Origin: a virus
Virus record (IMG/VR): IMGVR_UViG_3300033150_000740
Span: 1-46,433 of that record
Reading direction: 5' to 3' (one strand)
DNA: 46,433 nucleotides
Notes under the pieces: model-generated
Told to the model about the DNA's origin: nothing
The model's database searches: none
Seen by the model: the letters and a program-made list of their open reading frames with translations, nothing else
Part shown: one piece after another, positions 1-46,433 of the stretch
Layout of the letters: each line of letters begins with the position of its first letter
Position numbering within the stretch: position 1 is the first letter of the stretch
Translations under genes and position numbers: made by a program

Positions 1-114
1 TAGCACTGCGCACTTTTGTGGCAGTCCAAACTCGAGACCAGCTTCGGTTAAGAACTCCTCATTAGTCCCATCGACTCGCCGCTGTCCATAACCCTCAGGA
101 TGTTTCTTCGATGA
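1..114. repeat. terminal direct repeat, left copy
   Basis: These 114 bases are identical to 46320-46433. The reading frame of the capsid gene runs unbroken from base 1 into base 46319, so the repeat is the overlap of a circularly closed or terminally redundant genome of about 46,319 bp, not an internal duplication. The physical ends of the packaged DNA cannot be told from this. Confidence 0.95.
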
Positions 115-1266
115 AGATTCGCCATAGAATGTAGTATCGTCGATGTAACGATAGGTTAGTTCCTTAGGCTCAAGAATGATCATCATGTTCCTGGTGGTTG
201 CGTCGTAACTGAACAACGGATGAGTTTTCATGTAGATGGTTCCAAACGGAGTTATCCACTCACGAATTTGCATCCCGTAGACTTTTTGAGCAGGTTGTAG
301 GTTGACCTGCCCACCAGCCATTGCTAGGGCATCTATACCGAGCAGAGCACCACTTCCAACGAGTGCAAGTTTTTCCTCAGCACCATAGCGGAAGATTTGT
401 TCGAGCATAGCTTTGAACCAATCTTCACCGCCAGTAGTCCAGGCCTTTCCACTGTAGTCGGTGTTCAAGGTGTAGTCGTCGCAGTTTGCGGGTGCATATT
501 GGCGGATGAAGTTGATCACGCCCATAGTGGTGCGCTCAGGTTTTCCATTATCACCTACATTCTCAGTGCGAATGCCCCACAAGAATGCAAGTTCCATTTC
601 CCAAGAGTGCATTTCCAAAGCTTCGGCCTTAGCTTTCTGATATTGATCACCAGTGCGAAGCTTAGTCCTGCGAGCGGTTCGAGTGATTGACAAAGGTGTA
701 CGGAAAATTTGGGTATAGTTGTAAACCTTTGTCGGGTTAAGAGCAATCGCATCAGGCATCTCGCCACCTTCAGGATTGATATTGCCGATGATCTTGAAGG
801 TGTCGCAATCACTCAAGTCGTGGTCAGGAGAGTTGTCGTCATCTTCGAGCAACCTCACTGCCAAAACAGAGTTGGTGGTTCCTCTGGTTACACCGATGAT
901 TTTGCCAACTACATCAACACGATAATCATCAGAGTCACGTAGCAAGATCTGATGCCCTTCACGGATACGGTTAGCGAGTGTTGTAGTAATCTGCACATAG
1001 ACCACATCTCCAGCTACACCACCACTGGTATAAGCGCTGGTAAGGTCTGGGAGTGTGTAGACACCACTTACAGCACCACCGACTGTGGCTTGTTCCTGAG
1101 TCCACCACGAAAACTCTGGATCATCTGTTTTTTCACTATTAAGCATTGACAAGATTGCGGTCAATGGAGCTTGACCATTAGGATATAGATAAAGGATTTG
1201 CTCTCTCCAATTTTTGGGTCTCTGTCCATCGACCCAGTCGCCAGTTCCTCTCATTCCAAGAAACAT
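1..1266 (-). CDS. major capsid protein (HK97-like fold, DUF5309/SU10 type), continues across the circle junction
   Basis: Builds the icosahedral head shell. The start ATG at 1266 follows GGAGGTGA. The frame is open to base 1 and continues at 46319 to a TAA at 46287, giving about 432 residues on the circle. The N-terminus reads MFLGMRGTGDW. The central stretch with RTPLSITRTARRTKLRTG, then an acidic helix around ALEMHSWEMELAFLWG, is typical of DUF5309/SU10-like major capsid proteins. Its place directly after scaffold and a small decoration-like gene in the late unit supports the assignment. Only the window edge splits it; it is not truncated. The fold assignment rests on recalled family resemblance. 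Confidence 0.85.
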   Translation of the reverse strand, partial: MFLGMRGTGDWVDGQRPKNWREQILYLYPNGQAPLTAILSMLNSEKTDDPEFSWWTQEQATVGGAVSGVYTLPDLTSAYTSGGVAGDVVYVQITTTLANRIREGHQILLRDSDDYRVDVVGKIIGVTRGTTNSVLAVRLLEDDDNSPDHDLSDCDTFKIIGNINPEGGEMPDAIALNPTKVYNYTQIFRTPLSITRTARRTKLRTGDQYQKAKAEALEMHSWEMELAFLWGIRTENVGDNGKPERTTMGVINFIRQYAPANCDDYTLNTDYSGKAWTTGGEDWFKAMLEQIFRYGAEEKLALVGSGALLGIDALAMAGGQVNLQPAQKVYGMQIREWITPFGTIYMKTHPLFSYDATTRNMMIILEPKELTYRYIDDTTFYGESSSKKHPEGYGQRRVDGTNEEFLTEAGLEFGLPQKCAVL

Positions 1267-1291
1267 TTTAGTCACCTCCATTAATCAAGAA

Positions 1292-1672
1292 TTATGCAGC
1301 TTCAGATGTTGGTGCAGCAGTTGTTCCAGAATAAGTTAGGACAGATACAACTGTCCACCAATGAATGCCGTCAGAGTACAGAAGTACCTGATCACCAGGG
1401 CCATTTAGTGTGATATCAGACCAAAGCTCACTGTCATCCTGGTCTTGAACGGTAATGGTATTAGTCCCGTCAGCGTCACGAGCCAGGATTGAGTAAAACC
1501 TGCCTTTGGCCTCAGCTACACGTGGCAAAGTGATTTTGATAGCTCCTGTTGTTGGATTAGCGCTTGGACGGACTACGTAATCATAGGTTTTCATCTCGTA
1601 GTCCTCTGTAGGGTTAACATATTTGTCAACCACTATTTTGTCATGCTGTGCAAATTTGTCTTCAAGTGCCAT
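1292..1672 (-). CDS. putative head decoration or small beta-rich virion protein
   Basis: This 126-residue protein lies between scaffold and capsid, the usual place of a head decoration or stabilisation protein. The start follows GGAGGTAACTAACT. The sequence is beta-rich and soluble, with no membrane segment, and includes an SDGIHWWTVVS stretch like those in fibre or decoration beta-sandwiches. Its last residues (TTAAPTSEAA) echo the Thr/Pro/Ala-rich segments of the scaffold and the LamG protein. Function is inferred from position only. Confidence 0.5.
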   Translation of the reverse strand: MALEDKFAQHDKIVVDKYVNPTEDYEMKTYDYVVRPSANPTTGAIKITLPRVAEAKGRFYSILARDADGTNTITVQDQDDSELWSDITLNGPGDQVLLYSDGIHWWTVVSVLTYSGTTAAPTSEAA

Positions 1673-1678
1673 AGTTAG

Positions 1679-2488
1679 TTACCTCCCTAATGCTTTGTTC
1701 ATTTCTTCTAGTTCAGCTAGAAGAGGATCAGTTGGTGGTTGTTGGCCCTTAGGTCTGCCAGCGCTGGAGCGTTTTCTTGGCAGACGAGGGGCTGTTGGTC
1801 TTTTAGGTTGATTTGCAGTTGCTTGCTTGTGCAAGTCAAGACGTTTCCTCACTTCATCACCTACTTCGGTCAATATCTCGTCGTAACGCTTATCTGGGTT
1901 TTGGGAAGCGAGTTCCTCGAAGACTGATGCTACGACTTTTTTGAAAGGTTTTAGGTCAGGGTTTTGTTCGTAGAATTGTTCGCTTGCTCTTTGGAGGTTT
2001 GTTACAGTTGCTATGTTGGTTCTTACGATTTCAGGTATCGAACGAAGAACACCTTCGCCGAGAATTTTCCTGGTGTCTGTTACTGCTTGTTGATAGATCT
2101 TGTTTAACAACTTGTTTAGCGCAGCAGGATTGTCCATTACTTCATCTACGTCTACACCTTCGAGAAAGTTCCTTTCTTCAAGTTCCAAAGGTGGCTCAGT
2201 CGAAGGTGCTTCAGTTGTCGGTTTCTTGCCCTTTACAAGAGCCTTTAGTTCTTCGATTTCAGCCTTTAGCCGAGTAACTACGTCATCCTCAGGAACGTCG
2301 GTAGAGGGAACCTCTGTCGAAGGCACCTCTGTTGACGGTGCCTCAGTTGAAGGAACTTCGGTCGAAGAAAGCTCCGTCGCAGGTACTTCGGTTGAAGGTC
2401 CTTCGGTTGAAGGCGCCTCAGTTGTTTGTTCACCTTCGCCTGTCAAGTGTTTGTTCATGAGTTCTATCTCGTCTGCAAAGTCGTTCAT
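1679..2488 (-). CDS. scaffolding protein with STEVP repeats
   Basis: This 269-residue, strongly acidic and helical protein lies just upstream of decoration and capsid genes in transcription order, as head scaffolds do. Residues about 18-65 are a low-complexity run of (P)STE(V/A/G)P units. The middle contains charged helix, the region around residue 105-190 has NFLEGVDVDEVMDNP, and the C-terminal 40 residues are very basic (RPTAPRLPRKRSSAGRPKG), fitting a scaffold that binds capsid through a basic tail. The start follows GGAGGTTAGCT. No protease motif is seen. The scaffold role is inferred from composition and context. Confidence 0.7.
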   Translation of the reverse strand: MNDFADEIELMNKHLTGEGEQTTEAPSTEGPSTEVPATELSSTEVPSTEAPSTEVPSTEVPSTDVPEDDVVTRLKAEIEELKALVKGKKPTTEAPSTEPPLELEERNFLEGVDVDEVMDNPAALNKLLNKIYQQAVTDTRKILGEGVLRSIPEIVRTNIATVTNLQRASEQFYEQNPDLKPFKKVVASVFEELASQNPDKRYDEILTEVGDEVRKRLDLHKQATANQPKRPTAPRLPRKRSSAGRPKGQQPPTDPLLAELEEMNKALGR

Positions 2489-2505
2489 AGCTAACCTCCG
2501 TTAAT

Positions 2506-2530
2506 AGTTTGTTTAAATTTTAAACGATCT
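2506..2530. repeat. dispersed 25-bp palindrome, copy 1
   Basis: AGTTTGTTTAAA, central T, TTTAAACGATCT. The right end overlaps the TAG stop of the minus-strand gene at 2529-2996, so the AG of the half-site is the AG of the stop codon. It lies between that stop and the ribosome site of the scaffold gene. Confidence 0.9.
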
Positions 2531-2996
2531 ATTTAACCGCCTCAAGACGCCATAGTTCCTTCCAATAGCCGTGAGTTGTAGCTCCGCCATCTCCGTCGAT
2601 GTTTACTAGAGCAAGGACATCATTTTGGTGAGCATCGAAAGTTGAACCCGCAGGCAGTTGGTTCAAATAAAAGTCACCATCAGCCTTGTCGCCATCTACA
2701 AAACCAATGTCGTTGTCTTGCATTATGAAGATCTTGATCTGACCCTCAGTGCCATTAGTTATGTGTGCAAGATCGGAGGCACCTAAGCTGTCAATTAACA
2801 CGATTTCGATAGCTGCTTCGCTCAAATCTGTACCAACAACCAAAGTTGTAGTACCCCCAGAGATGGTAGTGTCAGTCACAACAACGTCACTAACGTTCGA
2901 TTCGAGAGAGTTCAAAGCCTCTCTTGTCTCCCTAATATAATTGGCTAGTTCAGAAACCAGCGCTTGATCAGTCGGTTTCGTTGCGTCCAGAGTCAT
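2529..2996 (-). CDS. virion-associated protein, fibre-like, unknown
   Basis: 155 residues. The N-terminus (TLDATKPTDQALVSELANYIRE) is a short helical segment like those that start many phage head-fibre or tail-fibre proteins. It is followed by beta-rich, glycine- and aspartate-rich sequence with no recognised catalytic motif. The start follows AAGGAGCAAGAAA and overlaps the end of the preceding gene by 29 bases, so the two are translationally coupled. It sits between portal and scaffold, so a head-associated role is likely. A 25-bp palindrome coincides with its stop. Confidence 0.5.
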   Translation of the reverse strand: MTLDATKPTDQALVSELANYIRETREALNSLESNVSDVVVTDTTISGGTTTLVVGTDLSEAAIEIVLIDSLGASDLAHITNGTEGQIKIFIMQDNDIGFVDGDKADGDFYLNQLPAGSTFDAHQNDVLALVNIDGDGGATTHGYWKELWRLEAVK

Positions 2997-3270
2997 TTTC
3001 TTGCTCCTTGGATTCTAAGATTGATAGAAACATGTCAAGGATGTTTATCATATAATCTACGGCCTTTTGTCTGCCGTTTAAATCACCCATATACAACAAG
3101 ACAGAGGCAGTAGACGGATTTTCAGTGGCTGCGTCATCAACTATTGATTGCATTTCTCTGTTGAATCCTTCTTTCCAACTCATTAGTTCATTCACTATAT
3201 CTTGCCAAAGAAGGGATTCTTTAAATTCATTTATTTGTTCCTTTGTAGCTCTTACAACTATCTCATTCAT
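2968..3270 (-). CDS. small helical protein downstream of portal, unknown
   Basis: 100 residues, mostly helical and charged, without membrane segments or metal ligands. The start overlaps the portal stop by 8 bases, with AGGAGAGTTAA just before it. Small helical genes of this size after the portal are common in podoviruses and may be assembly helpers, but no family is recognised here. Confidence 0.55.
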   Translation of the reverse strand: MNEIVVRATKEQINEFKESLLWQDIVNELMSWKEGFNREMQSIVDDAATENPSTASVLLYMGDLNGRQKAVDYMINILDMFLSILESKEQENDSGRNETD

Positions 3271-5209
3271 TTAACTCTCCTGTCGGTACAAGGTTTCCTT
3301 TTTCAGCTTCACGTAAGACAGTTTCGTCAGGCATTACTTGAGGTGTTACTTTTCGAGTAAAATCCTCAACATTTTTAGCTCCAAGTTGCTGAGCTATGTA
3401 GATAAATATCCTTGTAATGTCAAATGATTGTAATAACTCAGGAGATTGGGCTATTACCTTGAACAATGAGATCCAAGCGTCAGAGAAGTTGCCACCAGGT
3501 ATTGAGCCGTCCCTTACGATTAAATCGTAGTTTATTGCCAGATCATAAGGTGATACTTGGACTCTGTCTTTTCCAAAAGTTGCTTTGAGTTGATCTGCAT
3601 AACGACCAACAGCTCTTACGTAGGTTTCTTTTGTCATATACTGTTGTACGTGAGAAGCAAACATAGTTCCTACATCCTGCATAAACTGCATACCGATTAT
3701 CATAGCAATTCGTTGCAGCCTACTGACTGCAGAACCACGAGTTCCTTGGAACTCGGACCTGGTTAGGCGTTCAGGACCTGACAAACGAAGTGTGCCCATC
3801 ATAGATTGGTCGGCACCACTTATGCGATCCATCCATTGAGTTATGTAGCTGCTGTCAGCAATATTCAGACGAGTGATGTCATTTATAGCGAGTTGTTGAA
3901 CAACTTTTTCAACACCTCTTCCCCACGCAGGTCTTCGTAAGCGGATTAATTTGCCTGGTTGAGGGTCTTTTAGATCATTTATGTTAACCAAGTAAGGGTC
4001 AACAACTAACATGTCGTTGATAGCTTTTTTGACATTTTCTATGTGACTGTTAAAGAGAAAGTCTAGCGTATGTTGTAGGCCGTAGAGTACCTCCAGACGA
4101 CCGATAGGTGTAATTGAATAGCCGTCAAACTCAGGTGATGCAACAGCTACTGGATACATCCCGTGGCTGTGATCTGCCTTCTCACACGCTATTATTATGT
4201 CATCAGAGGCAAGTTCAAAGTACCATTTTTCTGGGTATTCACTATCTGACAGACCCCATTCCTTAGGGATGAGAGTTATGTACATCTTTATGATATCAAC
4301 TGGTGTTGTTACACCTGTTGCGGAACGTTGGAGTTCGGTAGAACCTCCATGTCGAGTTTGACGATCACTCTGGTCGAGTGCTAGGGTTGAGCGTTTGTCT
4401 TTCTTGTGTTTTAGGTATTTGACATTGAATAGGCCAGAGTTAGGCCTACTTTCTTCGGAAAGTAAATTCATATAATTATCACGATCTATCCACCCAACAA
4501 ACTCACCGTCTTGAATATTTACACTGGAGACAGATGGATCAGGTAACCACATATAGGGATCAATGTTAATCAGTTCGTTACCCTCGAAGAGTAAATCTTC
4601 TATCATTTCAACTGTAGTAGTAGATTCAGTCCCTAGCTCGGATTCAGTAACAATGGTTGATTTAATAGGTCTTCGACCATAGATTTGTCTCCAACCAGGG
4701 ATTGCAATGCCTACTCCATAGGCTAAAGAATCACGCAACACAGTGTGAACAGCAAGAGGAACTTTGTTCTTGATGCAGTGTAATCTTATTACAAGTTCCA
4801 TCAACATTGCACCGAGAGTGTCATCATCTTCTACACCTTCATATTGGAACATAGGATCTTGAAAGAAAGCCATTGACAAGTAAGTTAACAACGCTTCGAG
4901 CATTGAGTAGCTGTAGGGAAATACTATTGCCACAGGCTTCCTAGGATCGCTTGACTTCAGTTCCTTTTCCTTGTCCTTTAAGGAAATGTAAGTTGTCAGT
5001 GTCCTATCTATCTCTCTCCAATGATCGAATCTTTTAGATATCTCATTCCGTGAGGCATTAGCACGTTGCCAGATGCGATTGCGTAGTTTTTTGTGTAAAT
5101 CGCTATCGGGACGTAAGTCTAGGCCGTATGGATAGTCGTAGTCATATGTCTCACGAGTGTAAATGTTGTCTTTCCAGGAACTCGGTTCACCGTGGATTAT
5201 GTAAGGCAT
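3263..5209 (-). CDS. portal protein (head-tail connector)
   Basis: Twelve copies form the ring through which DNA enters and leaves the head. At 648 residues it fits podovirus portals. The N-terminus has a helical segment with RNRIWQRANASRNEIS. The middle (residues about 95-450) alternates beta and helix with conserved-looking FPYSYSMLEALLTYL and WYFELASDDIIIACE, and the C-terminal half holds the long helical wing and stem (LQRIAMIIGMQFMQDVG). The gene follows the terminases and precedes scaffold and capsid, the canonical order. The ATG overlaps the upstream stop (TAATG) and has a GGAGGGG site. Confidence 0.8.
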   Translation of the reverse strand: MPYIIHGEPSSWKDNIYTRETYDYDYPYGLDLRPDSDLHKKLRNRIWQRANASRNEISKRFDHWREIDRTLTTYISLKDKEKELKSSDPRKPVAIVFPYSYSMLEALLTYLSMAFFQDPMFQYEGVEDDDTLGAMLMELVIRLHCIKNKVPLAVHTVLRDSLAYGVGIAIPGWRQIYGRRPIKSTIVTESELGTESTTTVEMIEDLLFEGNELINIDPYMWLPDPSVSSVNIQDGEFVGWIDRDNYMNLLSEESRPNSGLFNVKYLKHKKDKRSTLALDQSDRQTRHGGSTELQRSATGVTTPVDIIKMYITLIPKEWGLSDSEYPEKWYFELASDDIIIACEKADHSHGMYPVAVASPEFDGYSITPIGRLEVLYGLQHTLDFLFNSHIENVKKAINDMLVVDPYLVNINDLKDPQPGKLIRLRRPAWGRGVEKVVQQLAINDITRLNIADSSYITQWMDRISGADQSMMGTLRLSGPERLTRSEFQGTRGSAVSRLQRIAMIIGMQFMQDVGTMFASHVQQYMTKETYVRAVGRYADQLKATFGKDRVQVSPYDLAINYDLIVRDGSIPGGNFSDAWISLFKVIAQSPELLQSFDITRIFIYIAQQLGAKNVEDFTRKVTPQVMPDETVLREAEKGNLVPTGELNE

Positions 5210-5994
5210 TAGACAGCCCCTCCAAGTTTGTTAGCTACATAGTCCATACATATACCCGAGAGATAAGCACTTGACGTTATAGTACTATCACTCACATCCA
5301 ACGTCAGATTTGCATGGAGAGTTATATCGTTAGCTCCAACTGTAATATTTCCTAACTCTGTCAAAACCATTCCGTTAGCGATCGAACTTGGGTTAGGTGA
5401 TACATCAAGAGTCCCATTAGCAGCTCCAGCTACATCTTCGTCAGGTTCAATTAGTTTATACTCTAGTTCCCAGTTAGCCACATGAGCAACATTGTTATCA
5501 GCAGTGAACCAACCTATGTGGACAGTCATGTCGTGAGATCTGTCGATGTCTAGAGGTATAGGGAATATTACTTGTATTTGTTTGTCAGAAGTTATCACAA
5601 ATTCCCAGCATACTGACACACCAACTAGTACGAGTGATGCAGGCTTTGTACCTGCAGCTTGAATCCCATTGGCAGGTATCCAAAGACGATGTTTTAACCT
5701 GGCATTTCCAGACAGTGCTATCTGTCCATTGTCATCAGCAGTCACACCAGGAACTTCCTGGATACCCTTAGCTCCACCATCTCCACGTACAAGCGCGTGA
5801 TCACCGATATTTGCAGCAGCTGAAACAACATCTCCAGGAGTTGGTATCTGATCTTGGCGAACTGCCTCGTCACCAGCTGTGCTTGCACCTATCTTCACAG
5901 GCATGTTGTCAAAGTCAGCGGCTGTGCCATAGTCAGCATCATCATATTGGAAGATGTCTTCCATCGAGCCTATGCGTATACGTCTTGTAGCCAT
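5209..5994 (-). CDS. structural protein, beta-sandwich C-terminus, fibre-like
   Basis: 261 residues. The N-terminal 30 residues include FQYDDADYGTAADFDNM, followed by a linker with VKIGASTAGDEAVRQDQ, a phrase seen at the root of many phage fibre and head-fibre proteins. The rest is beta-rich with repeated Asn/Asp/Ala turns. The 25-bp palindrome at 5995-6019 abuts the ATG directly, so no Shine-Dalgarno sequence fits in front of this start. Initiation may depend on coupling with the upstream frame. It lies between two fibre-like genes and the portal. Specific function unknown. Confidence 0.55.
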   Translation of the reverse strand: MATRRIRIGSMEDIFQYDDADYGTAADFDNMPVKIGASTAGDEAVRQDQIPTPGDVVSAAANIGDHALVRGDGGAKGIQEVPGVTADDNGQIALSGNARLKHRLWIPANGIQAAGTKPASLVLVGVSVCWEFVITSDKQIQVIFPIPLDIDRSHDMTVHIGWFTADNNVAHVANWELEYKLIEPDEDVAGAANGTLDVSPNPSSIANGMVLTELGNITVGANDITLHANLTLDVSDSTITSSAYLSGICMDYVANKLGGAV

Positions 5995-6019
5995 AGTTTG
6001 TTCAAAATTTAAACAATCT
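5995..6019. repeat. dispersed 25-bp palindrome, copy 2
   Basis: AGTTTGTTCAAA, central A, TTTAAACAATCT. It fills the whole gap between the TAG stop at 6018-6020 (sharing AG with it) and the ATG of the next gene at 5994, both on the minus strand. Confidence 0.9.
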
Positions 6020-6300
6020 AAGTTATAGGTGAAAGAACTATTAAATCAGTCCACTTACCATGATACTGTTCGTTGTCGTTGCTAACAAATGCTTGTAATT
6101 TCCAAGTGCCGCTCATATCAAGTGTATTGATGTCACACTGGTACTGTATGTAAGTATCATCATCAGGACAGACAGCGGCTTCCCACTCTCCTACAGAGCC
6201 ATCTGGTTTTTTTGTACATTACCTTTATATCACCAAAACCAGACAAATCAATGCCTGTTGATACTAGTATTTTCACAGTACCACCTACAAAGGTCTCCAT
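6018..6300 (-). CDS. small beta-sandwich structural protein, frameshifted at an A7 run
   Basis: Two overlapping frames join into one protein of about 93 residues if one base is removed from the run of seven A (minus strand, plus-strand T at about 6207-6213). The first frame reads METFVGGTVKILVSTGIDL up to VMYKK. The second continues PDGSVGEWEAAV through DTYIQYQ and GTWKLQAFVS to SPIT and a TAG at 6018-6020. The joined pattern (beta strands, KPDG turn, GxWxLQ strand) resembles small BppU-like phage accessory domains. GAGGTG precedes the ATG. Sequencing error, transcriptional slippage or a real mutation could each explain the shift. Confidence 0.6.
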
Positions 6301-7513
6301 ACAGTAACACCTCGTTGTTGATTAGAGATCTTTCAGATAACTCTTTTGTTATTTTAGACTGTAACAACAACTCCTTTAATATACCAGATTGAACAGATAA
6401 CAGGCATTCGTGCATCTCCAGAGGTACAACAGTAGTAGGAACAACTGTAGTTGGTTGTGGAGGTAGAGCGGTAGTTGGAACTACAGTTGTTCCTGCTATT
6501 GTTGTAGGCAGGATAGTTGTGGGAGAAACAGTTGTAGGTGGTGGAGTAGTTGGCTTAACCGTCGTTGGTGGTACAGTTGTAGGTTGTACAGTTGTTGGTG
6601 CCTGAGTAGTGGGTGGAGCTGTGGTCGGCTTAGTTGTAGTCGGCGCCAAGGTTGTAGGAGGTGCAGTCGTGGGCTTAGCTGTTGTCGGAGCTACAGTCGT
6701 TGGTTGCGCAGTAGTTGGTGCAGTCGTAGTTGGTTGACTCGTCGTTGGAGCTTGGGTTGTTGGAGCTATTGTTGTCGGAGCAGCTGTAGTCGCAGCACCT
6801 ACTACCCCAAAATCCACCATGTACCAGTATTGAGGGACGAGGATGAAGGAATAGGGTTCGGCATGGAGTTGTGCTAGTTCTGTAACATTTAAAGCCCTTG
6901 TGTATAGCAGTAATCTCCATACCTTAATGGCATTGTTATAACCCAATCGTAGCGGTTGAGTGTCCGATGGAAGGGTTCCTATAGCCGAGGTATTTGTCTC
7001 TCCTTTGTCACTGTTACAATAGACGGAGAATTCAGAATTATCCACTCGAACTACGGAGAATTGATTTCTTTTGTCAGTCGAAAAACTGGGAAAGTTAGCA
7101 TAATACATGTTATAATTAGCATAGATATTCACTCTAAAGACTCCATACTGATTTATAAATCGAAATGGTGTAGAATACGTACTTTGGCCAAGCCATAGAG
7201 ACGTTTTCTGTACAGAAAGATCTAAAATTATGGCATCTAAGATTACAGTATAAGGTGCATCATTAAACCATCCACTGTAAAACGATCCGTAATCGAGATA
7301 GTCTGTTTCTCCTATATCCAAGTAATCAGCGACCCATGTCACTAGACCGTTAACAGTTGGTTTTAGAGAATGTATCTGCTCAAAAGGGTTGCCGCCCCCC
7401 TCATTAAACAACCAACACCCCACCAATCCCTGCGCCAAAGGATGTGTAGGATCAATCCTACTGCCATAGGGTGGTTTCTTTCGAGGGTCGGGGTTTCGGA
7501 TTAGTCGGAACAT
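6248..7513 (-). CDS. LamG/concanavalin-like protein with Thr/Pro repeat tail
   Basis: 421 residues. Residues about 20-230 look like a LamG (concanavalin-type jelly roll) domain: it opens with HPLAQGLVGCWLFNEGGG and ends with a KVWRLLLYTRALNVTELAQL motif, both typical. Residues about 240-355 are a tandem array of PTT(x)AP/PTTVxP units, mucin-like. About 65 residues follow. The last 53 bases overlap the start of the next gene. LamG modules bind glycans, so a receptor-binding or virion surface role is likely. The repeat DNA (about 6450-6800) could change length by slippage. Confidence 0.7.
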   Translation of the reverse strand: MFRLIRNPDPRKKPPYGSRIDPTHPLAQGLVGCWLFNEGGGNPFEQIHSLKPTVNGLVTWVADYLDIGETDYLDYGSFYSGWFNDAPYTVILDAIILDLSVQKTSLWLGQSTYSTPFRFINQYGVFRVNIYANYNMYYANFPSFSTDKRNQFSVVRVDNSEFSVYCNSDKGETNTSAIGTLPSDTQPLRLGYNNAIKVWRLLLYTRALNVTELAQLHAEPYSFILVPQYWYMVDFGVVGAATTAAPTTIAPTTQAPTTSQPTTTAPTTAQPTTVAPTTAKPTTAPPTTLAPTTTKPTTAPPTTQAPTTVQPTTVPPTTVKPTTPPPTTVSPTTILPTTIAGTTVVPTTALPPQPTTVVPTTVVPLEMHECLLSVQSGILKELLLQSKITKELSERSLINNEVLLYGDLCRWYCENTSINRH

Positions 7514-7956
7514 TAGGCTACCGTCTCTCCGTAGAGATTATATTTAACCGTGTTGCCACTTGCTGCTAACGTAGCTCCTGCTTTGTTCTGCACGAGAATC
7601 TTGAATTGGTCCGGCGTTGCCATGAGCATTCGAGCAAATACCCTTTGAGTCATAGCTCCCGTACCTGTTCTAAGTGGGATAATGGCATCAGGAGCACGGG
7701 CAGGGGTTACGCTCGTTCCACCATCTTCAAAATTAGTTCCGTCTGTTCGGGCAATAAGCCAGATGTAGATAGCTGGATTCGTAGAAGAGGACAGATCAAC
7801 TGAAGCCAAGTAAACTTCAATGTCAACGAATAGCTTCTTATCGGTACTGTTATCTATTGCCGAACTTATAGCTAACCCATCATCTGCCAAACTATCAAGG
7901 TCAGAACTAATGGCTGTAGTCCACGTTCCATAACTGGTCCAAGTTACTTCACCCAT
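7513..7956 (-). CDS. small tail or fibre-associated protein
   Basis: 147 residues, beta-rich, with an ordered pattern of short strands and ending in KYNLYGETVA. A similar small beta protein often pairs with LamG-type proteins in phage genomes. The start follows AGGAGGTAAGAA. The stop overlaps the start of the next gene (TAATG). No enzyme motif seen; virion location inferred from position. Confidence 0.5.
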   Translation of the reverse strand: MGEVTWTSYGTWTTAISSDLDSLADDGLAISSAIDNSTDKKLFVDIEVYLASVDLSSSTNPAIYIWLIARTDGTNFEDGGTSVTPARAPDAIIPLRTGTGAMTQRVFARMLMATPDQFKILVQNKAGATLAASGNTVKYNLYGETVA

Positions 7957-7966
7957 TTCTTACCTC

Positions 7967-8239
7967 CTAAAGCTTGCTATAATCTATTTCTGCAAGCACT
8001 GTATCAACTTTTGATTTTACAGTAGCCAAGGTTTCCTGCTTCTGTTTATACCTTTGCATCTCTTTGGTGAACTTTTCCTGCAACACTGCGTCCCCATCCT
8101 TGGGATTGTGTATTACAGCAAAAGTCTGATAGATCGGGTTACCTGATTCGTCTGTTCCGATCTGAAGCGACGTTTCCTCTGCTGTTATGATGTAAGTGCC
8201 GTTATCTCTCTTCGAAATATTCTTAGTTTTGAGTGCCAT
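7967..8239 (-). CDS. small protein of the late unit, unknown
   Basis: About 90 residues. The ATG at 8239 has GGAGG six bases upstream and is preferred to the GTG just before it. The N-terminal half is beta-like (TSLQIGTDESGNPIYQTF), the C-terminal half a charged helix (EKFTKEMQRYKQKQETL). It may be a small tail assembly or chaperone protein. No family recognised. Confidence 0.5.
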   Translation of the reverse strand: MALKTKNISKRDNGTYIITAEETSLQIGTDESGNPIYQTFAVIHNPKDGDAVLQEKFTKEMQRYKQKQETLATVKSKVDTVLAEIDYSKL

Positions 8240-8267
8240 CACTTACCTCCACCCTCAAATATTCAAT

Positions 8268-8292
8268 AGATCGTTCAATTTTTAAACGTTCT
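8268..8292. repeat. dispersed 25-bp palindrome, copy 3
   Basis: AGATCGTTCAAT, central T, TTTAAACGTTCT on the plus strand. On the minus strand it encodes the last residues (RTFKN) of the XhlA-like protein, and its centre supplies the TGA stop. Confidence 0.9.
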
Positions 8293-8451
8293 CATCAATA
8301 ACAACAGAACACCAACTAAGTTCAAACAAAGTGCTGTCAGCGAACTAACAAGCCAAAACCTAAGACGTTCCACCGTAGCCTCCAACAATTCGAGTCGTTT
8401 ATCTATACGCTCATGACGTTCATCACAAAGGCGAGAATTAAAGTCATTCAT
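8275..8451 (-). CDS. XhlA-like lysis accessory membrane protein
   Basis: 58 residues from the ATG at 8451, whose ATGA overlaps the terminase stop. The first part is an amphipathic helix (DERHERIDKRLELLEATVERL), followed by one hydrophobic segment (LVSSLTALCLNLVGVLLLL) and a short basic tail. This arrangement matches haemolysin XhlA-type proteins, which assist holins in Gram-positive phages and prophages. The C-terminal residues and stop lie inside a 25-bp palindrome. A membrane-bound role in lysis is probable; an anchor for virion proteins cannot be excluded. Confidence 0.6.
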   Translation of the reverse strand: MNDFNSRLCDERHERIDKRLELLEATVERLRFWLVSSLTALCLNLVGVLLLLMRTFKN

Positions 8452-10001
8452 TGCATAATCCTCCAACCTTCTAGAGGTCGTTCATAGGTTATTTCACGAT
8501 ATTCGAGTTCTGGATCGTCGTCGTTAGTTCCAGGACTAAAGTAACGTTCTCCATATTCGAGCATTTCGATAATATAGGCTAAGCAGTCCATTAAGTCCCA
8601 GAGACGTGATCTTGGAAACATTAAAAGTTGTTGTTCAAGCTTTTTGATAGTTGCACACGAAGCATTGTGATAAACATAGCCACCTCGATAGTAAGGGACA
8701 AGTTCCTTGATTCGCATTTCTTTCTTCATTCCACCTCTGGCTTTTAGCCAGACGATTTCGAAGAAAGATCCTCGACGGAACATTTCGTTTTTTATAGGTT
8801 GCTTGATGAACTCGTTTAGCGAAGTTTCTTCGATACCAAGGACTTTTGCACCTAGCATTTGAGCCATTCCGAAGAGGGCGTCGTAAATCTCATCTGGGTA
8901 CATCTTTTCGCTAATAGCATCACGGATATAGAGTCGTGCACTGTCAAGATCAATGCCTATGCCGATGATAGCTGTTTCAGCAGAATGAACTTTGACAGTT
9001 TTTGCAGGGTCCATTAGAACAACTGTTTCAATATTGTTGCTTTGTTGAACCTCTACATCGGTCAAATTCAGGTCATTTTCTCTTGGACTTCGTCCAGGTG
9101 GTAAGTTGTAGTATTTGAAATAATCTTGTTGAAAAGATGAATCTTCAGTTGAAATCGGTAAGTTTCGTAACTCCCTGAAAAATACATCAGTTTGACCTGC
9201 TTCAACATGGAGCTGCCATTCTTCTTCTATGTCCTCTTTAGACATGAACTCAGGGGCAGTTGGGTTGAAATTGTCATCACAAGCTTCAAGGCGTACGCTT
9301 TCCCATTCCTTCGAATCGAGTAACTTTTGAAGCACAGAATCTTCGTGCTTTAAAGTGTCGATGTATACGATCTTCCAATTCTTGTGTAGTCGAGGAACAG
9401 CCTTTATTACATCGGCGTAGAGCCAAGTATGCCAACCTTTCCTTATATCGTCGTTTTCGATTTTCTCAGGATCTTCAAGGTCGTCTATTACGATTAGCCC
9501 AGGACGGTCGTTCTTATAAAGAACACCTCGAACTTGCTGTCCAGCACCACGAGGCCAAACGAGAGTATCATAGGCAACCCAAGCTTTCTTACTAAATACC
9601 TCGTCGAATTCCGCTTTGTTAACTCCTCTTTGTTTGAAGTCACCGAAGAAGTACTTGACCATTCTGTTAGTTACAAGCTCACGTCTTAAGTTCTCAGTTT
9701 GCAAGCTAGCAGCATCATGACTTTTGTTGATGTAGACTATGAATGAGCAGTGTCTGAATAATATGTATCTAGCCATGAGAGCTAGTGCAACAATGCTCGT
9801 CTTACCCCAGCCACGAGGAGCAGCAATTGCTACCTTGTTAGCAGGACCATCTATGAGATCAAAGATCTTTCCATGAACCTCCCTTGCAAAAGGCAGATGA
9901 AAGCGCTCTGGGAAGAACGTCTTCGCTACCATTTCAGTTGAGACCGAACAGATAGATAGAATTTGAGAAGTTTCCTCGTCCACTGTTTTACAATCTCCCA
10001 A
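8448..10001 (-). CDS. terL: terminase large subunit
   Basis: ATP-driven motor and nuclease that packages DNA through the portal. Walker A is APRGWGKTS near residue 60, Walker B is GLIVIDDLEDPE near residue 170, and the C-terminal nuclease starts with VVLMDPAKT, with a later acidic residue in VLGIEETS. At 517 residues it is of usual length. The upstream frame closes with a TAG directly before a TTG at 10001; a GTG at 9983, about 10 bases after GGGAG, may be the true start. A tRNA-like sequence lies immediately upstream. It is separated from the small subunit by lysis, GT and spike genes, which is unusual. Confidence 0.88.
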   Translation of the reverse strand: MGDCKTVDEETSQILSICSVSTEMVAKTFFPERFHLPFAREVHGKIFDLIDGPANKVAIAAPRGWGKTSIVALALMARYILFRHCSFIVYINKSHDAASLQTENLRRELVTNRMVKYFFGDFKQRGVNKAEFDEVFSKKAWVAYDTLVWPRGAGQQVRGVLYKNDRPGLIVIDDLEDPEKIENDDIRKGWHTWLYADVIKAVPRLHKNWKIVYIDTLKHEDSVLQKLLDSKEWESVRLEACDDNFNPTAPEFMSKEDIEEEWQLHVEAGQTDVFFRELRNLPISTEDSSFQQDYFKYYNLPPGRSPRENDLNLTDVEVQQSNNIETVVLMDPAKTVKVHSAETAIIGIGIDLDSARLYIRDAISEKMYPDEIYDALFGMAQMLGAKVLGIEETSLNEFIKQPIKNEMFRRGSFFEIVWLKARGGMKKEMRIKELVPYYRGGYVYHNASCATIKKLEQQLLMFPRSRLWDLMDCLAYIIEMLEYGERYFSPGTNDDDPELEYREITYERPLEGWRIMQ

Positions 10002-10067
10002 CTAATCGCTGGATTTGAACCAGCGAACTGTGTGATATTTTCAGCCTCTTACCAATAACGTGGTAAG
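10001..10067 (-). other. tRNA-like remnant with intact T-arm, plus hairpin
   Basis: On the minus strand 10024-10008 is a canonical T-arm: GCTGG, loop TTCAAAT, CCAGC. Upstream are a D-loop-like TTGGTAAGAGG and a CTGAAAA reminiscent of a Phe (GAA) anticodon loop, but about seven bases between them are missing, the anticodon stem does not pair, and nothing upstream pairs with the would-be acceptor GATTAGT. It is therefore not a working tRNA as read. A hairpin (CTTACCA, loop, TGGTAAG at 10048-10067) overlaps it and could weakly end the spike transcript. It could be a relic of a captured tRNA or an old att site. Confidence 0.45.
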
Positions 10068-10098
10068 GAAGTGGTAAAGACAACAAATTCATCAAAAC

Positions 10099-12537
10099 TT
10101 AATAACCAAACATACCAAGACCTATTTTTATCCTATTAAGGACTAATCTTACACCAATGATGTAAACAGATTGCGTGGATGTATCGTTAGCATCTGCTCC
10201 TAATCTTTTGATTGCTATATTGACTAAATCATTTTCATCCCAGAGATAGACCACACTCAACTGTTGACTCATTCGACCATAATCAACTGTACTTTCAGGA
10301 AATGACTTGTAAGAAGCATACCCTGTACGAACATCTTCTCCTACCGCCACACCCCTGCCTCTTGCCGACATATAGACAGTATCACTTCCAGCAGTAGCAG
10401 TGAAATATTCTACTATCACGTAGATATCATAACGATCACCAAACCTACGCCAACTAAGAGGAAGCACAACAGAGGCCACAATGCTCGTCGTAGCTGCATC
10501 AGGCAACTCCCAAGCTTCAACTCTATTGATACCAGTTCCAACACTTGTTAGGGAGGGAGTGCCTTCACTGCCAATAAAATTGTGGGCAGGTATGTATACT
10601 GAATCTCCGTGGAATGGAAAGACAAGTGCATCTCCAACATCATCAAAGGCCATTAACCCATCACTAATCTCATATTGGTTTTCACCCCAAAAGACTTGCT
10701 CCGTGTTAGCTGTAGTGCGTACTTCGTAATCTACTGTACCAAACCAGTTGTTGTCTATGTATACGTGCTTTACATTATCAGTCGAGATTGCTACAGCAGT
10801 CCCAGTGCCTCCCCCCCAGGCAATTTTGTTAGCTTCAATATATGCCGTTTCAAGATCTGATGACGAGCCGAGTGTGACAGCTATTGGATCTGATCCTGTG
10901 GCACTCTCAAGATAATTGCCTTCAAAAACAAAGGGTCCGAAGCCGTCTGTTACAACAACAGCCTTATTGACACTTTCTATGTCCGAATCCCTTACAACGA
11001 AGCCTTCCGCATCTGTGGCATAAATGGCGGTCGCACCAGCGGCCATGAGCGATATTATTGAGTGGTCAATTAGAACATTGTTGGCATTATAAATTCGTAT
11101 GCCATAGTCGCCAACTGCGTTTCTGCCAATTCGGGCATTGCTCACTCGTGCCATCCAGCAGTTGTCAAGTTCAATTTGTGCATCTGTAAATTTAGTCACA
11201 AAGACGTCCCGGATATGAGGATTCTCATTGACACAGTGAACCATTCTGATGCCAATTGTAGTCGTACTGCCGTCGCCTTCGAGAGTCAACCCATCCACTG
11301 CATTACCCAATAGATTAGGAGTGCCTGCCGAATCTTGAAGCGGTGCAGTTGTATTGAAATATATAGCTACTCCGGCGTAGGTTGATTTGAGGATTGTAAG
11401 ACTTGAACCTTCGCCTTTCAACCTGATAAAGTCACCGTCAATCTGTAGTTGATTATCAAAATAATATGTACCTTGATTAAACTTTATTAGTCCTTGCCCA
11501 GCATCTTCAGCGGAATGAATCGCAGCCTGGATCGCAGTGGCATTAGTTGAAGCACTCAACGAATTATCGTCTGCATTTGCCCCCCACCAATCAGGGTAAA
11601 TAGTTCCACCAAGAGAAAAGTCAATTGGATCAGAATTATTCGTGGTATCAAATATCTGCTGTCTCTTACCGGCAATAATACTTTCTGGACTATAAATAGT
11701 CACCGTCACTCCAGCAGCAGGGGAGAGGAGGGCACCGTTTTCGAACTGGAGATTGATGTATTGATCGACAGATGTATTAGTATCGACAGTGCATACTCCA
11801 TCAACGATCAGTGTCAAGTCAACATCCTCATCATCAATGTACGACACAGCAGACCTAAAGCTGCCAAACCAAGAAGTTCGTAGGACTGAACCAGTCTTGA
11901 AATCAATATCTCCAGAGCCACCAAAGATTCGGTAGCTTCCTGCAGAGATATTCCTGACATTCGAGAGAGTGAAGCCTGAGTTGATGTCAATCCACTGACC
12001 AGGTCCTTCCCACTTGAGAGTTACATTGTCACCGACTGTTGCATCAGCAATTATGCTGGCTGCCCAGCCACTGTTAATGACGATTGTGACGTAGTCGTCA
12101 ACAGTCTGATCAAACATCTCGTTAAGATTGTTGAACCAAGCCGAGCGGAGCTCAGTGCCACGAGCGAAGTCAGCTTCGCCCGAACCAGTTGGGTTAAAGA
12201 TAGGTTGATCAGGAGCTGAGATGTTAGTGGTGTTGATTGTTAGCTGGCCACTGTAGGTTATCTTTCCGCCTCGTTTGAAGTCAAGTGAGACGTTAGATGG
12301 AATTGTCAGATCAGTTACGATCTCCTCACTGGCAACCACGATAGTTCTGTTACTAGATCCTACAGCAGAAATTGCATTTTTAAGGGATGAGTAAGCACGC
12401 TCGTCAGTCCAGATCCCATCTGGAGAGGTTACTATAAGATCTCGAAAGAATTCTGCGCTTACATTTGAAGGAAATATAAAAAGTAAAGGAATTAAAAATA
12501 GAGAAAGTAGAAGTTTTCTTATTTTCATTTTTCTCAT
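10099..12537 (-). CDS. tail spike-like protein, right-handed beta-helix (pectate-lyase 3 type), with signal-peptide-like N-terminus
   Basis: 812 residues. The start after TTGGAGACAATAAA gives a basic n-region (MRKMKIRK), a hydrophobic core (LLLSLFLIPLLFIFP) and SNVSA before EFF, which looks like a Sec signal peptide. Residues about 315-600 form a beta-helix of the pectate lyase 3 superfamily: DWWGANADD, then ATAIQAAIHSAEDAG and many short turns with buried Asn and Val. The final 150 residues form a beta-rich C-terminal domain. Such proteins bind or cut host polysaccharide. It is encoded between a glycosyltransferase and TerL. A signal peptide on a virion spike is unexpected; a secreted depolymerase is the alternative. 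Confidence 0.7.
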   Translation of the reverse strand: MRKMKIRKLLLSLFLIPLLFIFPSNVSAEFFRDLIVTSPDGIWTDERAYSSLKNAISAVGSSNRTIVVASEEIVTDLTIPSNVSLDFKRGGKITYSGQLTINTTNISAPDQPIFNPTGSGEADFARGTELRSAWFNNLNEMFDQTVDDYVTIVINSGWAASIIADATVGDNVTLKWEGPGQWIDINSGFTLSNVRNISAGSYRIFGGSGDIDFKTGSVLRTSWFGSFRSAVSYIDDEDVDLTLIVDGVCTVDTNTSVDQYINLQFENGALLSPAAGVTVTIYSPESIIAGKRQQIFDTTNNSDPIDFSLGGTIYPDWWGANADDNSLSASTNATAIQAAIHSAEDAGQGLIKFNQGTYYFDNQLQIDGDFIRLKGEGSSLTILKSTYAGVAIYFNTTAPLQDSAGTPNLLGNAVDGLTLEGDGSTTTIGIRMVHCVNENPHIRDVFVTKFTDAQIELDNCWMARVSNARIGRNAVGDYGIRIYNANNVLIDHSIISLMAAGATAIYATDAEGFVVRDSDIESVNKAVVVTDGFGPFVFEGNYLESATGSDPIAVTLGSSSDLETAYIEANKIAWGGGTGTAVAISTDNVKHVYIDNNWFGTVDYEVRTTANTEQVFWGENQYEISDGLMAFDDVGDALVFPFHGDSVYIPAHNFIGSEGTPSLTSVGTGINRVEAWELPDAATTSIVASVVLPLSWRRFGDRYDIYVIVEYFTATAGSDTVYMSARGRGVAVGEDVRTGYASYKSFPESTVDYGRMSQQLSVVYLWDENDLVNIAIKRLGADANDTSTQSVYIIGVRLVLNRIKIGLGMFGY

Positions 12538-12538
12538 T

Positions 12539-13591
12539 TTATTGTCTCCAATTAGATTGTTTAAATTTTGAACAATCTTCGATTGACTTCCAAGGTTTTA
12601 ACTTCAACAGTTCGTTAAAGGAAATTTTTTGATTCTCTAGTAACCACTCACGTTCCTCAGAGCCAATTTCAATAGCTTTGTTCCACCACCTTTCGATGTC
12701 AATATAGCGGCCAAAGCGTTCTTTGAGTACATCTTTATTGCGATTCACCATCTCAATTCCACCAAGGACATAGCACGATACAAGGAAACCAAAAGTGTGA
12801 GGGAAATTTCCTGATTTTGCATAGAGACGGTAGCGGTCTTGGTTGGCATAGTGGGAGACACTGACTGAGTGTTTATCTTTTGATTGATCAAGTTTGGGAA
12901 ACGGCCCTATGTGAATGCAAGGATCGGTTGGAACTGCCCAATTTACATAGCCAAGTAACCAAGGCTTGATCCCGATGTGCATGTCTCCACCGCCCCAAGA
13001 AACACGATATTTTGAGAGTGCTCCGTAACCACCTATTCCGTTATCTCGTGAAAGGAACCACTCACGGCGACAGATCCAAGGCATACCTTTCCATGTCATT
13101 GGATGAGGAATGGTGTAAACGGAGTTCCAATCACCTAGTTCGTGCATACTCATATCACGATCATGCTTGGCTCTTGACTCATGTTGGTGTGCCCAGTTAA
13201 TCGGTGCATGAGCGAAACCGAGTGTTTCGTCTTCTGAGTGCTGTTCCATGAAAGTGTAGAGATCAGTGAAGGTGTGTCTTCCAACTAACATGTGAGAGTC
13301 AAGGCAAAGGATGTATTTACCTTGCGCATGTCGTGCCGCAGTTTCACGAGCTGAGAACAGACAAGGGAAGGTTTGACGAAGGAGTTTGATGATTCCTTCC
13401 TTTACGTAACCATTGGGAATAGCAGCTTTTACGAGCTCATAAGCTGATTCGTCTGAGTTGTCACAAATCACTATTTCGCAGAAACCTTTTGGGAAAGCTT
13501 TGAAAGATTCAATGCATGACCTGATGGTGACTGCAAGCATTGCAATGTCGTTGCGGTTGGAGATTATTATGGAAAGTTCCGGTTTTTTCAT
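12539..13591 (-). CDS. family 2-like glycosyltransferase
   Basis: 350 residues with a GT-A fold signature: the N-terminal ELSIIISNRNDIAMLAVTIR, then EIVICDNSDES, and the DxD-type motif in YILCLDSHM near residue 100. A later conserved Trp/His-rich part (WGGGDMHIGIKPWLLGY) resembles the acceptor region of polypeptide GalNAc-transferase-like GT2/GT27 enzymes. It should transfer a sugar from an activated nucleotide. The start overlaps the holin stop by 4 bases with only a weak ribosome site, so translation is coupled. The C-terminal residues are encoded by a 25-bp palindrome. The target (virion protein, host envelope or phage DNA) is unknown. Confidence 0.75.
   Translation of the reverse strand: MKKPELSIIISNRNDIAMLAVTIRSCIESFKAFPKGFCEIVICDNSDESAYELVKAAIPNGYVKEGIIKLLRQTFPCLFSARETAARHAQGKYILCLDSHMLVGRHTFTDLYTFMEQHSEDETLGFAHAPINWAHQHESRAKHDRDMSMHELGDWNSVYTIPHPMTWKGMPWICRREWFLSRDNGIGGYGALSKYRVSWGGGDMHIGIKPWLLGYVNWAVPTDPCIHIGPFPKLDQSKDKHSVSVSHYANQDRYRLYAKSGNFPHTFGFLVSCYVLGGIEMVNRNKDVLKERFGRYIDIERWWNKAIEIGSEEREWLLENQKISFNELLKLKPWKSIEDCSKFKQSNWRQ
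12554..12578. repeat. dispersed 25-bp palindrome, copy 4
   Basis: AGATTGTTTAAA, central T, TTTGAACAATCT, identical in sequence to the copy at 42312-42336. It is read through as coding sequence near the C-terminus of the glycosyltransferase (CSKFKQS), a few codons before the stop. Confidence 0.9.
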
Positions 13592-13989
13592 CTTTTCTTG
13601 AACAACTCAACGAGAAAAGGAGTTACGTTTTTAACTGCCCGTTCACCGAACCAAAAGACAAGGACCAAAATGGTGTTTATCAATAGCAATTTCCACTTCA
13701 TCTCGGGCCACTGGTCTACTGAAGTGAAATAAACCCAGTTCCAGTATAAAGTACCAATGGTCCAAAGAGGTCGAATGAGGCCTCTGAATAATAGAACAAT
13801 AGGACCAACTATTGGCACGTGTTGATAATCACGTGCTGAGCCTTCGTATTCGACTATGAATTTGCGAAAAGATTGCTCAAGCACAGAGTCAAGTTTACGC
13901 TCTTGCTCTTCTGACATCTTTTCAGGAAAAATGCGCTTGATTCCTTCTTTTACAAGGTCTATTCCTGCAGTTATTGGATCAAAAGACAT
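13588..13989 (-). CDS. holin, 3-TM GTA-holin-like
   Basis: 133 residues from the ATG at 13989, which has AAGGAG seven bases upstream; an in-frame ATG nine codons earlier lacks such a site. The N-terminal half is an amphipathic charged stretch (FPEKMSEEQERKLDSVLEQS). Hydrophobic segments follow: VPIVGPIVLLFRGLI with LWTIGTLYWNWVYF, and KLLLINTILVLVFWFGE. The arrangement, with an R-x-L-x-x-L loop between segments, is that of GTA_holin_3TM-type holins. The endolysin gene lies four bases upstream, giving a standard lysis pair that times membrane permeabilisation. Confidence 0.7.
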   Translation of the reverse strand: MSFDPITAGIDLVKEGIKRIFPEKMSEEQERKLDSVLEQSFRKFIVEYEGSARDYQHVPIVGPIVLLFRGLIRPLWTIGTLYWNWVYFTSVDQWPEMKWKLLLINTILVLVFWFGERAVKNVTPFLVELFKKR

Positions 13990-13993
13990 CTCA

Positions 13994-14281
13994 TCACTCC
14001 TTTGGGTCATACTCACAGTGAATGTGGTTTGTTTCGGGAACTATGTCCCACTCAGGTCCGAGTTCATCTTTTAACTGCTGCACAGTCGCAGTATGCGGAT
14101 AGCGAATGTCAAACGCTAGGCCGTCGTAGTGAAGAGAACCTGGTGAGTGGTTTCCGTCACGTAAAGATGTGACGAACAAATCTTCACCGCGCTTTTCTAA
14201 CAACCTAGCAACCTTTCCTAGACCTTTCCTAGCTGGTTGTCGCAGGTCGCCAACAACCCCTTGTTTGTACCAGACTGTCAT
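13994..14281 (-). CDS. endolysin, M15 (D-Ala-D-Ala carboxypeptidase-like) peptidase
   Basis: 95 residues. Zinc-ligand motifs of peptidase M15 are visible: SLHYDGLAFDIR supplies His and Asp, and NHIHCEYD supplies the last His. Such enzymes cut peptide links in peptidoglycan. The length is at the short end for the family and there is no cell-wall-binding domain. There is no signal peptide, so release depends on the holin encoded next to it. The ATG overlaps the small terminase stop (ATGA), with AAGGAAATGAC upstream. Confidence 0.8.
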   Translation of the reverse strand: MTVWYKQGVVGDLRQPARKGLGKVARLLEKRGEDLFVTSLRDGNHSPGSLHYDGLAFDIRYPHTATVQQLKDELGPEWDIVPETNHIHCEYDPKE

Positions 14282-14913
14282 GTCATTTCCTTTTCGTTAT
14301 CAGCAACATTGTCGTTTTGAGTATTACCGACAATGCCTGAGCTGCGCTCCGCTTGCTCCAGCGATTTTTCGCTGGTTGCTAACAAACCACTTTCGCGTGC
14401 AGCTTCAATGCCACGTCTTTTGAGTTCTTCTATTTCATCCCTCGTGAGAACAGTGTGAACAGATTGACTTTGGATCTTTGTAGGAACTCGGAGACCGCTT
14501 AGTTCGAGCAAGACGGTGTCTGCGGCAGCTTTTTTGTCCTTGAGGGTGCACTCACCAGACTCATCATCAAAAATCTCGTGGTAAACTTGTAATGCTTTGT
14601 TGGTTAAAACTCTGATTTTCTCAGTCACTTTCTTCGCTTCATCATCACGAGCTTCACGTAGTTCCGAGAGCTTTCTCATTCCTAACTCAGAGTTCAACGT
14701 AATGCTGACTGTTGCAGGAGAGATATTCAAGATTTCCGCGATCTCAGTGTTTTTAAAACCCCTTGCGGCGAGATTAACTATTTCATGGTTCCGTTGCCAA
14801 AGGCGCTTTATTTCGTATCTTTTGCGCTCTTCAATAGGCTTCAGACGTTTGTCTGGTTCCTTATATTCGAACCCATAGAGACCCATTATTCTTTTCGGTT
14901 CGCCTTGTTGCAT
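14278..14913 (-). CDS. terS: terminase small subunit (HTH DNA-binding)
   Basis: 211 residues from the ATG at 14913, chosen because GGAGAAAG precedes it and because earlier in-frame starts overlap or precede the -10 box of the late promoter. A helix-turn-helix is clear near residues 45-70 (ARGFKNTEIAEILNISPATV), followed by a long helix and a C-terminal helical part with TRDEIEELKRRGIEAARESG. This matches phage small terminases that recognise the packaging site and feed DNA to TerL. It is the first gene of the late unit. Confidence 0.72.
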   Translation of the reverse strand: MQQGEPKRIMGLYGFEYKEPDKRLKPIEERKRYEIKRLWQRNHEIVNLAARGFKNTEIAEILNISPATVSITLNSELGMRKLSELREARDDEAKKVTEKIRVLTNKALQVYHEIFDDESGECTLKDKKAAADTVLLELSGLRVPTKIQSQSVHTVLTRDEIEELKRRGIEAARESGLLATSEKSLEQAERSSGIVGNTQNDNVADNEKEMT

Positions 14914-14962
14914 CTCTTTCTCCAAAACAAAGTTCCTTTCCTGCACCTTACATCTTGCACAC

Positions 14963-14991
14963 ATTATATAACGACCAACGTCGTTTGTCAA
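14963..14991 (-). promoter_or_regulatory. late promoter, perfect sigma-70 consensus, with dyad in the spacer
   Basis: On the minus strand: TTGACA (14991-14986), a 17-base spacer, TATAAT (14968-14963). Both hexamers and the spacing are consensus. The spacer holds an inverted repeat AACGAC-GTTG-GTCGTT, a likely operator. Transcription would start near 14956, about 43 bases before the small terminase ATG, and drive the whole minus-strand late unit. Confidence 0.85.
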
Positions 14992-15012
14992 CGTAATTTT
15001 TAGTGAATTTCT

Positions 15013-15100
15013 CGGTGCTATGCACCGAAAAGTTTGTTCAAATTTTAAACGAACTTTGTTCGTTGTCCTTAGTGCATAGCACCAAAGTGCATAGCACCAA
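15013..15100. repeat. GTGCATAGCAC short palindromes (three copies here, a fourth at 15784-15800)
   Basis: 15013-15027 is CGGTGC-TAT-GCACCG. 15071-15100 holds two tandem 15-bp units AGTGCATAGCACCAA, followed by a partial AGTGG. A fourth copy, TTGGTGC-TAT-GCACCAA, lies at 15784-15800. All are confined to the intergenic region between the divergent units, and two of the sites adjoin 25-bp palindromes (15031 and 15759). They are likely protein-binding sites; the role is unknown. The region 14914-15308 otherwise holds only promoters and the boxA leader, with no supported gene. Confidence 0.8.
15031..15055. repeat. dispersed 25-bp palindrome, copy 5
   Basis: AGTTTGTTCAAA, central T, TTTAAACGAACT. 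It lies about 40 bp upstream of the -35 box of the late promoter, in noncoding DNA. Confidence 0.9.
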
Positions 15101-15195
15101 AGTGGCCATGAAATGTGTAACAATGTGAATTTATAAATTTCTAGGACAAAATGTAGAGAAGTCAACCCACGGGCTTGCAAGGCCGCTCTCCCCCA

Positions 15196-15236
15196 TCGAG
15201 TTCTCGAGTTGACAAATTTTTCAGATATGTTATGGT
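15196..15236 (+). promoter_or_regulatory. early promoter with upstream dyad and extended -10
   Basis: TTGACA at 15209-15214, a 16-base spacer, TATGGT at 15231-15236 preceded by TGT (extended -10). The perfect palindrome TCGAG-TT-CTCGA at 15196-15207 touches the -35 box and may be an operator. The predicted start is near 15243. Confidence 0.65.
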
Positions 15237-15253
15237 AATGGTAAATGATATGG

Positions 15254-15266
15254 CGCTCTTTGACAA
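15254..15266 (+). promoter_or_regulatory. boxA-like antitermination element in the early leader
   Basis: CGCTCTTTGACAA differs at only two positions from the E. coli rRNA boxA TGCTCTTTAACAA, the NusB/NusE binding signal. It begins about 11 bases after the predicted transcript start, where boxA elements normally lie, and a strong intrinsic terminator follows 410 bases further on. The role is inferred from sequence and position. Confidence 0.55.
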
Positions 15267-15308
15267 TTGAATATCGGTAGGTGGTCGGAAACGAAAGGAG
15301 TAAAAGCC

Positions 15309-15638
15309 ATGCAGAAAACACATACGTTTCAGACCACGCTAGACAATGGCGACAAGGTTCAATTGACCATCACATTCGACTTTTCCGACGTATCACGTGA
15401 GCAGATCATTGAGTGGGCTTTGTCAAACCGTGTAATTGCATTTCAAAGGTCACTACGTGCCCTAACAAAGGGCGAAGCGCTGGAACTGAATAATTCAACG
15501 GTCCACGTCCTCAATTGTGGCCGAAAGATTGAATCACGTGAGGAGAAAATTCAAAAGTTGATCGCCGTAGGATTGCCACGGAAGATTGCCGAACTAGCAG
15601 TTGACAATCCACAAGCACTAGAAAACCTTGATATTTAA
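15309..15638 (+). CDS. first early protein, unknown
   Basis: 109 residues. The start at 15309 follows AAAGGAG, and an earlier in-frame ATG at 15267 has no such site. The N-terminal half is beta-like (KTHTFQTTLDNGDKVQLTI), the C-terminal half helical with EEKIQKLIAVGLPRKIAELA, an arrangement resembling a UBA-like or small HTH helix pair. It is a single-gene unit between a boxA leader and an intrinsic terminator, so it should be made immediately after infection. Host takeover or transcription control are plausible, but no family is recognised. Confidence 0.65.
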   Translation: MQKTHTFQTTLDNGDKVQLTITFDFSDVSREQIIEWALSNRVIAFQRSLRALTKGEALELNNSTVHVLNCGRKIESREEKIQKLIAVGLPRKIAELAVDNPQALENLDI

Positions 15639-15678
15639 CTAACCACTAACCATTAACCGACCATCTACCATATTCAAG

Positions 15679-15706
15679 GCCTAGGACAAACGTCCTAGGC
15701 TTTTTT
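15679..15706 (+). terminator. strong rho-independent terminator
   Basis: GCCTAGGAC, loop AAAC, GTCCTAGGC, then six T. The nine-base-pair stem is perfect. It ends the unit of the first early gene, 40 bases after its stop. Confidence 0.93.
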
Positions 15707-15758
15707 ATTCCTTTCAACTGCGTCGAAAAATTGGTCTTTCGGTCTTTGATTGATCGAA

Positions 15759-15783
15759 AGATCGTTTATTTTTTGAACAATCT
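15759..15783. repeat. dispersed 25-bp palindrome, copy 6
   Basis: AGATCGTTTATT, central T, TTTGAACAATCT. It is noncoding, downstream of the terminator, directly followed by a GGTGCTATGCACC palindrome. Confidence 0.88.
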
Positions 15784-15839
15784 TTGGTGCTATGCACCAA
15801 TGAATTTGAAGGGGGTTGGGGTTGCAGCGAGCGGAGCGA

Positions 15840-15913
15840 GAACTAACCACGAACAACTAATCACTAACCACTTACTAACCACTAACTACTAACTATTAAC
15901 TATTAACTATTAA
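15840..15913. repeat. heptamer arrays (ACTAACC / CTATTAA units)
   Basis: Degenerate tandem units: ACTAACCAC, ACTAATC, ACTAACC and ACTAACTACTAACT, ending in three CTATTAA units. A shorter array of the same ACTAACC/ATTAACC units lies at 15636-15657, right after the stop of the first early gene. AT-rich iteron-like repeats next to a large inverted repeat suggest a replication origin. The stretch 15639-16247 has no supported gene. Confidence 0.75.
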
Positions 15914-15942
15914 CCTAGTCATTAATTTCACATAATTTTCCA

Positions 15943-15971
15943 TTGACAAATGGGTGAAGTTCGGATATTGT
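15943..15971 (+). promoter_or_regulatory. early promoter before the inverted-repeat region
   Basis: TTGACA at 15943-15948, a 17-base spacer, TATTGT at 15966-15971. It would drive the gene at 16248, and the transcript leader would contain the long inverted repeat. Confidence 0.6.
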
Positions 15972-15976
15972 GAAAT

Positions 15977-16231
15977 TGTTTGGTTGTTTAATGTTTAATG
16001 TTTGGTTGTTAACTGTAACTATATCCGGTACCCGCCATGCCATGTTTGCCCAGAGAAGTGTTTGCTTGTAGGAATGTTTGTCCTAGTATAAAAAATATAT
16101 AACTAGAAACAGAACTAGAGACAAACTTACAAACCTATAAACGAACAAACATTTACGGGTGGGAGGTGGATATAGTTACAATAAACAAACAAACGAACAA
16201 ACAATCAAACAAACAAACATTAAACAACACA
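15977..16231. other. long nested imperfect inverted repeat, candidate replication origin
   Basis: Arms pair in nested order about a centre near 16100. GTTGTTTAATGTTT (15983-15996) pairs with AAACATTAAACAAC (16215-16228), 14 bp perfect. TGTAACTATATCC (16014-16026) pairs with GGATATAGTTACA (16168-16180), 13 bp perfect. GTTTGTCCTAGT pairs imperfectly with ACTAGAGACAAAC, and CTAGT (16083-16087) pairs with ACTAG (16102-16106) around an A/T-only core. The arms are rich in TTTAATG/TTTGGTTG and AAAC repeats. The position between divergent units, iteron-like arrays and an AT core fit an origin. A regulatory leader is the alternative. Confidence 0.55.
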
Positions 16232-16247
16232 AAGGGGGTTCTGCAAA

Positions 16248-16949
16248 ATGAAGATAGATAAAGATGTCAAATTTGAGAGGTCGCTGTCTGTGCAAGCGAG
16301 AATAGATGTAACAACGTTGGCGAGGTTAGCATTGTATTGGGAAGAAGAAGGAGTATTTGTTAAGAGTTTGAGTCAGTTGGTTAGTTGGAGTTTAGAGTTG
16401 ATGCTGGAGGTGCTTGTGGCAAACGGAAAGGTGGAAGACAGAGATTTGAGAATGAGTGACGCCATGAGAGTGTTGGTTAGCAGAGGACTGAGGCAGGCTA
16501 GTTTAACAAAGAAAGGTTATAAGAGAAGGGCTATGGCCCTTTCGTTTGAAAATTTGAGAATGCAGAAGGTAGAGCCTAGTCAGTATGTGCCGCAGCAGTT
16601 TAATACAATGCATAAAAACAAGCAAGAGATCTTCGATGGAGAAGTAAATGCCGGTAGGATTATAGACGAAGAGGAGTGGAAGAATATAAGAAGGAAAATA
16701 GATAATGAGAAGAGAAAGGAAATTGAGGAGATAAAGAGAAAGGCCATAGAAAGTGCCAGAACACAAGGTATATTGGCCAAAAGTAAGAAAGTTCCAACCG
16801 TTAAAGAAAAGATGACTGACGAAGAGTTTCGCCAGAAGATGAAAGAGATAGAGGAATGTGATAGAGAAAGGTTAGCGCTTGAAAACGAAGCACTTTCGCC
16901 AGAGAATCTAAAGAAACTAGCTAAAAGACCACCTGAGGGCGGTGAGTAG
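16248..16949 (+). CDS. early protein next to the candidate origin, unknown
   Basis: 233 residues; GGGGG lies nine bases before the ATG. The N-terminal third has a beta-then-helix pattern (FERSLSVQARIDVTTLARLA) that could be a ribbon-helix-helix-like DNA-binding region. The middle and end are highly charged helix (EEWKNIRRKIDNEKRKEIEE). The C-terminal KRKAIESARTQGILAKS echoes RRGIEAARESGLLATS near the end of the small terminase. It is C-poor and G-rich on the coding strand, unlike neighbours. Its place beside the inverted repeats suggests a DNA-binding or initiator role, not proven. Confidence 0.6.
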   Translation: MKIDKDVKFERSLSVQARIDVTTLARLALYWEEEGVFVKSLSQLVSWSLELMLEVLVANGKVEDRDLRMSDAMRVLVSRGLRQASLTKKGYKRRAMALSFENLRMQKVEPSQYVPQQFNTMHKNKQEIFDGEVNAGRIIDEEEWKNIRRKIDNEKRKEIEEIKRKAIESARTQGILAKSKKVPTVKEKMTDEEFRQKMKEIEECDRERLALENEALSPENLKKLAKRPPEGGE

Positions 16950-16972
16950 ATTGTTTAATTTTTAAACGAACT
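16948..16972. repeat. dispersed 25-bp palindrome, copy 7
   Basis: AGATTGTTTAAT, central T, TTTAAACGAACT. Its first AG is the AG of the TAG stop of the gene at 16248-16949. Confidence 0.9.
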
Positions 16973-16982
16973 GGAGCACTGA

Positions 16983-17126
16983 ATGGAAAATTCTTACCAT
17001 GTTTTGTTAGCTATGATATTGGGAAGAGATATCATTATTCAGGCAGTGTCGAGGGATGAAGCAATTAGGATATTTCATGAGTTGAAACGGAAGGTTTTTC
17101 ATCTCCTTTGGTTACTCAGTAATTGA
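16983..17126 (+). CDS. small early protein, 47 aa
   Basis: The ATG follows GGAG with six-base spacing, 10 bases after the palindrome. The sequence MENSYHVLLAMILGRD continues with a helical, basic C-terminus and is mildly hydrophobic. Length and ribosome site make translation plausible. No family recognised. Confidence 0.45.
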   Translation: MENSYHVLLAMILGRDIIIQAVSRDEAIRIFHELKRKVFHLLWLLSN

Positions 17127-17175
17127 CCCACGACTTTGTTGTGAACTGTAAATGAAAATAATTGTTTTAAAGGTG

Positions 17176-17204
17176 TTGACAAACACATTTTAATGTGATA
17201 ACAT
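17176..17204 (+). promoter_or_regulatory. early promoter with dyad in the spacer
   Basis: TTGACA (17176-17181), a 17-base spacer, TAACAT (17199-17204). The spacer contains a perfect inverted repeat CACATT-TT-AATGTG, a likely operator, in the same place as the dyad in the late promoter but with a different sequence. It probably drives the cluster of small genes from 17259. Confidence 0.7.
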
Positions 17205-17258
17205 GGGCGGCGATGATAAGGTGAATCATAACTATTTAATGAAAGCATAGGTAAAAAA

Positions 17259-17534
17259 ATGAAAGTATTAACAACAACTCATAAAAACATTCCTTATGAA
17301 TTCCGCTTCTTCGAATCAACTCGAACAGTGCAGGTGATCAAAGATGACCGTTTCACTTATCACATCAGGTTTGATAGATCTTTCTGGAAATGCAGTTGTC
17401 CTGGTGCAAGGTTTCATGGAAAGTGCTGGCACATCGGCGTTATCGCCGAGTTGAAACGCCAACCTTCGATCAACGAACCTTGGACACTGTGGGCTGAGGA
17501 GGCTGAAAGAATGATGATGGAGAGATTGAGATGA
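17259..17534 (+). CDS. SWIM-type zinc-finger protein
   Basis: 91 residues. Residues about 40-65 carry the C-x-C-x(n)-C-x-H pattern (WKCSCPGARFHGKCWHI) of SWIM fingers, preceded by the usual short beta hairpin (YHIRFDRSFW). SWIM domains bind DNA or protein. It is the first gene after the promoter at 17176 and overlaps the next gene by four bases (ATGA). Confidence 0.75.
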   Translation: MKVLTTTHKNIPYEFRFFESTRTVQVIKDDRFTYHIRFDRSFWKCSCPGARFHGKCWHIGVIAELKRQPSINEPWTLWAEEAERMMMERLR

Positions 17535-17752
17535 AAGAGTTATTGGTAACTGCAGTATTCGCTATCTCAATGACATTAGCAATTGCTTTTTGCTACTCAA
17601 AGTGTATGCAGCTGAACGCTCTTGAAGAGCGTGTCTCTCTGCTTGAGCAAAAGATTGAAAGGAAATTCTTGCCTGTAATCAAAATAAGTGGCAAAACCAC
17701 CATTTACAACGGAGGGGGGGAAGTAATAGTTGTTGAAGATGAAAGAAAATAA
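17531..17752 (+). CDS. small membrane-anchored coiled-coil protein
   Basis: 73 residues. One N-terminal membrane segment (LVTAVFAISMTLAIAFCY), then a short coiled coil (LNALEERVSLLEQKIERK) and a beta-like C-terminus. The ATG overlaps the previous stop. It resembles small inner-membrane anchors; a spanin-like or superinfection role is possible but unsupported. Confidence 0.55.
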   Translation: MKELLVTAVFAISMTLAIAFCYSKCMQLNALEERVSLLEQKIERKFLPVIKISGKTTIYNGGGEVIVVEDERK

Positions 17753-17921
17753 AATGGTTGACTTAGGTTTTGCAAATGACTGGGACAGCGTCCCTGGTAT
17801 TGTAAAGGCCTGCAACGAGAAGGGACACCACCCTCGGTGGAAGCAACTTTCACCGAGAGGTCTTTCAATGTTCTGGTGTTCGAAGTGTAAGTACAAGTAC
17901 TTTATCGACAGTAGTGGTTAA
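17739..17921 (+). CDS. small protein with a C-x-x-C pair
   Basis: About 60 residues. It overlaps the end of the previous gene, and the start is uncertain between ATG codons at 17739 and 17754. WKQLSPRGLSMFWCSKCKYKYF near the end gives a CxxC knuckle that, with upstream Cys and His residues (ACNEKGHHP), could hold one zinc. Function unknown. Confidence 0.5.
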   Translation: MKENKMVDLGFANDWDSVPGIVKACNEKGHHPRWKQLSPRGLSMFWCSKCKYKYFIDSSG

Positions 17922-17938
17922 CGAAAGGAGAAAAGCAA

Positions 17939-18217
17939 ATGAGTGTTTCAATCCTCGGAGAACACATCTCAGTTGTCCGACCAAGTGGTTGGAGAAGGCC
18001 CTTAGTCGGAAATCCTTGGAAGAAAAGGAGAAAGAGTAAACCTAAGACAATTGTCAAAGGAAAGGTCGCCGAGGTGATTGTCAAAACCTCGGATGGCACT
18101 ATTTGGGGTCTGTCGAGAGGCACACACCTAGATGTATGCAATGCCTTCGGCATCAACTTCGAAGATGTAGTATCAACAGGTTGGAGATTGGAAGATGGAA
18201 AAGAAGTGTGGAGATAA
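17939..18217 (+). CDS. small basic early protein, unknown
   Basis: 92 residues, start after GAAAGGAGAAAAGCAA. The N-terminal part is basic and proline-rich (GNPWKKRRKSKPKTIVKG), followed by a beta-rich segment with TSDGTIWGLSRGTH. It is probably a nucleic-acid or protein binder. No family recognised. Confidence 0.55.
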   Translation: MSVSILGEHISVVRPSGWRRPLVGNPWKKRRKSKPKTIVKGKVAEVIVKTSDGTIWGLSRGTHLDVCNAFGINFEDVVSTGWRLEDGKEVWR

Positions 18218-18219
18218 AT

Positions 18220-18244
18220 AGTTCGTTTAAAATTTAAACAAACT
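18220..18244. repeat. dispersed 25-bp palindrome, copy 8
   Basis: AGTTCGTTTAAA, central A, TTTAAACAAACT. It begins two bases after the TAA stop at 18217 and ends ten bases before the next ATG, just 5' of its GGAGAG site. Confidence 0.9.
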
Positions 18245-18254
18245 GGAGAGAGAA

Positions 18255-18605
18255 ATGAACATCGAGAAGACAATAAAGATTATGAAAGGCGTAGAACATA
18301 AACTACGACGCTATTGCCATGTACCAAAGTGCAATTTCACCTATATCTGCCCAGAGTGCCATCCCAAGTGCAGTCAAACACTTGATCTTCACACAGCAAT
18401 AGCATGGAGAGTTGCAGGTCACTTAGCCGACATTATGTTAGACTTGAAACATGGTACTATCAACCGAGGCATACTGAAGATATATTACTACAGAATCTAT
18501 GAAATGGAACGTGTTATAAAGTTCCATAAGCTTAAATATCGTAAGTTACACGGCCTAGTTGTTCAAGCCATGAAAATAGTAGAGAAGATACAATCTTCGA
18601 TTTAA
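18255..18605 (+). CDS. Cys/His-rich early protein, probable zinc binding
   Basis: 116 residues. The N-terminal 40 residues carry CHVPKCNFTYICPECHPKC, a compact Cys/His cluster fit for zinc. The rest is helical, with HTAIAWRVAGHLADIMLDL and a basic C-terminal helix. The start follows GGAGAGAGAA. Function unknown. Confidence 0.55.
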   Translation: MNIEKTIKIMKGVEHKLRRYCHVPKCNFTYICPECHPKCSQTLDLHTAIAWRVAGHLADIMLDLKHGTINRGILKIYYYRIYEMERVIKFHKLKYRKLHGLVVQAMKIVEKIQSSI

Positions 18606-18623
18606 ACCTTAGGAGGTCCCAAG

Positions 18624-18944
18624 ATGTTAACAGAAGAAGAAAAAGCAGTCCTAGAACGTGAACGTTGTGAGGCAAAGTTAAGATGTCGTGAACTCTGGGA
18701 AACTATTTTGACAATCCGCAGAATTTTGCGTTCTTATGAACAACGTCACTTTCATTGGAAAAAGAGGTTTGAAAAAGCAGATAGAAGATTAGCTGAGCAC
18801 GAAAGACTGACCAAACTTCCTAGCCCAGGTGAGAAGAAAAAGGCAAAGGACCTAGAAATAAAACTAACAAGGGACCAAATCTTTAAAATTGCCGAAGCGC
18901 TTGGTGTAGAGTTGAGACCAGAAGATTTTGAGGAACAATCTTAA
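18624..18944 (+). CDS. helical coiled-coil early protein, unknown
   Basis: 106 residues, almost wholly charged helix (EEEKAVLERERCEAKLR), with a C-terminal segment (DQIFKIAEALGVELRPEDFEE). AGGAGG precedes the ATG. No recognised family. Confidence 0.55.
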   Translation: MLTEEEKAVLERERCEAKLRCRELWETILTIRRILRSYEQRHFHWKKRFEKADRRLAEHERLTKLPSPGEKKKAKDLEIKLTRDQIFKIAEALGVELRPEDFEEQS

Positions 18945-18963
18945 AATGGAAGGAGGATGAACA

Positions 18964-19128
18964 ATGAAAGTAATCGAAACAGTAGAACTCAAAAGACCTG
19001 CCCGCAAAAGCGGCGGTGACCGCTACGAGTCACCCTCAGGTGATTTCGTTATCTACATTCCTCAACGAATTTCTAGACCAGATGGAAAAGAACTACTTCA
19101 AAGGATAAAGATAACCTTTGAAGATTGA
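18964..19128 (+). CDS. small early protein, 54 aa
   Basis: MKVIETVELKRPARKSGG starts after AAGGAGGATGAACA; the rest is short beta-like sequence ending KITFED. Good ribosome site, tight packing with the neighbours and typical codon use support translation. Function unknown. Confidence 0.55.
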   Translation: MKVIETVELKRPARKSGGDRYESPSGDFVIYIPQRISRPDGKELLQRIKITFED

Positions 19129-19145
19129 TAAAAGGAGGTGATGAA

Positions 19146-19238
19146 ATGACTAATTTCCTCAAAGGATTCCTCACAGGCTACATCATTGGAAGTGCAGTTG
19201 TAGTCTGCGGAATACTGCTTTACACAACAATCTTTTAG
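19146..19238 (+). CDS. 30-aa single-pass membrane peptide
   Basis: MTNFLKGFLTGYIIGSAV followed by VVCGILLYTTIF: nearly all one membrane helix with a GxxxG-like pattern. AAAGGAGGTGATGAA precedes the ATG and the next ribosome site overlaps its stop. It is too short for family assignment; a small membrane modulator is likely. Confidence 0.5.
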   Translation: MTNFLKGFLTGYIIGSAVVVCGILLYTTIF

Positions 19239-19248
19239 GAGACTATCT

Positions 19249-19605
19249 ATGATCAATTGGATAGAGAAAGCTAAAGAATTAAACTACGATGATCCAAGGA
19301 AGATGATTATAGACCTTTACTATATCCAAGGGATGTCGCTGGACGAGATTGCTGATAAACTCATTGTCAGCAAGTCTGCAGTCCAGCAATTCATGGAGGA
19401 TTCTTCTCTTCCTAGAAGAGACACGAAAGGGTCTGGACAAACAAAAGGAGGCCCGAAGTGTCCTGACTGCGGAGCACAGAATTCAAAGGTCCTATGGTCT
19501 TCCCTTGGTGAGTTTTACTATCGACATAGACAATGTAGGGAGTGTAAGAGAAAGTTTACAACGAAAGAAGTGGTGGAGGATAGCGCAAAATGGTCTATTG
19601 GATAG
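19249..19605 (+). CDS. HTH plus zinc-ribbon DNA-binding protein
   Basis: 118 residues. Residues about 20-50 form a helix-turn-helix (YIQGMSLDEIADKLIVSKSA). Residues about 70-105 form a four-Cys zinc ribbon: CPDCG, then RHRQCRECKRKFTTKEV, very like the ribbon of NrdR and of InsA/transposase-type regulators. This looks like an early transcription regulator and is a candidate to bind one of the promoter dyads. The start follows TAGGAGACTATCT. Confidence 0.68.
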   Translation: MINWIEKAKELNYDDPRKMIIDLYYIQGMSLDEIADKLIVSKSAVQQFMEDSSLPRRDTKGSGQTKGGPKCPDCGAQNSKVLWSSLGEFYYRHRQCRECKRKFTTKEVVEDSAKWSIG

Positions 19606-19664
19606 TCTTGATCTTAACTCTGGCATTACTCTTTGCCTTTTGGAGACTGAATAAGGGATTATGA
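19590..19664 (+). CDS. 24-aa membrane peptide
   Basis: MVYWIVLILTLALLFAFW followed by RLNKGL: one membrane helix with a basic end. It overlaps the preceding gene in another frame, with GGAGG ten bases upstream inside that gene. Short, so confidence is limited. Confidence 0.4.
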   Translation: MVYWIVLILTLALLFAFWRLNKGL

Positions 19665-19682
19665 AAAATGCAAAATTTCACA

Positions 19683-19711
19683 TTGACTATTAAACAAACT
19701 AATGTTATAAC
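19683..19711 (+). promoter_or_regulatory. promoter for the gene at 19786
   Basis: TTGACT (19683-19688), a 17-base spacer, TATAAC (19706-19711). The spacer contains ATTAAACAAACT, matching one half-site of the dispersed palindrome. The leader contains two small hairpins (GGTGCGTTGCACC and GCAGCC-AAA-GGCTGC) before the gene. Confidence 0.65.
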
Positions 19712-19785
19712 AACAATGTTTCAAAAATGGTGCGTTGCACCTGCAGCCAAAGGCTGCACAAATCACTCTTTAATGGAGGTTAGCT

Positions 19786-20163
19786 ATGAAAAAGGAATTA
19801 GTAAGCGCAAAGGTCCCTAAAAACCCCGAAAAAGGCATCCCTAACGATCTAACCGCAACCATTGAGATTCAGGTCCCTGAAACTGCAGAGGAAGCCATTA
19901 AGATGTACGGTGGCGAAGCTGTACTCAGCAATGCCCTGGCCAACTGGCGAGTGACCCTCCAGGCAAACATTCGCAGTGCACTCCGTAGAGGCGAGGACCA
20001 GAAATCCATTCAGGAGCGTCTAAAAGACGCCAAAATGGGTGTTGCTGTTAAGGGTGCAAAGGTCGATCCTATCCAGGCCTTCCTTGCAAAATTCCAGAGT
20101 GCCACACCTGAGGAGCAAAAGAAGCTCCTGGCTGAGCTTCAAAAGAGGGCTGCACAGAAATAA
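19786..20163 (+). CDS. single-gene-unit early protein, probably abundant, unknown
   Basis: 125 residues, helical, with a short beta start (NDLTATIEIQVP), then ANWRVTLQANIRSALRRGED and a Gln/Glu/Lys-rich C-terminal helix (SATPEEQKKLLAELQKR). GGAGG precedes the ATG. It has its own promoter and terminator, and its codons are more GC-rich and regular (CAG, ATT/ATC, CTC, GCC) than its neighbours', as in strongly expressed genes. A DNA-coating or structural accessory role is possible. No family recognised. Confidence 0.65.
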   Translation: MKKELVSAKVPKNPEKGIPNDLTATIEIQVPETAEEAIKMYGGEAVLSNALANWRVTLQANIRSALRRGEDQKSIQERLKDAKMGVAVKGAKVDPIQAFLAKFQSATPEEQKKLLAELQKRAAQK

Positions 20164-20188
20164 CTATGGCGGTGTACTTGTAGGTTTT

Positions 20189-20225
20189 GCCCTCTGAAAT
20201 CTGCAGCCCTTTTCAGAGGGCATTT
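20189..20225 (+). terminator. rho-independent terminator
   Basis: GCCCTCTGAAA (20189-20199) pairs perfectly with TTTCAGAGGGC (20211-20221) and is followed by ATTTT. The U-tract is short, so termination may be partial. It closes the single-gene unit at 19786-20163. Confidence 0.75.
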
Positions 20226-20265
20226 TAAGATCAATGAAAATGTGAAGTGAGATGGATTGATAAAT

Positions 20266-20290
20266 AGATCGTTCAAATTTCAAACAGTCT
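20266..20290. repeat. dispersed 25-bp palindrome, copy 9
   Basis: AGATCGTTCAAA, central T, TTCAAACAGTCT. It lies between the terminator and the ribosome site of the next gene. Confidence 0.88.
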
Positions 20291-20308
20291 AAGAAAGGAG
20301 TAAAAGCG

Positions 20309-20752
20309 ATGGAGCCTTTAAAAGAAAGAATAAAGAAAAGAGTCAAGTGGCTCAAGAATGTAATCAAAACGGAGAAAGCGATAGAAGATGTTGTCACTGC
20401 TATTCGAGATTTAACTAACCAAGAAGTCATCGGCTCTGTTTATGAGCAGATGGCTATGTTGTATGTATATCTAGATGATGTCGAGAAGCTTGAGTCTTCA
20501 ATTTTGCCTTCGCTGTCAGAAGCATTAAAATGCAAGTGGGAAAAGCGGATAGATGAGCAACAGGTCTCTTATGACACCTCATTTTGGACAAATGGCGTAC
20601 CGATCTACTTGACAATCCACTGCAAGCCAACCAATAGCTGCCAAATCATAGCTGTTCCAACAGGCAAGACAAAAATCGTCACTCGCACAATTCAGGTTGA
20701 AGAGCCTGAATATGAATACTTAATTGATTGTGGAGGTGACAGTGATGAATAA
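20309..20752 (+). CDS. early protein, unknown
   Basis: 147 residues. The N-terminal 100 residues are helical and charged (ERIKKRVKWLKNVIKTEKAI), followed by a beta-rich end (FWTNGVPIYLTIHCKPTN) with an acidic tail. AAAGGAG precedes the ATG. The stop overlaps the ligase start (ATGAATAA), so it is coupled to DNA replication genes. Confidence 0.6.
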   Translation: MEPLKERIKKRVKWLKNVIKTEKAIEDVVTAIRDLTNQEVIGSVYEQMAMLYVYLDDVEKLESSILPSLSEALKCKWEKRIDEQQVSYDTSFWTNGVPIYLTIHCKPTNSCQIIAVPTGKTKIVTRTIQVEEPEYEYLIDCGGDSDE

Positions 20753-21578
20753 ATGGCAGCGGTGGAGAGGAATAATGAAGTGTTACCCTTTCGAGGAAAA
20801 ACGTCTTGCAAAGTGGCAGCCTCCATATATAGTTCAACCAAAATATGATGGTGTAAGATGTCGTGCGGTCAGCGTTGGAGGCAGTTACCTTCTGCTCTCG
20901 AGCGAGGAAAACATCATTCACTCTGTACCACACATAAATGAGACGCTTGACGGTCTAGGAATTGACATAGAACTCGATGGCGAACTTTATTGCCATGGAA
21001 TGAGTTTTGAAGAAATTGTCTCGATAACTTCACGCACAGTAAATAGACATCCAAGCTACAAATCAATCCAGTTTCACATATTTGACTTGGTAACACCAGA
21101 AGCTCAGGCAGTTAGACTGGTGAAACTAAACGATTTAAAAGATAGATCACCCTACTTAATCATCTCACCCTTCTGGGTCTGCTGGTCGTTGGATGAGATA
21201 ATGCACACCTATGACATTCTCATGAAGATGTCCTATGAAGGAATAATCGTCAGACATTTTCAATGTCCTTATGAACGCAAACGCTCTGTTTGGATAATGA
21301 AATTTAAGCCAAAGAAAACAGATGAGTATAAAATAGTAGGTTACAAAGAAGAAGTGTCCATTCAAGGAGTTTCAAAAGGAACACTTGGTGCGCTAGTGTG
21401 TGAAAGTGGAGATGGCCAAGTTTTCAGTGTAGGAACTGGTTTCACTGAGGAACAACGCCATTTGTTGTGGCAAGAGCGTGAAGCACTTATTGGCAAAACC
21501 TGCGTCGTTGGCTATCAACATTTAACTGATAGGAAAGTCCCTCGATTTCCTGTCTTTGTGGAGGTGAAAGATGACTGA
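20745..21578 (+). CDS. ATP-dependent DNA ligase
   Basis: Seals nicks using ATP. About 277 residues from the ATG at 20745, which has GGAGGTGA upstream. Motif I with the adenylated lysine is PKYDGVRCRA near residue 30, followed by motif III-like IELDGELYCHG, motif IV in MSYEGIIVRH, and motif V in WIMKFKPKK. An OB-fold follows (YKIVGYKEEVS). This is the compact catalytic core typical of phage ligases. It overlaps the HIRAN gene by 8 bases. Confidence 0.88.
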   Translation: MNKWQRWRGIMKCYPFEEKRLAKWQPPYIVQPKYDGVRCRAVSVGGSYLLLSSEENIIHSVPHINETLDGLGIDIELDGELYCHGMSFEEIVSITSRTVNRHPSYKSIQFHIFDLVTPEAQAVRLVKLNDLKDRSPYLIISPFWVCWSLDEIMHTYDILMKMSYEGIIVRHFQCPYERKRSVWIMKFKPKKTDEYKIVGYKEEVSIQGVSKGTLGALVCESGDGQVFSVGTGFTEEQRHLLWQEREALIGKTCVVGYQHLTDRKVPRFPVFVEVKDD

Positions 21579-21906
21579 AAAAGAGAATGTAGTCAGAGAA
21601 TTTTATGTCGCAGGAGCTCGCTACCACGAGTTACCAAAAGTGATCCATGACCTATCAGTCGGCAATGTTCTGAAACTTGTTCCAGAACCAACTAATCCTT
21701 ACGACCCTAATGCCTTGAAAATTGTCTACGAAACGTTCGAGAAGTCTGCATTTCTCGGCTATGTGCCTGCAAAGTTTAGCTCAGAAATCTCTGCCTTGCT
21801 TGAGGCGGAAATTCCTCTCGAATGTGAAATAACTGAACTAAACCCTTCAGCAAAACCCTGGGAAATGTGTAAGATTGCAATAAAGAAAATGGGAGGAGTA
21901 AGATGA
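21571..21906 (+). CDS. HIRAN-domain protein
   Basis: 111 residues, essentially one HIRAN domain: FYVAGARYHE, then VGNVLKLVPEPTNPYDPNAL and a FLGYVPAKFS strand. HIRAN domains bind DNA 3' ends at stalled forks or breaks. Between ligase and nuclease genes, a repair or recombination role fits. The stop overlaps the next start (ATGA). Confidence 0.82.
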   Translation: MTEKENVVREFYVAGARYHELPKVIHDLSVGNVLKLVPEPTNPYDPNALKIVYETFEKSAFLGYVPAKFSSEISALLEAEIPLECEITELNPSAKPWEMCKIAIKKMGGVR

Positions 21907-22046
21907 AACCTACAGCAAGGCATTTCAAGGAATTACTAATTGAAGTTATAGAAGAAAATCAAGAAACTCCCTATGAAAAGGAAGAATTAATTCTTCTCGT
22001 CGAAAGAGTTTATTCAGAACTACTGGAACGCTACATGGAGGACTAA
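21903..22046 (+). CDS. small helical early protein, 47 aa
   Basis: MKPTARHFKELLIEVIEE and a second acidic helix ending ERYMED. The ATGA overlap with the HIRAN gene, GGAGGAG upstream and close packing with the next gene support it. Function unknown. Confidence 0.55.
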   Translation: MKPTARHFKELLIEVIEENQETPYEKEELILLVERVYSELLERYMED

Positions 22047-22049
22047 CAA

Positions 22050-22409
22050 ATGAAAGTTGTCTATTGTGCTAACTGCGGAAAACGCTTGAGCGTAAAAAGA
22101 AAAGCATTACCTAACTATGGAAAGATAATTGACATAGTCGAATACCACAAATGCTTAGATGAACCCGCTGAGATTGATCTAACTCCTGTTGACATTCCTA
22201 GGTTTAACGAAGTTGAAGGTCGTAATAAGTTCGTTCAAAAAATAAACAATCTGCCGCAACCAACACCTAACATCGGCCAGATCTCAACGGACGAGCTTAA
22301 GGACCGCAGGCCTGCAACTTCAACTGCACCGCAATCTCTGCTGGAACAGGTAAGGTCTATGTCTAACACTATGCCAGAACATGACCTAAGTCATTCAGAA
22401 GGTGAATGA
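22050..22409 (+). CDS. early protein with a Cys knuckle, unknown
   Basis: 119 residues. The N-terminus holds YCANCGKRLSVKRK and a later HKC, giving a possible zinc site. The remainder is polar and low in structure (LTPVDIPRFNEVEGRNKF), with a disordered Ser/Thr/Pro-rich tail. The ATG follows GGAGGACTAACAA. Confidence 0.5.
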   Translation: MKVVYCANCGKRLSVKRKALPNYGKIIDIVEYHKCLDEPAEIDLTPVDIPRFNEVEGRNKFVQKINNLPQPTPNIGQISTDELKDRRPATSTAPQSLLEQVRSMSNTMPEHDLSHSEGE

Positions 22410-22410
22410 A

Positions 22411-22707
22411 ATGCCTAATGTATACATCGTGAACAAATCATCTCACGATTTTTCTCCAGCAGAGAAATATGGTACCCTAGTTTTTCTCAGCGAAGGTTCA
22501 ATGAACAGATATTCAACTAACCATATGATCAGGGTCTTCAGCGAGAAGATGAAAAACTCTCAGCCCCACGACTATATTGTGCCTTGCTCTTTAAACGTGA
22601 TGAATTCAATAGCTTGTGCCATCTTTGCTGCAAAACATAAGCGATTGAATTTACTATTGTTTAAAGAAGGTTCTTACATCGAAAGGAATCACATCCTGGA
22701 GGCTTAA
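22411..22707 (+). CDS. early protein, unknown
   Basis: 98 residues from the ATG at 22411, chosen for AAGGTGA upstream over the ATG at 22402. It begins MPNVYIVNKSSHDFSPAEKY, and the hydrophobic strand/helix pattern looks like a small alpha/beta fold (NVMNSIACAIFAAKH). It may belong to a conserved phage family of small Rossmann-like proteins, but I cannot name it. Confidence 0.55.
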   Translation: MPNVYIVNKSSHDFSPAEKYGTLVFLSEGSMNRYSTNHMIRVFSEKMKNSQPHDYIVPCSLNVMNSIACAIFAAKHKRLNLLLFKEGSYIERNHILEA

Positions 22708-22881
22708 ATGAAGTTCGTAAAACTCAGCGGTTGTCACATCTGCAAACCGCAGGTCTGGAAACTAACCGATAAAAAGAGCGCTGGAAAGTATCTCTGTTCC
22801 AGATGCGGAACATTAATTTTCAACATCCTAGAAAGGGGGTCTGATGATGATAACAGAACGAACATTGAAAAGGTGGCGTAG
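22708..22881 (+). CDS. zinc-ribbon protein, 57 aa
   Basis: Two CxxC pairs (GCHIC and LCSRCG) about 20 residues apart form a complete zinc ribbon. TGGAGG precedes the ATG. The end overlaps the next gene in another frame. Function unknown. Confidence 0.55.
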   Translation: MKFVKLSGCHICKPQVWKLTDKKSAGKYLCSRCGTLIFNILERGSDDDNRTNIEKVA

Positions 22882-23014
22882 AGAAGCCCTGCAAATGCAG
22901 AAGGAATGGAAAGGTTCTCACTTGCCTGAGAGTCTAACAATTCTCGAACTCTGCAAGCGAATCCTTCGTTTGACAATGGAACTGATGGACATTCACCTCT
23001 TACGAAAGGAGTAA
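22844..23014 (+). CDS. small helical basic protein, 56 aa
   Basis: MMITERTLKRWRREALQ and further helix ending MDIHLLRKE. AAAGGGGG lies four bases before the ATG; a second ATG follows directly. Its last codons contain the AAAGGAG ribosome site of the nuclease gene. Unknown function. Confidence 0.5.
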   Translation: MMITERTLKRWRREALQMQKEWKGSHLPESLTILELCKRILRLTMELMDIHLLRKE

Positions 23015-23018
23015 AAGA

Positions 23019-24005
23019 ATGCCTTTTCCACTAACAGAACAACCTGAATGGTCAATCCTTGATTCGTCAAAAATTGAAACTTTTCTTGAATGTCCAAGGA
23101 AATACTTCTTTGAACACATCCTTGGTTGGAGAATGGACGTACCCAACCACGATGCTTACTTCGGTGAATCTTGGCACAAGGCCAGAGAGTGGCAACTTCG
23201 CTATGGCTATAGCGACATTGAAGGTGCCTACAACGCATTCTTAAGACATTACCGAAAGGAATTCCCTCCCGAAAGTGACAACCTCTACACTCCAAAAGAC
23301 CCAGCAGGAGTCCTTCGTGCACTTATGGAATTTGCAGAGAAACGGTCTAACGATTTAGTCGAGAACGAAGTTGTCACATTGGACGGTGTAAAGATGCTTG
23401 AAATCTCTGGAACGGTCCCAGTTGATGATCACCGAGTTTTACACTACCGCCTCGATTCTATTATAAGACGAAATTCAGACGGTAAAATTTTCTCTTGGGA
23501 TCACAAATCTACGAAGCGTATCTCTCGACAGTGGAGAGAGAAATTTCACTTAAGTATCCAAAACGGAACCTACACACACTGTCTTTACTGTATGTTTCCT
23601 ATTGAAGATGTACTTGGAATAGAATTCTGTGGAACTTGTTTTGAATTCTTAAAACGTGGCAGTGCTAATCGCCCAGCTGGTTACTATGTAACCTTGGAAC
23701 GTGTCCCTGCTTTCAAAACTCCTGACCAAATGAACGTTTGGTTGTGGACAGTTGTTGACATTCTAGATTCAATTGAGAGGGAAATGGACAGGTTGTTTCA
23801 CTCCTCAGACGATGACTTGTTACTAATGGCCTTTCCAATGAATCCTAGTAATTGTACCAAATACTTTGGTTGTGCCTTCCACGATTTCTGCCTCTCATGG
23901 CAAAATCCTCTGCAACACTGTGAAGAACCACCTCTCGGCTTTCGCACTGAGTTCTGGGATCCTTCTAAGATTGAAACTTCTGTTAAGAAAGACTTGGAGT
24001 GGTGA
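23019..24005 (+). CDS. PD-(D/E)XK nuclease, Cas4/RecB-like, probable Fe-S cluster
   Basis: 328 residues. A first Cys lies in FLECPRKYFFEHILGW (residue about 23), the catalytic core is YRLDSIIRR followed by FSWDHKSTKR (D...DxK, residues about 146-167) and a QNGTYTHCLY motif, and three Cys follow at CTKYFGCAFHDFC. This one-plus-three Cys pattern with a PDDEXK core is that of Cas4/AddB-like Fe-S exonucleases. It probably trims DNA ends in recombination-dependent replication with the Sak4-like and ssDNA-binding proteins downstream. Confidence 0.82.
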   Translation: MPFPLTEQPEWSILDSSKIETFLECPRKYFFEHILGWRMDVPNHDAYFGESWHKAREWQLRYGYSDIEGAYNAFLRHYRKEFPPESDNLYTPKDPAGVLRALMEFAEKRSNDLVENEVVTLDGVKMLEISGTVPVDDHRVLHYRLDSIIRRNSDGKIFSWDHKSTKRISRQWREKFHLSIQNGTYTHCLYCMFPIEDVLGIEFCGTCFEFLKRGSANRPAGYYVTLERVPAFKTPDQMNVWLWTVVDILDSIEREMDRLFHSSDDDLLLMAFPMNPSNCTKYFGCAFHDFCLSWQNPLQHCEEPPLGFRTEFWDPSKIETSVKKDLEW

Positions 24006-24006
24006 G

Positions 24007-24345
24007 ATGAAAAGTAGACCTGAAACCTTAGAATCCATAACAGTAAAAATCCCAACTGGTTATGGCAACCTTTACGTGACAATCTCAGAGTACAACAACA
24101 AGCCATTTGAAATCTTCTGTACACTCGGAAAGAGTGGCAAATCAACTATGGCAAAGGCAGAGGCCATTGGCAGAATGGTTTCTCTTGCACTTCGTCACGA
24201 AGTCGATCTTGAAGAGATCATTAACCAGCCAATTGACATAGATGGAGGTAGCCCAATTGCTTGGAAGGATACTGTCATCAAGTCTATTCCAGATGCAGTT
24301 GCAAAAATATTAAAAGAGAGATATCTAGAAAGGAGGAAAAGCTAA
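24007..24345 (+). CDS. TSCPD-domain protein
   Basis: 112 residues from the ATG at 24007, with GGAG upstream. IPTGYGNLYVTISEYNNKPF and TLGKSGKSTMAKAEAIGR followed by a SLALRHEVDLEEI helix match the TSCPD module found at the C-terminus of class II (B12) ribonucleotide reductases and as a separate phage protein. The Cys usual in the module's name motif is not evident. No reductase gene is present in the window, so it may act on the host enzyme. Role inferred. Confidence 0.7.
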   Translation: MKSRPETLESITVKIPTGYGNLYVTISEYNNKPFEIFCTLGKSGKSTMAKAEAIGRMVSLALRHEVDLEEIINQPIDIDGGSPIAWKDTVIKSIPDAVAKILKERYLERRKS

Positions 24346-25170
24346 ATGCCCTATGACTACACAAATGAACTGAAAAAGGTAAAAGAATATTACGAAGGCG
24401 ATCCGTTACAAAAGCGCTTCAGCGCCCTCATTACAGGTGAAACTAACGCTGGAAAAACCTTTTTGTTAAGAACTGCTCGCAAACCTGTACATATAGACTC
24501 CTTCGACCCTGGCGGCACAAAATGCCTTCGTGAATACATAGAGAAAGGTGACATAGTCGCTGACACACAGTGGGAAGATGAAGATCCCTTTGAACCTGAC
24601 AAATTCGCTAAATGGATGAAGACTATCGACCTACGACTCCAAATAGGTTACTTTGACCACTTTGGGACCTATTGCCTTGACAGCGCTACTACGTGGGGAG
24701 AGGCAGTGATGAACTACGGTCTTGCTCAAAAAGGTCGTGCAGGTGAAATACCTCAGCATCGGCATGACTATAACCCACAGAAGGTGCATATGACTAATTA
24801 CATTCGCAAACTAATGCGCCTTCCTTGCGATTTCATCTTGACAGGTCATCTCAGGGAAATGCGAAAAGTATTGTCAATAGATAATAAAACAGGTATAGTT
24901 CGTGAAGATATAAAATACCGTTTCTATACGACTGGCCAGGCAGTTGTAACTATACCTCTATTGTTTGACGAAATCTACGTCCTCATCGGAGAGGAAGGTC
25001 CAAGAGGTCCTCGCAGAAAGATGTTAATTGATTCTATGGGAACTTACCTCGCTCGGTCTCGGCTAAAAGCCGATGGAAAACTTGATGCAGTTGAAGAGCC
25101 TGATATTAAAAAACTTTTGAAAAAAGCAGATCTCGACTGGCAAGATAAACCACCACTAAAGTTCGAATGA
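24346..25170 (+). CDS. Sak4-like RecA-fold ATPase (AAA_24), probable recombinase
   Basis: 274 residues. Walker A is ITGETNAGKTFL near residue 30, a short acidic Walker B-like strand is in TYCLDSATTWGE, and a later FILTGHLREM strand fits the RecA/AAA_24 core. Proteins of this type (Sak4) anneal single strands in phages and usually pair with a DUF669-like ssDNA-binding protein, exactly as here. AGGAGG precedes the ATG, which follows the upstream stop without a gap. Confidence 0.78.
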   Translation: MPYDYTNELKKVKEYYEGDPLQKRFSALITGETNAGKTFLLRTARKPVHIDSFDPGGTKCLREYIEKGDIVADTQWEDEDPFEPDKFAKWMKTIDLRLQIGYFDHFGTYCLDSATTWGEAVMNYGLAQKGRAGEIPQHRHDYNPQKVHMTNYIRKLMRLPCDFILTGHLREMRKVLSIDNKTGIVREDIKYRFYTTGQAVVTIPLLFDEIYVLIGEEGPRGPRRKMLIDSMGTYLARSRLKADGKLDAVEEPDIKKLLKKADLDWQDKPPLKFE

Positions 25171-25242
25171 AAGGAGGTGATGAAACAAGAAAGTGTAACA
25201 AGCAACTAACAACACAAAACTAAACTAAAAGGAGGTAAAATT

Positions 25243-25662
25243 ATGTCTTTAGTCGACTACACTGACCTGGAAAAGGAAATTGCCGATGCACCAGAACCAA
25301 AGGTCCTGCCCCGTGGAACTGAGGTAAAAGCCCGCATCATCAATGTTCGAGAAGGGATCTCGGACAAGAATGGTGCAAAGTGGTATCAACCAGTCTTCGA
25401 TGTCCCTGACGACCCTATGGTCATCGAGTTCAATGACTTCTTCTGGGACCTCGCAGATCGTGACAAACTTGATCCAAAGAGCGCTCAGCGCGCACTTTAC
25501 AAATTCAAGCAGTTCGCAGGTGCCTTCGGAATCGACTATTCCAAACCATTCTCTTGGACCGATGACCTTGTGGGTCTCGAAGGCTGGCTAATCGTCGGAG
25601 TTCGTAAAGACGATGAGTATGGAGATCAGAATACTGTCTCCAAATATGTGGCTCGTCGGTAA
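25243..25662 (+). CDS. DUF669-like single-stranded DNA-binding protein
   Basis: 139 residues. PRGTEVKARIINVREGIS and WYQPVFDVPDDPMVIEFND give the OB-like beta core, then a helical insertion and a C-terminal strand (LVGLEGWLIVGVRKDDEYG). This pattern and the position after a Sak4-like ATPase match the DUF669 ssDNA-binding family. AAAGGAGG precedes the ATG. The codons are GC-rich and regular, as in well-expressed genes. A palindrome and a hairpin terminator follow. Confidence 0.72.
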   Translation: MSLVDYTDLEKEIADAPEPKVLPRGTEVKARIINVREGISDKNGAKWYQPVFDVPDDPMVIEFNDFFWDLADRDKLDPKSAQRALYKFKQFAGAFGIDYSKPFSWTDDLVGLEGWLIVGVRKDDEYGDQNTVSKYVARR

Positions 25663-25686
25663 GATCGTTTAAAATTTAAACAATCT
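25662..25686. repeat. dispersed 25-bp palindrome, copy 10
   Basis: AGATCGTTTAAA, central A, TTTAAACAATCT. Its first A is the last base of the TAA stop of the ssDNA-binding gene. Confidence 0.92.
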
Positions 25687-25719
25687 GCTTGTTGCCCTAG
25701 TGGCAACAGGCAGGTTTTT
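25685..25719 (+). terminator. probable rho-independent terminator
   Basis: CTGC-TT-GTTGCC, loop CTAGT, GGCAAC-AG-GCAG, then G and TTTTT. Ten paired bases with one internal mismatch loop, followed by a T-run, after the ssDNA-binding gene and overlapping the end of a 25-bp palindrome. Confidence 0.75.
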
Positions 25720-25731
25720 GGAGGAAAAAGG

Positions 25732-25941
25732 ATGAACATGGAACTATGTCTAGACGAAGAAAGTATGATTGCCTTTATCAAGGGTCTTCTATGTCTAGGT
25801 GACAACACAAGGTGGGTATGTTTCTCTCCCACTCACCAATTGGATATTAGGTTCAGAGGAAACTGTCACAATGTACAAAGAGCAATTCTTGACTGGTTAA
25901 ATACTCCAGAAAGAAAATGGACTAATCAAAAAAGGAGGTGA
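25732..25941 (+). CDS. small early protein, 69 aa
   Basis: MNMELCLDEESMIAFIKG starts after TTGGAGGAAAAAGG; the rest contains TRWVCFSPTHQLDIRF and a basic end. It is the first gene after a terminator. No family recognised. Confidence 0.5.
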   Translation: MNMELCLDEESMIAFIKGLLCLGDNTRWVCFSPTHQLDIRFRGNCHNVQRAILDWLNTPERKWTNQKRR

Positions 25942-25947
25942 AAAGAA

Positions 25948-26295
25948 ATGACTAACGAAGAATTCATGATCGAACTTGAAAAATCCTTTCTTCGCAGCAA
26001 GAAGGTCTTGTTAAGGAAAGCAAAAGAATATTCACCAGAAAGTGGCGATGACCGCCTCCAACAATTCTACCGAGCCGCCTTCGCACAAAACATCCAGCCA
26101 ACCTCTGCACTTGTAGGAATGATGACTAAGCATTATACATCAATCTGTGATATGGCAGCAGAACCATGGAAACATTCTATAACGCAGTGGAGGAAGAAGA
26201 TTACTGACTTAAGAAACTTCACTTTCTTACTCGATGCGTTATTAGTCGACATGAATGACAGGGACTTTCTATATGGACGAAAAGGAGATATCTAA
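25948..26295 (+). CDS. early helical protein, possibly DUF1599-like (nucleotide-modification-associated)
   Basis: 115 residues, all helical. LLRKAKEYSPESGDDRLQQF and WRKKITDLRNFTFLLDALLV resemble small phage proteins near nucleotide-metabolism genes (DUF1599/Nmad-type, with a conserved WxxxIxDLxNYxxLLxALL end). GGAGGTGAAAAGAA precedes the ATG. It lies two genes before a dCMP deaminase, consistent with nucleotide metabolism. Family assignment is tentative. Confidence 0.5.
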   Translation: MTNEEFMIELEKSFLRSKKVLLRKAKEYSPESGDDRLQQFYRAAFAQNIQPTSALVGMMTKHYTSICDMAAEPWKHSITQWRKKITDLRNFTFLLDALLVDMNDRDFLYGRKGDI

Positions 26296-26455
26296 CTTAA
26301 TAATTGAAAGAGCAGTCGAGAGGCAGTCAGATCAAAAGACTGCCTCTTCAGACCTTGTAGCAGCAATTCATGCTACGTTAATGGACATAGGATTACTACT
26401 AAACACTGAAATGGAGAACATACGCTATGAAGAACGCACCAAAGAGTTGGGATAA
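26273..26455 (+). CDS. small helical early protein, 60 aa
   Basis: MDEKEISNLIIERAVERQ with a second helix (LVAAIHATLMDIGLLLN). It overlaps the previous gene by 23 bases and the next by 29. The ribosome site is weak (AGGG), so translation is probably coupled. Function unknown. Confidence 0.5.
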   Translation: MDEKEISNLIIERAVERQSDQKTASSDLVAAIHATLMDIGLLLNTEMENIRYEERTKELG

Positions 26456-26951
26456 ATATTTTTATGAAATCTGCAAAACCATCGCAAGGAAATCTCCGTG
26501 CCTGTCACAAAAGATAGGTGCACTCCTTGTGCGTGACAAGAGTATTGTATCAACTGGTTATAATGGACCACCTAGAGGAATCCCTCATTGTGGTCACGAC
26601 AGATTCATGAAAGACAAAACACTCTCTAACCTGTCTCAAATCTACCCTCCAAAAGTAATCGCCACAACCTGCCCACGTGAGTTGTTGGGTTACAAAAGCG
26701 GTGAAGGCATACAATACTGTATAGCGCAACATGCAGAGGAAAACGCAGTTTCTAATGCTGCAAGACTTGGTGTCCAAACTGTTGGCACTACTCTTTATAT
26801 GAACTCTGTGATACCATGTCAGAAGTGCTTCGGCACTCTCATTAACGCAGGTATTATAGAAATCGTTGTAGAAGATACAAAATTCTACGACCCTCACACA
26901 GAATTGCTGGCCAACAACTCAGACATAGTCATAAGGAGGTTTGATTTATGA
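26427..26951 (+). CDS. dCMP deaminase
   Basis: Converts dCMP to dUMP with zinc, feeding dTMP synthesis. 174 residues. The catalytic HAE motif is in YCIAQHAEENAV near residue 100 and the PCxxC motif in IPCQKCFGTL. The N-terminal SQKIGALLVRDKSIVSTGYN is typical. The insert with HCGHDRF and TTCPRELLG resembles the extra metal loop of phage and ComEB-type deaminases. GGAG lies ten bases before the ATG. No thymidylate synthase is seen in the window. Confidence 0.88.
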   Translation: MKNAPKSWDKYFYEICKTIARKSPCLSQKIGALLVRDKSIVSTGYNGPPRGIPHCGHDRFMKDKTLSNLSQIYPPKVIATTCPRELLGYKSGEGIQYCIAQHAEENAVSNAARLGVQTVGTTLYMNSVIPCQKCFGTLINAGIIEIVVEDTKFYDPHTELLANNSDIVIRRFDL

Positions 26952-28147
26952 GCTCAAGCCACAAAGTTCTAGTCTTAGGAAACGATGGCTACATAGGTTA
27001 CCCTTTAACTATCCACCTCTTAAAACGTGGCTACACTGTCTTCGGAATCGACGACAAGTCACGCAGAAGACGAGTAAGCGAAGTCGGCAGCGACTCGCTG
27101 ACGCCAATAGCTTCCGCGTGGGAAAGAAAGTTATACCTAAAAACGTTCAAAAACTTTGCCGACCAAGTTGACCTATCCCTCGGTTTCGATTCACCTGGGT
27201 TTATAAGAGGTATCCTAAGCGTCTTCAAACCTGACACCATCATCCATCTTGCAGAACAACCTTCTGCACCTTGGTCTATGAAAAGCGTACAACACGCAAC
27301 TGAGACACAAAAAGAAAACGTCATCGGAACGCTCCACTTACTATGGGCTATAAAAGAAGCTTGCCCCGAAGCTCATTTGATAAAACTAGGAACAATGGGA
27401 GAATATGGAACACCTCCTTGTATAATACCTGAGGGATATATACCTTACACTTGCCTTGAAGAGTTAAAACCAGGCAAGATTATACGTATAGAAGATTCAC
27501 GAACCTGTCCAATGGCCGACTTGTTATTTCCTCGAACTGCTGGCTCATGGTATCACCTTTCAAAGGTCCACGACACTCACAATATCGAGTTTGCTTGTCG
27601 CAACTGGGGGTTGCGCTCAACTGACATAATGCAAGGCGTGGTATTCGGATTGATGCCTACATCTGAAGACGTAGAAATAACTCGCTTTGATTATGATGAG
27701 TATTTCGGGACAGTGATCAATCGCTTCTGTGTTCAGGCATTGATAGGACATCCTATTACACCTTACGGAAAAGGTGGCCAAACCAGAGGGTTCTTGACTC
27801 TTAAGGATTCGATAACTTGCTTGACGATAGCTTTGGAAAATCCTCCTAAACAAGGTGAATACAGAACTCTAAATCAATTTGCTATGACTTGTTCAGTAGA
27901 TGAACTAGCCATAATTGTAAAAGAATGCGCCTCTGAACTAGGCCTATCCGCCGAAGTTCTTCATATAGAAAATCCACGAAAAGAGATGGAGGAACATTAT
28001 TATCTACCAGTTCATCACAAGCTAAAAGATTTAGGTTATAAACCCACTACAAACCTGAAGTGTGAGATAACTTCTTTATTGAAAGATTTAATACATTACA
28101 CTGACAATGTGAAGGAGGAAGTAATCGATCCTACCACGAAATGGTAA
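26948..28147 (+). CDS. sqdB: UDP-sulfoquinovose synthase homologue (SQD1/SqdB, extended SDR)
   Basis: Known members turn UDP-glucose and sulfite into UDP-sulfoquinovose, the head-group donor of sulfolipid. 399 residues, full length for the family. The NAD site is VLGNDGYIGYPLTIHLLKRG, the SQD1-specific LGTMGEYGTP follows near residue 150, and the catalytic YxxxK lies in SWYHLSKVHDTHNI, followed by WGLRSTDIMQGVVFG. These segments match SQD1 more closely than ordinary epimerases. The ATG overlaps the deaminase stop and has AAGGAGG. A palindrome starts at its TAA. No sulfoquinovosyl-acylglycerol transferase is seen; the GT2 protein in the late unit is a possible partner. Confidence 0.82.
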   Translation: MSSSHKVLVLGNDGYIGYPLTIHLLKRGYTVFGIDDKSRRRRVSEVGSDSLTPIASAWERKLYLKTFKNFADQVDLSLGFDSPGFIRGILSVFKPDTIIHLAEQPSAPWSMKSVQHATETQKENVIGTLHLLWAIKEACPEAHLIKLGTMGEYGTPPCIIPEGYIPYTCLEELKPGKIIRIEDSRTCPMADLLFPRTAGSWYHLSKVHDTHNIEFACRNWGLRSTDIMQGVVFGLMPTSEDVEITRFDYDEYFGTVINRFCVQALIGHPITPYGKGGQTRGFLTLKDSITCLTIALENPPKQGEYRTLNQFAMTCSVDELAIIVKECASELGLSAEVLHIENPRKEMEEHYYLPVHHKLKDLGYKPTTNLKCEITSLLKDLIHYTDNVKEEVIDPTTKW

Positions 28148-28171
28148 GATTGTTTAAAATTTAAACAAACT
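28147..28171. repeat. dispersed 25-bp palindrome, copy 11
   Basis: AGATTGTTTAAA, central A, TTTAAACAAACT. The first A is the last base of the TAA stop of the sulfoquinovose synthase gene. It stands upstream of the cluster ending with the ParB-methyltransferase gene. Confidence 0.92.
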
Positions 28172-28187
28172 ATTTGGAGATCTCAAA

Positions 28188-28379
28188 ATGTCAATGACTA
28201 CGCAAAAAAGTGAACTATATTCTACCACACATTCCTGCCAACACCAGTGGCGTCCCATCAACAGATGGGGAGTAATCCTTGGAGCTTCTCGTTGTAGGAA
28301 GTGTGGAAAGATAGCAAGGGCAAATGACTTTCCTTTTTTAAGGAAATATCTAACTCATCCTCATAATCGGAGGTTTTAA
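28188..28379 (+). CDS. zinc-knuckle protein, 63 aa
   Basis: HSCQHQWRPINRWG and ASRCRKCGKIARAN give a C-x-H...C-x-x-C zinc site of the kind in small phage zinc-ribbon proteins. TTGGAGATCTCAAA precedes the ATG. Function unknown. Confidence 0.55.
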   Translation: MSMTTQKSELYSTTHSCQHQWRPINRWGVILGASRCRKCGKIARANDFPFLRKYLTHPHNRRF

Positions 28380-28381
28380 AG

Positions 28382-28636
28382 ATGTCTCGTGACAACTACA
28401 TCCCACGCTTTTCATTTGAAATAACTCCAGAGCAAAAGGAACGTGCCGATCGACTATTGGAAACCTATGGTCTGCGCCGAGCACTGTTCAGCGTCATCTT
28501 GGATGACGTTCTTGACTTAATCGAAGATTATGGAGGTGTTGCTATAGGAATGATAATCAGTGGAAAGATAAAACCTAGGAAAGTTCTACCTTCGCTACAC
28601 AGAGCAGATATTTCAAAGGAGGAAGAAAATGGCTAA
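28382..28636 (+). CDS. small early protein, unknown
   Basis: 84 residues. It has a beta start (IPRFSFEITPEQKERADRLL) and then helices (RRALFSVILDDVLDLIEDY), similar in layout to ribbon-helix-helix-like phage proteins. CGGAGG precedes the ATG. It overlaps the next gene by 8 bases. Confidence 0.55.
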   Translation: MSRDNYIPRFSFEITPEQKERADRLLETYGLRRALFSVILDDVLDLIEDYGGVAIGMIISGKIKPRKVLPSLHRADISKEEENG

Positions 28637-28832
28637 TTTAGATGACCTTGATTACACTTCAATCTCTGAAATGTCTATTGATGAAGCACTTGAACTATTA
28701 CGTCAAATCCGCTTATCACGTCGAATACCTGTCAGAAAACCAAAAAAGACAACTAGCAAGAAAAAGGAAAAGAAACTAAGCCTTTCATCTGAACAGGCAG
28801 CTAAACTTCTTGAAATCTTGGGAGGTAACTAA
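28629..28832 (+). CDS. small Lys-rich early protein, 67 aa
   Basis: An acidic start (DDLDYTSISEMSIDEALELL) is followed by a very basic middle (RKPKKTTSKKKEKK) and a short helix. AAAGGAGG lies in the end of the previous gene and the ParB-methyltransferase ATG follows at once. It may be a partner of that protein; this is inferred from position only. Confidence 0.5.
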   Translation: MANLDDLDYTSISEMSIDEALELLRQIRLSRRIPVRKPKKTTSKKKEKKLSLSSEQAAKLLEILGGN

Positions 28833-28834
28833 CT

Positions 28835-30157
28835 ATGTCTATCAAGGTTGGAAAAGTAGGAATGGTCCCACTTAGTTCAATAACTGTCGGGAAACGTGCA
28901 CGTGAAGAGATGGGTGACCTCGATTCGCTCGAAGAGAATATGAAGGAAAGTGGTTTAATCTCTCCACTTGCAGTCAAAGACAACGGAGACGGAACTTACA
29001 CACTCTTAGCTGGTGAGCGTAGGTTGACAGTGCTACAAAGAAACAATGTTAGCGAGGTTCCAGTTCGTATTTATGACAGGGAACTCTCAGAAATTGAGAT
29101 GAAAGTTATCGAAAAATCTGAGAATTTCTTCCGCAAAGACATGGAATGGTATGAGCTTGATAAACTAACACTTGAAATCCATAGATTGCAACAGCAGTTG
29201 CATGGTGTCAAAGCTCCAGGTCCAGGTAATGTTGGTTGGTCAGTTGAAGACACAGGTGCTTTAATCGGAGGTGTTTCTAAGGCATCTGTCTCTCAAGCCA
29301 TTAAACGTGCTGAGGCAATGGAAGTGTTTCCAGAGTTGTTTGAAAAGTGCAAAACCCAAAGTGATGCAACAAAGGTTCTAAAGAAACTCGACGAGGAACT
29401 CTTAAAACAAACCATTGCACAAAAGATAGAGAAACAACGCTCTAACACAACTCTGCAACAACTTGCCAGATGTTTCATTTTGAAGGACTTCTTCGTTGGA
29501 GTGAAGGATATCCCTGATGAAACTATTCACCTAGTAGAGATTGACCCTCCTTATGCAATCGACTTGAAGAATGTAAAAAAATCAGAAGGTGTATCTCAAT
29601 ATTCAACAACTAGTTACAACGAAATACCTTCTGATAAATATCAAGAATTTCTCTCAAAACTCTTCAAAGAATGCTACCGAGTAATGACACCTCACAGTTG
29701 GCTCATCTGCTGGTTCGCACCTGAACCATGGTTCGAAGTTGTTTACAAAGAGCTGCAGAACGCAGGTTTTGAAACCACTAGAATGTGTGGCATCTGGGTG
29801 AAACCAACTGGACAATCAAAAAGGCCTGAGATCAAACTAGCAAATTCATATGAGATGTTTTTCTATGCCTGGAAAGGTCGTCCGACACTTAACAAGCCAG
29901 GCAGGTCAAACGTCTTCCAATATTCACCTGTCCCGCCAAACCAGAAGGTCCACGAAACTGAACGACCTATCGAACTGACAACTGACATTTACGAAACCTT
30001 TGCACCTCCAGGCTCTCATGTACTCATCCCTTTTCTTGGTTCAGGGAATGGCTTGATAAGTGCCCATCAACTTGGAATGTCAGCTGTTGGTTTCGAGCTA
30101 GGTAAATCCTACAAAGATTCATTCCTTGTGAAGATTGACAGATTGTTTAAAAATTAA
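28835..30157 (+). CDS. ParB (CTP-binding N-domain + HTH) fused to a DNA methyltransferase
   Basis: 440 residues. Residues about 1-95 are a ParB/Sulfiredoxin fold with VPLSSITVGKRAREEMGDLD, the GERR motif in LLAGERRLTVLQRN and ENFFRKDMEWYE, which correspond to the CTP-binding C and P motifs of ParB. Residues about 125-165 form a KorB-like HTH (SVEDTGALIGGVSKASVSQA). Residues about 200-440 are a beta-class-type methyltransferase: DPPY in VEIDPPYAID comes first and the SAM motif FLGSGNGLISAHQLG is near the end. The target base is probably adenine N6 or cytosine N4. A palindrome encodes its last residues and stop. Confidence 0.85.
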   Translation: MSIKVGKVGMVPLSSITVGKRAREEMGDLDSLEENMKESGLISPLAVKDNGDGTYTLLAGERRLTVLQRNNVSEVPVRIYDRELSEIEMKVIEKSENFFRKDMEWYELDKLTLEIHRLQQQLHGVKAPGPGNVGWSVEDTGALIGGVSKASVSQAIKRAEAMEVFPELFEKCKTQSDATKVLKKLDEELLKQTIAQKIEKQRSNTTLQQLARCFILKDFFVGVKDIPDETIHLVEIDPPYAIDLKNVKKSEGVSQYSTTSYNEIPSDKYQEFLSKLFKECYRVMTPHSWLICWFAPEPWFEVVYKELQNAGFETTRMCGIWVKPTGQSKRPEIKLANSYEMFFYAWKGRPTLNKPGRSNVFQYSPVPPNQKVHETERPIELTTDIYETFAPPGSHVLIPFLGSGNGLISAHQLGMSAVGFELGKSYKDSFLVKIDRLFKN

Positions 30158-30164
30158 ACAAACC
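30140..30164. repeat. dispersed 25-bp palindrome, copy 12
   Basis: AGATTGTTTAAA, central A, ATTAAACAAACC. It encodes RLFKN and the TAA stop of the ParB-methyltransferase protein. A degenerate single-arm relative lies at 30638-30662 within the next gene. Confidence 0.9.
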
Positions 30165-30177
30165 ATTGGAGGTATTT

Positions 30178-33100
30178 ATGAAAAGAACCTTCGTACCACC
30201 TTCTGGAGATCGCAACGCTAAGTTGGCGATAGTAGGTGAACAACCTGGGTTCCAGGAAGTAAAATACCGCAAGCCTTTCATTGGTCCTGCAGGTCGAGGC
30301 CTTGACGAATGTCTTGCAATGACCAGAATTCAGCGCTCTAACATTTACATAACTAATGTCATCAAGGATCTAGATGCACCACTCAAGCATTATATTGACA
30401 TAGATTCTCGTGGCAAGTGGAAAATATCTGAACAGGGTTATCAATATATCCAGGAATTAGCCGACGAACTAAAGTCACTACCTAACCTAAACGTCGTTGT
30501 AGCCTGTGGCAACATCGCTTTACTTGCACTAGCTAACCGAGCAGGTATAACTAAGTGGAGAGGCTCAGTTATCGAATCTACAATTGTACCTGGCTTGAAA
30601 GTAGTTCCTACATTCCATCCAGCCACGTTCATACCTCCTAAGTTTAACTTTTTAAACAAACCACTCATTTGTGAAGATTTGCTAAAAGCGAAATATGAGA
30701 GTGAGTTTTCATGGATAGAGCGCAAGGAAAGAAACGTAACCATCAAACCCTCGTTTGACGAGGTGATTGCCACTCTCAACCATTGCTACGAGATTGGTCT
30801 GAGGGGTCAAACAATAGGAATCGATATCGAAGTTATAAATGGTGAGCTAGATTGTATATCCTTTGCTTGGTCTGATACACAGTCAATGTCTATTCCTTTC
30901 CGCTACCAACAGGGTGATTACTTTACACCTGAACAAGAGTATGAAATAATGCTTTTGATTGCAAAGATTATTCAAGAAGAAAGAATATCAAAAGTAGGTG
31001 CTAACTTCATCTTTGATCTCCAATTCCTGTTCCGTAAGTATGGAATCCGCCCTCGAGGCAATATCCATTGCACACAGATTGCTCAAAAAATCGCCTTCCC
31101 AGATTTCCCTGCAGGCCTTGACTTCGTAACTACAATGCACACCGATGTCCCATACTACAAAGACGACGGAAAACAGTGGATGAAGATGGGAACTGGTTCT
31201 TGGGAAGAATGGTGGACTTACAATGGGATGGATGCGATAGTGCCTGTCGAAGCTATTCCTAAGCAACTGCAAATTCTTGCTAAACAAATAAATGAGGAAA
31301 CCTACGAGCGTCAACGAAGGTTGATCGAACCACTCATCTACATGAGCGAACGTGGAATAAGGATCGATGTTGAAGGAATGATGGGATACAAGGAACAACA
31401 ACAAGCTGAGCTAGACAAACTTGCAGAGGAGCTGAATCGTGAAGTAGGTCATGAGATAAACTATAACTCACCAGAACAACTAAAACATTATTTTTATGAA
31501 GAGCTAGGTCTCCGACCTTACGTAAATCGCAAGACAGGTAAAAAAACAACTGACATCGACGCACTCAAGCGAATCTACCGCAGCGGAGGACCTGGCAGCA
31601 AAGCTGCACGGTTGATGTTAGATATTCGATCACTTTCAAAGCGTATATCTACCTATCTTAACATTGGAAAGGTTGACCAAGACGGACGTTATCGCTCATC
31701 ATACAAACCAGTGGGCGCTGAAACTGGAAGAATCTCTAGTGGTGAAACAATCTTTGGCACAGGAGGGAATCAACAGAATTGGCCACATGATCTGTTGCGT
31801 TTCTTCCTTGCCGATGAAGGTTACATACTCTACAGCATGGACTTGTCACAGATAGAGAACCGAATCGTAGCCTATGTCGGTGGAGTTGTATCGCAGATAG
31901 AGGCCTTTGAACAAGGCATTGACTTGCATCGTCTGACTGCCTCAATAATCTTTGACAAGCCTTACGATCAGATCTCCTCAAAAGATGGTTCTTCCTTACT
32001 CGGTGATGGACGACAAAGTGAGCGTTATTGGGGTAAGAAGTGTAAATTTAGTAACTGCCAGGTCCTGTCTGAATCTGGCTGGATTGATATATCAGAGGCA
32101 TACAAAACTAAATGCAAAATAGCTCAGTGGCATGTGGATGGAACTATATCATTTGAGTACCCAACAGATTGGTATGTAGACGACTTCGAGGGTGAGTCTG
32201 TCATCATATATAACCAAAGAATCTACCAGGAAGCTACACCAGAACACAAAATGCCTTTGGTATATGAGGATGGAAGAGTAATAGACAAAACAATTAATAA
32301 CTATCCAAAAAGCGGAAAGTACAAAGCACCACTATCTGGAATCTATAATGGAGGTATAACACTCAACAAGTACGTACTGATGTTAATGGTAGCTTTCCAA
32401 GCTGATGGTCATTGGAGTGGTAACTCTATTCAATTCAATTTAACAAAGGAACGTAAGATAAATAGATTAAAGTATATCCTTGACAAAGGTGGATTTGCTT
32501 ATAGTGGCACTAAAACCATCAATGTATCGGCTAAAAACAGTGTGTGTAAGTTCATAAGAATGGTCATGGGAAGGTCTAAATCATTTGGACCGTGGTTACT
32601 TGAGTTAGGTCAAGAATCCTTGAGAATTATTTTAGATGAACTACTTCATTGGGACGGATACACAGACAGAGCCAGAAAGCAATATTTTACTACTGATCTA
32701 GTAAATGCTATATGGATTCAGACAATAGCACACTTATGCAATAAGGCCGCTATCATATCTCACCAAGACAATTCTGTTACTAGTAGTTTTGGAAAAAAGA
32801 TATTGTACAGACTTACCATAAGAGACTCAGCATCACCAGCAACCCATGCTATAAACAGACAAAAAAGATTTAGGTCAGGAAAAATCTACTGTCCAACTAT
32901 GCCATCTGGGTACTTTCTATGTAGAGAACATGGACTAATAAGTGTTACTGGAAATAGCAATCATGCTATCAACTATAGTGTTGGTTATAAGACATTTGCA
33001 CTCACTAATGAGATGCCTGAAAGCGAAGCCAAGTATGTCTTAGAAAAGGTCCACAAAGGCTATCCACAAATAAGAAACGGTTATCACCAAGTGATTCAAA

Positions 33101-33600
33101 ACATGCTTAAGAAAAATAGAATTGTCACAAACCTAATGGGTCGTCGAAGATTGTTCCTCGGTCCTATTATCCCTTCGCCTCCTAATGTTCCTAAAAGTGC
33201 CTGCGAAAATACCTATCGTGAAGCCTATGCGCATTTACCTCAAAGTACAACTGCAGACAAGATTAACGAACATGGAGTTGAATACGTTTATTACAATCAA
33301 CACCTCTTCAAACCAATCGAGCTATTAACTCAAATACATGACGCAATAGTGTTTCAAATACCACTTTCAATTCCTTGGGAAGAACATGCTAGAATGTTAC
33401 TTTTAATAAAAGAGTCGCTTGAACAACCTCTTTATTGGCACGATAGAGAAATAAAGACACCTGCCGATCTATCAATTGGCTTCAATATGTGTAAAGAAGA
33501 GATGAAGGAATTAAAAAGCAAAGAAATCCCTACCGACATAGGCAAGCTCGCTGACTTATTGAGGAAGATCTATTACGAACTCTGCACTACGTCTGAATAG
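30178..33600 (+). CDS. polA: uracil-DNA glycosylase-like domain fused to family A DNA polymerase, interrupted by an intein
   Basis: Replicative polymerase, 1140 residues before splicing, 835 after. The ATG at 30178 has GGAGG; an in-frame ATG at 30166 overlaps that site. Residues about 1-180 are a UDG family 4/5-like fold (LAIVGEQPGFQE, PFIGPAGRGLDE, TFHPATF) without the usual Fe-S cysteines. A 3'-5' exonuclease follows (IGIDIEV, GANFIFDLQ, YNGMDAIVP). Polymerase motif A is MDLSQIENRIVAY, motif B is GKK plus SNHAINYSVGY, split by the intein, and motif C is QIHDAIVFQ, with Ala in place of the usual Glu after HD. UDG-PolA fusions are known in some phages. Confidence 0.88.
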   Translation: MKRTFVPPSGDRNAKLAIVGEQPGFQEVKYRKPFIGPAGRGLDECLAMTRIQRSNIYITNVIKDLDAPLKHYIDIDSRGKWKISEQGYQYIQELADELKSLPNLNVVVACGNIALLALANRAGITKWRGSVIESTIVPGLKVVPTFHPATFIPPKFNFLNKPLICEDLLKAKYESEFSWIERKERNVTIKPSFDEVIATLNHCYEIGLRGQTIGIDIEVINGELDCISFAWSDTQSMSIPFRYQQGDYFTPEQEYEIMLLIAKIIQEERISKVGANFIFDLQFLFRKYGIRPRGNIHCTQIAQKIAFPDFPAGLDFVTTMHTDVPYYKDDGKQWMKMGTGSWEEWWTYNGMDAIVPVEAIPKQLQILAKQINEETYERQRRLIEPLIYMSERGIRIDVEGMMGYKEQQQAELDKLAEELNREVGHEINYNSPEQLKHYFYEELGLRPYVNRKTGKKTTDIDALKRIYRSGGPGSKAARLMLDIRSLSKRISTYLNIGKVDQDGRYRSSYKPVGAETGRISSGETIFGTGGNQQNWPHDLLRFFLADEGYILYSMDLSQIENRIVAYVGGVVSQIEAFEQGIDLHRLTASIIFDKPYDQISSKDGSSLLGDGRQSERYWGKKCKFSNCQVLSESGWIDISEAYKTKCKIAQWHVDGTISFEYPTDWYVDDFEGESVIIYNQRIYQEATPEHKMPLVYEDGRVIDKTINNYPKSGKYKAPLSGIYNGGITLNKYVLMLMVAFQADGHWSGNSIQFNLTKERKINRLKYILDKGGFAYSGTKTINVSAKNSVCKFIRMVMGRSKSFGPWLLELGQESLRIILDELLHWDGYTDRARKQYFTTDLVNAIWIQTIAHLCNKAAIISHQDNSVTSSFGKKILYRLTIRDSASPATHAINRQKRFRSGKIYCPTMPSGYFLCREHGLISVTGNSNHAINYSVGYKTFALTNEMPESEAKYVLEKVHKGYPQIRNGYHQVIQNMLKKNRIVTNLMGRRRLFLGPIIPSPPNVPKSACENTYREAYAHLPQSTTADKINEHGVEYVYYNQHLFKPIELLTQIHDAIVFQIPLSIPWEEHARMLLLIKESLEQPLYWHDREIKTPADLSIGFNMCKEEMKELKSKEIPTDIGKLADLLRKIYYELCTTSE
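32041..32955 (+). mobile_element. intein with LAGLIDADG homing endonuclease in polymerase motif B
   Basis: 305 residues, from Cys (codon 32041) to Asn (codon 32953), with Ser as the +1 residue. Block B is TPEHKM. Two LAGLIDADG-like helices are LMVAFQADGHW (about 32380) and ELLHWDGYTD (about 32640). Block F/G reads YFLCREHGLISVTGN then S. Removal restores GKK-SNHAINYSVGY, a normal O-helix. The residue before the terminal Asn is Gly, not His, a known but minority form that can slow splicing. Confidence 0.85.
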
Positions 33601-33612
33601 CGAGGAACCAGA

Positions 33613-34878
33613 ATGTCTGACGAACGAATCTTGCCTGACTGGATAGATGCTTTTATGAAACTTACTGAAGAGTCTGAACCACCTACACTATTTAGAAAGT
33701 GGGTTGCCATTTCAGCTATTGCTGCAGCACTGCAGCGGAAGACTTATGTTAATCTTGGAATCTCACTCACGATATATCCTAACTTTTACATCGTTCTAGT
33801 AGGTCCCTCTGCCACCGGCAAAGGAACTGCAATGAAATATGCTTATGATATACTAGAGCAAATACCTAACATTCGCCTATCTGCCCAAGCAACTTCATTG
33901 CAAGCCCTTATAAAAAGGATGAGGGAAACTAACTTGACCGACATAGACATGACTACAGGCAAGCAATACTACCATTCATCAATGACTATATTTTCAAATG
34001 AGTTTACTGTATTCCTTGGTTATCATAACAAAGAACTAATGGCAGCCCTTTGCGATTGGTATGACTGTCACAATAGGTGGGTCTATGACACTGTTAGTCG
34101 TGATAAGGAAGAAATCGTAGGTGTGTGGGTGAACTTGTTAGCAGGCACTACTCCAGACAGTCTGCAAAGTTCACTTCCGTTGGAAGCCATCGGTGGAGGC
34201 CTTACGTCACGCATAATCTTTGTATATGCAGATAAGAAGGAAAAACTGGTGATAATACCTACTGTTTCAGAAAAGGAAATAAAGTTACAACAAGCACTTG
34301 TTCACGACCTGGAACAAGTAGCCTTGCTAAGTGGAGCCTTTACAATGACAGATGACTTCATATCTGGCTACACCGAGTGGTGCATTGAGGCAGAGAAAAA
34401 CCCACCTTTTCATGACAAGCGTTTTGACGGGTACTGTGGAAGACGCAGGAATCACTTGATATCTTTAGCAATGGTATGTAGTGCTAGCAGAGGGAACAGT
34501 ATGATATTGGATAGTGTAGATCTAGAAAGGGCCTCAAAGTTGTTGACCGAGGTAGAACAAACAATGGGACTTGTTTTTAGAGGTATCGGAAAGAGTGACA
34601 TATCAAGCCTTTTGAATGACGCAATAGTTTTCTTTGAAAACTCACTCACACCTGACATTCCTATGTGGCAGTTCGCTAGGCAATTTGAAACTAACATGGA
34701 CAAACTAACAATGGACCGAGTTCTGAGCACTCTCGAAACCTCACGATATATAAAAGTGGTAAGAAAACCTGGGATGGAATCTATTATCCATGTGCTTGGT
34801 TGGGAAGATCGTTCAAAAAATAAACAATCTATTTCTCATGAAGAAGACGACTCACTTCACGACGGAAGTCAGGAGTGA
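33613..34878 (+). CDS. AAA ATPase, DUF3987-like, probable replicative helicase or primase-associated
   Basis: 421 residues. Walker A is VLVGPSATGKGTAMK near residue 65, a Walker B-like region is in MTIFSNEFTVFLGYHNK (residues about 125-140), and a sensor-like GVWVNLLAGTTPDSLQ follows. The N-terminal WIDAFMKLTEESEPPTLFRK is typical of DUF3987-type phage ATPases next to polymerases. No primase active site is seen. GAGGAACC precedes the ATG. The last 50 bases overlap the convergent late gene, and a palindrome is translated near the end (DRSKNKQS). Confidence 0.7.
   Translation: MSDERILPDWIDAFMKLTEESEPPTLFRKWVAISAIAAALQRKTYVNLGISLTIYPNFYIVLVGPSATGKGTAMKYAYDILEQIPNIRLSAQATSLQALIKRMRETNLTDIDMTTGKQYYHSSMTIFSNEFTVFLGYHNKELMAALCDWYDCHNRWVYDTVSRDKEEIVGVWVNLLAGTTPDSLQSSLPLEAIGGGLTSRIIFVYADKKEKLVIIPTVSEKEIKLQQALVHDLEQVALLSGAFTMTDDFISGYTEWCIEAEKNPPFHDKRFDGYCGRRRNHLISLAMVCSASRGNSMILDSVDLERASKLLTEVEQTMGLVFRGIGKSDISSLLNDAIVFFENSLTPDIPMWQFARQFETNMDKLTMDRVLSTLETSRYIKVVRKPGMESIIHVLGWEDRSKNKQSISHEEDDSLHDGSQE
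34806..34830. repeat. dispersed 25-bp palindrome, copy 13
   Basis: AGATCGTTCAAA, central A, AAATAAACAATCT shortened by one in the match (right arm AAATAAACAATCT reads less perfectly than in other copies). It sits at the meeting point of the two convergent transcription units, inside the plus-strand ATPase gene and touching the stop of the minus-strand 1804-residue gene. Confidence 0.85.
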
Positions 34879-37800
34879 CAACTCCACCTGCAAGTATTAC
34901 CGTCTTGAGCTCTTCTCTTAACTGTTTCCTCTCATCCTCAGAGGCACTCTTTAATCTATCTACATAAACTCTTGCCCTTGCTTCTGGAGACAGTCCCTTT
35001 AGACTAAGCCAGAAGGACCTATTCTGCAGATCTTTTGTTCTCTCCATAAACTTGAATCTGTCGAGCAATCTCTCTCTTACATCTTTATCCTTAAATTGCT
35101 TGATGTAGTCAACAACATCTTTCCTTGAATAGTTACCGTCAAACAAATAACCTTCAACTCTTAGCTCTAGACCTCTATTCTGGATCCACCTTTCAAGCTC
35201 CTCCTTCTCTTCAGCCTTTTCTATTTTAGCTCCAAACTGTGAATACGGATTAGTTATACCAATAAATCTTTTGATTACAGGCATTCTGGCCAAAACTTCT
35301 GCAATATGTTCCTGTTTATCACTATCAGGTAGGTCACCAAAGGCCTTTTCATAACCTTCACCAAGTAAATAAGACCAAACAGTTCCACTTGTCACCAGTT
35401 CTTCAACCGCATACCTGGTCCTTTCAGGTGAAAGGCCAGTTACTTTACCTATATCAATGTAAACTTGTGGTGTCTCTCCTGGGATGTACTCTTCCTTGCT
35501 CTTCGGCCAGCCAAAAGGTCTCTCAGTCCGTCTCCATATATCTTCATTTAACCAAAAATCTTTGTTCGTGACATAGCCAATCACTCCACTCACAGTGGGT
35601 GGCAAATCAGTGACACTAACAGGGCTCATTTGCTTAAGTGAATCAACAACCCTATCTACATCAACTTCATTTCCCAACCATTTATCGGTTGCAGCTTCGA
35701 AGAACGTCTTGAAAAATTTTTGTGAAGGATCAAGAGGAATCTTGATGTAAATGTATCTGCGTTGTCCTCTACTATCAATAAATGAAAAGTCATCTCCAAG
35801 TGGTATGCAAAGGTTGTTCTCCATATCTATCGACCCTTGCAACGATTTCATTGTTTGAGGAGCCATCTGCTTTGCAGCAATGTAAAGACCGACAACTGCT
35901 GAAGCGAACTGAGCTATCTTGTACATTCCAAGAAATGGATTGTCTTTAAGCGACCTCAGCATTCCTCTTGTACCTTGGATTGCTGCATTAAGATATGGAA
36001 TAGCATTATCCACAGCCTTCGCAACACCACCACCTTGGCCGAAGTCCATATAATTTCTAGCTGCAAAAGTAGCTTCTTTAGTTACATCTTCTAACTTCCT
36101 TGCTTCCTCAATGCTTGTTCCTAGCTCCCTTGCTTTCCTACGGATAACTCTCTCACGAATCGCTAACCTAGTCAACACTTCACTTGTCTCACCAAGATAG
36201 CCAAGGAAATCTTGAACTTTGTCTAGCGGACTTTCTATACGCCTACCTCTTCTAAGTAACCTACCTTGGTGGACCAAGAATTCCATCCCACCTCCTTCCT
36301 TTATATACTCATCATAACGACCTTTTCTTAACAGAGCATCCCTAAACACTGTAATAAGATCACGACCCATCTGTAGTCCATAGACTGGAAAGTGTGGACT
36401 GTAAACAGGCTTCCACTTTCCACTCTCAAAAACTCTGGCTGCAAACCAGGCATGCATTATGTCCCTTGGTAAGTTAGCAAGGGCAAATCCCCAGTTAATG
36501 CCAGTTGCAAAGGTTCTTAACAATGCAGATCCACTTAACCATCTAATCAACTGACTCAACCTATAAGACATCTCTGGGTTGCTAATAATCCATTCTTTTG
36601 CCATTTCAGGTGAAATATAAAGTGGCTTTCTCTCACCATTTTCAAATACATAGATTCGGGACCAACCACTAGGAATTTTGTCCCCTTTCTTTTCCTTAAC
36701 TCTCGCAAATGGATTTTCTGGGTCTTTTCTGGCTAACTCAAGCAACGCTCTGTTGGCTTCATTATTCAAGATTCTTCCATAAGCTCTATTAAACACTTCA
36801 AGCGCCATTACCTCTGATGACGGCTCGTAGATGTCGGTATCCCTGCCTTTTGCTAAGGCTTCTATACCAGAGTCATAAACAGTTCTTTTCTTCTTACCTA
36901 CTTTAGCCTTGTACCTTACATCGAGCAAATCTATCAGCTTGATTCTACGATAGTTATGCACAATAAGATCATTATACTCCTGTTTACTAATCAATCCTGC
37001 ATCAAGCATGTCTTTGAGTGGTTTCTTCATCCACTCGAAATAGGCTCTAGCACGTTCTCTTATTACTGCAGCCCTCTCAGGTGATATTTTCTCGATATAA
37101 GGAAATAGTTCACTATACGCAATTGACTCAGTCGGTCCTAGACCTTTTGGAAACTTAAACTTTCCAGGTGGTTTATACTTGGCAATTGCAATCATTCTTA
37201 TAGCCAGTATAAGATTATCTAATATCTCCCTTTCCTTCTTACTTAAACCGCCATAGACTTCATCCCTCAGTTGCTTCAACATTCTAGCTGCAAGTGCTGA
37301 AGAACCTTTCGAGAGGTAGGCCTTCTGCATGATTCGGTAGCCTTCATCACCTAGGACTTTTAACATACCTCTTCTGATATTACCTGATCTATCAACGAAG
37401 GCTCTAACACCTTCCTCTTTTGCTCTTCTAAATGCTTCTCTAAGTTTAAACTTTTTCATTCCTCTGGCTTGCTTCATATATCCAGAGAACTTTCTAGCTG
37501 CGTTAGCTAGTTCCTCTGCAGCTTTGTCGATAGGAATCCCTGAATAAAGGTCAACTACTTTACCTCCATACAACTTGGCCCTCTCTTTATCAAGAAACTT
37601 TTCCCACCTCTTAACTGCCTGCTTAGCATCTACAAGTGTATCTTCTGTATCAACCCAGAGCCATTCTTTCTTAAGAGGGTCATAGCCTTCTATTATATAA
37701 CCACTAATTTTTCTTTCTTCAACTTTGGCCCTCCACTTGCCTGGTACTATCTTTTTACCAACTTCTGTTTCTACAACTTCACGATGAGGCCTTACAGCCG

Positions 37801-40243
37801 TAGGTGTTTTAACACTCCACTCGTATTTTCCTCCAGGTTTGACTCTAAATTTAACAACAGGTCTGCCGGTTATAGGATCACGTAGGTGGGGAATGACTCT
37901 GCCGAATTTGTCCTTTAGAGCCTTAGTTATTTCATCGAAAGGAATTCCTGAATAAAGCCTGGTCCCATACTTAGCCCTCATCCTGATATCTTTAGTACCA
38001 CTCTCTACCCTAAGCATTCTATCCAACGATTTCCACGGCGGAATCTTCCTACGTTCCTCCTTAGACATATTCATTCTTCTGCTTGCCAACCTAGCTTCCA
38101 TTTCTCCGGGGTCGATAAGATATTCGAAGTAACTACCGGTGGTTCTAGCATCGGCTCCAAAAAACTTGGATCCAACTGTGTCATTAACTGCATGTTGTAA
38201 CTCATGGAACAAAGTTTTCTTTATGTTCCTTGACTTATGTGGGTTTATTGCTATATAACCTCTCCCAAGCGCCCTAAATCCTCCAGAAACATACTGTCCT
38301 GCGTCGCTTCCTAGGTCCCTGAAGTAAACTCTCATATTTTCTATCTCAGGAACTGCTTTATATAGTTCTGGATAGTCAAGTATCTCACCCAATGTTGTAG
38401 AAAAACCATCTAACGAGCGACGATCTTTGGGAAGTTTAAGAATGGCTTTACTATCGTCTATCTCATACCTCCACTTTCCATCTCTTCCGAGCCAAAAACC
38501 TGTTTTTTCAAACAATTCTCGATTCCTATACATGTCCTTTGCAGAGACAGCTCTCTTCTCCTTATCCCATATATCCCTAAACTTCCTCATCTTTCTCATA
38601 GTGGCATAGACAATCTCAGGAAGCTGATCGACAGGAATCATTATATTAAGTTGCACTTCCGGCAATTCACCAGTTCGTTCAATTTTTGAACGATCTGCTC
38701 TCCTAGCCCATTTTGCAGCTTCTTCTGCAACCTCGATGAAATTGTTTACTGCAGCTGAATCTCCATTGAAATAGTCTAACAAAGGAATTCTATTCGCAGG
38801 GTCTTTGACTGCAACTGCTAGGTCACTAAGTGCTTCTCTTGCCTTAGCTATGTCAACATCCTCAGCTCCATCTAACCAAGAGTTGACATCAACTACGTGT
38901 TTTTCAACTATCATCTCAGGACTATCAAACTGTCTCTTTCCAGCTAAAATCTCACGCTTCTTTCTAGTTACTTCTGGGTTTCTTTCACGGAAAGGTGAAT
39001 TGTCAGTTGATAGTTCAAGTGGTTCTCTAGTGCCTGTTTGCTCATCTACATCGGTTATCTCTTCACCATATTTCTCCAGGAAATAATCCTCTATTTCTTT
39101 GTCAGATAACTCATCTATCTTTTTACCAAAGTGGTCTTCGACTTCTTTTATGAGCCTGAGGTCTTCATCAGCAGTTGGCTTTCTCTCGACTTTGGTCCTT
39201 TTCTTAGGCTTAGCCTTTTTCTCTTTGATACTCTCTATAGCCTTATGAATTGCCTCATCAGCTATATATTTCTTAGCCTGTTTAATTTTCTTGATTCTCC
39301 TACCCTTCGCCTGCAAATCCTCTTTTATCATAGTTGTGTAATCTATATTCTCAGCTATCTCCGCAGCCTCTGCTTCTAGCTTTTTCTTTTCATATTCTAG
39401 AATCTTCCCTTGGGCCCTCTTCACTGCCTCATCAGGTATTTTCTCCACAGCCTCCTCAGTCTTAGCAATCTCAACTGCTCTGTCAGCTATATCTTCCACT
39501 TTCCTGGCGACTTCAGCTCTTTCACCTGTTCTAGTCATTTTGCCAAGTGCTGCTATTCCGACTATGTCACCAGCTATTTTCAATGCACCTCTTACATTAG
39601 GTTCATTGACAAACTTGTTAATGACAGGAATATATTCAACTGATCTAGCAGCTAACTCTGGCAGCACTGACTCTGACAACTTATTTGCCAACATAGCTGT
39701 GCCCTCAATAGGCGCAAACACAACTCTTCCAACTAACTGTGATTCGGGAGTCTCAGGACCTATTAGTGGTTTCAAAGCCTTGCTACCGAATACTTCATCT
39801 GCTTCCTTGATACCTTGGTGAATAGCTTCATACATATCTTCTAAGCTACCACCACCTAATAGCGTCTGCATAGCATTTCTAGCTCCAACTGCTACACCAA
39901 TAGGAAATGAAGCAAGACTTGCTAAAGTGCTTATTATACCTCTATATAAATGTTGGGGCTTAGTTGTAAGAGTCTTTAGACCACTGAGAGTCTCTGTGGC
40001 TCCTCTGACTATGTTAGAGACTTCAATAGGACTAGTCGCAAATCTATCATATTCAGTAGTATCAAGACCCATCACTGCTCTTAGCCCAGCGGTACCACCA
40101 AGTGGTGAGATAGCAACTGGAGTCTCCTCAGCTAACAATCCAGCTGCCTCTCGCCTTAACTGCTGCCGAATCGGCTCTATGGAAACAGGCGCTTCAGTTT
40201 TTGCCTCACCACTTTGACTGAGTAAATCAAGGCCTGATATCAT
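34829..40243 (-). CDS. large polyvalent protein: metallopeptidase-like domain and LPD38-like C-terminal domain, probably ejected
   Basis: 1804 residues. The N-terminal 250 residues contain hydrophobic glycine-rich helices (GIISTLASLASFPIGVAVGA); residues about 240-345 are coiled coil and Lys-rich. Residues about 640-760 hold a zinc peptidase-like motif KKTLFHELQHAVND with a later GEMEAR, as in polyvalent LPD23-type domains. Two SGIP-containing linkers follow (YSGIPFDE, YSGIPIDK). Residues about 1230-1330 (TFATGINWGFALANLPRDI) resemble LPD38. Polyvalent proteins enter the cell with phage DNA. GGAGG precedes the ATG. A palindrome lies in frame at 38672. It is the last gene of the late unit. Confidence 0.75.
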   Translation of the reverse strand: MISGLDLLSQSGEAKTEAPVSIEPIRQQLRREAAGLLAEETPVAISPLGGTAGLRAVMGLDTTEYDRFATSPIEVSNIVRGATETLSGLKTLTTKPQHLYRGIISTLASLASFPIGVAVGARNAMQTLLGGGSLEDMYEAIHQGIKEADEVFGSKALKPLIGPETPESQLVGRVVFAPIEGTAMLANKLSESVLPELAARSVEYIPVINKFVNEPNVRGALKIAGDIVGIAALGKMTRTGERAEVARKVEDIADRAVEIAKTEEAVEKIPDEAVKRAQGKILEYEKKKLEAEAAEIAENIDYTTMIKEDLQAKGRRIKKIKQAKKYIADEAIHKAIESIKEKKAKPKKRTKVERKPTADEDLRLIKEVEDHFGKKIDELSDKEIEDYFLEKYGEEITDVDEQTGTREPLELSTDNSPFRERNPEVTRKKREILAGKRQFDSPEMIVEKHVVDVNSWLDGAEDVDIAKAREALSDLAVAVKDPANRIPLLDYFNGDSAAVNNFIEVAEEAAKWARRADRSKIERTGELPEVQLNIMIPVDQLPEIVYATMRKMRKFRDIWDKEKRAVSAKDMYRNRELFEKTGFWLGRDGKWRYEIDDSKAILKLPKDRRSLDGFSTTLGEILDYPELYKAVPEIENMRVYFRDLGSDAGQYVSGGFRALGRGYIAINPHKSRNIKKTLFHELQHAVNDTVGSKFFGADARTTGSYFEYLIDPGEMEARLASRRMNMSKEERRKIPPWKSLDRMLRVESGTKDIRMRAKYGTRLYSGIPFDEITKALKDKFGRVIPHLRDPITGRPVVKFRVKPGGKYEWSVKTPTAVRPHREVVETEVGKKIVPGKWRAKVEERKISGYIIEGYDPLKKEWLWVDTEDTLVDAKQAVKRWEKFLDKERAKLYGGKVVDLYSGIPIDKAAEELANAARKFSGYMKQARGMKKFKLREAFRRAKEEGVRAFVDRSGNIRRGMLKVLGDEGYRIMQKAYLSKGSSALAARMLKQLRDEVYGGLSKKEREILDNLILAIRMIAIAKYKPPGKFKFPKGLGPTESIAYSELFPYIEKISPERAAVIRERARAYFEWMKKPLKDMLDAGLISKQEYNDLIVHNYRRIKLIDLLDVRYKAKVGKKKRTVYDSGIEALAKGRDTDIYEPSSEVMALEVFNRAYGRILNNEANRALLELARKDPENPFARVKEKKGDKIPSGWSRIYVFENGERKPLYISPEMAKEWIISNPEMSYRLSQLIRWLSGSALLRTFATGINWGFALANLPRDIMHAWFAARVFESGKWKPVYSPHFPVYGLQMGRDLITVFRDALLRKGRYDEYIKEGGGMEFLVHQGRLLRRGRRIESPLDKVQDFLGYLGETSEVLTRLAIRERVIRRKARELGTSIEEARKLEDVTKEATFAARNYMDFGQGGGVAKAVDNAIPYLNAAIQGTRGMLRSLKDNPFLGMYKIAQFASAVVGLYIAAKQMAPQTMKSLQGSIDMENNLCIPLGDDFSFIDSRGQRRYIYIKIPLDPSQKFFKTFFEAATDKWLGNEVDVDRVVDSLKQMSPVSVTDLPPTVSGVIGYVTNKDFWLNEDIWRRTERPFGWPKSKEEYIPGETPQVYIDIGKVTGLSPERTRYAVEELVTSGTVWSYLLGEGYEKAFGDLPDSDKQEHIAEVLARMPVIKRFIGITNPYSQFGAKIEKAEEKEELERWIQNRGLELRVEGYLFDGNYSRKDVVDYIKQFKDKDVRERLLDRFKFMERTKDLQNRSFWLSLKGLSPEARARVYVDRLKSASEDERKQLREELKTVILAGGVVTPDFRREVSRLLHEK
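38672..38696. repeat. dispersed 25-bp palindrome, copy 14, inside a gene
   Basis: AGTTCGTTCAAT, central T, TTTGAACGATCT. It is the only copy deep inside an open reading frame. On the minus strand it encodes DRSKIERT within the 1804-residue protein, in a linker after a helical region. Confidence 0.88.
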
Positions 40244-41354
40244 ACTTAATTACCTCCACATCGCCAGAAGGCCACTTAACAGTCCAGATCATCGTCCTCC
40301 CGTCCTCAGACAACTTAACATCCTCAATTACACCACCACCTACTTTAATTTTGTTTTCTATGAACCTAACAGTCTCACGTGCTGTTTCGAGTTGTTCATT
40401 TTCAGATAAACCTATCCTTAGCCGTACAGGCTCAGATTTCAGGTAACGTTCTACATCATTCACCCATTTAGGATCTTTAAAATAGAGTTGCCCAGCCACT
40501 TCAGCAAGTGCTTTCTTCCGGCCAACTATTTCGCCAATCGACAGTCCACCAGCCTTTATAACATCTAACAGCCATTTGTGAAAGGACTTCGGCTCCCTAC
40601 CCATTTGACGTTCTTGGGCAACATAGTATTCATAATCCTTTTGATGGATTGTTTTAGCACGATCCAAGAATTGTTCAAAAGAACCTTTGAATCCTTGCTG
40701 AAGGGCATATTCATAGTTCTTGATTGCGTTAGTGCGTTCATCCTTGGTTGCAGTCTTGTACCAATCAAGGAATTCTTTCCTGGTGAGTTTAATATCTGTC
40801 CCAGGAATGGTGACAGATGGAGTTTCACGGCCTATTAGAACGTCGTAATAATCCATTATTTTTTGCTTGTACAAAGCATCTGCAATGTCCCTCAAACGCT
40901 TCCTACCAAACTCTTTAACTGCAAGTGCACCTTGTAATGCCTGGGAAATATCAGCAGTTGTGAGGCCAGCTAGGTCCCCAGGCGAGATGCCACCTAACTG
41001 GCCTTCACTAGGGCGGAGGAAAGATGAAAGCTTAGCTATGTTTTCAGGCTTAGTCCAGTCCACTCCAGAACCACCAGGTAACTGCGAACCTTCAGCAGCT
41101 AACTGCTGTTGAGACTGCATCTTTGGTACTTGAATCTTCGTACCTTTGTTATCGATAGTTATCTTTCCACCCTCTGGCACTTCGCCAGCTAGCATCTTTG
41201 CCAATAACCCCATCATGTTTTGTGCAGCTATATTCTGCTGTGTTATACCACTGATGTTTTGACCTATTGGCCTTCCGGCCGCAATATCAGCACCTGCGCC
41301 GGCTAGGTATTGAAGAAACAATCTGTTTTGTAACAAGTTACTTAACCCATTCAT
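40227..41354 (-). CDS. internal virion protein, unknown
   Basis: 375 residues from the ATG at 41354, which has AGGAGG. The N-terminal part is Gln/Ala/Gly-rich with LAGAGADIAAGRPIGQN and amphipathic helix (QNMMGLLAKMLAGEVPEGG), followed by long charged helices to the end. It sits between two probable ejection proteins and overlaps the polyvalent gene by 17 bases, so it is most likely also a virion core or ejected protein. No catalytic motif seen. Confidence 0.6.
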   Translation of the reverse strand: MNGLSNLLQNRLFLQYLAGAGADIAAGRPIGQNISGITQQNIAAQNMMGLLAKMLAGEVPEGGKITIDNKGTKIQVPKMQSQQQLAAEGSQLPGGSGVDWTKPENIAKLSSFLRPSEGQLGGISPGDLAGLTTADISQALQGALAVKEFGRKRLRDIADALYKQKIMDYYDVLIGRETPSVTIPGTDIKLTRKEFLDWYKTATKDERTNAIKNYEYALQQGFKGSFEQFLDRAKTIHQKDYEYYVAQERQMGREPKSFHKWLLDVIKAGGLSIGEIVGRKKALAEVAGQLYFKDPKWVNDVERYLKSEPVRLRIGLSENEQLETARETVRFIENKIKVGGGVIEDVKLSEDGRTMIWTVKWPSGDVEVIKYDIRP

Positions 41355-41364
41355 CTTTGACCTC

Positions 41365-42294
41365 CTATAGAAATGCAGATGCAGCACCAAGGACTGCTCC
41401 AGCTATCATACCAGTAGGACCTCCGATAGCTCCCTTCGACGCCCCAGCTATCATTGCTCCAGCTGCAGCACCACTCAAGGCGCCACCTATTGCAGATTGC
41501 AGAGTAGACGGTCTTTTAGTTCCAGGATCTACAACACCACCACCTATTGAGGCAAGCAAGTTAGAGCCGTACTGAAAAATACTGAGGTCCCATAGTGCAT
41601 CTTCCTCATCTATTCTCATGTTTATCTCATTTTCTTCCTTCTTAGCAACAATTTTCATTCTGTAAGCCTCCATTAACATTGCAGAGGCAATCCTTTGATA
41701 TTCGAGCTTTAGACCAATAACTTTAATTGCATCATCTGAGAATGCTTCCTTATGCAAGTCAGCGCTGTACTTCGCAATCTGTCGGTCTTGATTTTCCTCA
41801 ATAATCGCCCTTCCAATTGCAAAAGCTGACGAAACGACTGCATTTATGTCTCGCATGCCAGCTTCAAAGCGAGGCAAGATGTCAGATGTTAGTCTTGCAT
41901 CTAGGTCAGCTGCATACTCGTCAACTGCGTCATCTATTCGAGAATCACTCAGGATATTAGATATTAATGTATCGAGTGTAGTACCTGAACTTAGTAAATC
42001 AACCAGAGTTTGTATATCATCAGGAGCGCCAACTATCTCTACAATGTCAGTGTCAGGGTCATATGCACTCTGAGCTGTCCATGGAGAGCTGCCGAGTGCA
42101 GAATTCATCACGTCAGTTATTGATGAAGTTATTGAATCAGCTCCTGAGTTATCTAGCCAGTCCCCATGAATGGTCTTCATGTAGTCTGGATAGTCAACTT
42201 TGCCAGAACCACCTCCTCCGCCTCCACCTCCGCCCTTACACTTCACAAACAATGGTAAGTGATCCTTTCCTATATCTTCAAAGCTCCACCACAT
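41365..42294 (-). CDS. internal virion/ejection protein with glycine-zipper C-terminus
   Basis: 309 residues. Near residue 20 is a run of nine glycines. The middle is helical and acidic. The C-terminal 50 residues form glycine-zipper hydrophobic sequence (GGALSGAAAGAMIAGASKGA) able to insert into membranes, as in T7 gp14/P22-like ejection proteins that build a DNA channel. GGAGG lies six bases before the ATG. Role inferred from composition and gene order. Confidence 0.62.
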   Translation of the reverse strand: MWWSFEDIGKDHLPLFVKCKGGGGGGGGGSGKVDYPDYMKTIHGDWLDNSGADSITSSITDVMNSALGSSPWTAQSAYDPDTDIVEIVGAPDDIQTLVDLLSSGTTLDTLISNILSDSRIDDAVDEYAADLDARLTSDILPRFEAGMRDINAVVSSAFAIGRAIIEENQDRQIAKYSADLHKEAFSDDAIKVIGLKLEYQRIASAMLMEAYRMKIVAKKEENEINMRIDEEDALWDLSIFQYGSNLLASIGGGVVDPGTKRPSTLQSAIGGALSGAAAGAMIAGASKGAIGGPTGMIAGAVLGAASAFL

Positions 42295-42295
42295 T

Positions 42296-42781
42296 CTAGG
42301 CCTCCGCAGTTAGATTGTTTAAATTTTGAACAATCTTATTAACATCAAATGAAAGGAAAGTATATCTAGCCTCTCCTCCCAATTTATTAACTAACTTAAC
42401 AACATAAGGGACATCAGTATAGGCAACAATCTGTGAACACCCACGAGATTTCGCGTATTTAGCAATCGTGAGTAATCCGCCCAACCAACTATCATCACTT
42501 ACTTTGTCGTAGCCATAGAGACAGTACAGCAATAAGTTTCTTGTATCACTTGCATCGTCATAAAGAATCTTTGTTAGCACTATTCCTTCAAACCTATTCT
42601 TTTCACCTTCTTTTGTGTAAGAAGCCCACACTTCTATTCTGCCACTAAGAGCTGCAGCCAAGATACGGTTCATCTTGTCAGGATGTTCACCGACAGTTGG
42701 AGGTAAAGATTGCTCGACGGCGAACTTTATAACGTCCCAGAAGCGAGATATCTGCTCAGGTAATAGTCTAGTCAACATCAT
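42296..42781 (-). CDS. GNAT-like small virion protein
   Basis: 161 residues. The pattern WDVIKFAVEQSLPP, then a beta hairpin (RFEGIVLTKILYDDA) and LLTIAKYAKSRGCSQIVAYT with a final LVNKLGGEARY strand, follows the N-acyltransferase fold seen in some podovirus core proteins. The acetyl-CoA loop (Q/RxxGxG/A) is not evident, so it is probably not an enzyme. A palindrome is translated near the end. The start overlaps the nozzle stop. Confidence 0.5.
   Translation of the reverse strand: MMLTRLLPEQISRFWDVIKFAVEQSLPPTVGEHPDKMNRILAAALSGRIEVWASYTKEGEKNRFEGIVLTKILYDDASDTRNLLLYCLYGYDKVSDDSWLGGLLTIAKYAKSRGCSQIVAYTDVPYVVKLVNKLGGEARYTFLSFDVNKIVQNLNNLTAEA
42312..42336. repeat. dispersed 25-bp palindrome, copy 15
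   Basis: AGATTGTTTAAA, central T, TTTGAACAATCT, identical to the copy at 12554-12578 but translated in a different frame (KIVQNLNN) near the C-terminus of the GNAT-like protein. Confidence 0.92.
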
Positions 42782-44160
42782 TGACCTCTCGGAGGTGGTG
42801 CGTAGATACCTCTTATAAATCTCATATCGGTCATCTTGTAACGTGTCTTTATATAGCCAACTGTGAAGTCATCATCCAGTGAACCGAATGTCAGTCTTAA
42901 TCTAAACATATCACTCGTTGCAACTTTCCTTGCAGAACCACTATCATTCAACCTTGCCAGACCACTTGTCTTCCATCCATTGATTGAGTAGTAATCAACC
43001 GCTACATAACCGTCAGTGTAACCAGATGCATCAGTTTCAACTGTGAACAGGGTTTTCCTTCCACCATAACCGAAGTTGAATAACCAGGTAACTATCAAGT
43101 TATCTACATCATCAACTGAGTCTGGCAATGCATAGGTTTGGTTATTCCTTCTCCACACAGCAGAAGGATGTTGTTTGACTTCTGTCAGTCCATACTTTGA
43201 CAAAAGAAAAGTCTTCGAACTATTACCAATGTAAAAGTCGTTCTCAGATGGATCATAGCATATTATTATGTCTTCACCCGCAAGCTGTTCCATATAATAT
43301 TGATAACCAAGTTCTTTCACACCATTACTAGTTATCTCCCTCAGGATATAATCTTCACCAACAAAAACCTGTCGCCACAAGTTGCCATTGACAGCTCCCC
43401 GATTTACCAGTCCTACATCTAACAACTCTTTAAACCCAAAAGTAGCGGCAGGAGCAGTCACAGGCGTTAACAAGGTTATTCCTTTAGACGAATAACCAAC
43501 CACGTTGTCTCCAAGACGTCTGACATTGTAAACTTCTCCACCAAACGGACAGCGACGATAACCAGCTTCATTTCGTCTATCTGGTGTAAAGTCCATTTCA
43601 CCAATCTTTGACCAAACGTAAAAGGTCTCATCACAGTCGTACCAAGAGCTTACAACACATCCACCTACAGCCTGACCTTTGAAATTGCAGATAGTTCGCA
43701 TCATAGGGATTTTAGAGTGAGAGGTTGTCTCCACCCAGTCACCAATGCTTGGGTCCCAGTAGATCATTATCACTCCATTGGTCATAAAAGCGTATTCGCC
43801 GAAGTCTGCGAGCTCCATCAAGGTGCCAAGACCATAGGTGTGTTCGTCTATGTCGAAGATCAAATTGATAGTTTGATGATCATCACTTACAGAGTAAACC
43901 TTATCGCTGGCATCGAAAGAATCACGGACAACTAAGATGTTGAACTTTTCACCCGTCAAAAACTGCGGAAACGGCCACTCGTAGGAAACATCAAGTGTTG
44001 ATGGCAGAGGATTTTCCAACTCGATGTATGGTTCTAGGCCAACAGCTCCGCATTTGAAACCTCTGCACTCGAGTAGCACCTGTGAGTTAGGCGGCAGCTT
44101 GTTATCTGGACTGAGGCCGTTCTTCAAGGCCTCATCAAATATCAGTTCATATTCTCTCAT
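42778..44160 (-). CDS. tail nozzle/stabilisation protein (P22 gp10 or T7 gp12 type)
   Basis: 460 residues, almost entirely beta, with repeated blades (SHSKIPMMRTICNFKGQAVG, YVWSKIGEMDFTPDRRNEAG, FYIGNSSKTFLLSKYGL) as in the beta-propeller nozzle and hub proteins of short-tailed phages. The N-terminus LIFDEALKNGLSPDNKLPPN is the conserved opening of this group. It lies between small adaptor genes and ejection proteins, the normal podovirus order. Confidence 0.68.
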   Translation of the reverse strand: MREYELIFDEALKNGLSPDNKLPPNSQVLLECRGFKCGAVGLEPYIELENPLPSTLDVSYEWPFPQFLTGEKFNILVVRDSFDASDKVYSVSDDHQTINLIFDIDEHTYGLGTLMELADFGEYAFMTNGVIMIYWDPSIGDWVETTSHSKIPMMRTICNFKGQAVGGCVVSSWYDCDETFYVWSKIGEMDFTPDRRNEAGYRRCPFGGEVYNVRRLGDNVVGYSSKGITLLTPVTAPAATFGFKELLDVGLVNRGAVNGNLWRQVFVGEDYILREITSNGVKELGYQYYMEQLAGEDIIICYDPSENDFYIGNSSKTFLLSKYGLTEVKQHPSAVWRRNNQTYALPDSVDDVDNLIVTWLFNFGYGGRKTLFTVETDASGYTDGYVAVDYYSINGWKTSGLARLNDSGSARKVATSDMFRLRLTFGSLDDDFTVGYIKTRYKMTDMRFIRGIYAPPPRGQ

Positions 44161-44426
44161 CTGGAAACTCCGAATTTTGAAGCTCTAGTGTCAAAGAATG
44201 AACCATTCGGTGCTGAGTGATGTTTCTTTGCCTTGCGATATTTGGCTCTCACAGTTCTCCAGTAAGCAGCACCTGCAACTGCCTCTGGATCATCGGCGCC
44301 TCTTGCAGCTGCAGATCTCTTGATTTTCTCGAATGTAGAAGGTTTCATTATCGACCCTGGTTTTTGCCTGCTTCTCCAGGCCAACATGTCTTTACCTTTT
44401 CTAGGTTTCGGTTTCCCTCTCGGCAT
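44157..44426 (-). CDS. small basic protein with C-terminal HHSA tag (1)
   Basis: 89 residues from the ATG at 44426 with AAGGAG; the GTG just upstream is not preferred. The N-terminus is very basic (MPRGKPKPRKGKDMLAW), followed by a helical middle with ADDPEAVAGAAYWRTVRAKY. The last 20 residues (HHSAPNGSFFDTRASKFG) share a pattern with the next gene's product. Highly basic and in the tail/core module; it may bind DNA or be packaged. Confidence 0.6.
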   Translation of the reverse strand: MPRGKPKPRKGKDMLAWRSRQKPGSIMKPSTFEKIKRSAAARGADDPEAVAGAAYWRTVRAKYRKAKKHHSAPNGSFFDTRASKFGVSR

Positions 44427-44438
44427 CACAGACTCCTT

Positions 44439-44630
44439 TCATAAAAGGTTAAACTTCCTCAAGCGCTCAGTCAGAAACTTGCCATCCTCTGCAGAATGGT
44501 GCCTTTTCTTGCCACTATGCTTTTTTGCCAAGTATGCCTTGTAGGCGCGTTCGCAAGTTTCTTTGTCCTTGTAAACAGGTCCCTTGCGACCTAGTCTATA
44601 TTTCCCTCCTCCGACGGAGTAGCAGGGCAT
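44439..44630 (-). CDS. small basic protein with C-terminal HHSA tag (2)
   Basis: 63 residues after AAGGAGGTCTTACC. Basic, with CERAYKAYLAKKHSGKKR in the middle and HHSAEDGKFLTERLRKFN at the end, matching the end of the neighbouring protein. The N-terminus MPCYSVGGGKYRLG is unlike it. It overlaps the upstream gene by 40 bases. Function unknown. Confidence 0.6.
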   Translation of the reverse strand: MPCYSVGGGKYRLGRKGPVYKDKETCERAYKAYLAKKHSGKKRHHSAEDGKFLTERLRKFNLL

Positions 44631-45100
44631 GGTAAGACCTCCTTACTTGCATTTTCGAGTTCATCAATTAGAAAGCTTTTTATGTCAACTTCTTTCACAG
44701 TAGGTGTCCAAAGGAAAGATACCCAAACTTCATTTATTATTTCCTCAGGATTAACAGGTTTGATCGACACAGTCAGCTGATCACCTGAATCTACATTCAT
44801 ATTTGGATTGGTTAAGATGTTTTTCCTAGCCATAATATAGGACTTCGATTCTTCATGAATATCGTCCTTCAGTTTTATTTCTACCAACATACCGTCTTTG
44901 AGTTTTTTACCAATAACAACTAGGCCCTTTGTTATCTTCCCAGCACAAGGGAACATATAACGTAATACAGGACCACTAACATTGTCTCCAAAGACAGCGT
45001 TAGAAATTGGATATGGAGTAATCATAGCTGAAGCGACTTTTCTTGAACGTCTAGAAAGACGGTTCACTGTCAATTCAAGTTTCTTTATTCTATCTTCCAT
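44591..45100 (-). CDS. virion protein with N-terminal coiled coil, unknown
   Basis: 169 residues. A short coiled coil (MEDRIKKLELTVNRLSRRSR) is followed by beta-rich sequence (GKITKGLVVIGKKLKDGMLV and LTVSIKPVNPEEI). This layout is common in trimeric phage fibre or tail accessory proteins. GAGGTG precedes the ATG. Function inferred only from position. Confidence 0.5.
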   Translation of the reverse strand: MEDRIKKLELTVNRLSRRSRKVASAMITPYPISNAVFGDNVSGPVLRYMFPCAGKITKGLVVIGKKLKDGMLVEIKLKDDIHEESKSYIMARKNILTNPNMNVDSGDQLTVSIKPVNPEEIINEVWVSFLWTPTVKEVDIKSFLIDELENASKEVLPCPATPSEEGNID

Positions 45101-45464
45101 CTACAACACCTCGTTCTATAAAATGATGTTTGCAGTGAGATGCCTTGAACCAATCTATTGAAAAGTTCATAGCATGTTGTGCGTCAAAGTCGGCACATGA
45201 AAAGATGTTAATCATTATCATGTCAAACTTGTCAGAGGTATGAACAGTGATTGATGATGTCAAGATGAATTGGACGGCAGACATTCCTTCGACTACATCG
45301 GGAACCTGGTCAGATGGCAGCTCGTCAGCAGACCAGAAGTAGACCTTGTAAGGTTTCATGTTCAGTAGTGGACACAAGTGCTCAAAATACCTGAGCACAT
45401 TCTCTACAGTAAATTTAACCTTGCAACCATAAAGATCGAGAACCAGTTCACTGCCATACCTCAT
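45090..45464 (-). CDS. S-adenosylmethionine decarboxylase-like protein
   Basis: 124 residues from the ATG at 45464, chosen for GGAGGGCTGAA directly upstream. GMSAVQFILTSSITVHT, then IMINIFSCADFDAQHA and a terminal HHFIERGV, follow the bacterial SpeD/SpeH pattern: the Ser at the self-cleavage site, the His of the IHT motif, the conserved Cys of FTC, and ERG. True enzymes make decarboxylated SAM for polyamine synthesis. Here it sits in the tail module and lacks the E before the cleavage Ser and the WPE after IHT, so it may be a structural derivative. Medium certainty. Confidence 0.55.
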   Translation of the reverse strand: MRYGSELVLDLYGCKVKFTVENVLRYFEHLCPLLNMKPYKVYFWSADELPSDQVPDVVEGMSAVQFILTSSITVHTSDKFDMIMINIFSCADFDAQHAMNFSIDWFKASHCKHHFIERGVVDGR

Positions 45465-45465
45465 T

Positions 45466-46191
45466 TCAGCCCTCCATTTGATCAACTTCGGCAATTAGTT
45501 CTTCAACCAAGTCCATTCCAAGTTGTTTCATTTCAATTAAGATGGCATTAGTCCAGTCGTTTACACCTTGAGTATTTCTGTTAGCGATTTCTACCTGCCT
45601 CATAGCTGCCATTATTAATAACATTGGATGGACTTCTGACCAATAGTTCTTATCTTCATCGTTGACAAGTTCTTGGGAATAGAATAGACCTTTTATTTCG
45701 ACCATAGTTTTGTACTGAACTGGAACGTTCAGCATTATAGTATTGTATTCGTGGGCATTGCCAGAAGGTATATCAACATAGCCGATGAATGCTTCGATCT
45801 CAGTTATGTCTGCGTCCTCAGGAATATAGCGAGTTATACAAGGTGAATAGTAAAGTGGAGTCCCTTCGGTGCGCTCGCTTGGAACGTTAGCTAAGTATCC
45901 AGCAATTAGGTCTTGAAGGTCTTTCTTCTCCAACTGCCAACGACCGTTAGTTGTATCAGCAATCCAGACTTTCTTTATCGCTCTACAATAGGGAAATGAA
46001 GTGCTGAAATGTCCAACTTCAATGAAGCGGAAGCAAGAGGCCCAGGATTTTTGGGTTTCATCTAGACGGTCGAGGAATTTACGACCCTCGTTGATGAAGA
46101 AGTCTGCACCATTGTCAGAGCCGTCCTCGTTCACAAGGTCATAGAGACCACTTAGTTCACGGAACTTCTGTCGGATTTGTAATAGATTCAT
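45466..46191 (-). CDS. head-tail adaptor-like protein
   Basis: 241 residues, helical at both ends with a beta middle. The opening LLQIRQKFRELSGLYDLVN and EGRKFLDRLDETQKSW, and a late MLLIMAAMRQVEIANRNTQG helix, resemble podovirus adaptor proteins (P22 gp4/T7 gp11 role) that join portal and nozzle. It follows capsid in transcription order and precedes the nozzle. The ATG lacks a strong ribosome site and has a palindrome ten bases upstream. Confidence 0.6.
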   Translation of the reverse strand: MNLLQIRQKFRELSGLYDLVNEDGSDNGADFFINEGRKFLDRLDETQKSWASCFRFIEVGHFSTSFPYCRAIKKVWIADTTNGRWQLEKKDLQDLIAGYLANVPSERTEGTPLYYSPCITRYIPEDADITEIEAFIGYVDIPSGNAHEYNTIMLNVPVQYKTMVEIKGLFYSQELVNDEDKNYWSEVHPMLLIMAAMRQVEIANRNTQGVNDWTNAILIEMKQLGMDLVEELIAEVDQMEG

Positions 46192-46200
46192 TTTCGCACC

Positions 46201-46225
46201 AGATAGTTTAAATTTTAAACAATCT
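46201..46225. repeat. dispersed 25-bp palindrome, copy 16
   Basis: AGATAGTTTAAA, central T, TTTAAACAATCT. It lies between the capsid gene hairpin and the adaptor start. Confidence 0.9.
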
Positions 46226-46234
46226 CATTGTTTA

Positions 46235-46265
46235 GTGGGCTGGACACCGAAGTGTCCAAACCCAC
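46235..46265 (-). terminator. strong hairpin after the capsid gene with a UUCG loop
   Basis: On the minus strand GTGGG-TT-GGACAC, loop TTCG, GTGTCC-AG-CCCAC. The loop with its C-G closing pair is the ultra-stable cUUCGg tetraloop. There is no proper U-run on the minus strand, so it may act as a partial terminator or an mRNA end stabiliser that lets capsid mRNA exceed downstream mRNA. Confidence 0.6.
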
Positions 46266-46286
46266 TTTGCCGGCCCAAGTTGGAGG

Positions 46287-46433
46287 TTAGCTAAGTTCAT
46301 TATCCAGGCCAACTCCATTTAGCACTGCGCACTTTTGTGGCAGTCCAAACTCGAGACCAGCTTCGGTTAAGAACTCCTCATTAGTCCCATCGACTCGCCG
46401 CTGTCCATAACCCTCAGGATGTTTCTTCGATGA
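46287..46433 (-). CDS. major capsid protein, C-terminal part (continuation of the gene at 1-1266)
   Basis: Codons from 46433 down repeat those of bases 114-1 and continue past the junction as NGVGLDNELS to a TAA at 46287. This is the true C-terminus of the capsid protein on the circle, not a second gene. Confidence 0.85.
   Translation of the reverse strand, partial: SSKKHPEGYGQRRVDGTNEEFLTEAGLEFGLPQKCAVLNGVGLDNELS
46320..46433. repeat. terminal direct repeat, right copy
   Basis: Identical over 114 bases to 1-114; it marks closure of the circular map. Confidence 0.95.

Follow-up and report, generated by a model that had tools for sequence, protein, structure and literature searches.

The virus record IMGVR_UViG_3300033150_000740 (46,433 nt; ~46.4 kb), analysed over its whole length and referred to here as the window, carries an intact gene for an SQD1-like enzyme that belongs to a group with proline in place of SQD1 Arg101. 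Across related phages the gene co-occurs with a GT-A glycosyltransferase (GT2), modelled as resembling mucin-type polypeptide GalNAc-transferases, and its presence co-varies with Thr/Pro-rich tracts in candidate acceptor proteins and with the charge of a linker in one of these. We put at roughly one in two the probability that the SQD1-like enzyme produces a modified UDP-sugar, possibly anionic, for transfer by GT2 to threonines of virion proteins. The features concerned are:

26948..28147, + strand: SQD1-like extended SDR, 399 aa, ATG start; Pro105 at the SQD1 Arg101 position; Cys-containing insert at ~158-190
26427..26951, + strand: dCMP deaminase of the replication module; stop overlaps the start of the SQD1-like gene
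12539..13591, - strand: GT-A glycosyltransferase (Pfam GT2) with DSH motif; modelled fold nearest mucin-type polypeptide GalNAc-transferases
6248..7513, - strand: TerL-near protein, candidate acceptor; long mucin-like TTxAPTT tract, aa 242-325 (~6539-6790)
1679..2488, - strand: head-module protein, candidate acceptor, flanked by portal and major head protein; resembles a scaffold only in its position
1..1281, - strand: major head protein (PHROG 1328, E 9e-32), truncated by the record end

The SQD1-like gene and its phage lineage

Both ends of the record are identical over 114 bases (direct terminal repeat), so the genome is probably complete. It belongs to a well-defined lineage with genomes of ~42-52 kb that have in common TerL, portal, major head protein, a Sak4-like annealing protein, a ParB-methyltransferase fusion, UDG-PolA and primase. 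The fusion, a ParB N-terminal domain joined to a DNA methyltransferase (28835-30157 in the window), is kept across the lineage. No tRNA genes were found in the window.

The open reading frame at 26948-28147, claimed to be full-length in the preliminary description of this DNA, is intact, as is the gene in 12/12 phage records checked. Its placement in the SQD1 family holds at the levels of profile, sequence and fold, SQD1 being the closest solved relative. NCBIfam NF041015 (UDPsulfquin_syn) matches over profile positions 2-383 of 384 (456.5 bits, E 7e-137), and Arabidopsis SQD1 (1i24/1qrr) matches across residues 5-399 (E ~1e-100). An AlphaFold model (pLDDT 75.7, from a shallow alignment of 13 phage sequences) has SQD1 1qrr as its best fold match (E 1.5e-37, TM 0.81), the runner-up (E ~1e-18) trailing by ~19 orders of magnitude. 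Full-length extended-SDR homology and the SQD1 fold are both present in the window protein. Most members of the window lineage have the Cys-containing insert, upstream of the YxxxK motif; in the model the corresponding region (residues 150-204) is of low confidence. The score lies below the curated NF041015 cut-off (575 bits), which was exceeded in 0/397 genomes; since actinobacterial Arg101 relatives also fall short of it, this cut-off is not a discriminator. The two segments cited earlier as specific to SQD1, MGEYGTP (residues 150-156) and YHLSKVHDTHNI (202-213), are present and likewise fail to discriminate, because relatives with Pro at residue 101 carry both.

A tblastn search of 50,697 GenBank phage records gave no match at E<=1e-5. 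Twenty-three viral loci matched the window protein, and 122 candidate stretches of viral contigs, contigs of 173-241 kb among them, matched a phage profile. The closest cellular relatives in one genome scan were two Thermoleophilia MAGs (48-49% identity).

Position of the gene in the replication module, near a dCMP deaminase and a methyltransferase, would be the gene order expected if the sugar served DNA modification. Against this, both neighbours also occur in phages that do not carry the SQD1-like gene, and no hydroxymethylase or DNA glucosyltransferase was recognised. No support was found for the DNA glycosylation suggested earlier, which we consider extremely improbable. A functional tie between the deaminase and the SQD1-like gene was rejected, because the deaminase is also found where the latter is absent.

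Residue 101 and phylogenetic position

In Agl3, Ala in place of His95, Arg101, Met145, Tyr182 or Lys186 leaves no activity (PMC4388408). The viral homologues fetched keep SQD1 His96, Thr145 (as Thr or Ser), Met146, Glu148, Tyr149, Ser180, Tyr182 and Lys186, invariant or nearly so, and the catalytic triad Thr145/Tyr182/Lys186 (SQD1 numbering) is present in the window protein. SQD1 Arg101, however, corresponds to Pro105. Pro occupies this position in 96/96 viral and 37/45 cellular sequences fetched (counts in which some contigs appear twice) and in 57/57 viral rows after dereplication at 85% identity, while Arg is found in SQD1, Agl3 and the alphaproteobacterial sqdB proteins fetched. In a tree built by a quick method from sequences that did not include Agl3, Arg101 proteins form a single clade (SH-aLRT 91), corresponding to one change. 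The window protein belongs to a clade whose 39 rows are all viral (support 95), separated from the Arg101 clade by branches with support of 99.

On this sequence evidence we assign the protein to a distinct Pro-101 group of SQD1-like nucleotide-sugar enzymes, because of both the residue and its position outside the Arg101 clade. The label UDP-sulfoquinovose synthase, given in the preliminary description, is not established and goes too far. That description took a lack of sulfite-binding residues as grounds for abandoning the label. The Arg101 to Pro change approaches such a lack and stops short of it, since no text showing sulfite binding by Arg101 was found.

A true synthase, converting UDP-glucose and host sulfite to UDP-sulfoquinovose for sulfoquinovosylation of the virion, would be a sub-case of the main reading. 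Among solved folds SQD1 is the nearest by a wide margin; TMGEY is retained, as it is in SQD1 and Agl3, whereas the alphaproteobacterial sqdB proteins fetched have Val for Glu148; and the lower linker acidity that accompanies the gene (see below) would fit an anionic sugar. Set against these are the replacement of Arg101 in all viral homologues fetched, with the Agl3 R101A variant inactive, the separation from the Arg101 clade, and the failure to recognise a sulfite-supplying gene in the window. We regard the synthase as possible but doubtful.

Elsewhere, a small Pelagovum plasmid carries an Arg-101 SQD1-like gene immediately followed by a gene for phosphoadenylyl-sulfate reductase, a sulfite producer (L451:2998-4904).

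Partner glycosyltransferase and candidate acceptors

GT2 (12539-13591; 350 aa), proposed from the outset as a partner, was confirmed as such a family member by Pfam (PF00535, E 1e-13) and is conserved in the lineage; its Asp-Ser-His, a DxH-type metal motif, is invariant in 8 phage sequences. Its model (pLDDT 76, pTM 0.79), which like that of the SQD1-like protein was built from few aligned sequences (8-13), has its best PDB matches among polypeptide GalNAc-transferases (4d0t, E 1e-11; TMq as high as 0.61). By sequence, the PDB profile matches to these enzymes are weak (E 0.006-0.08). GT2 is present in 16/16 genomes with the SQD1-like gene vs 1/7 without it (p=7e-5), in a set of 23 lineage genomes, each 40 kb or longer (21 obtained via TerL or Sak4, G027 via a GT2 search, and the window itself), that leaves out two very divergent genomes, G025 (GT2, no SQD1-like gene) and G026 (both). 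The two genes lie ~13 kb apart in different modules. GT2 occurs without the SQD1-like gene in G020, G025 and G031, so it may accept other donors.

The neighbourhood of GT2 is variable, often including a second SDR, further glycosyltransferases, methyltransferases, B12-binding radical SAM enzymes or a sulfotransferase-family protein; NTP_transferase (PF00483) was not found in 36 lineage records. Seven genomes, each of which has the SQD1-like gene, encode a second SDR next to GT2; in L326, L438 and L452 one adjoins the SQD1-like gene itself. This arrangement, together with Pro at 101 being common to the viral and most cellular forms fetched, speaks for an SQD1-like activity other than sulfoquinovose formation (e.g. 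5,6-dehydration, 4-keto formation or epimerisation), whose product, finished in some phages by another SDR, would be used by GT2. The window itself has one PF01370 match only, and we know of no established activity for any Pro-101 member, both of which count against it. We consider such an activity a serious candidate, with a likelihood approaching even.

Other phages show further variation in these regions. B12-binding radical SAM proteins are encoded in the glycosyltransferase/tail region of several lineage phages (L032:4046-6064, where the protein is fused to a GT2 domain; G003, G016 and G018, near TerL). Sulfotransferase-like proteins lie beside GT2 or the SQD1-like gene (L035:18378-18968, L389:5297-5908, L326:5142-5972), only that of L389 passing the Pfam cut-off. 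A diverged second GT2 copy adjoins the first in some lineage phages (L038:1291-2349, L389:6900-7826). By sequence, L397:3880-4554 encodes a nucleotidyltransferase-like protein, in a phage with GT2 and no SQD1-like gene, that may point to an alternative sugar donor.

The candidate acceptors at 6248-7513 and 1679-2488 matched no Pfam or PHROG family. The linker of the latter contains PSTEVPSTEAPST and PSTEVPSTEAP; candidate Thr-bearing acceptor peptides for GT2 are TTLAPTTLAPTT and PSTEVPSTEAPS. Thr/Pro-rich tracts were found in 11/16 genomes with the SQD1-like gene (long tracts being absent from the other 5/16) vs 0/7 without it (p=0.0046; 23-genome set). Around TerL they were found at 12/22 loci with GT2 vs 0/15 without (p=3.7e-4), in a hand tally from which near-duplicate contigs were dropped. 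Linkers of 1679-2488 orthologues are Thr-Pro-rich where the SQD1-like gene is present and Asp/Glu-rich where it is absent: P[ST][ST] motifs occur in 17/20 vs 0/9 (p=9e-5; two pairs in this set are close relatives), and median D+E is 0.23 vs 0.41 (p=8e-5). Composition bias was rejected as the source of this difference, core proteins of the two groups being similar in GC (p=0.09), Thr (p=0.07), Pro (p=0.52) and D+E (p=0.83). An eight-gene tree provides 6 independent contrasts, of which about 5.7 have linker charge changing in the same direction and 0 in the opposite one; tracts and thresholds are post hoc, the tests having been designed after the data were seen, and the contrasts are few. Resolution of a TerL-only tree was too low for the contrast test.

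The small number of independent contrasts and the poorly resolved TerL tree would allow the SQD1-like gene to be accessory cargo, associated with GT2 and tracts only through shared ancestry or host range. This we judge improbable, since the multi-gene tree shows ~6 independent changes and not one discordant contrast, and the two genes are so far apart in separate modules. Near SQD1-like genes of unrelated phages a search of 329 kb for mucin-like tracts yielded one weak tract (the same in L347 and L348); the tract association is therefore shown within the window lineage only.

Bacterial sqdB serves sulfolipid synthesis, and the alphaproteobacterial sqdB genes with Arg101 adjoin a sugar transferase gene (L445, L448, L449), precedents for an auxiliary metabolic gene acting on host sulfolipid or envelope glycans. 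In the window, however, no SqdD- or SqdX-like lipid transferase was recognised, the sole partner is a GalNAc-transferase-like enzyme, and it is virion protein tracts that correlate with the gene. An auxiliary role is thus very unlikely, and the alteration of host lipids raised as an option in the preliminary description found no support. Its suggestion that the SQD1-like gene acts with GT2 in virion glycosylation is probably right, given their co-occurrence, the GT2 fold and the acceptor-like tracts; because the gene co-occurs with a mucin-type-like transferase and Thr/Pro-rich virion proteins, its product is probably an unusual sugar for virion decoration.

For virion glycosylation, the SQD1-superfamily enzyme would oxidise a UDP-hexose at C4 and modify C5/C6, yielding an unusual UDP-sugar that may be anionic (UDP-sulfoquinovose or one closely related to it). 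GT2 would then move the sugar onto Thr/Ser of the Thr-Pro-rich tracts in both candidate acceptors, presumably to the benefit of the phage. That sister phages have acidic linkers points to an anionic sugar but falls short of proof; sulfoquinovose would match this charge, although that identity is tentative and on the unlikely side. More doubtful still is a complete phage mucin-type O-glycosylation in which an anionic sulfo-sugar on Thr-Pro repeats supplies the charge that Asp/Glu-rich linkers provide in sister phages. Thr/Pro linkers can also be unglycosylated spacers.

Relation to known systems and further observations

The phage protein resembles SQD1 (Arabidopsis), SqdB (bacteria) and Agl3 (Sulfolobus) in full-length homology, SDR fold, catalytic triad, TMGEY and equivalents of His96 and Ser180, but differs in Pro for Arg101, its separate clade and the Cys-containing insert, and no sulfolipid transferase partner was recognised beside the phage gene. 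A putative UDP-sulfoquinovose synthase has been reported from a Mu-like virus of the Cariaco Basin (PMC7785012); judging from an excerpt of that paper, the annotation is the same and the gene virus-encoded, but the phage type is different and the excerpt describes no link to GT2 or an acceptor. With mucin-type polypeptide GalNAc-transferases (GT27) the phage enzyme shares the GT-A fold, the DxH-type metal motif and the best structural match, and its candidate acceptors are Thr- and Pro-rich. Unlike GT27 members it is phage-encoded, has ~15-21% identity to them, belongs to Pfam family GT2, and has no Pfam match to a C-terminal ricin-type lectin domain in its 350 aa. Mycobacteriophage glycosyltransferases, e.g. 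that of Maravista, are thought to glycosylate the phage's own capsid (PMC11256854) and are similar in being phage-encoded enzymes proposed to modify a virion protein; here, in contrast, the transferase is accompanied by a dedicated nucleotide-sugar enzyme, and candidate acceptor tracts co-vary. A narrow literature search found no mucin-like glycosylated phage tail.

If true, the main reading would give a protein target to a widespread, unexplained class of viral nucleotide-sugar genes, provide a concrete genetic rule in which enzyme, transferase and acceptor tract go together, and add tailed phages to the range of mucin-type O-glycosylation. For Pro-101 homologues, annotation as UDP-sulfoquinovose synthase on the strength of motifs, and claims about sulfur metabolism derived from it, may be wrong.

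At 30166-33600 the window encodes a DNA polymerase A with an N-terminal uracil-DNA glycosylase domain, in which ~305 aa (roughly residues 626-931) are missing from relatives up to 97% identical; from the sequence this segment is consistent with an intein. The 1804-aa protein at 34829-40243 has an LPD23 polyvalent-protein domain.
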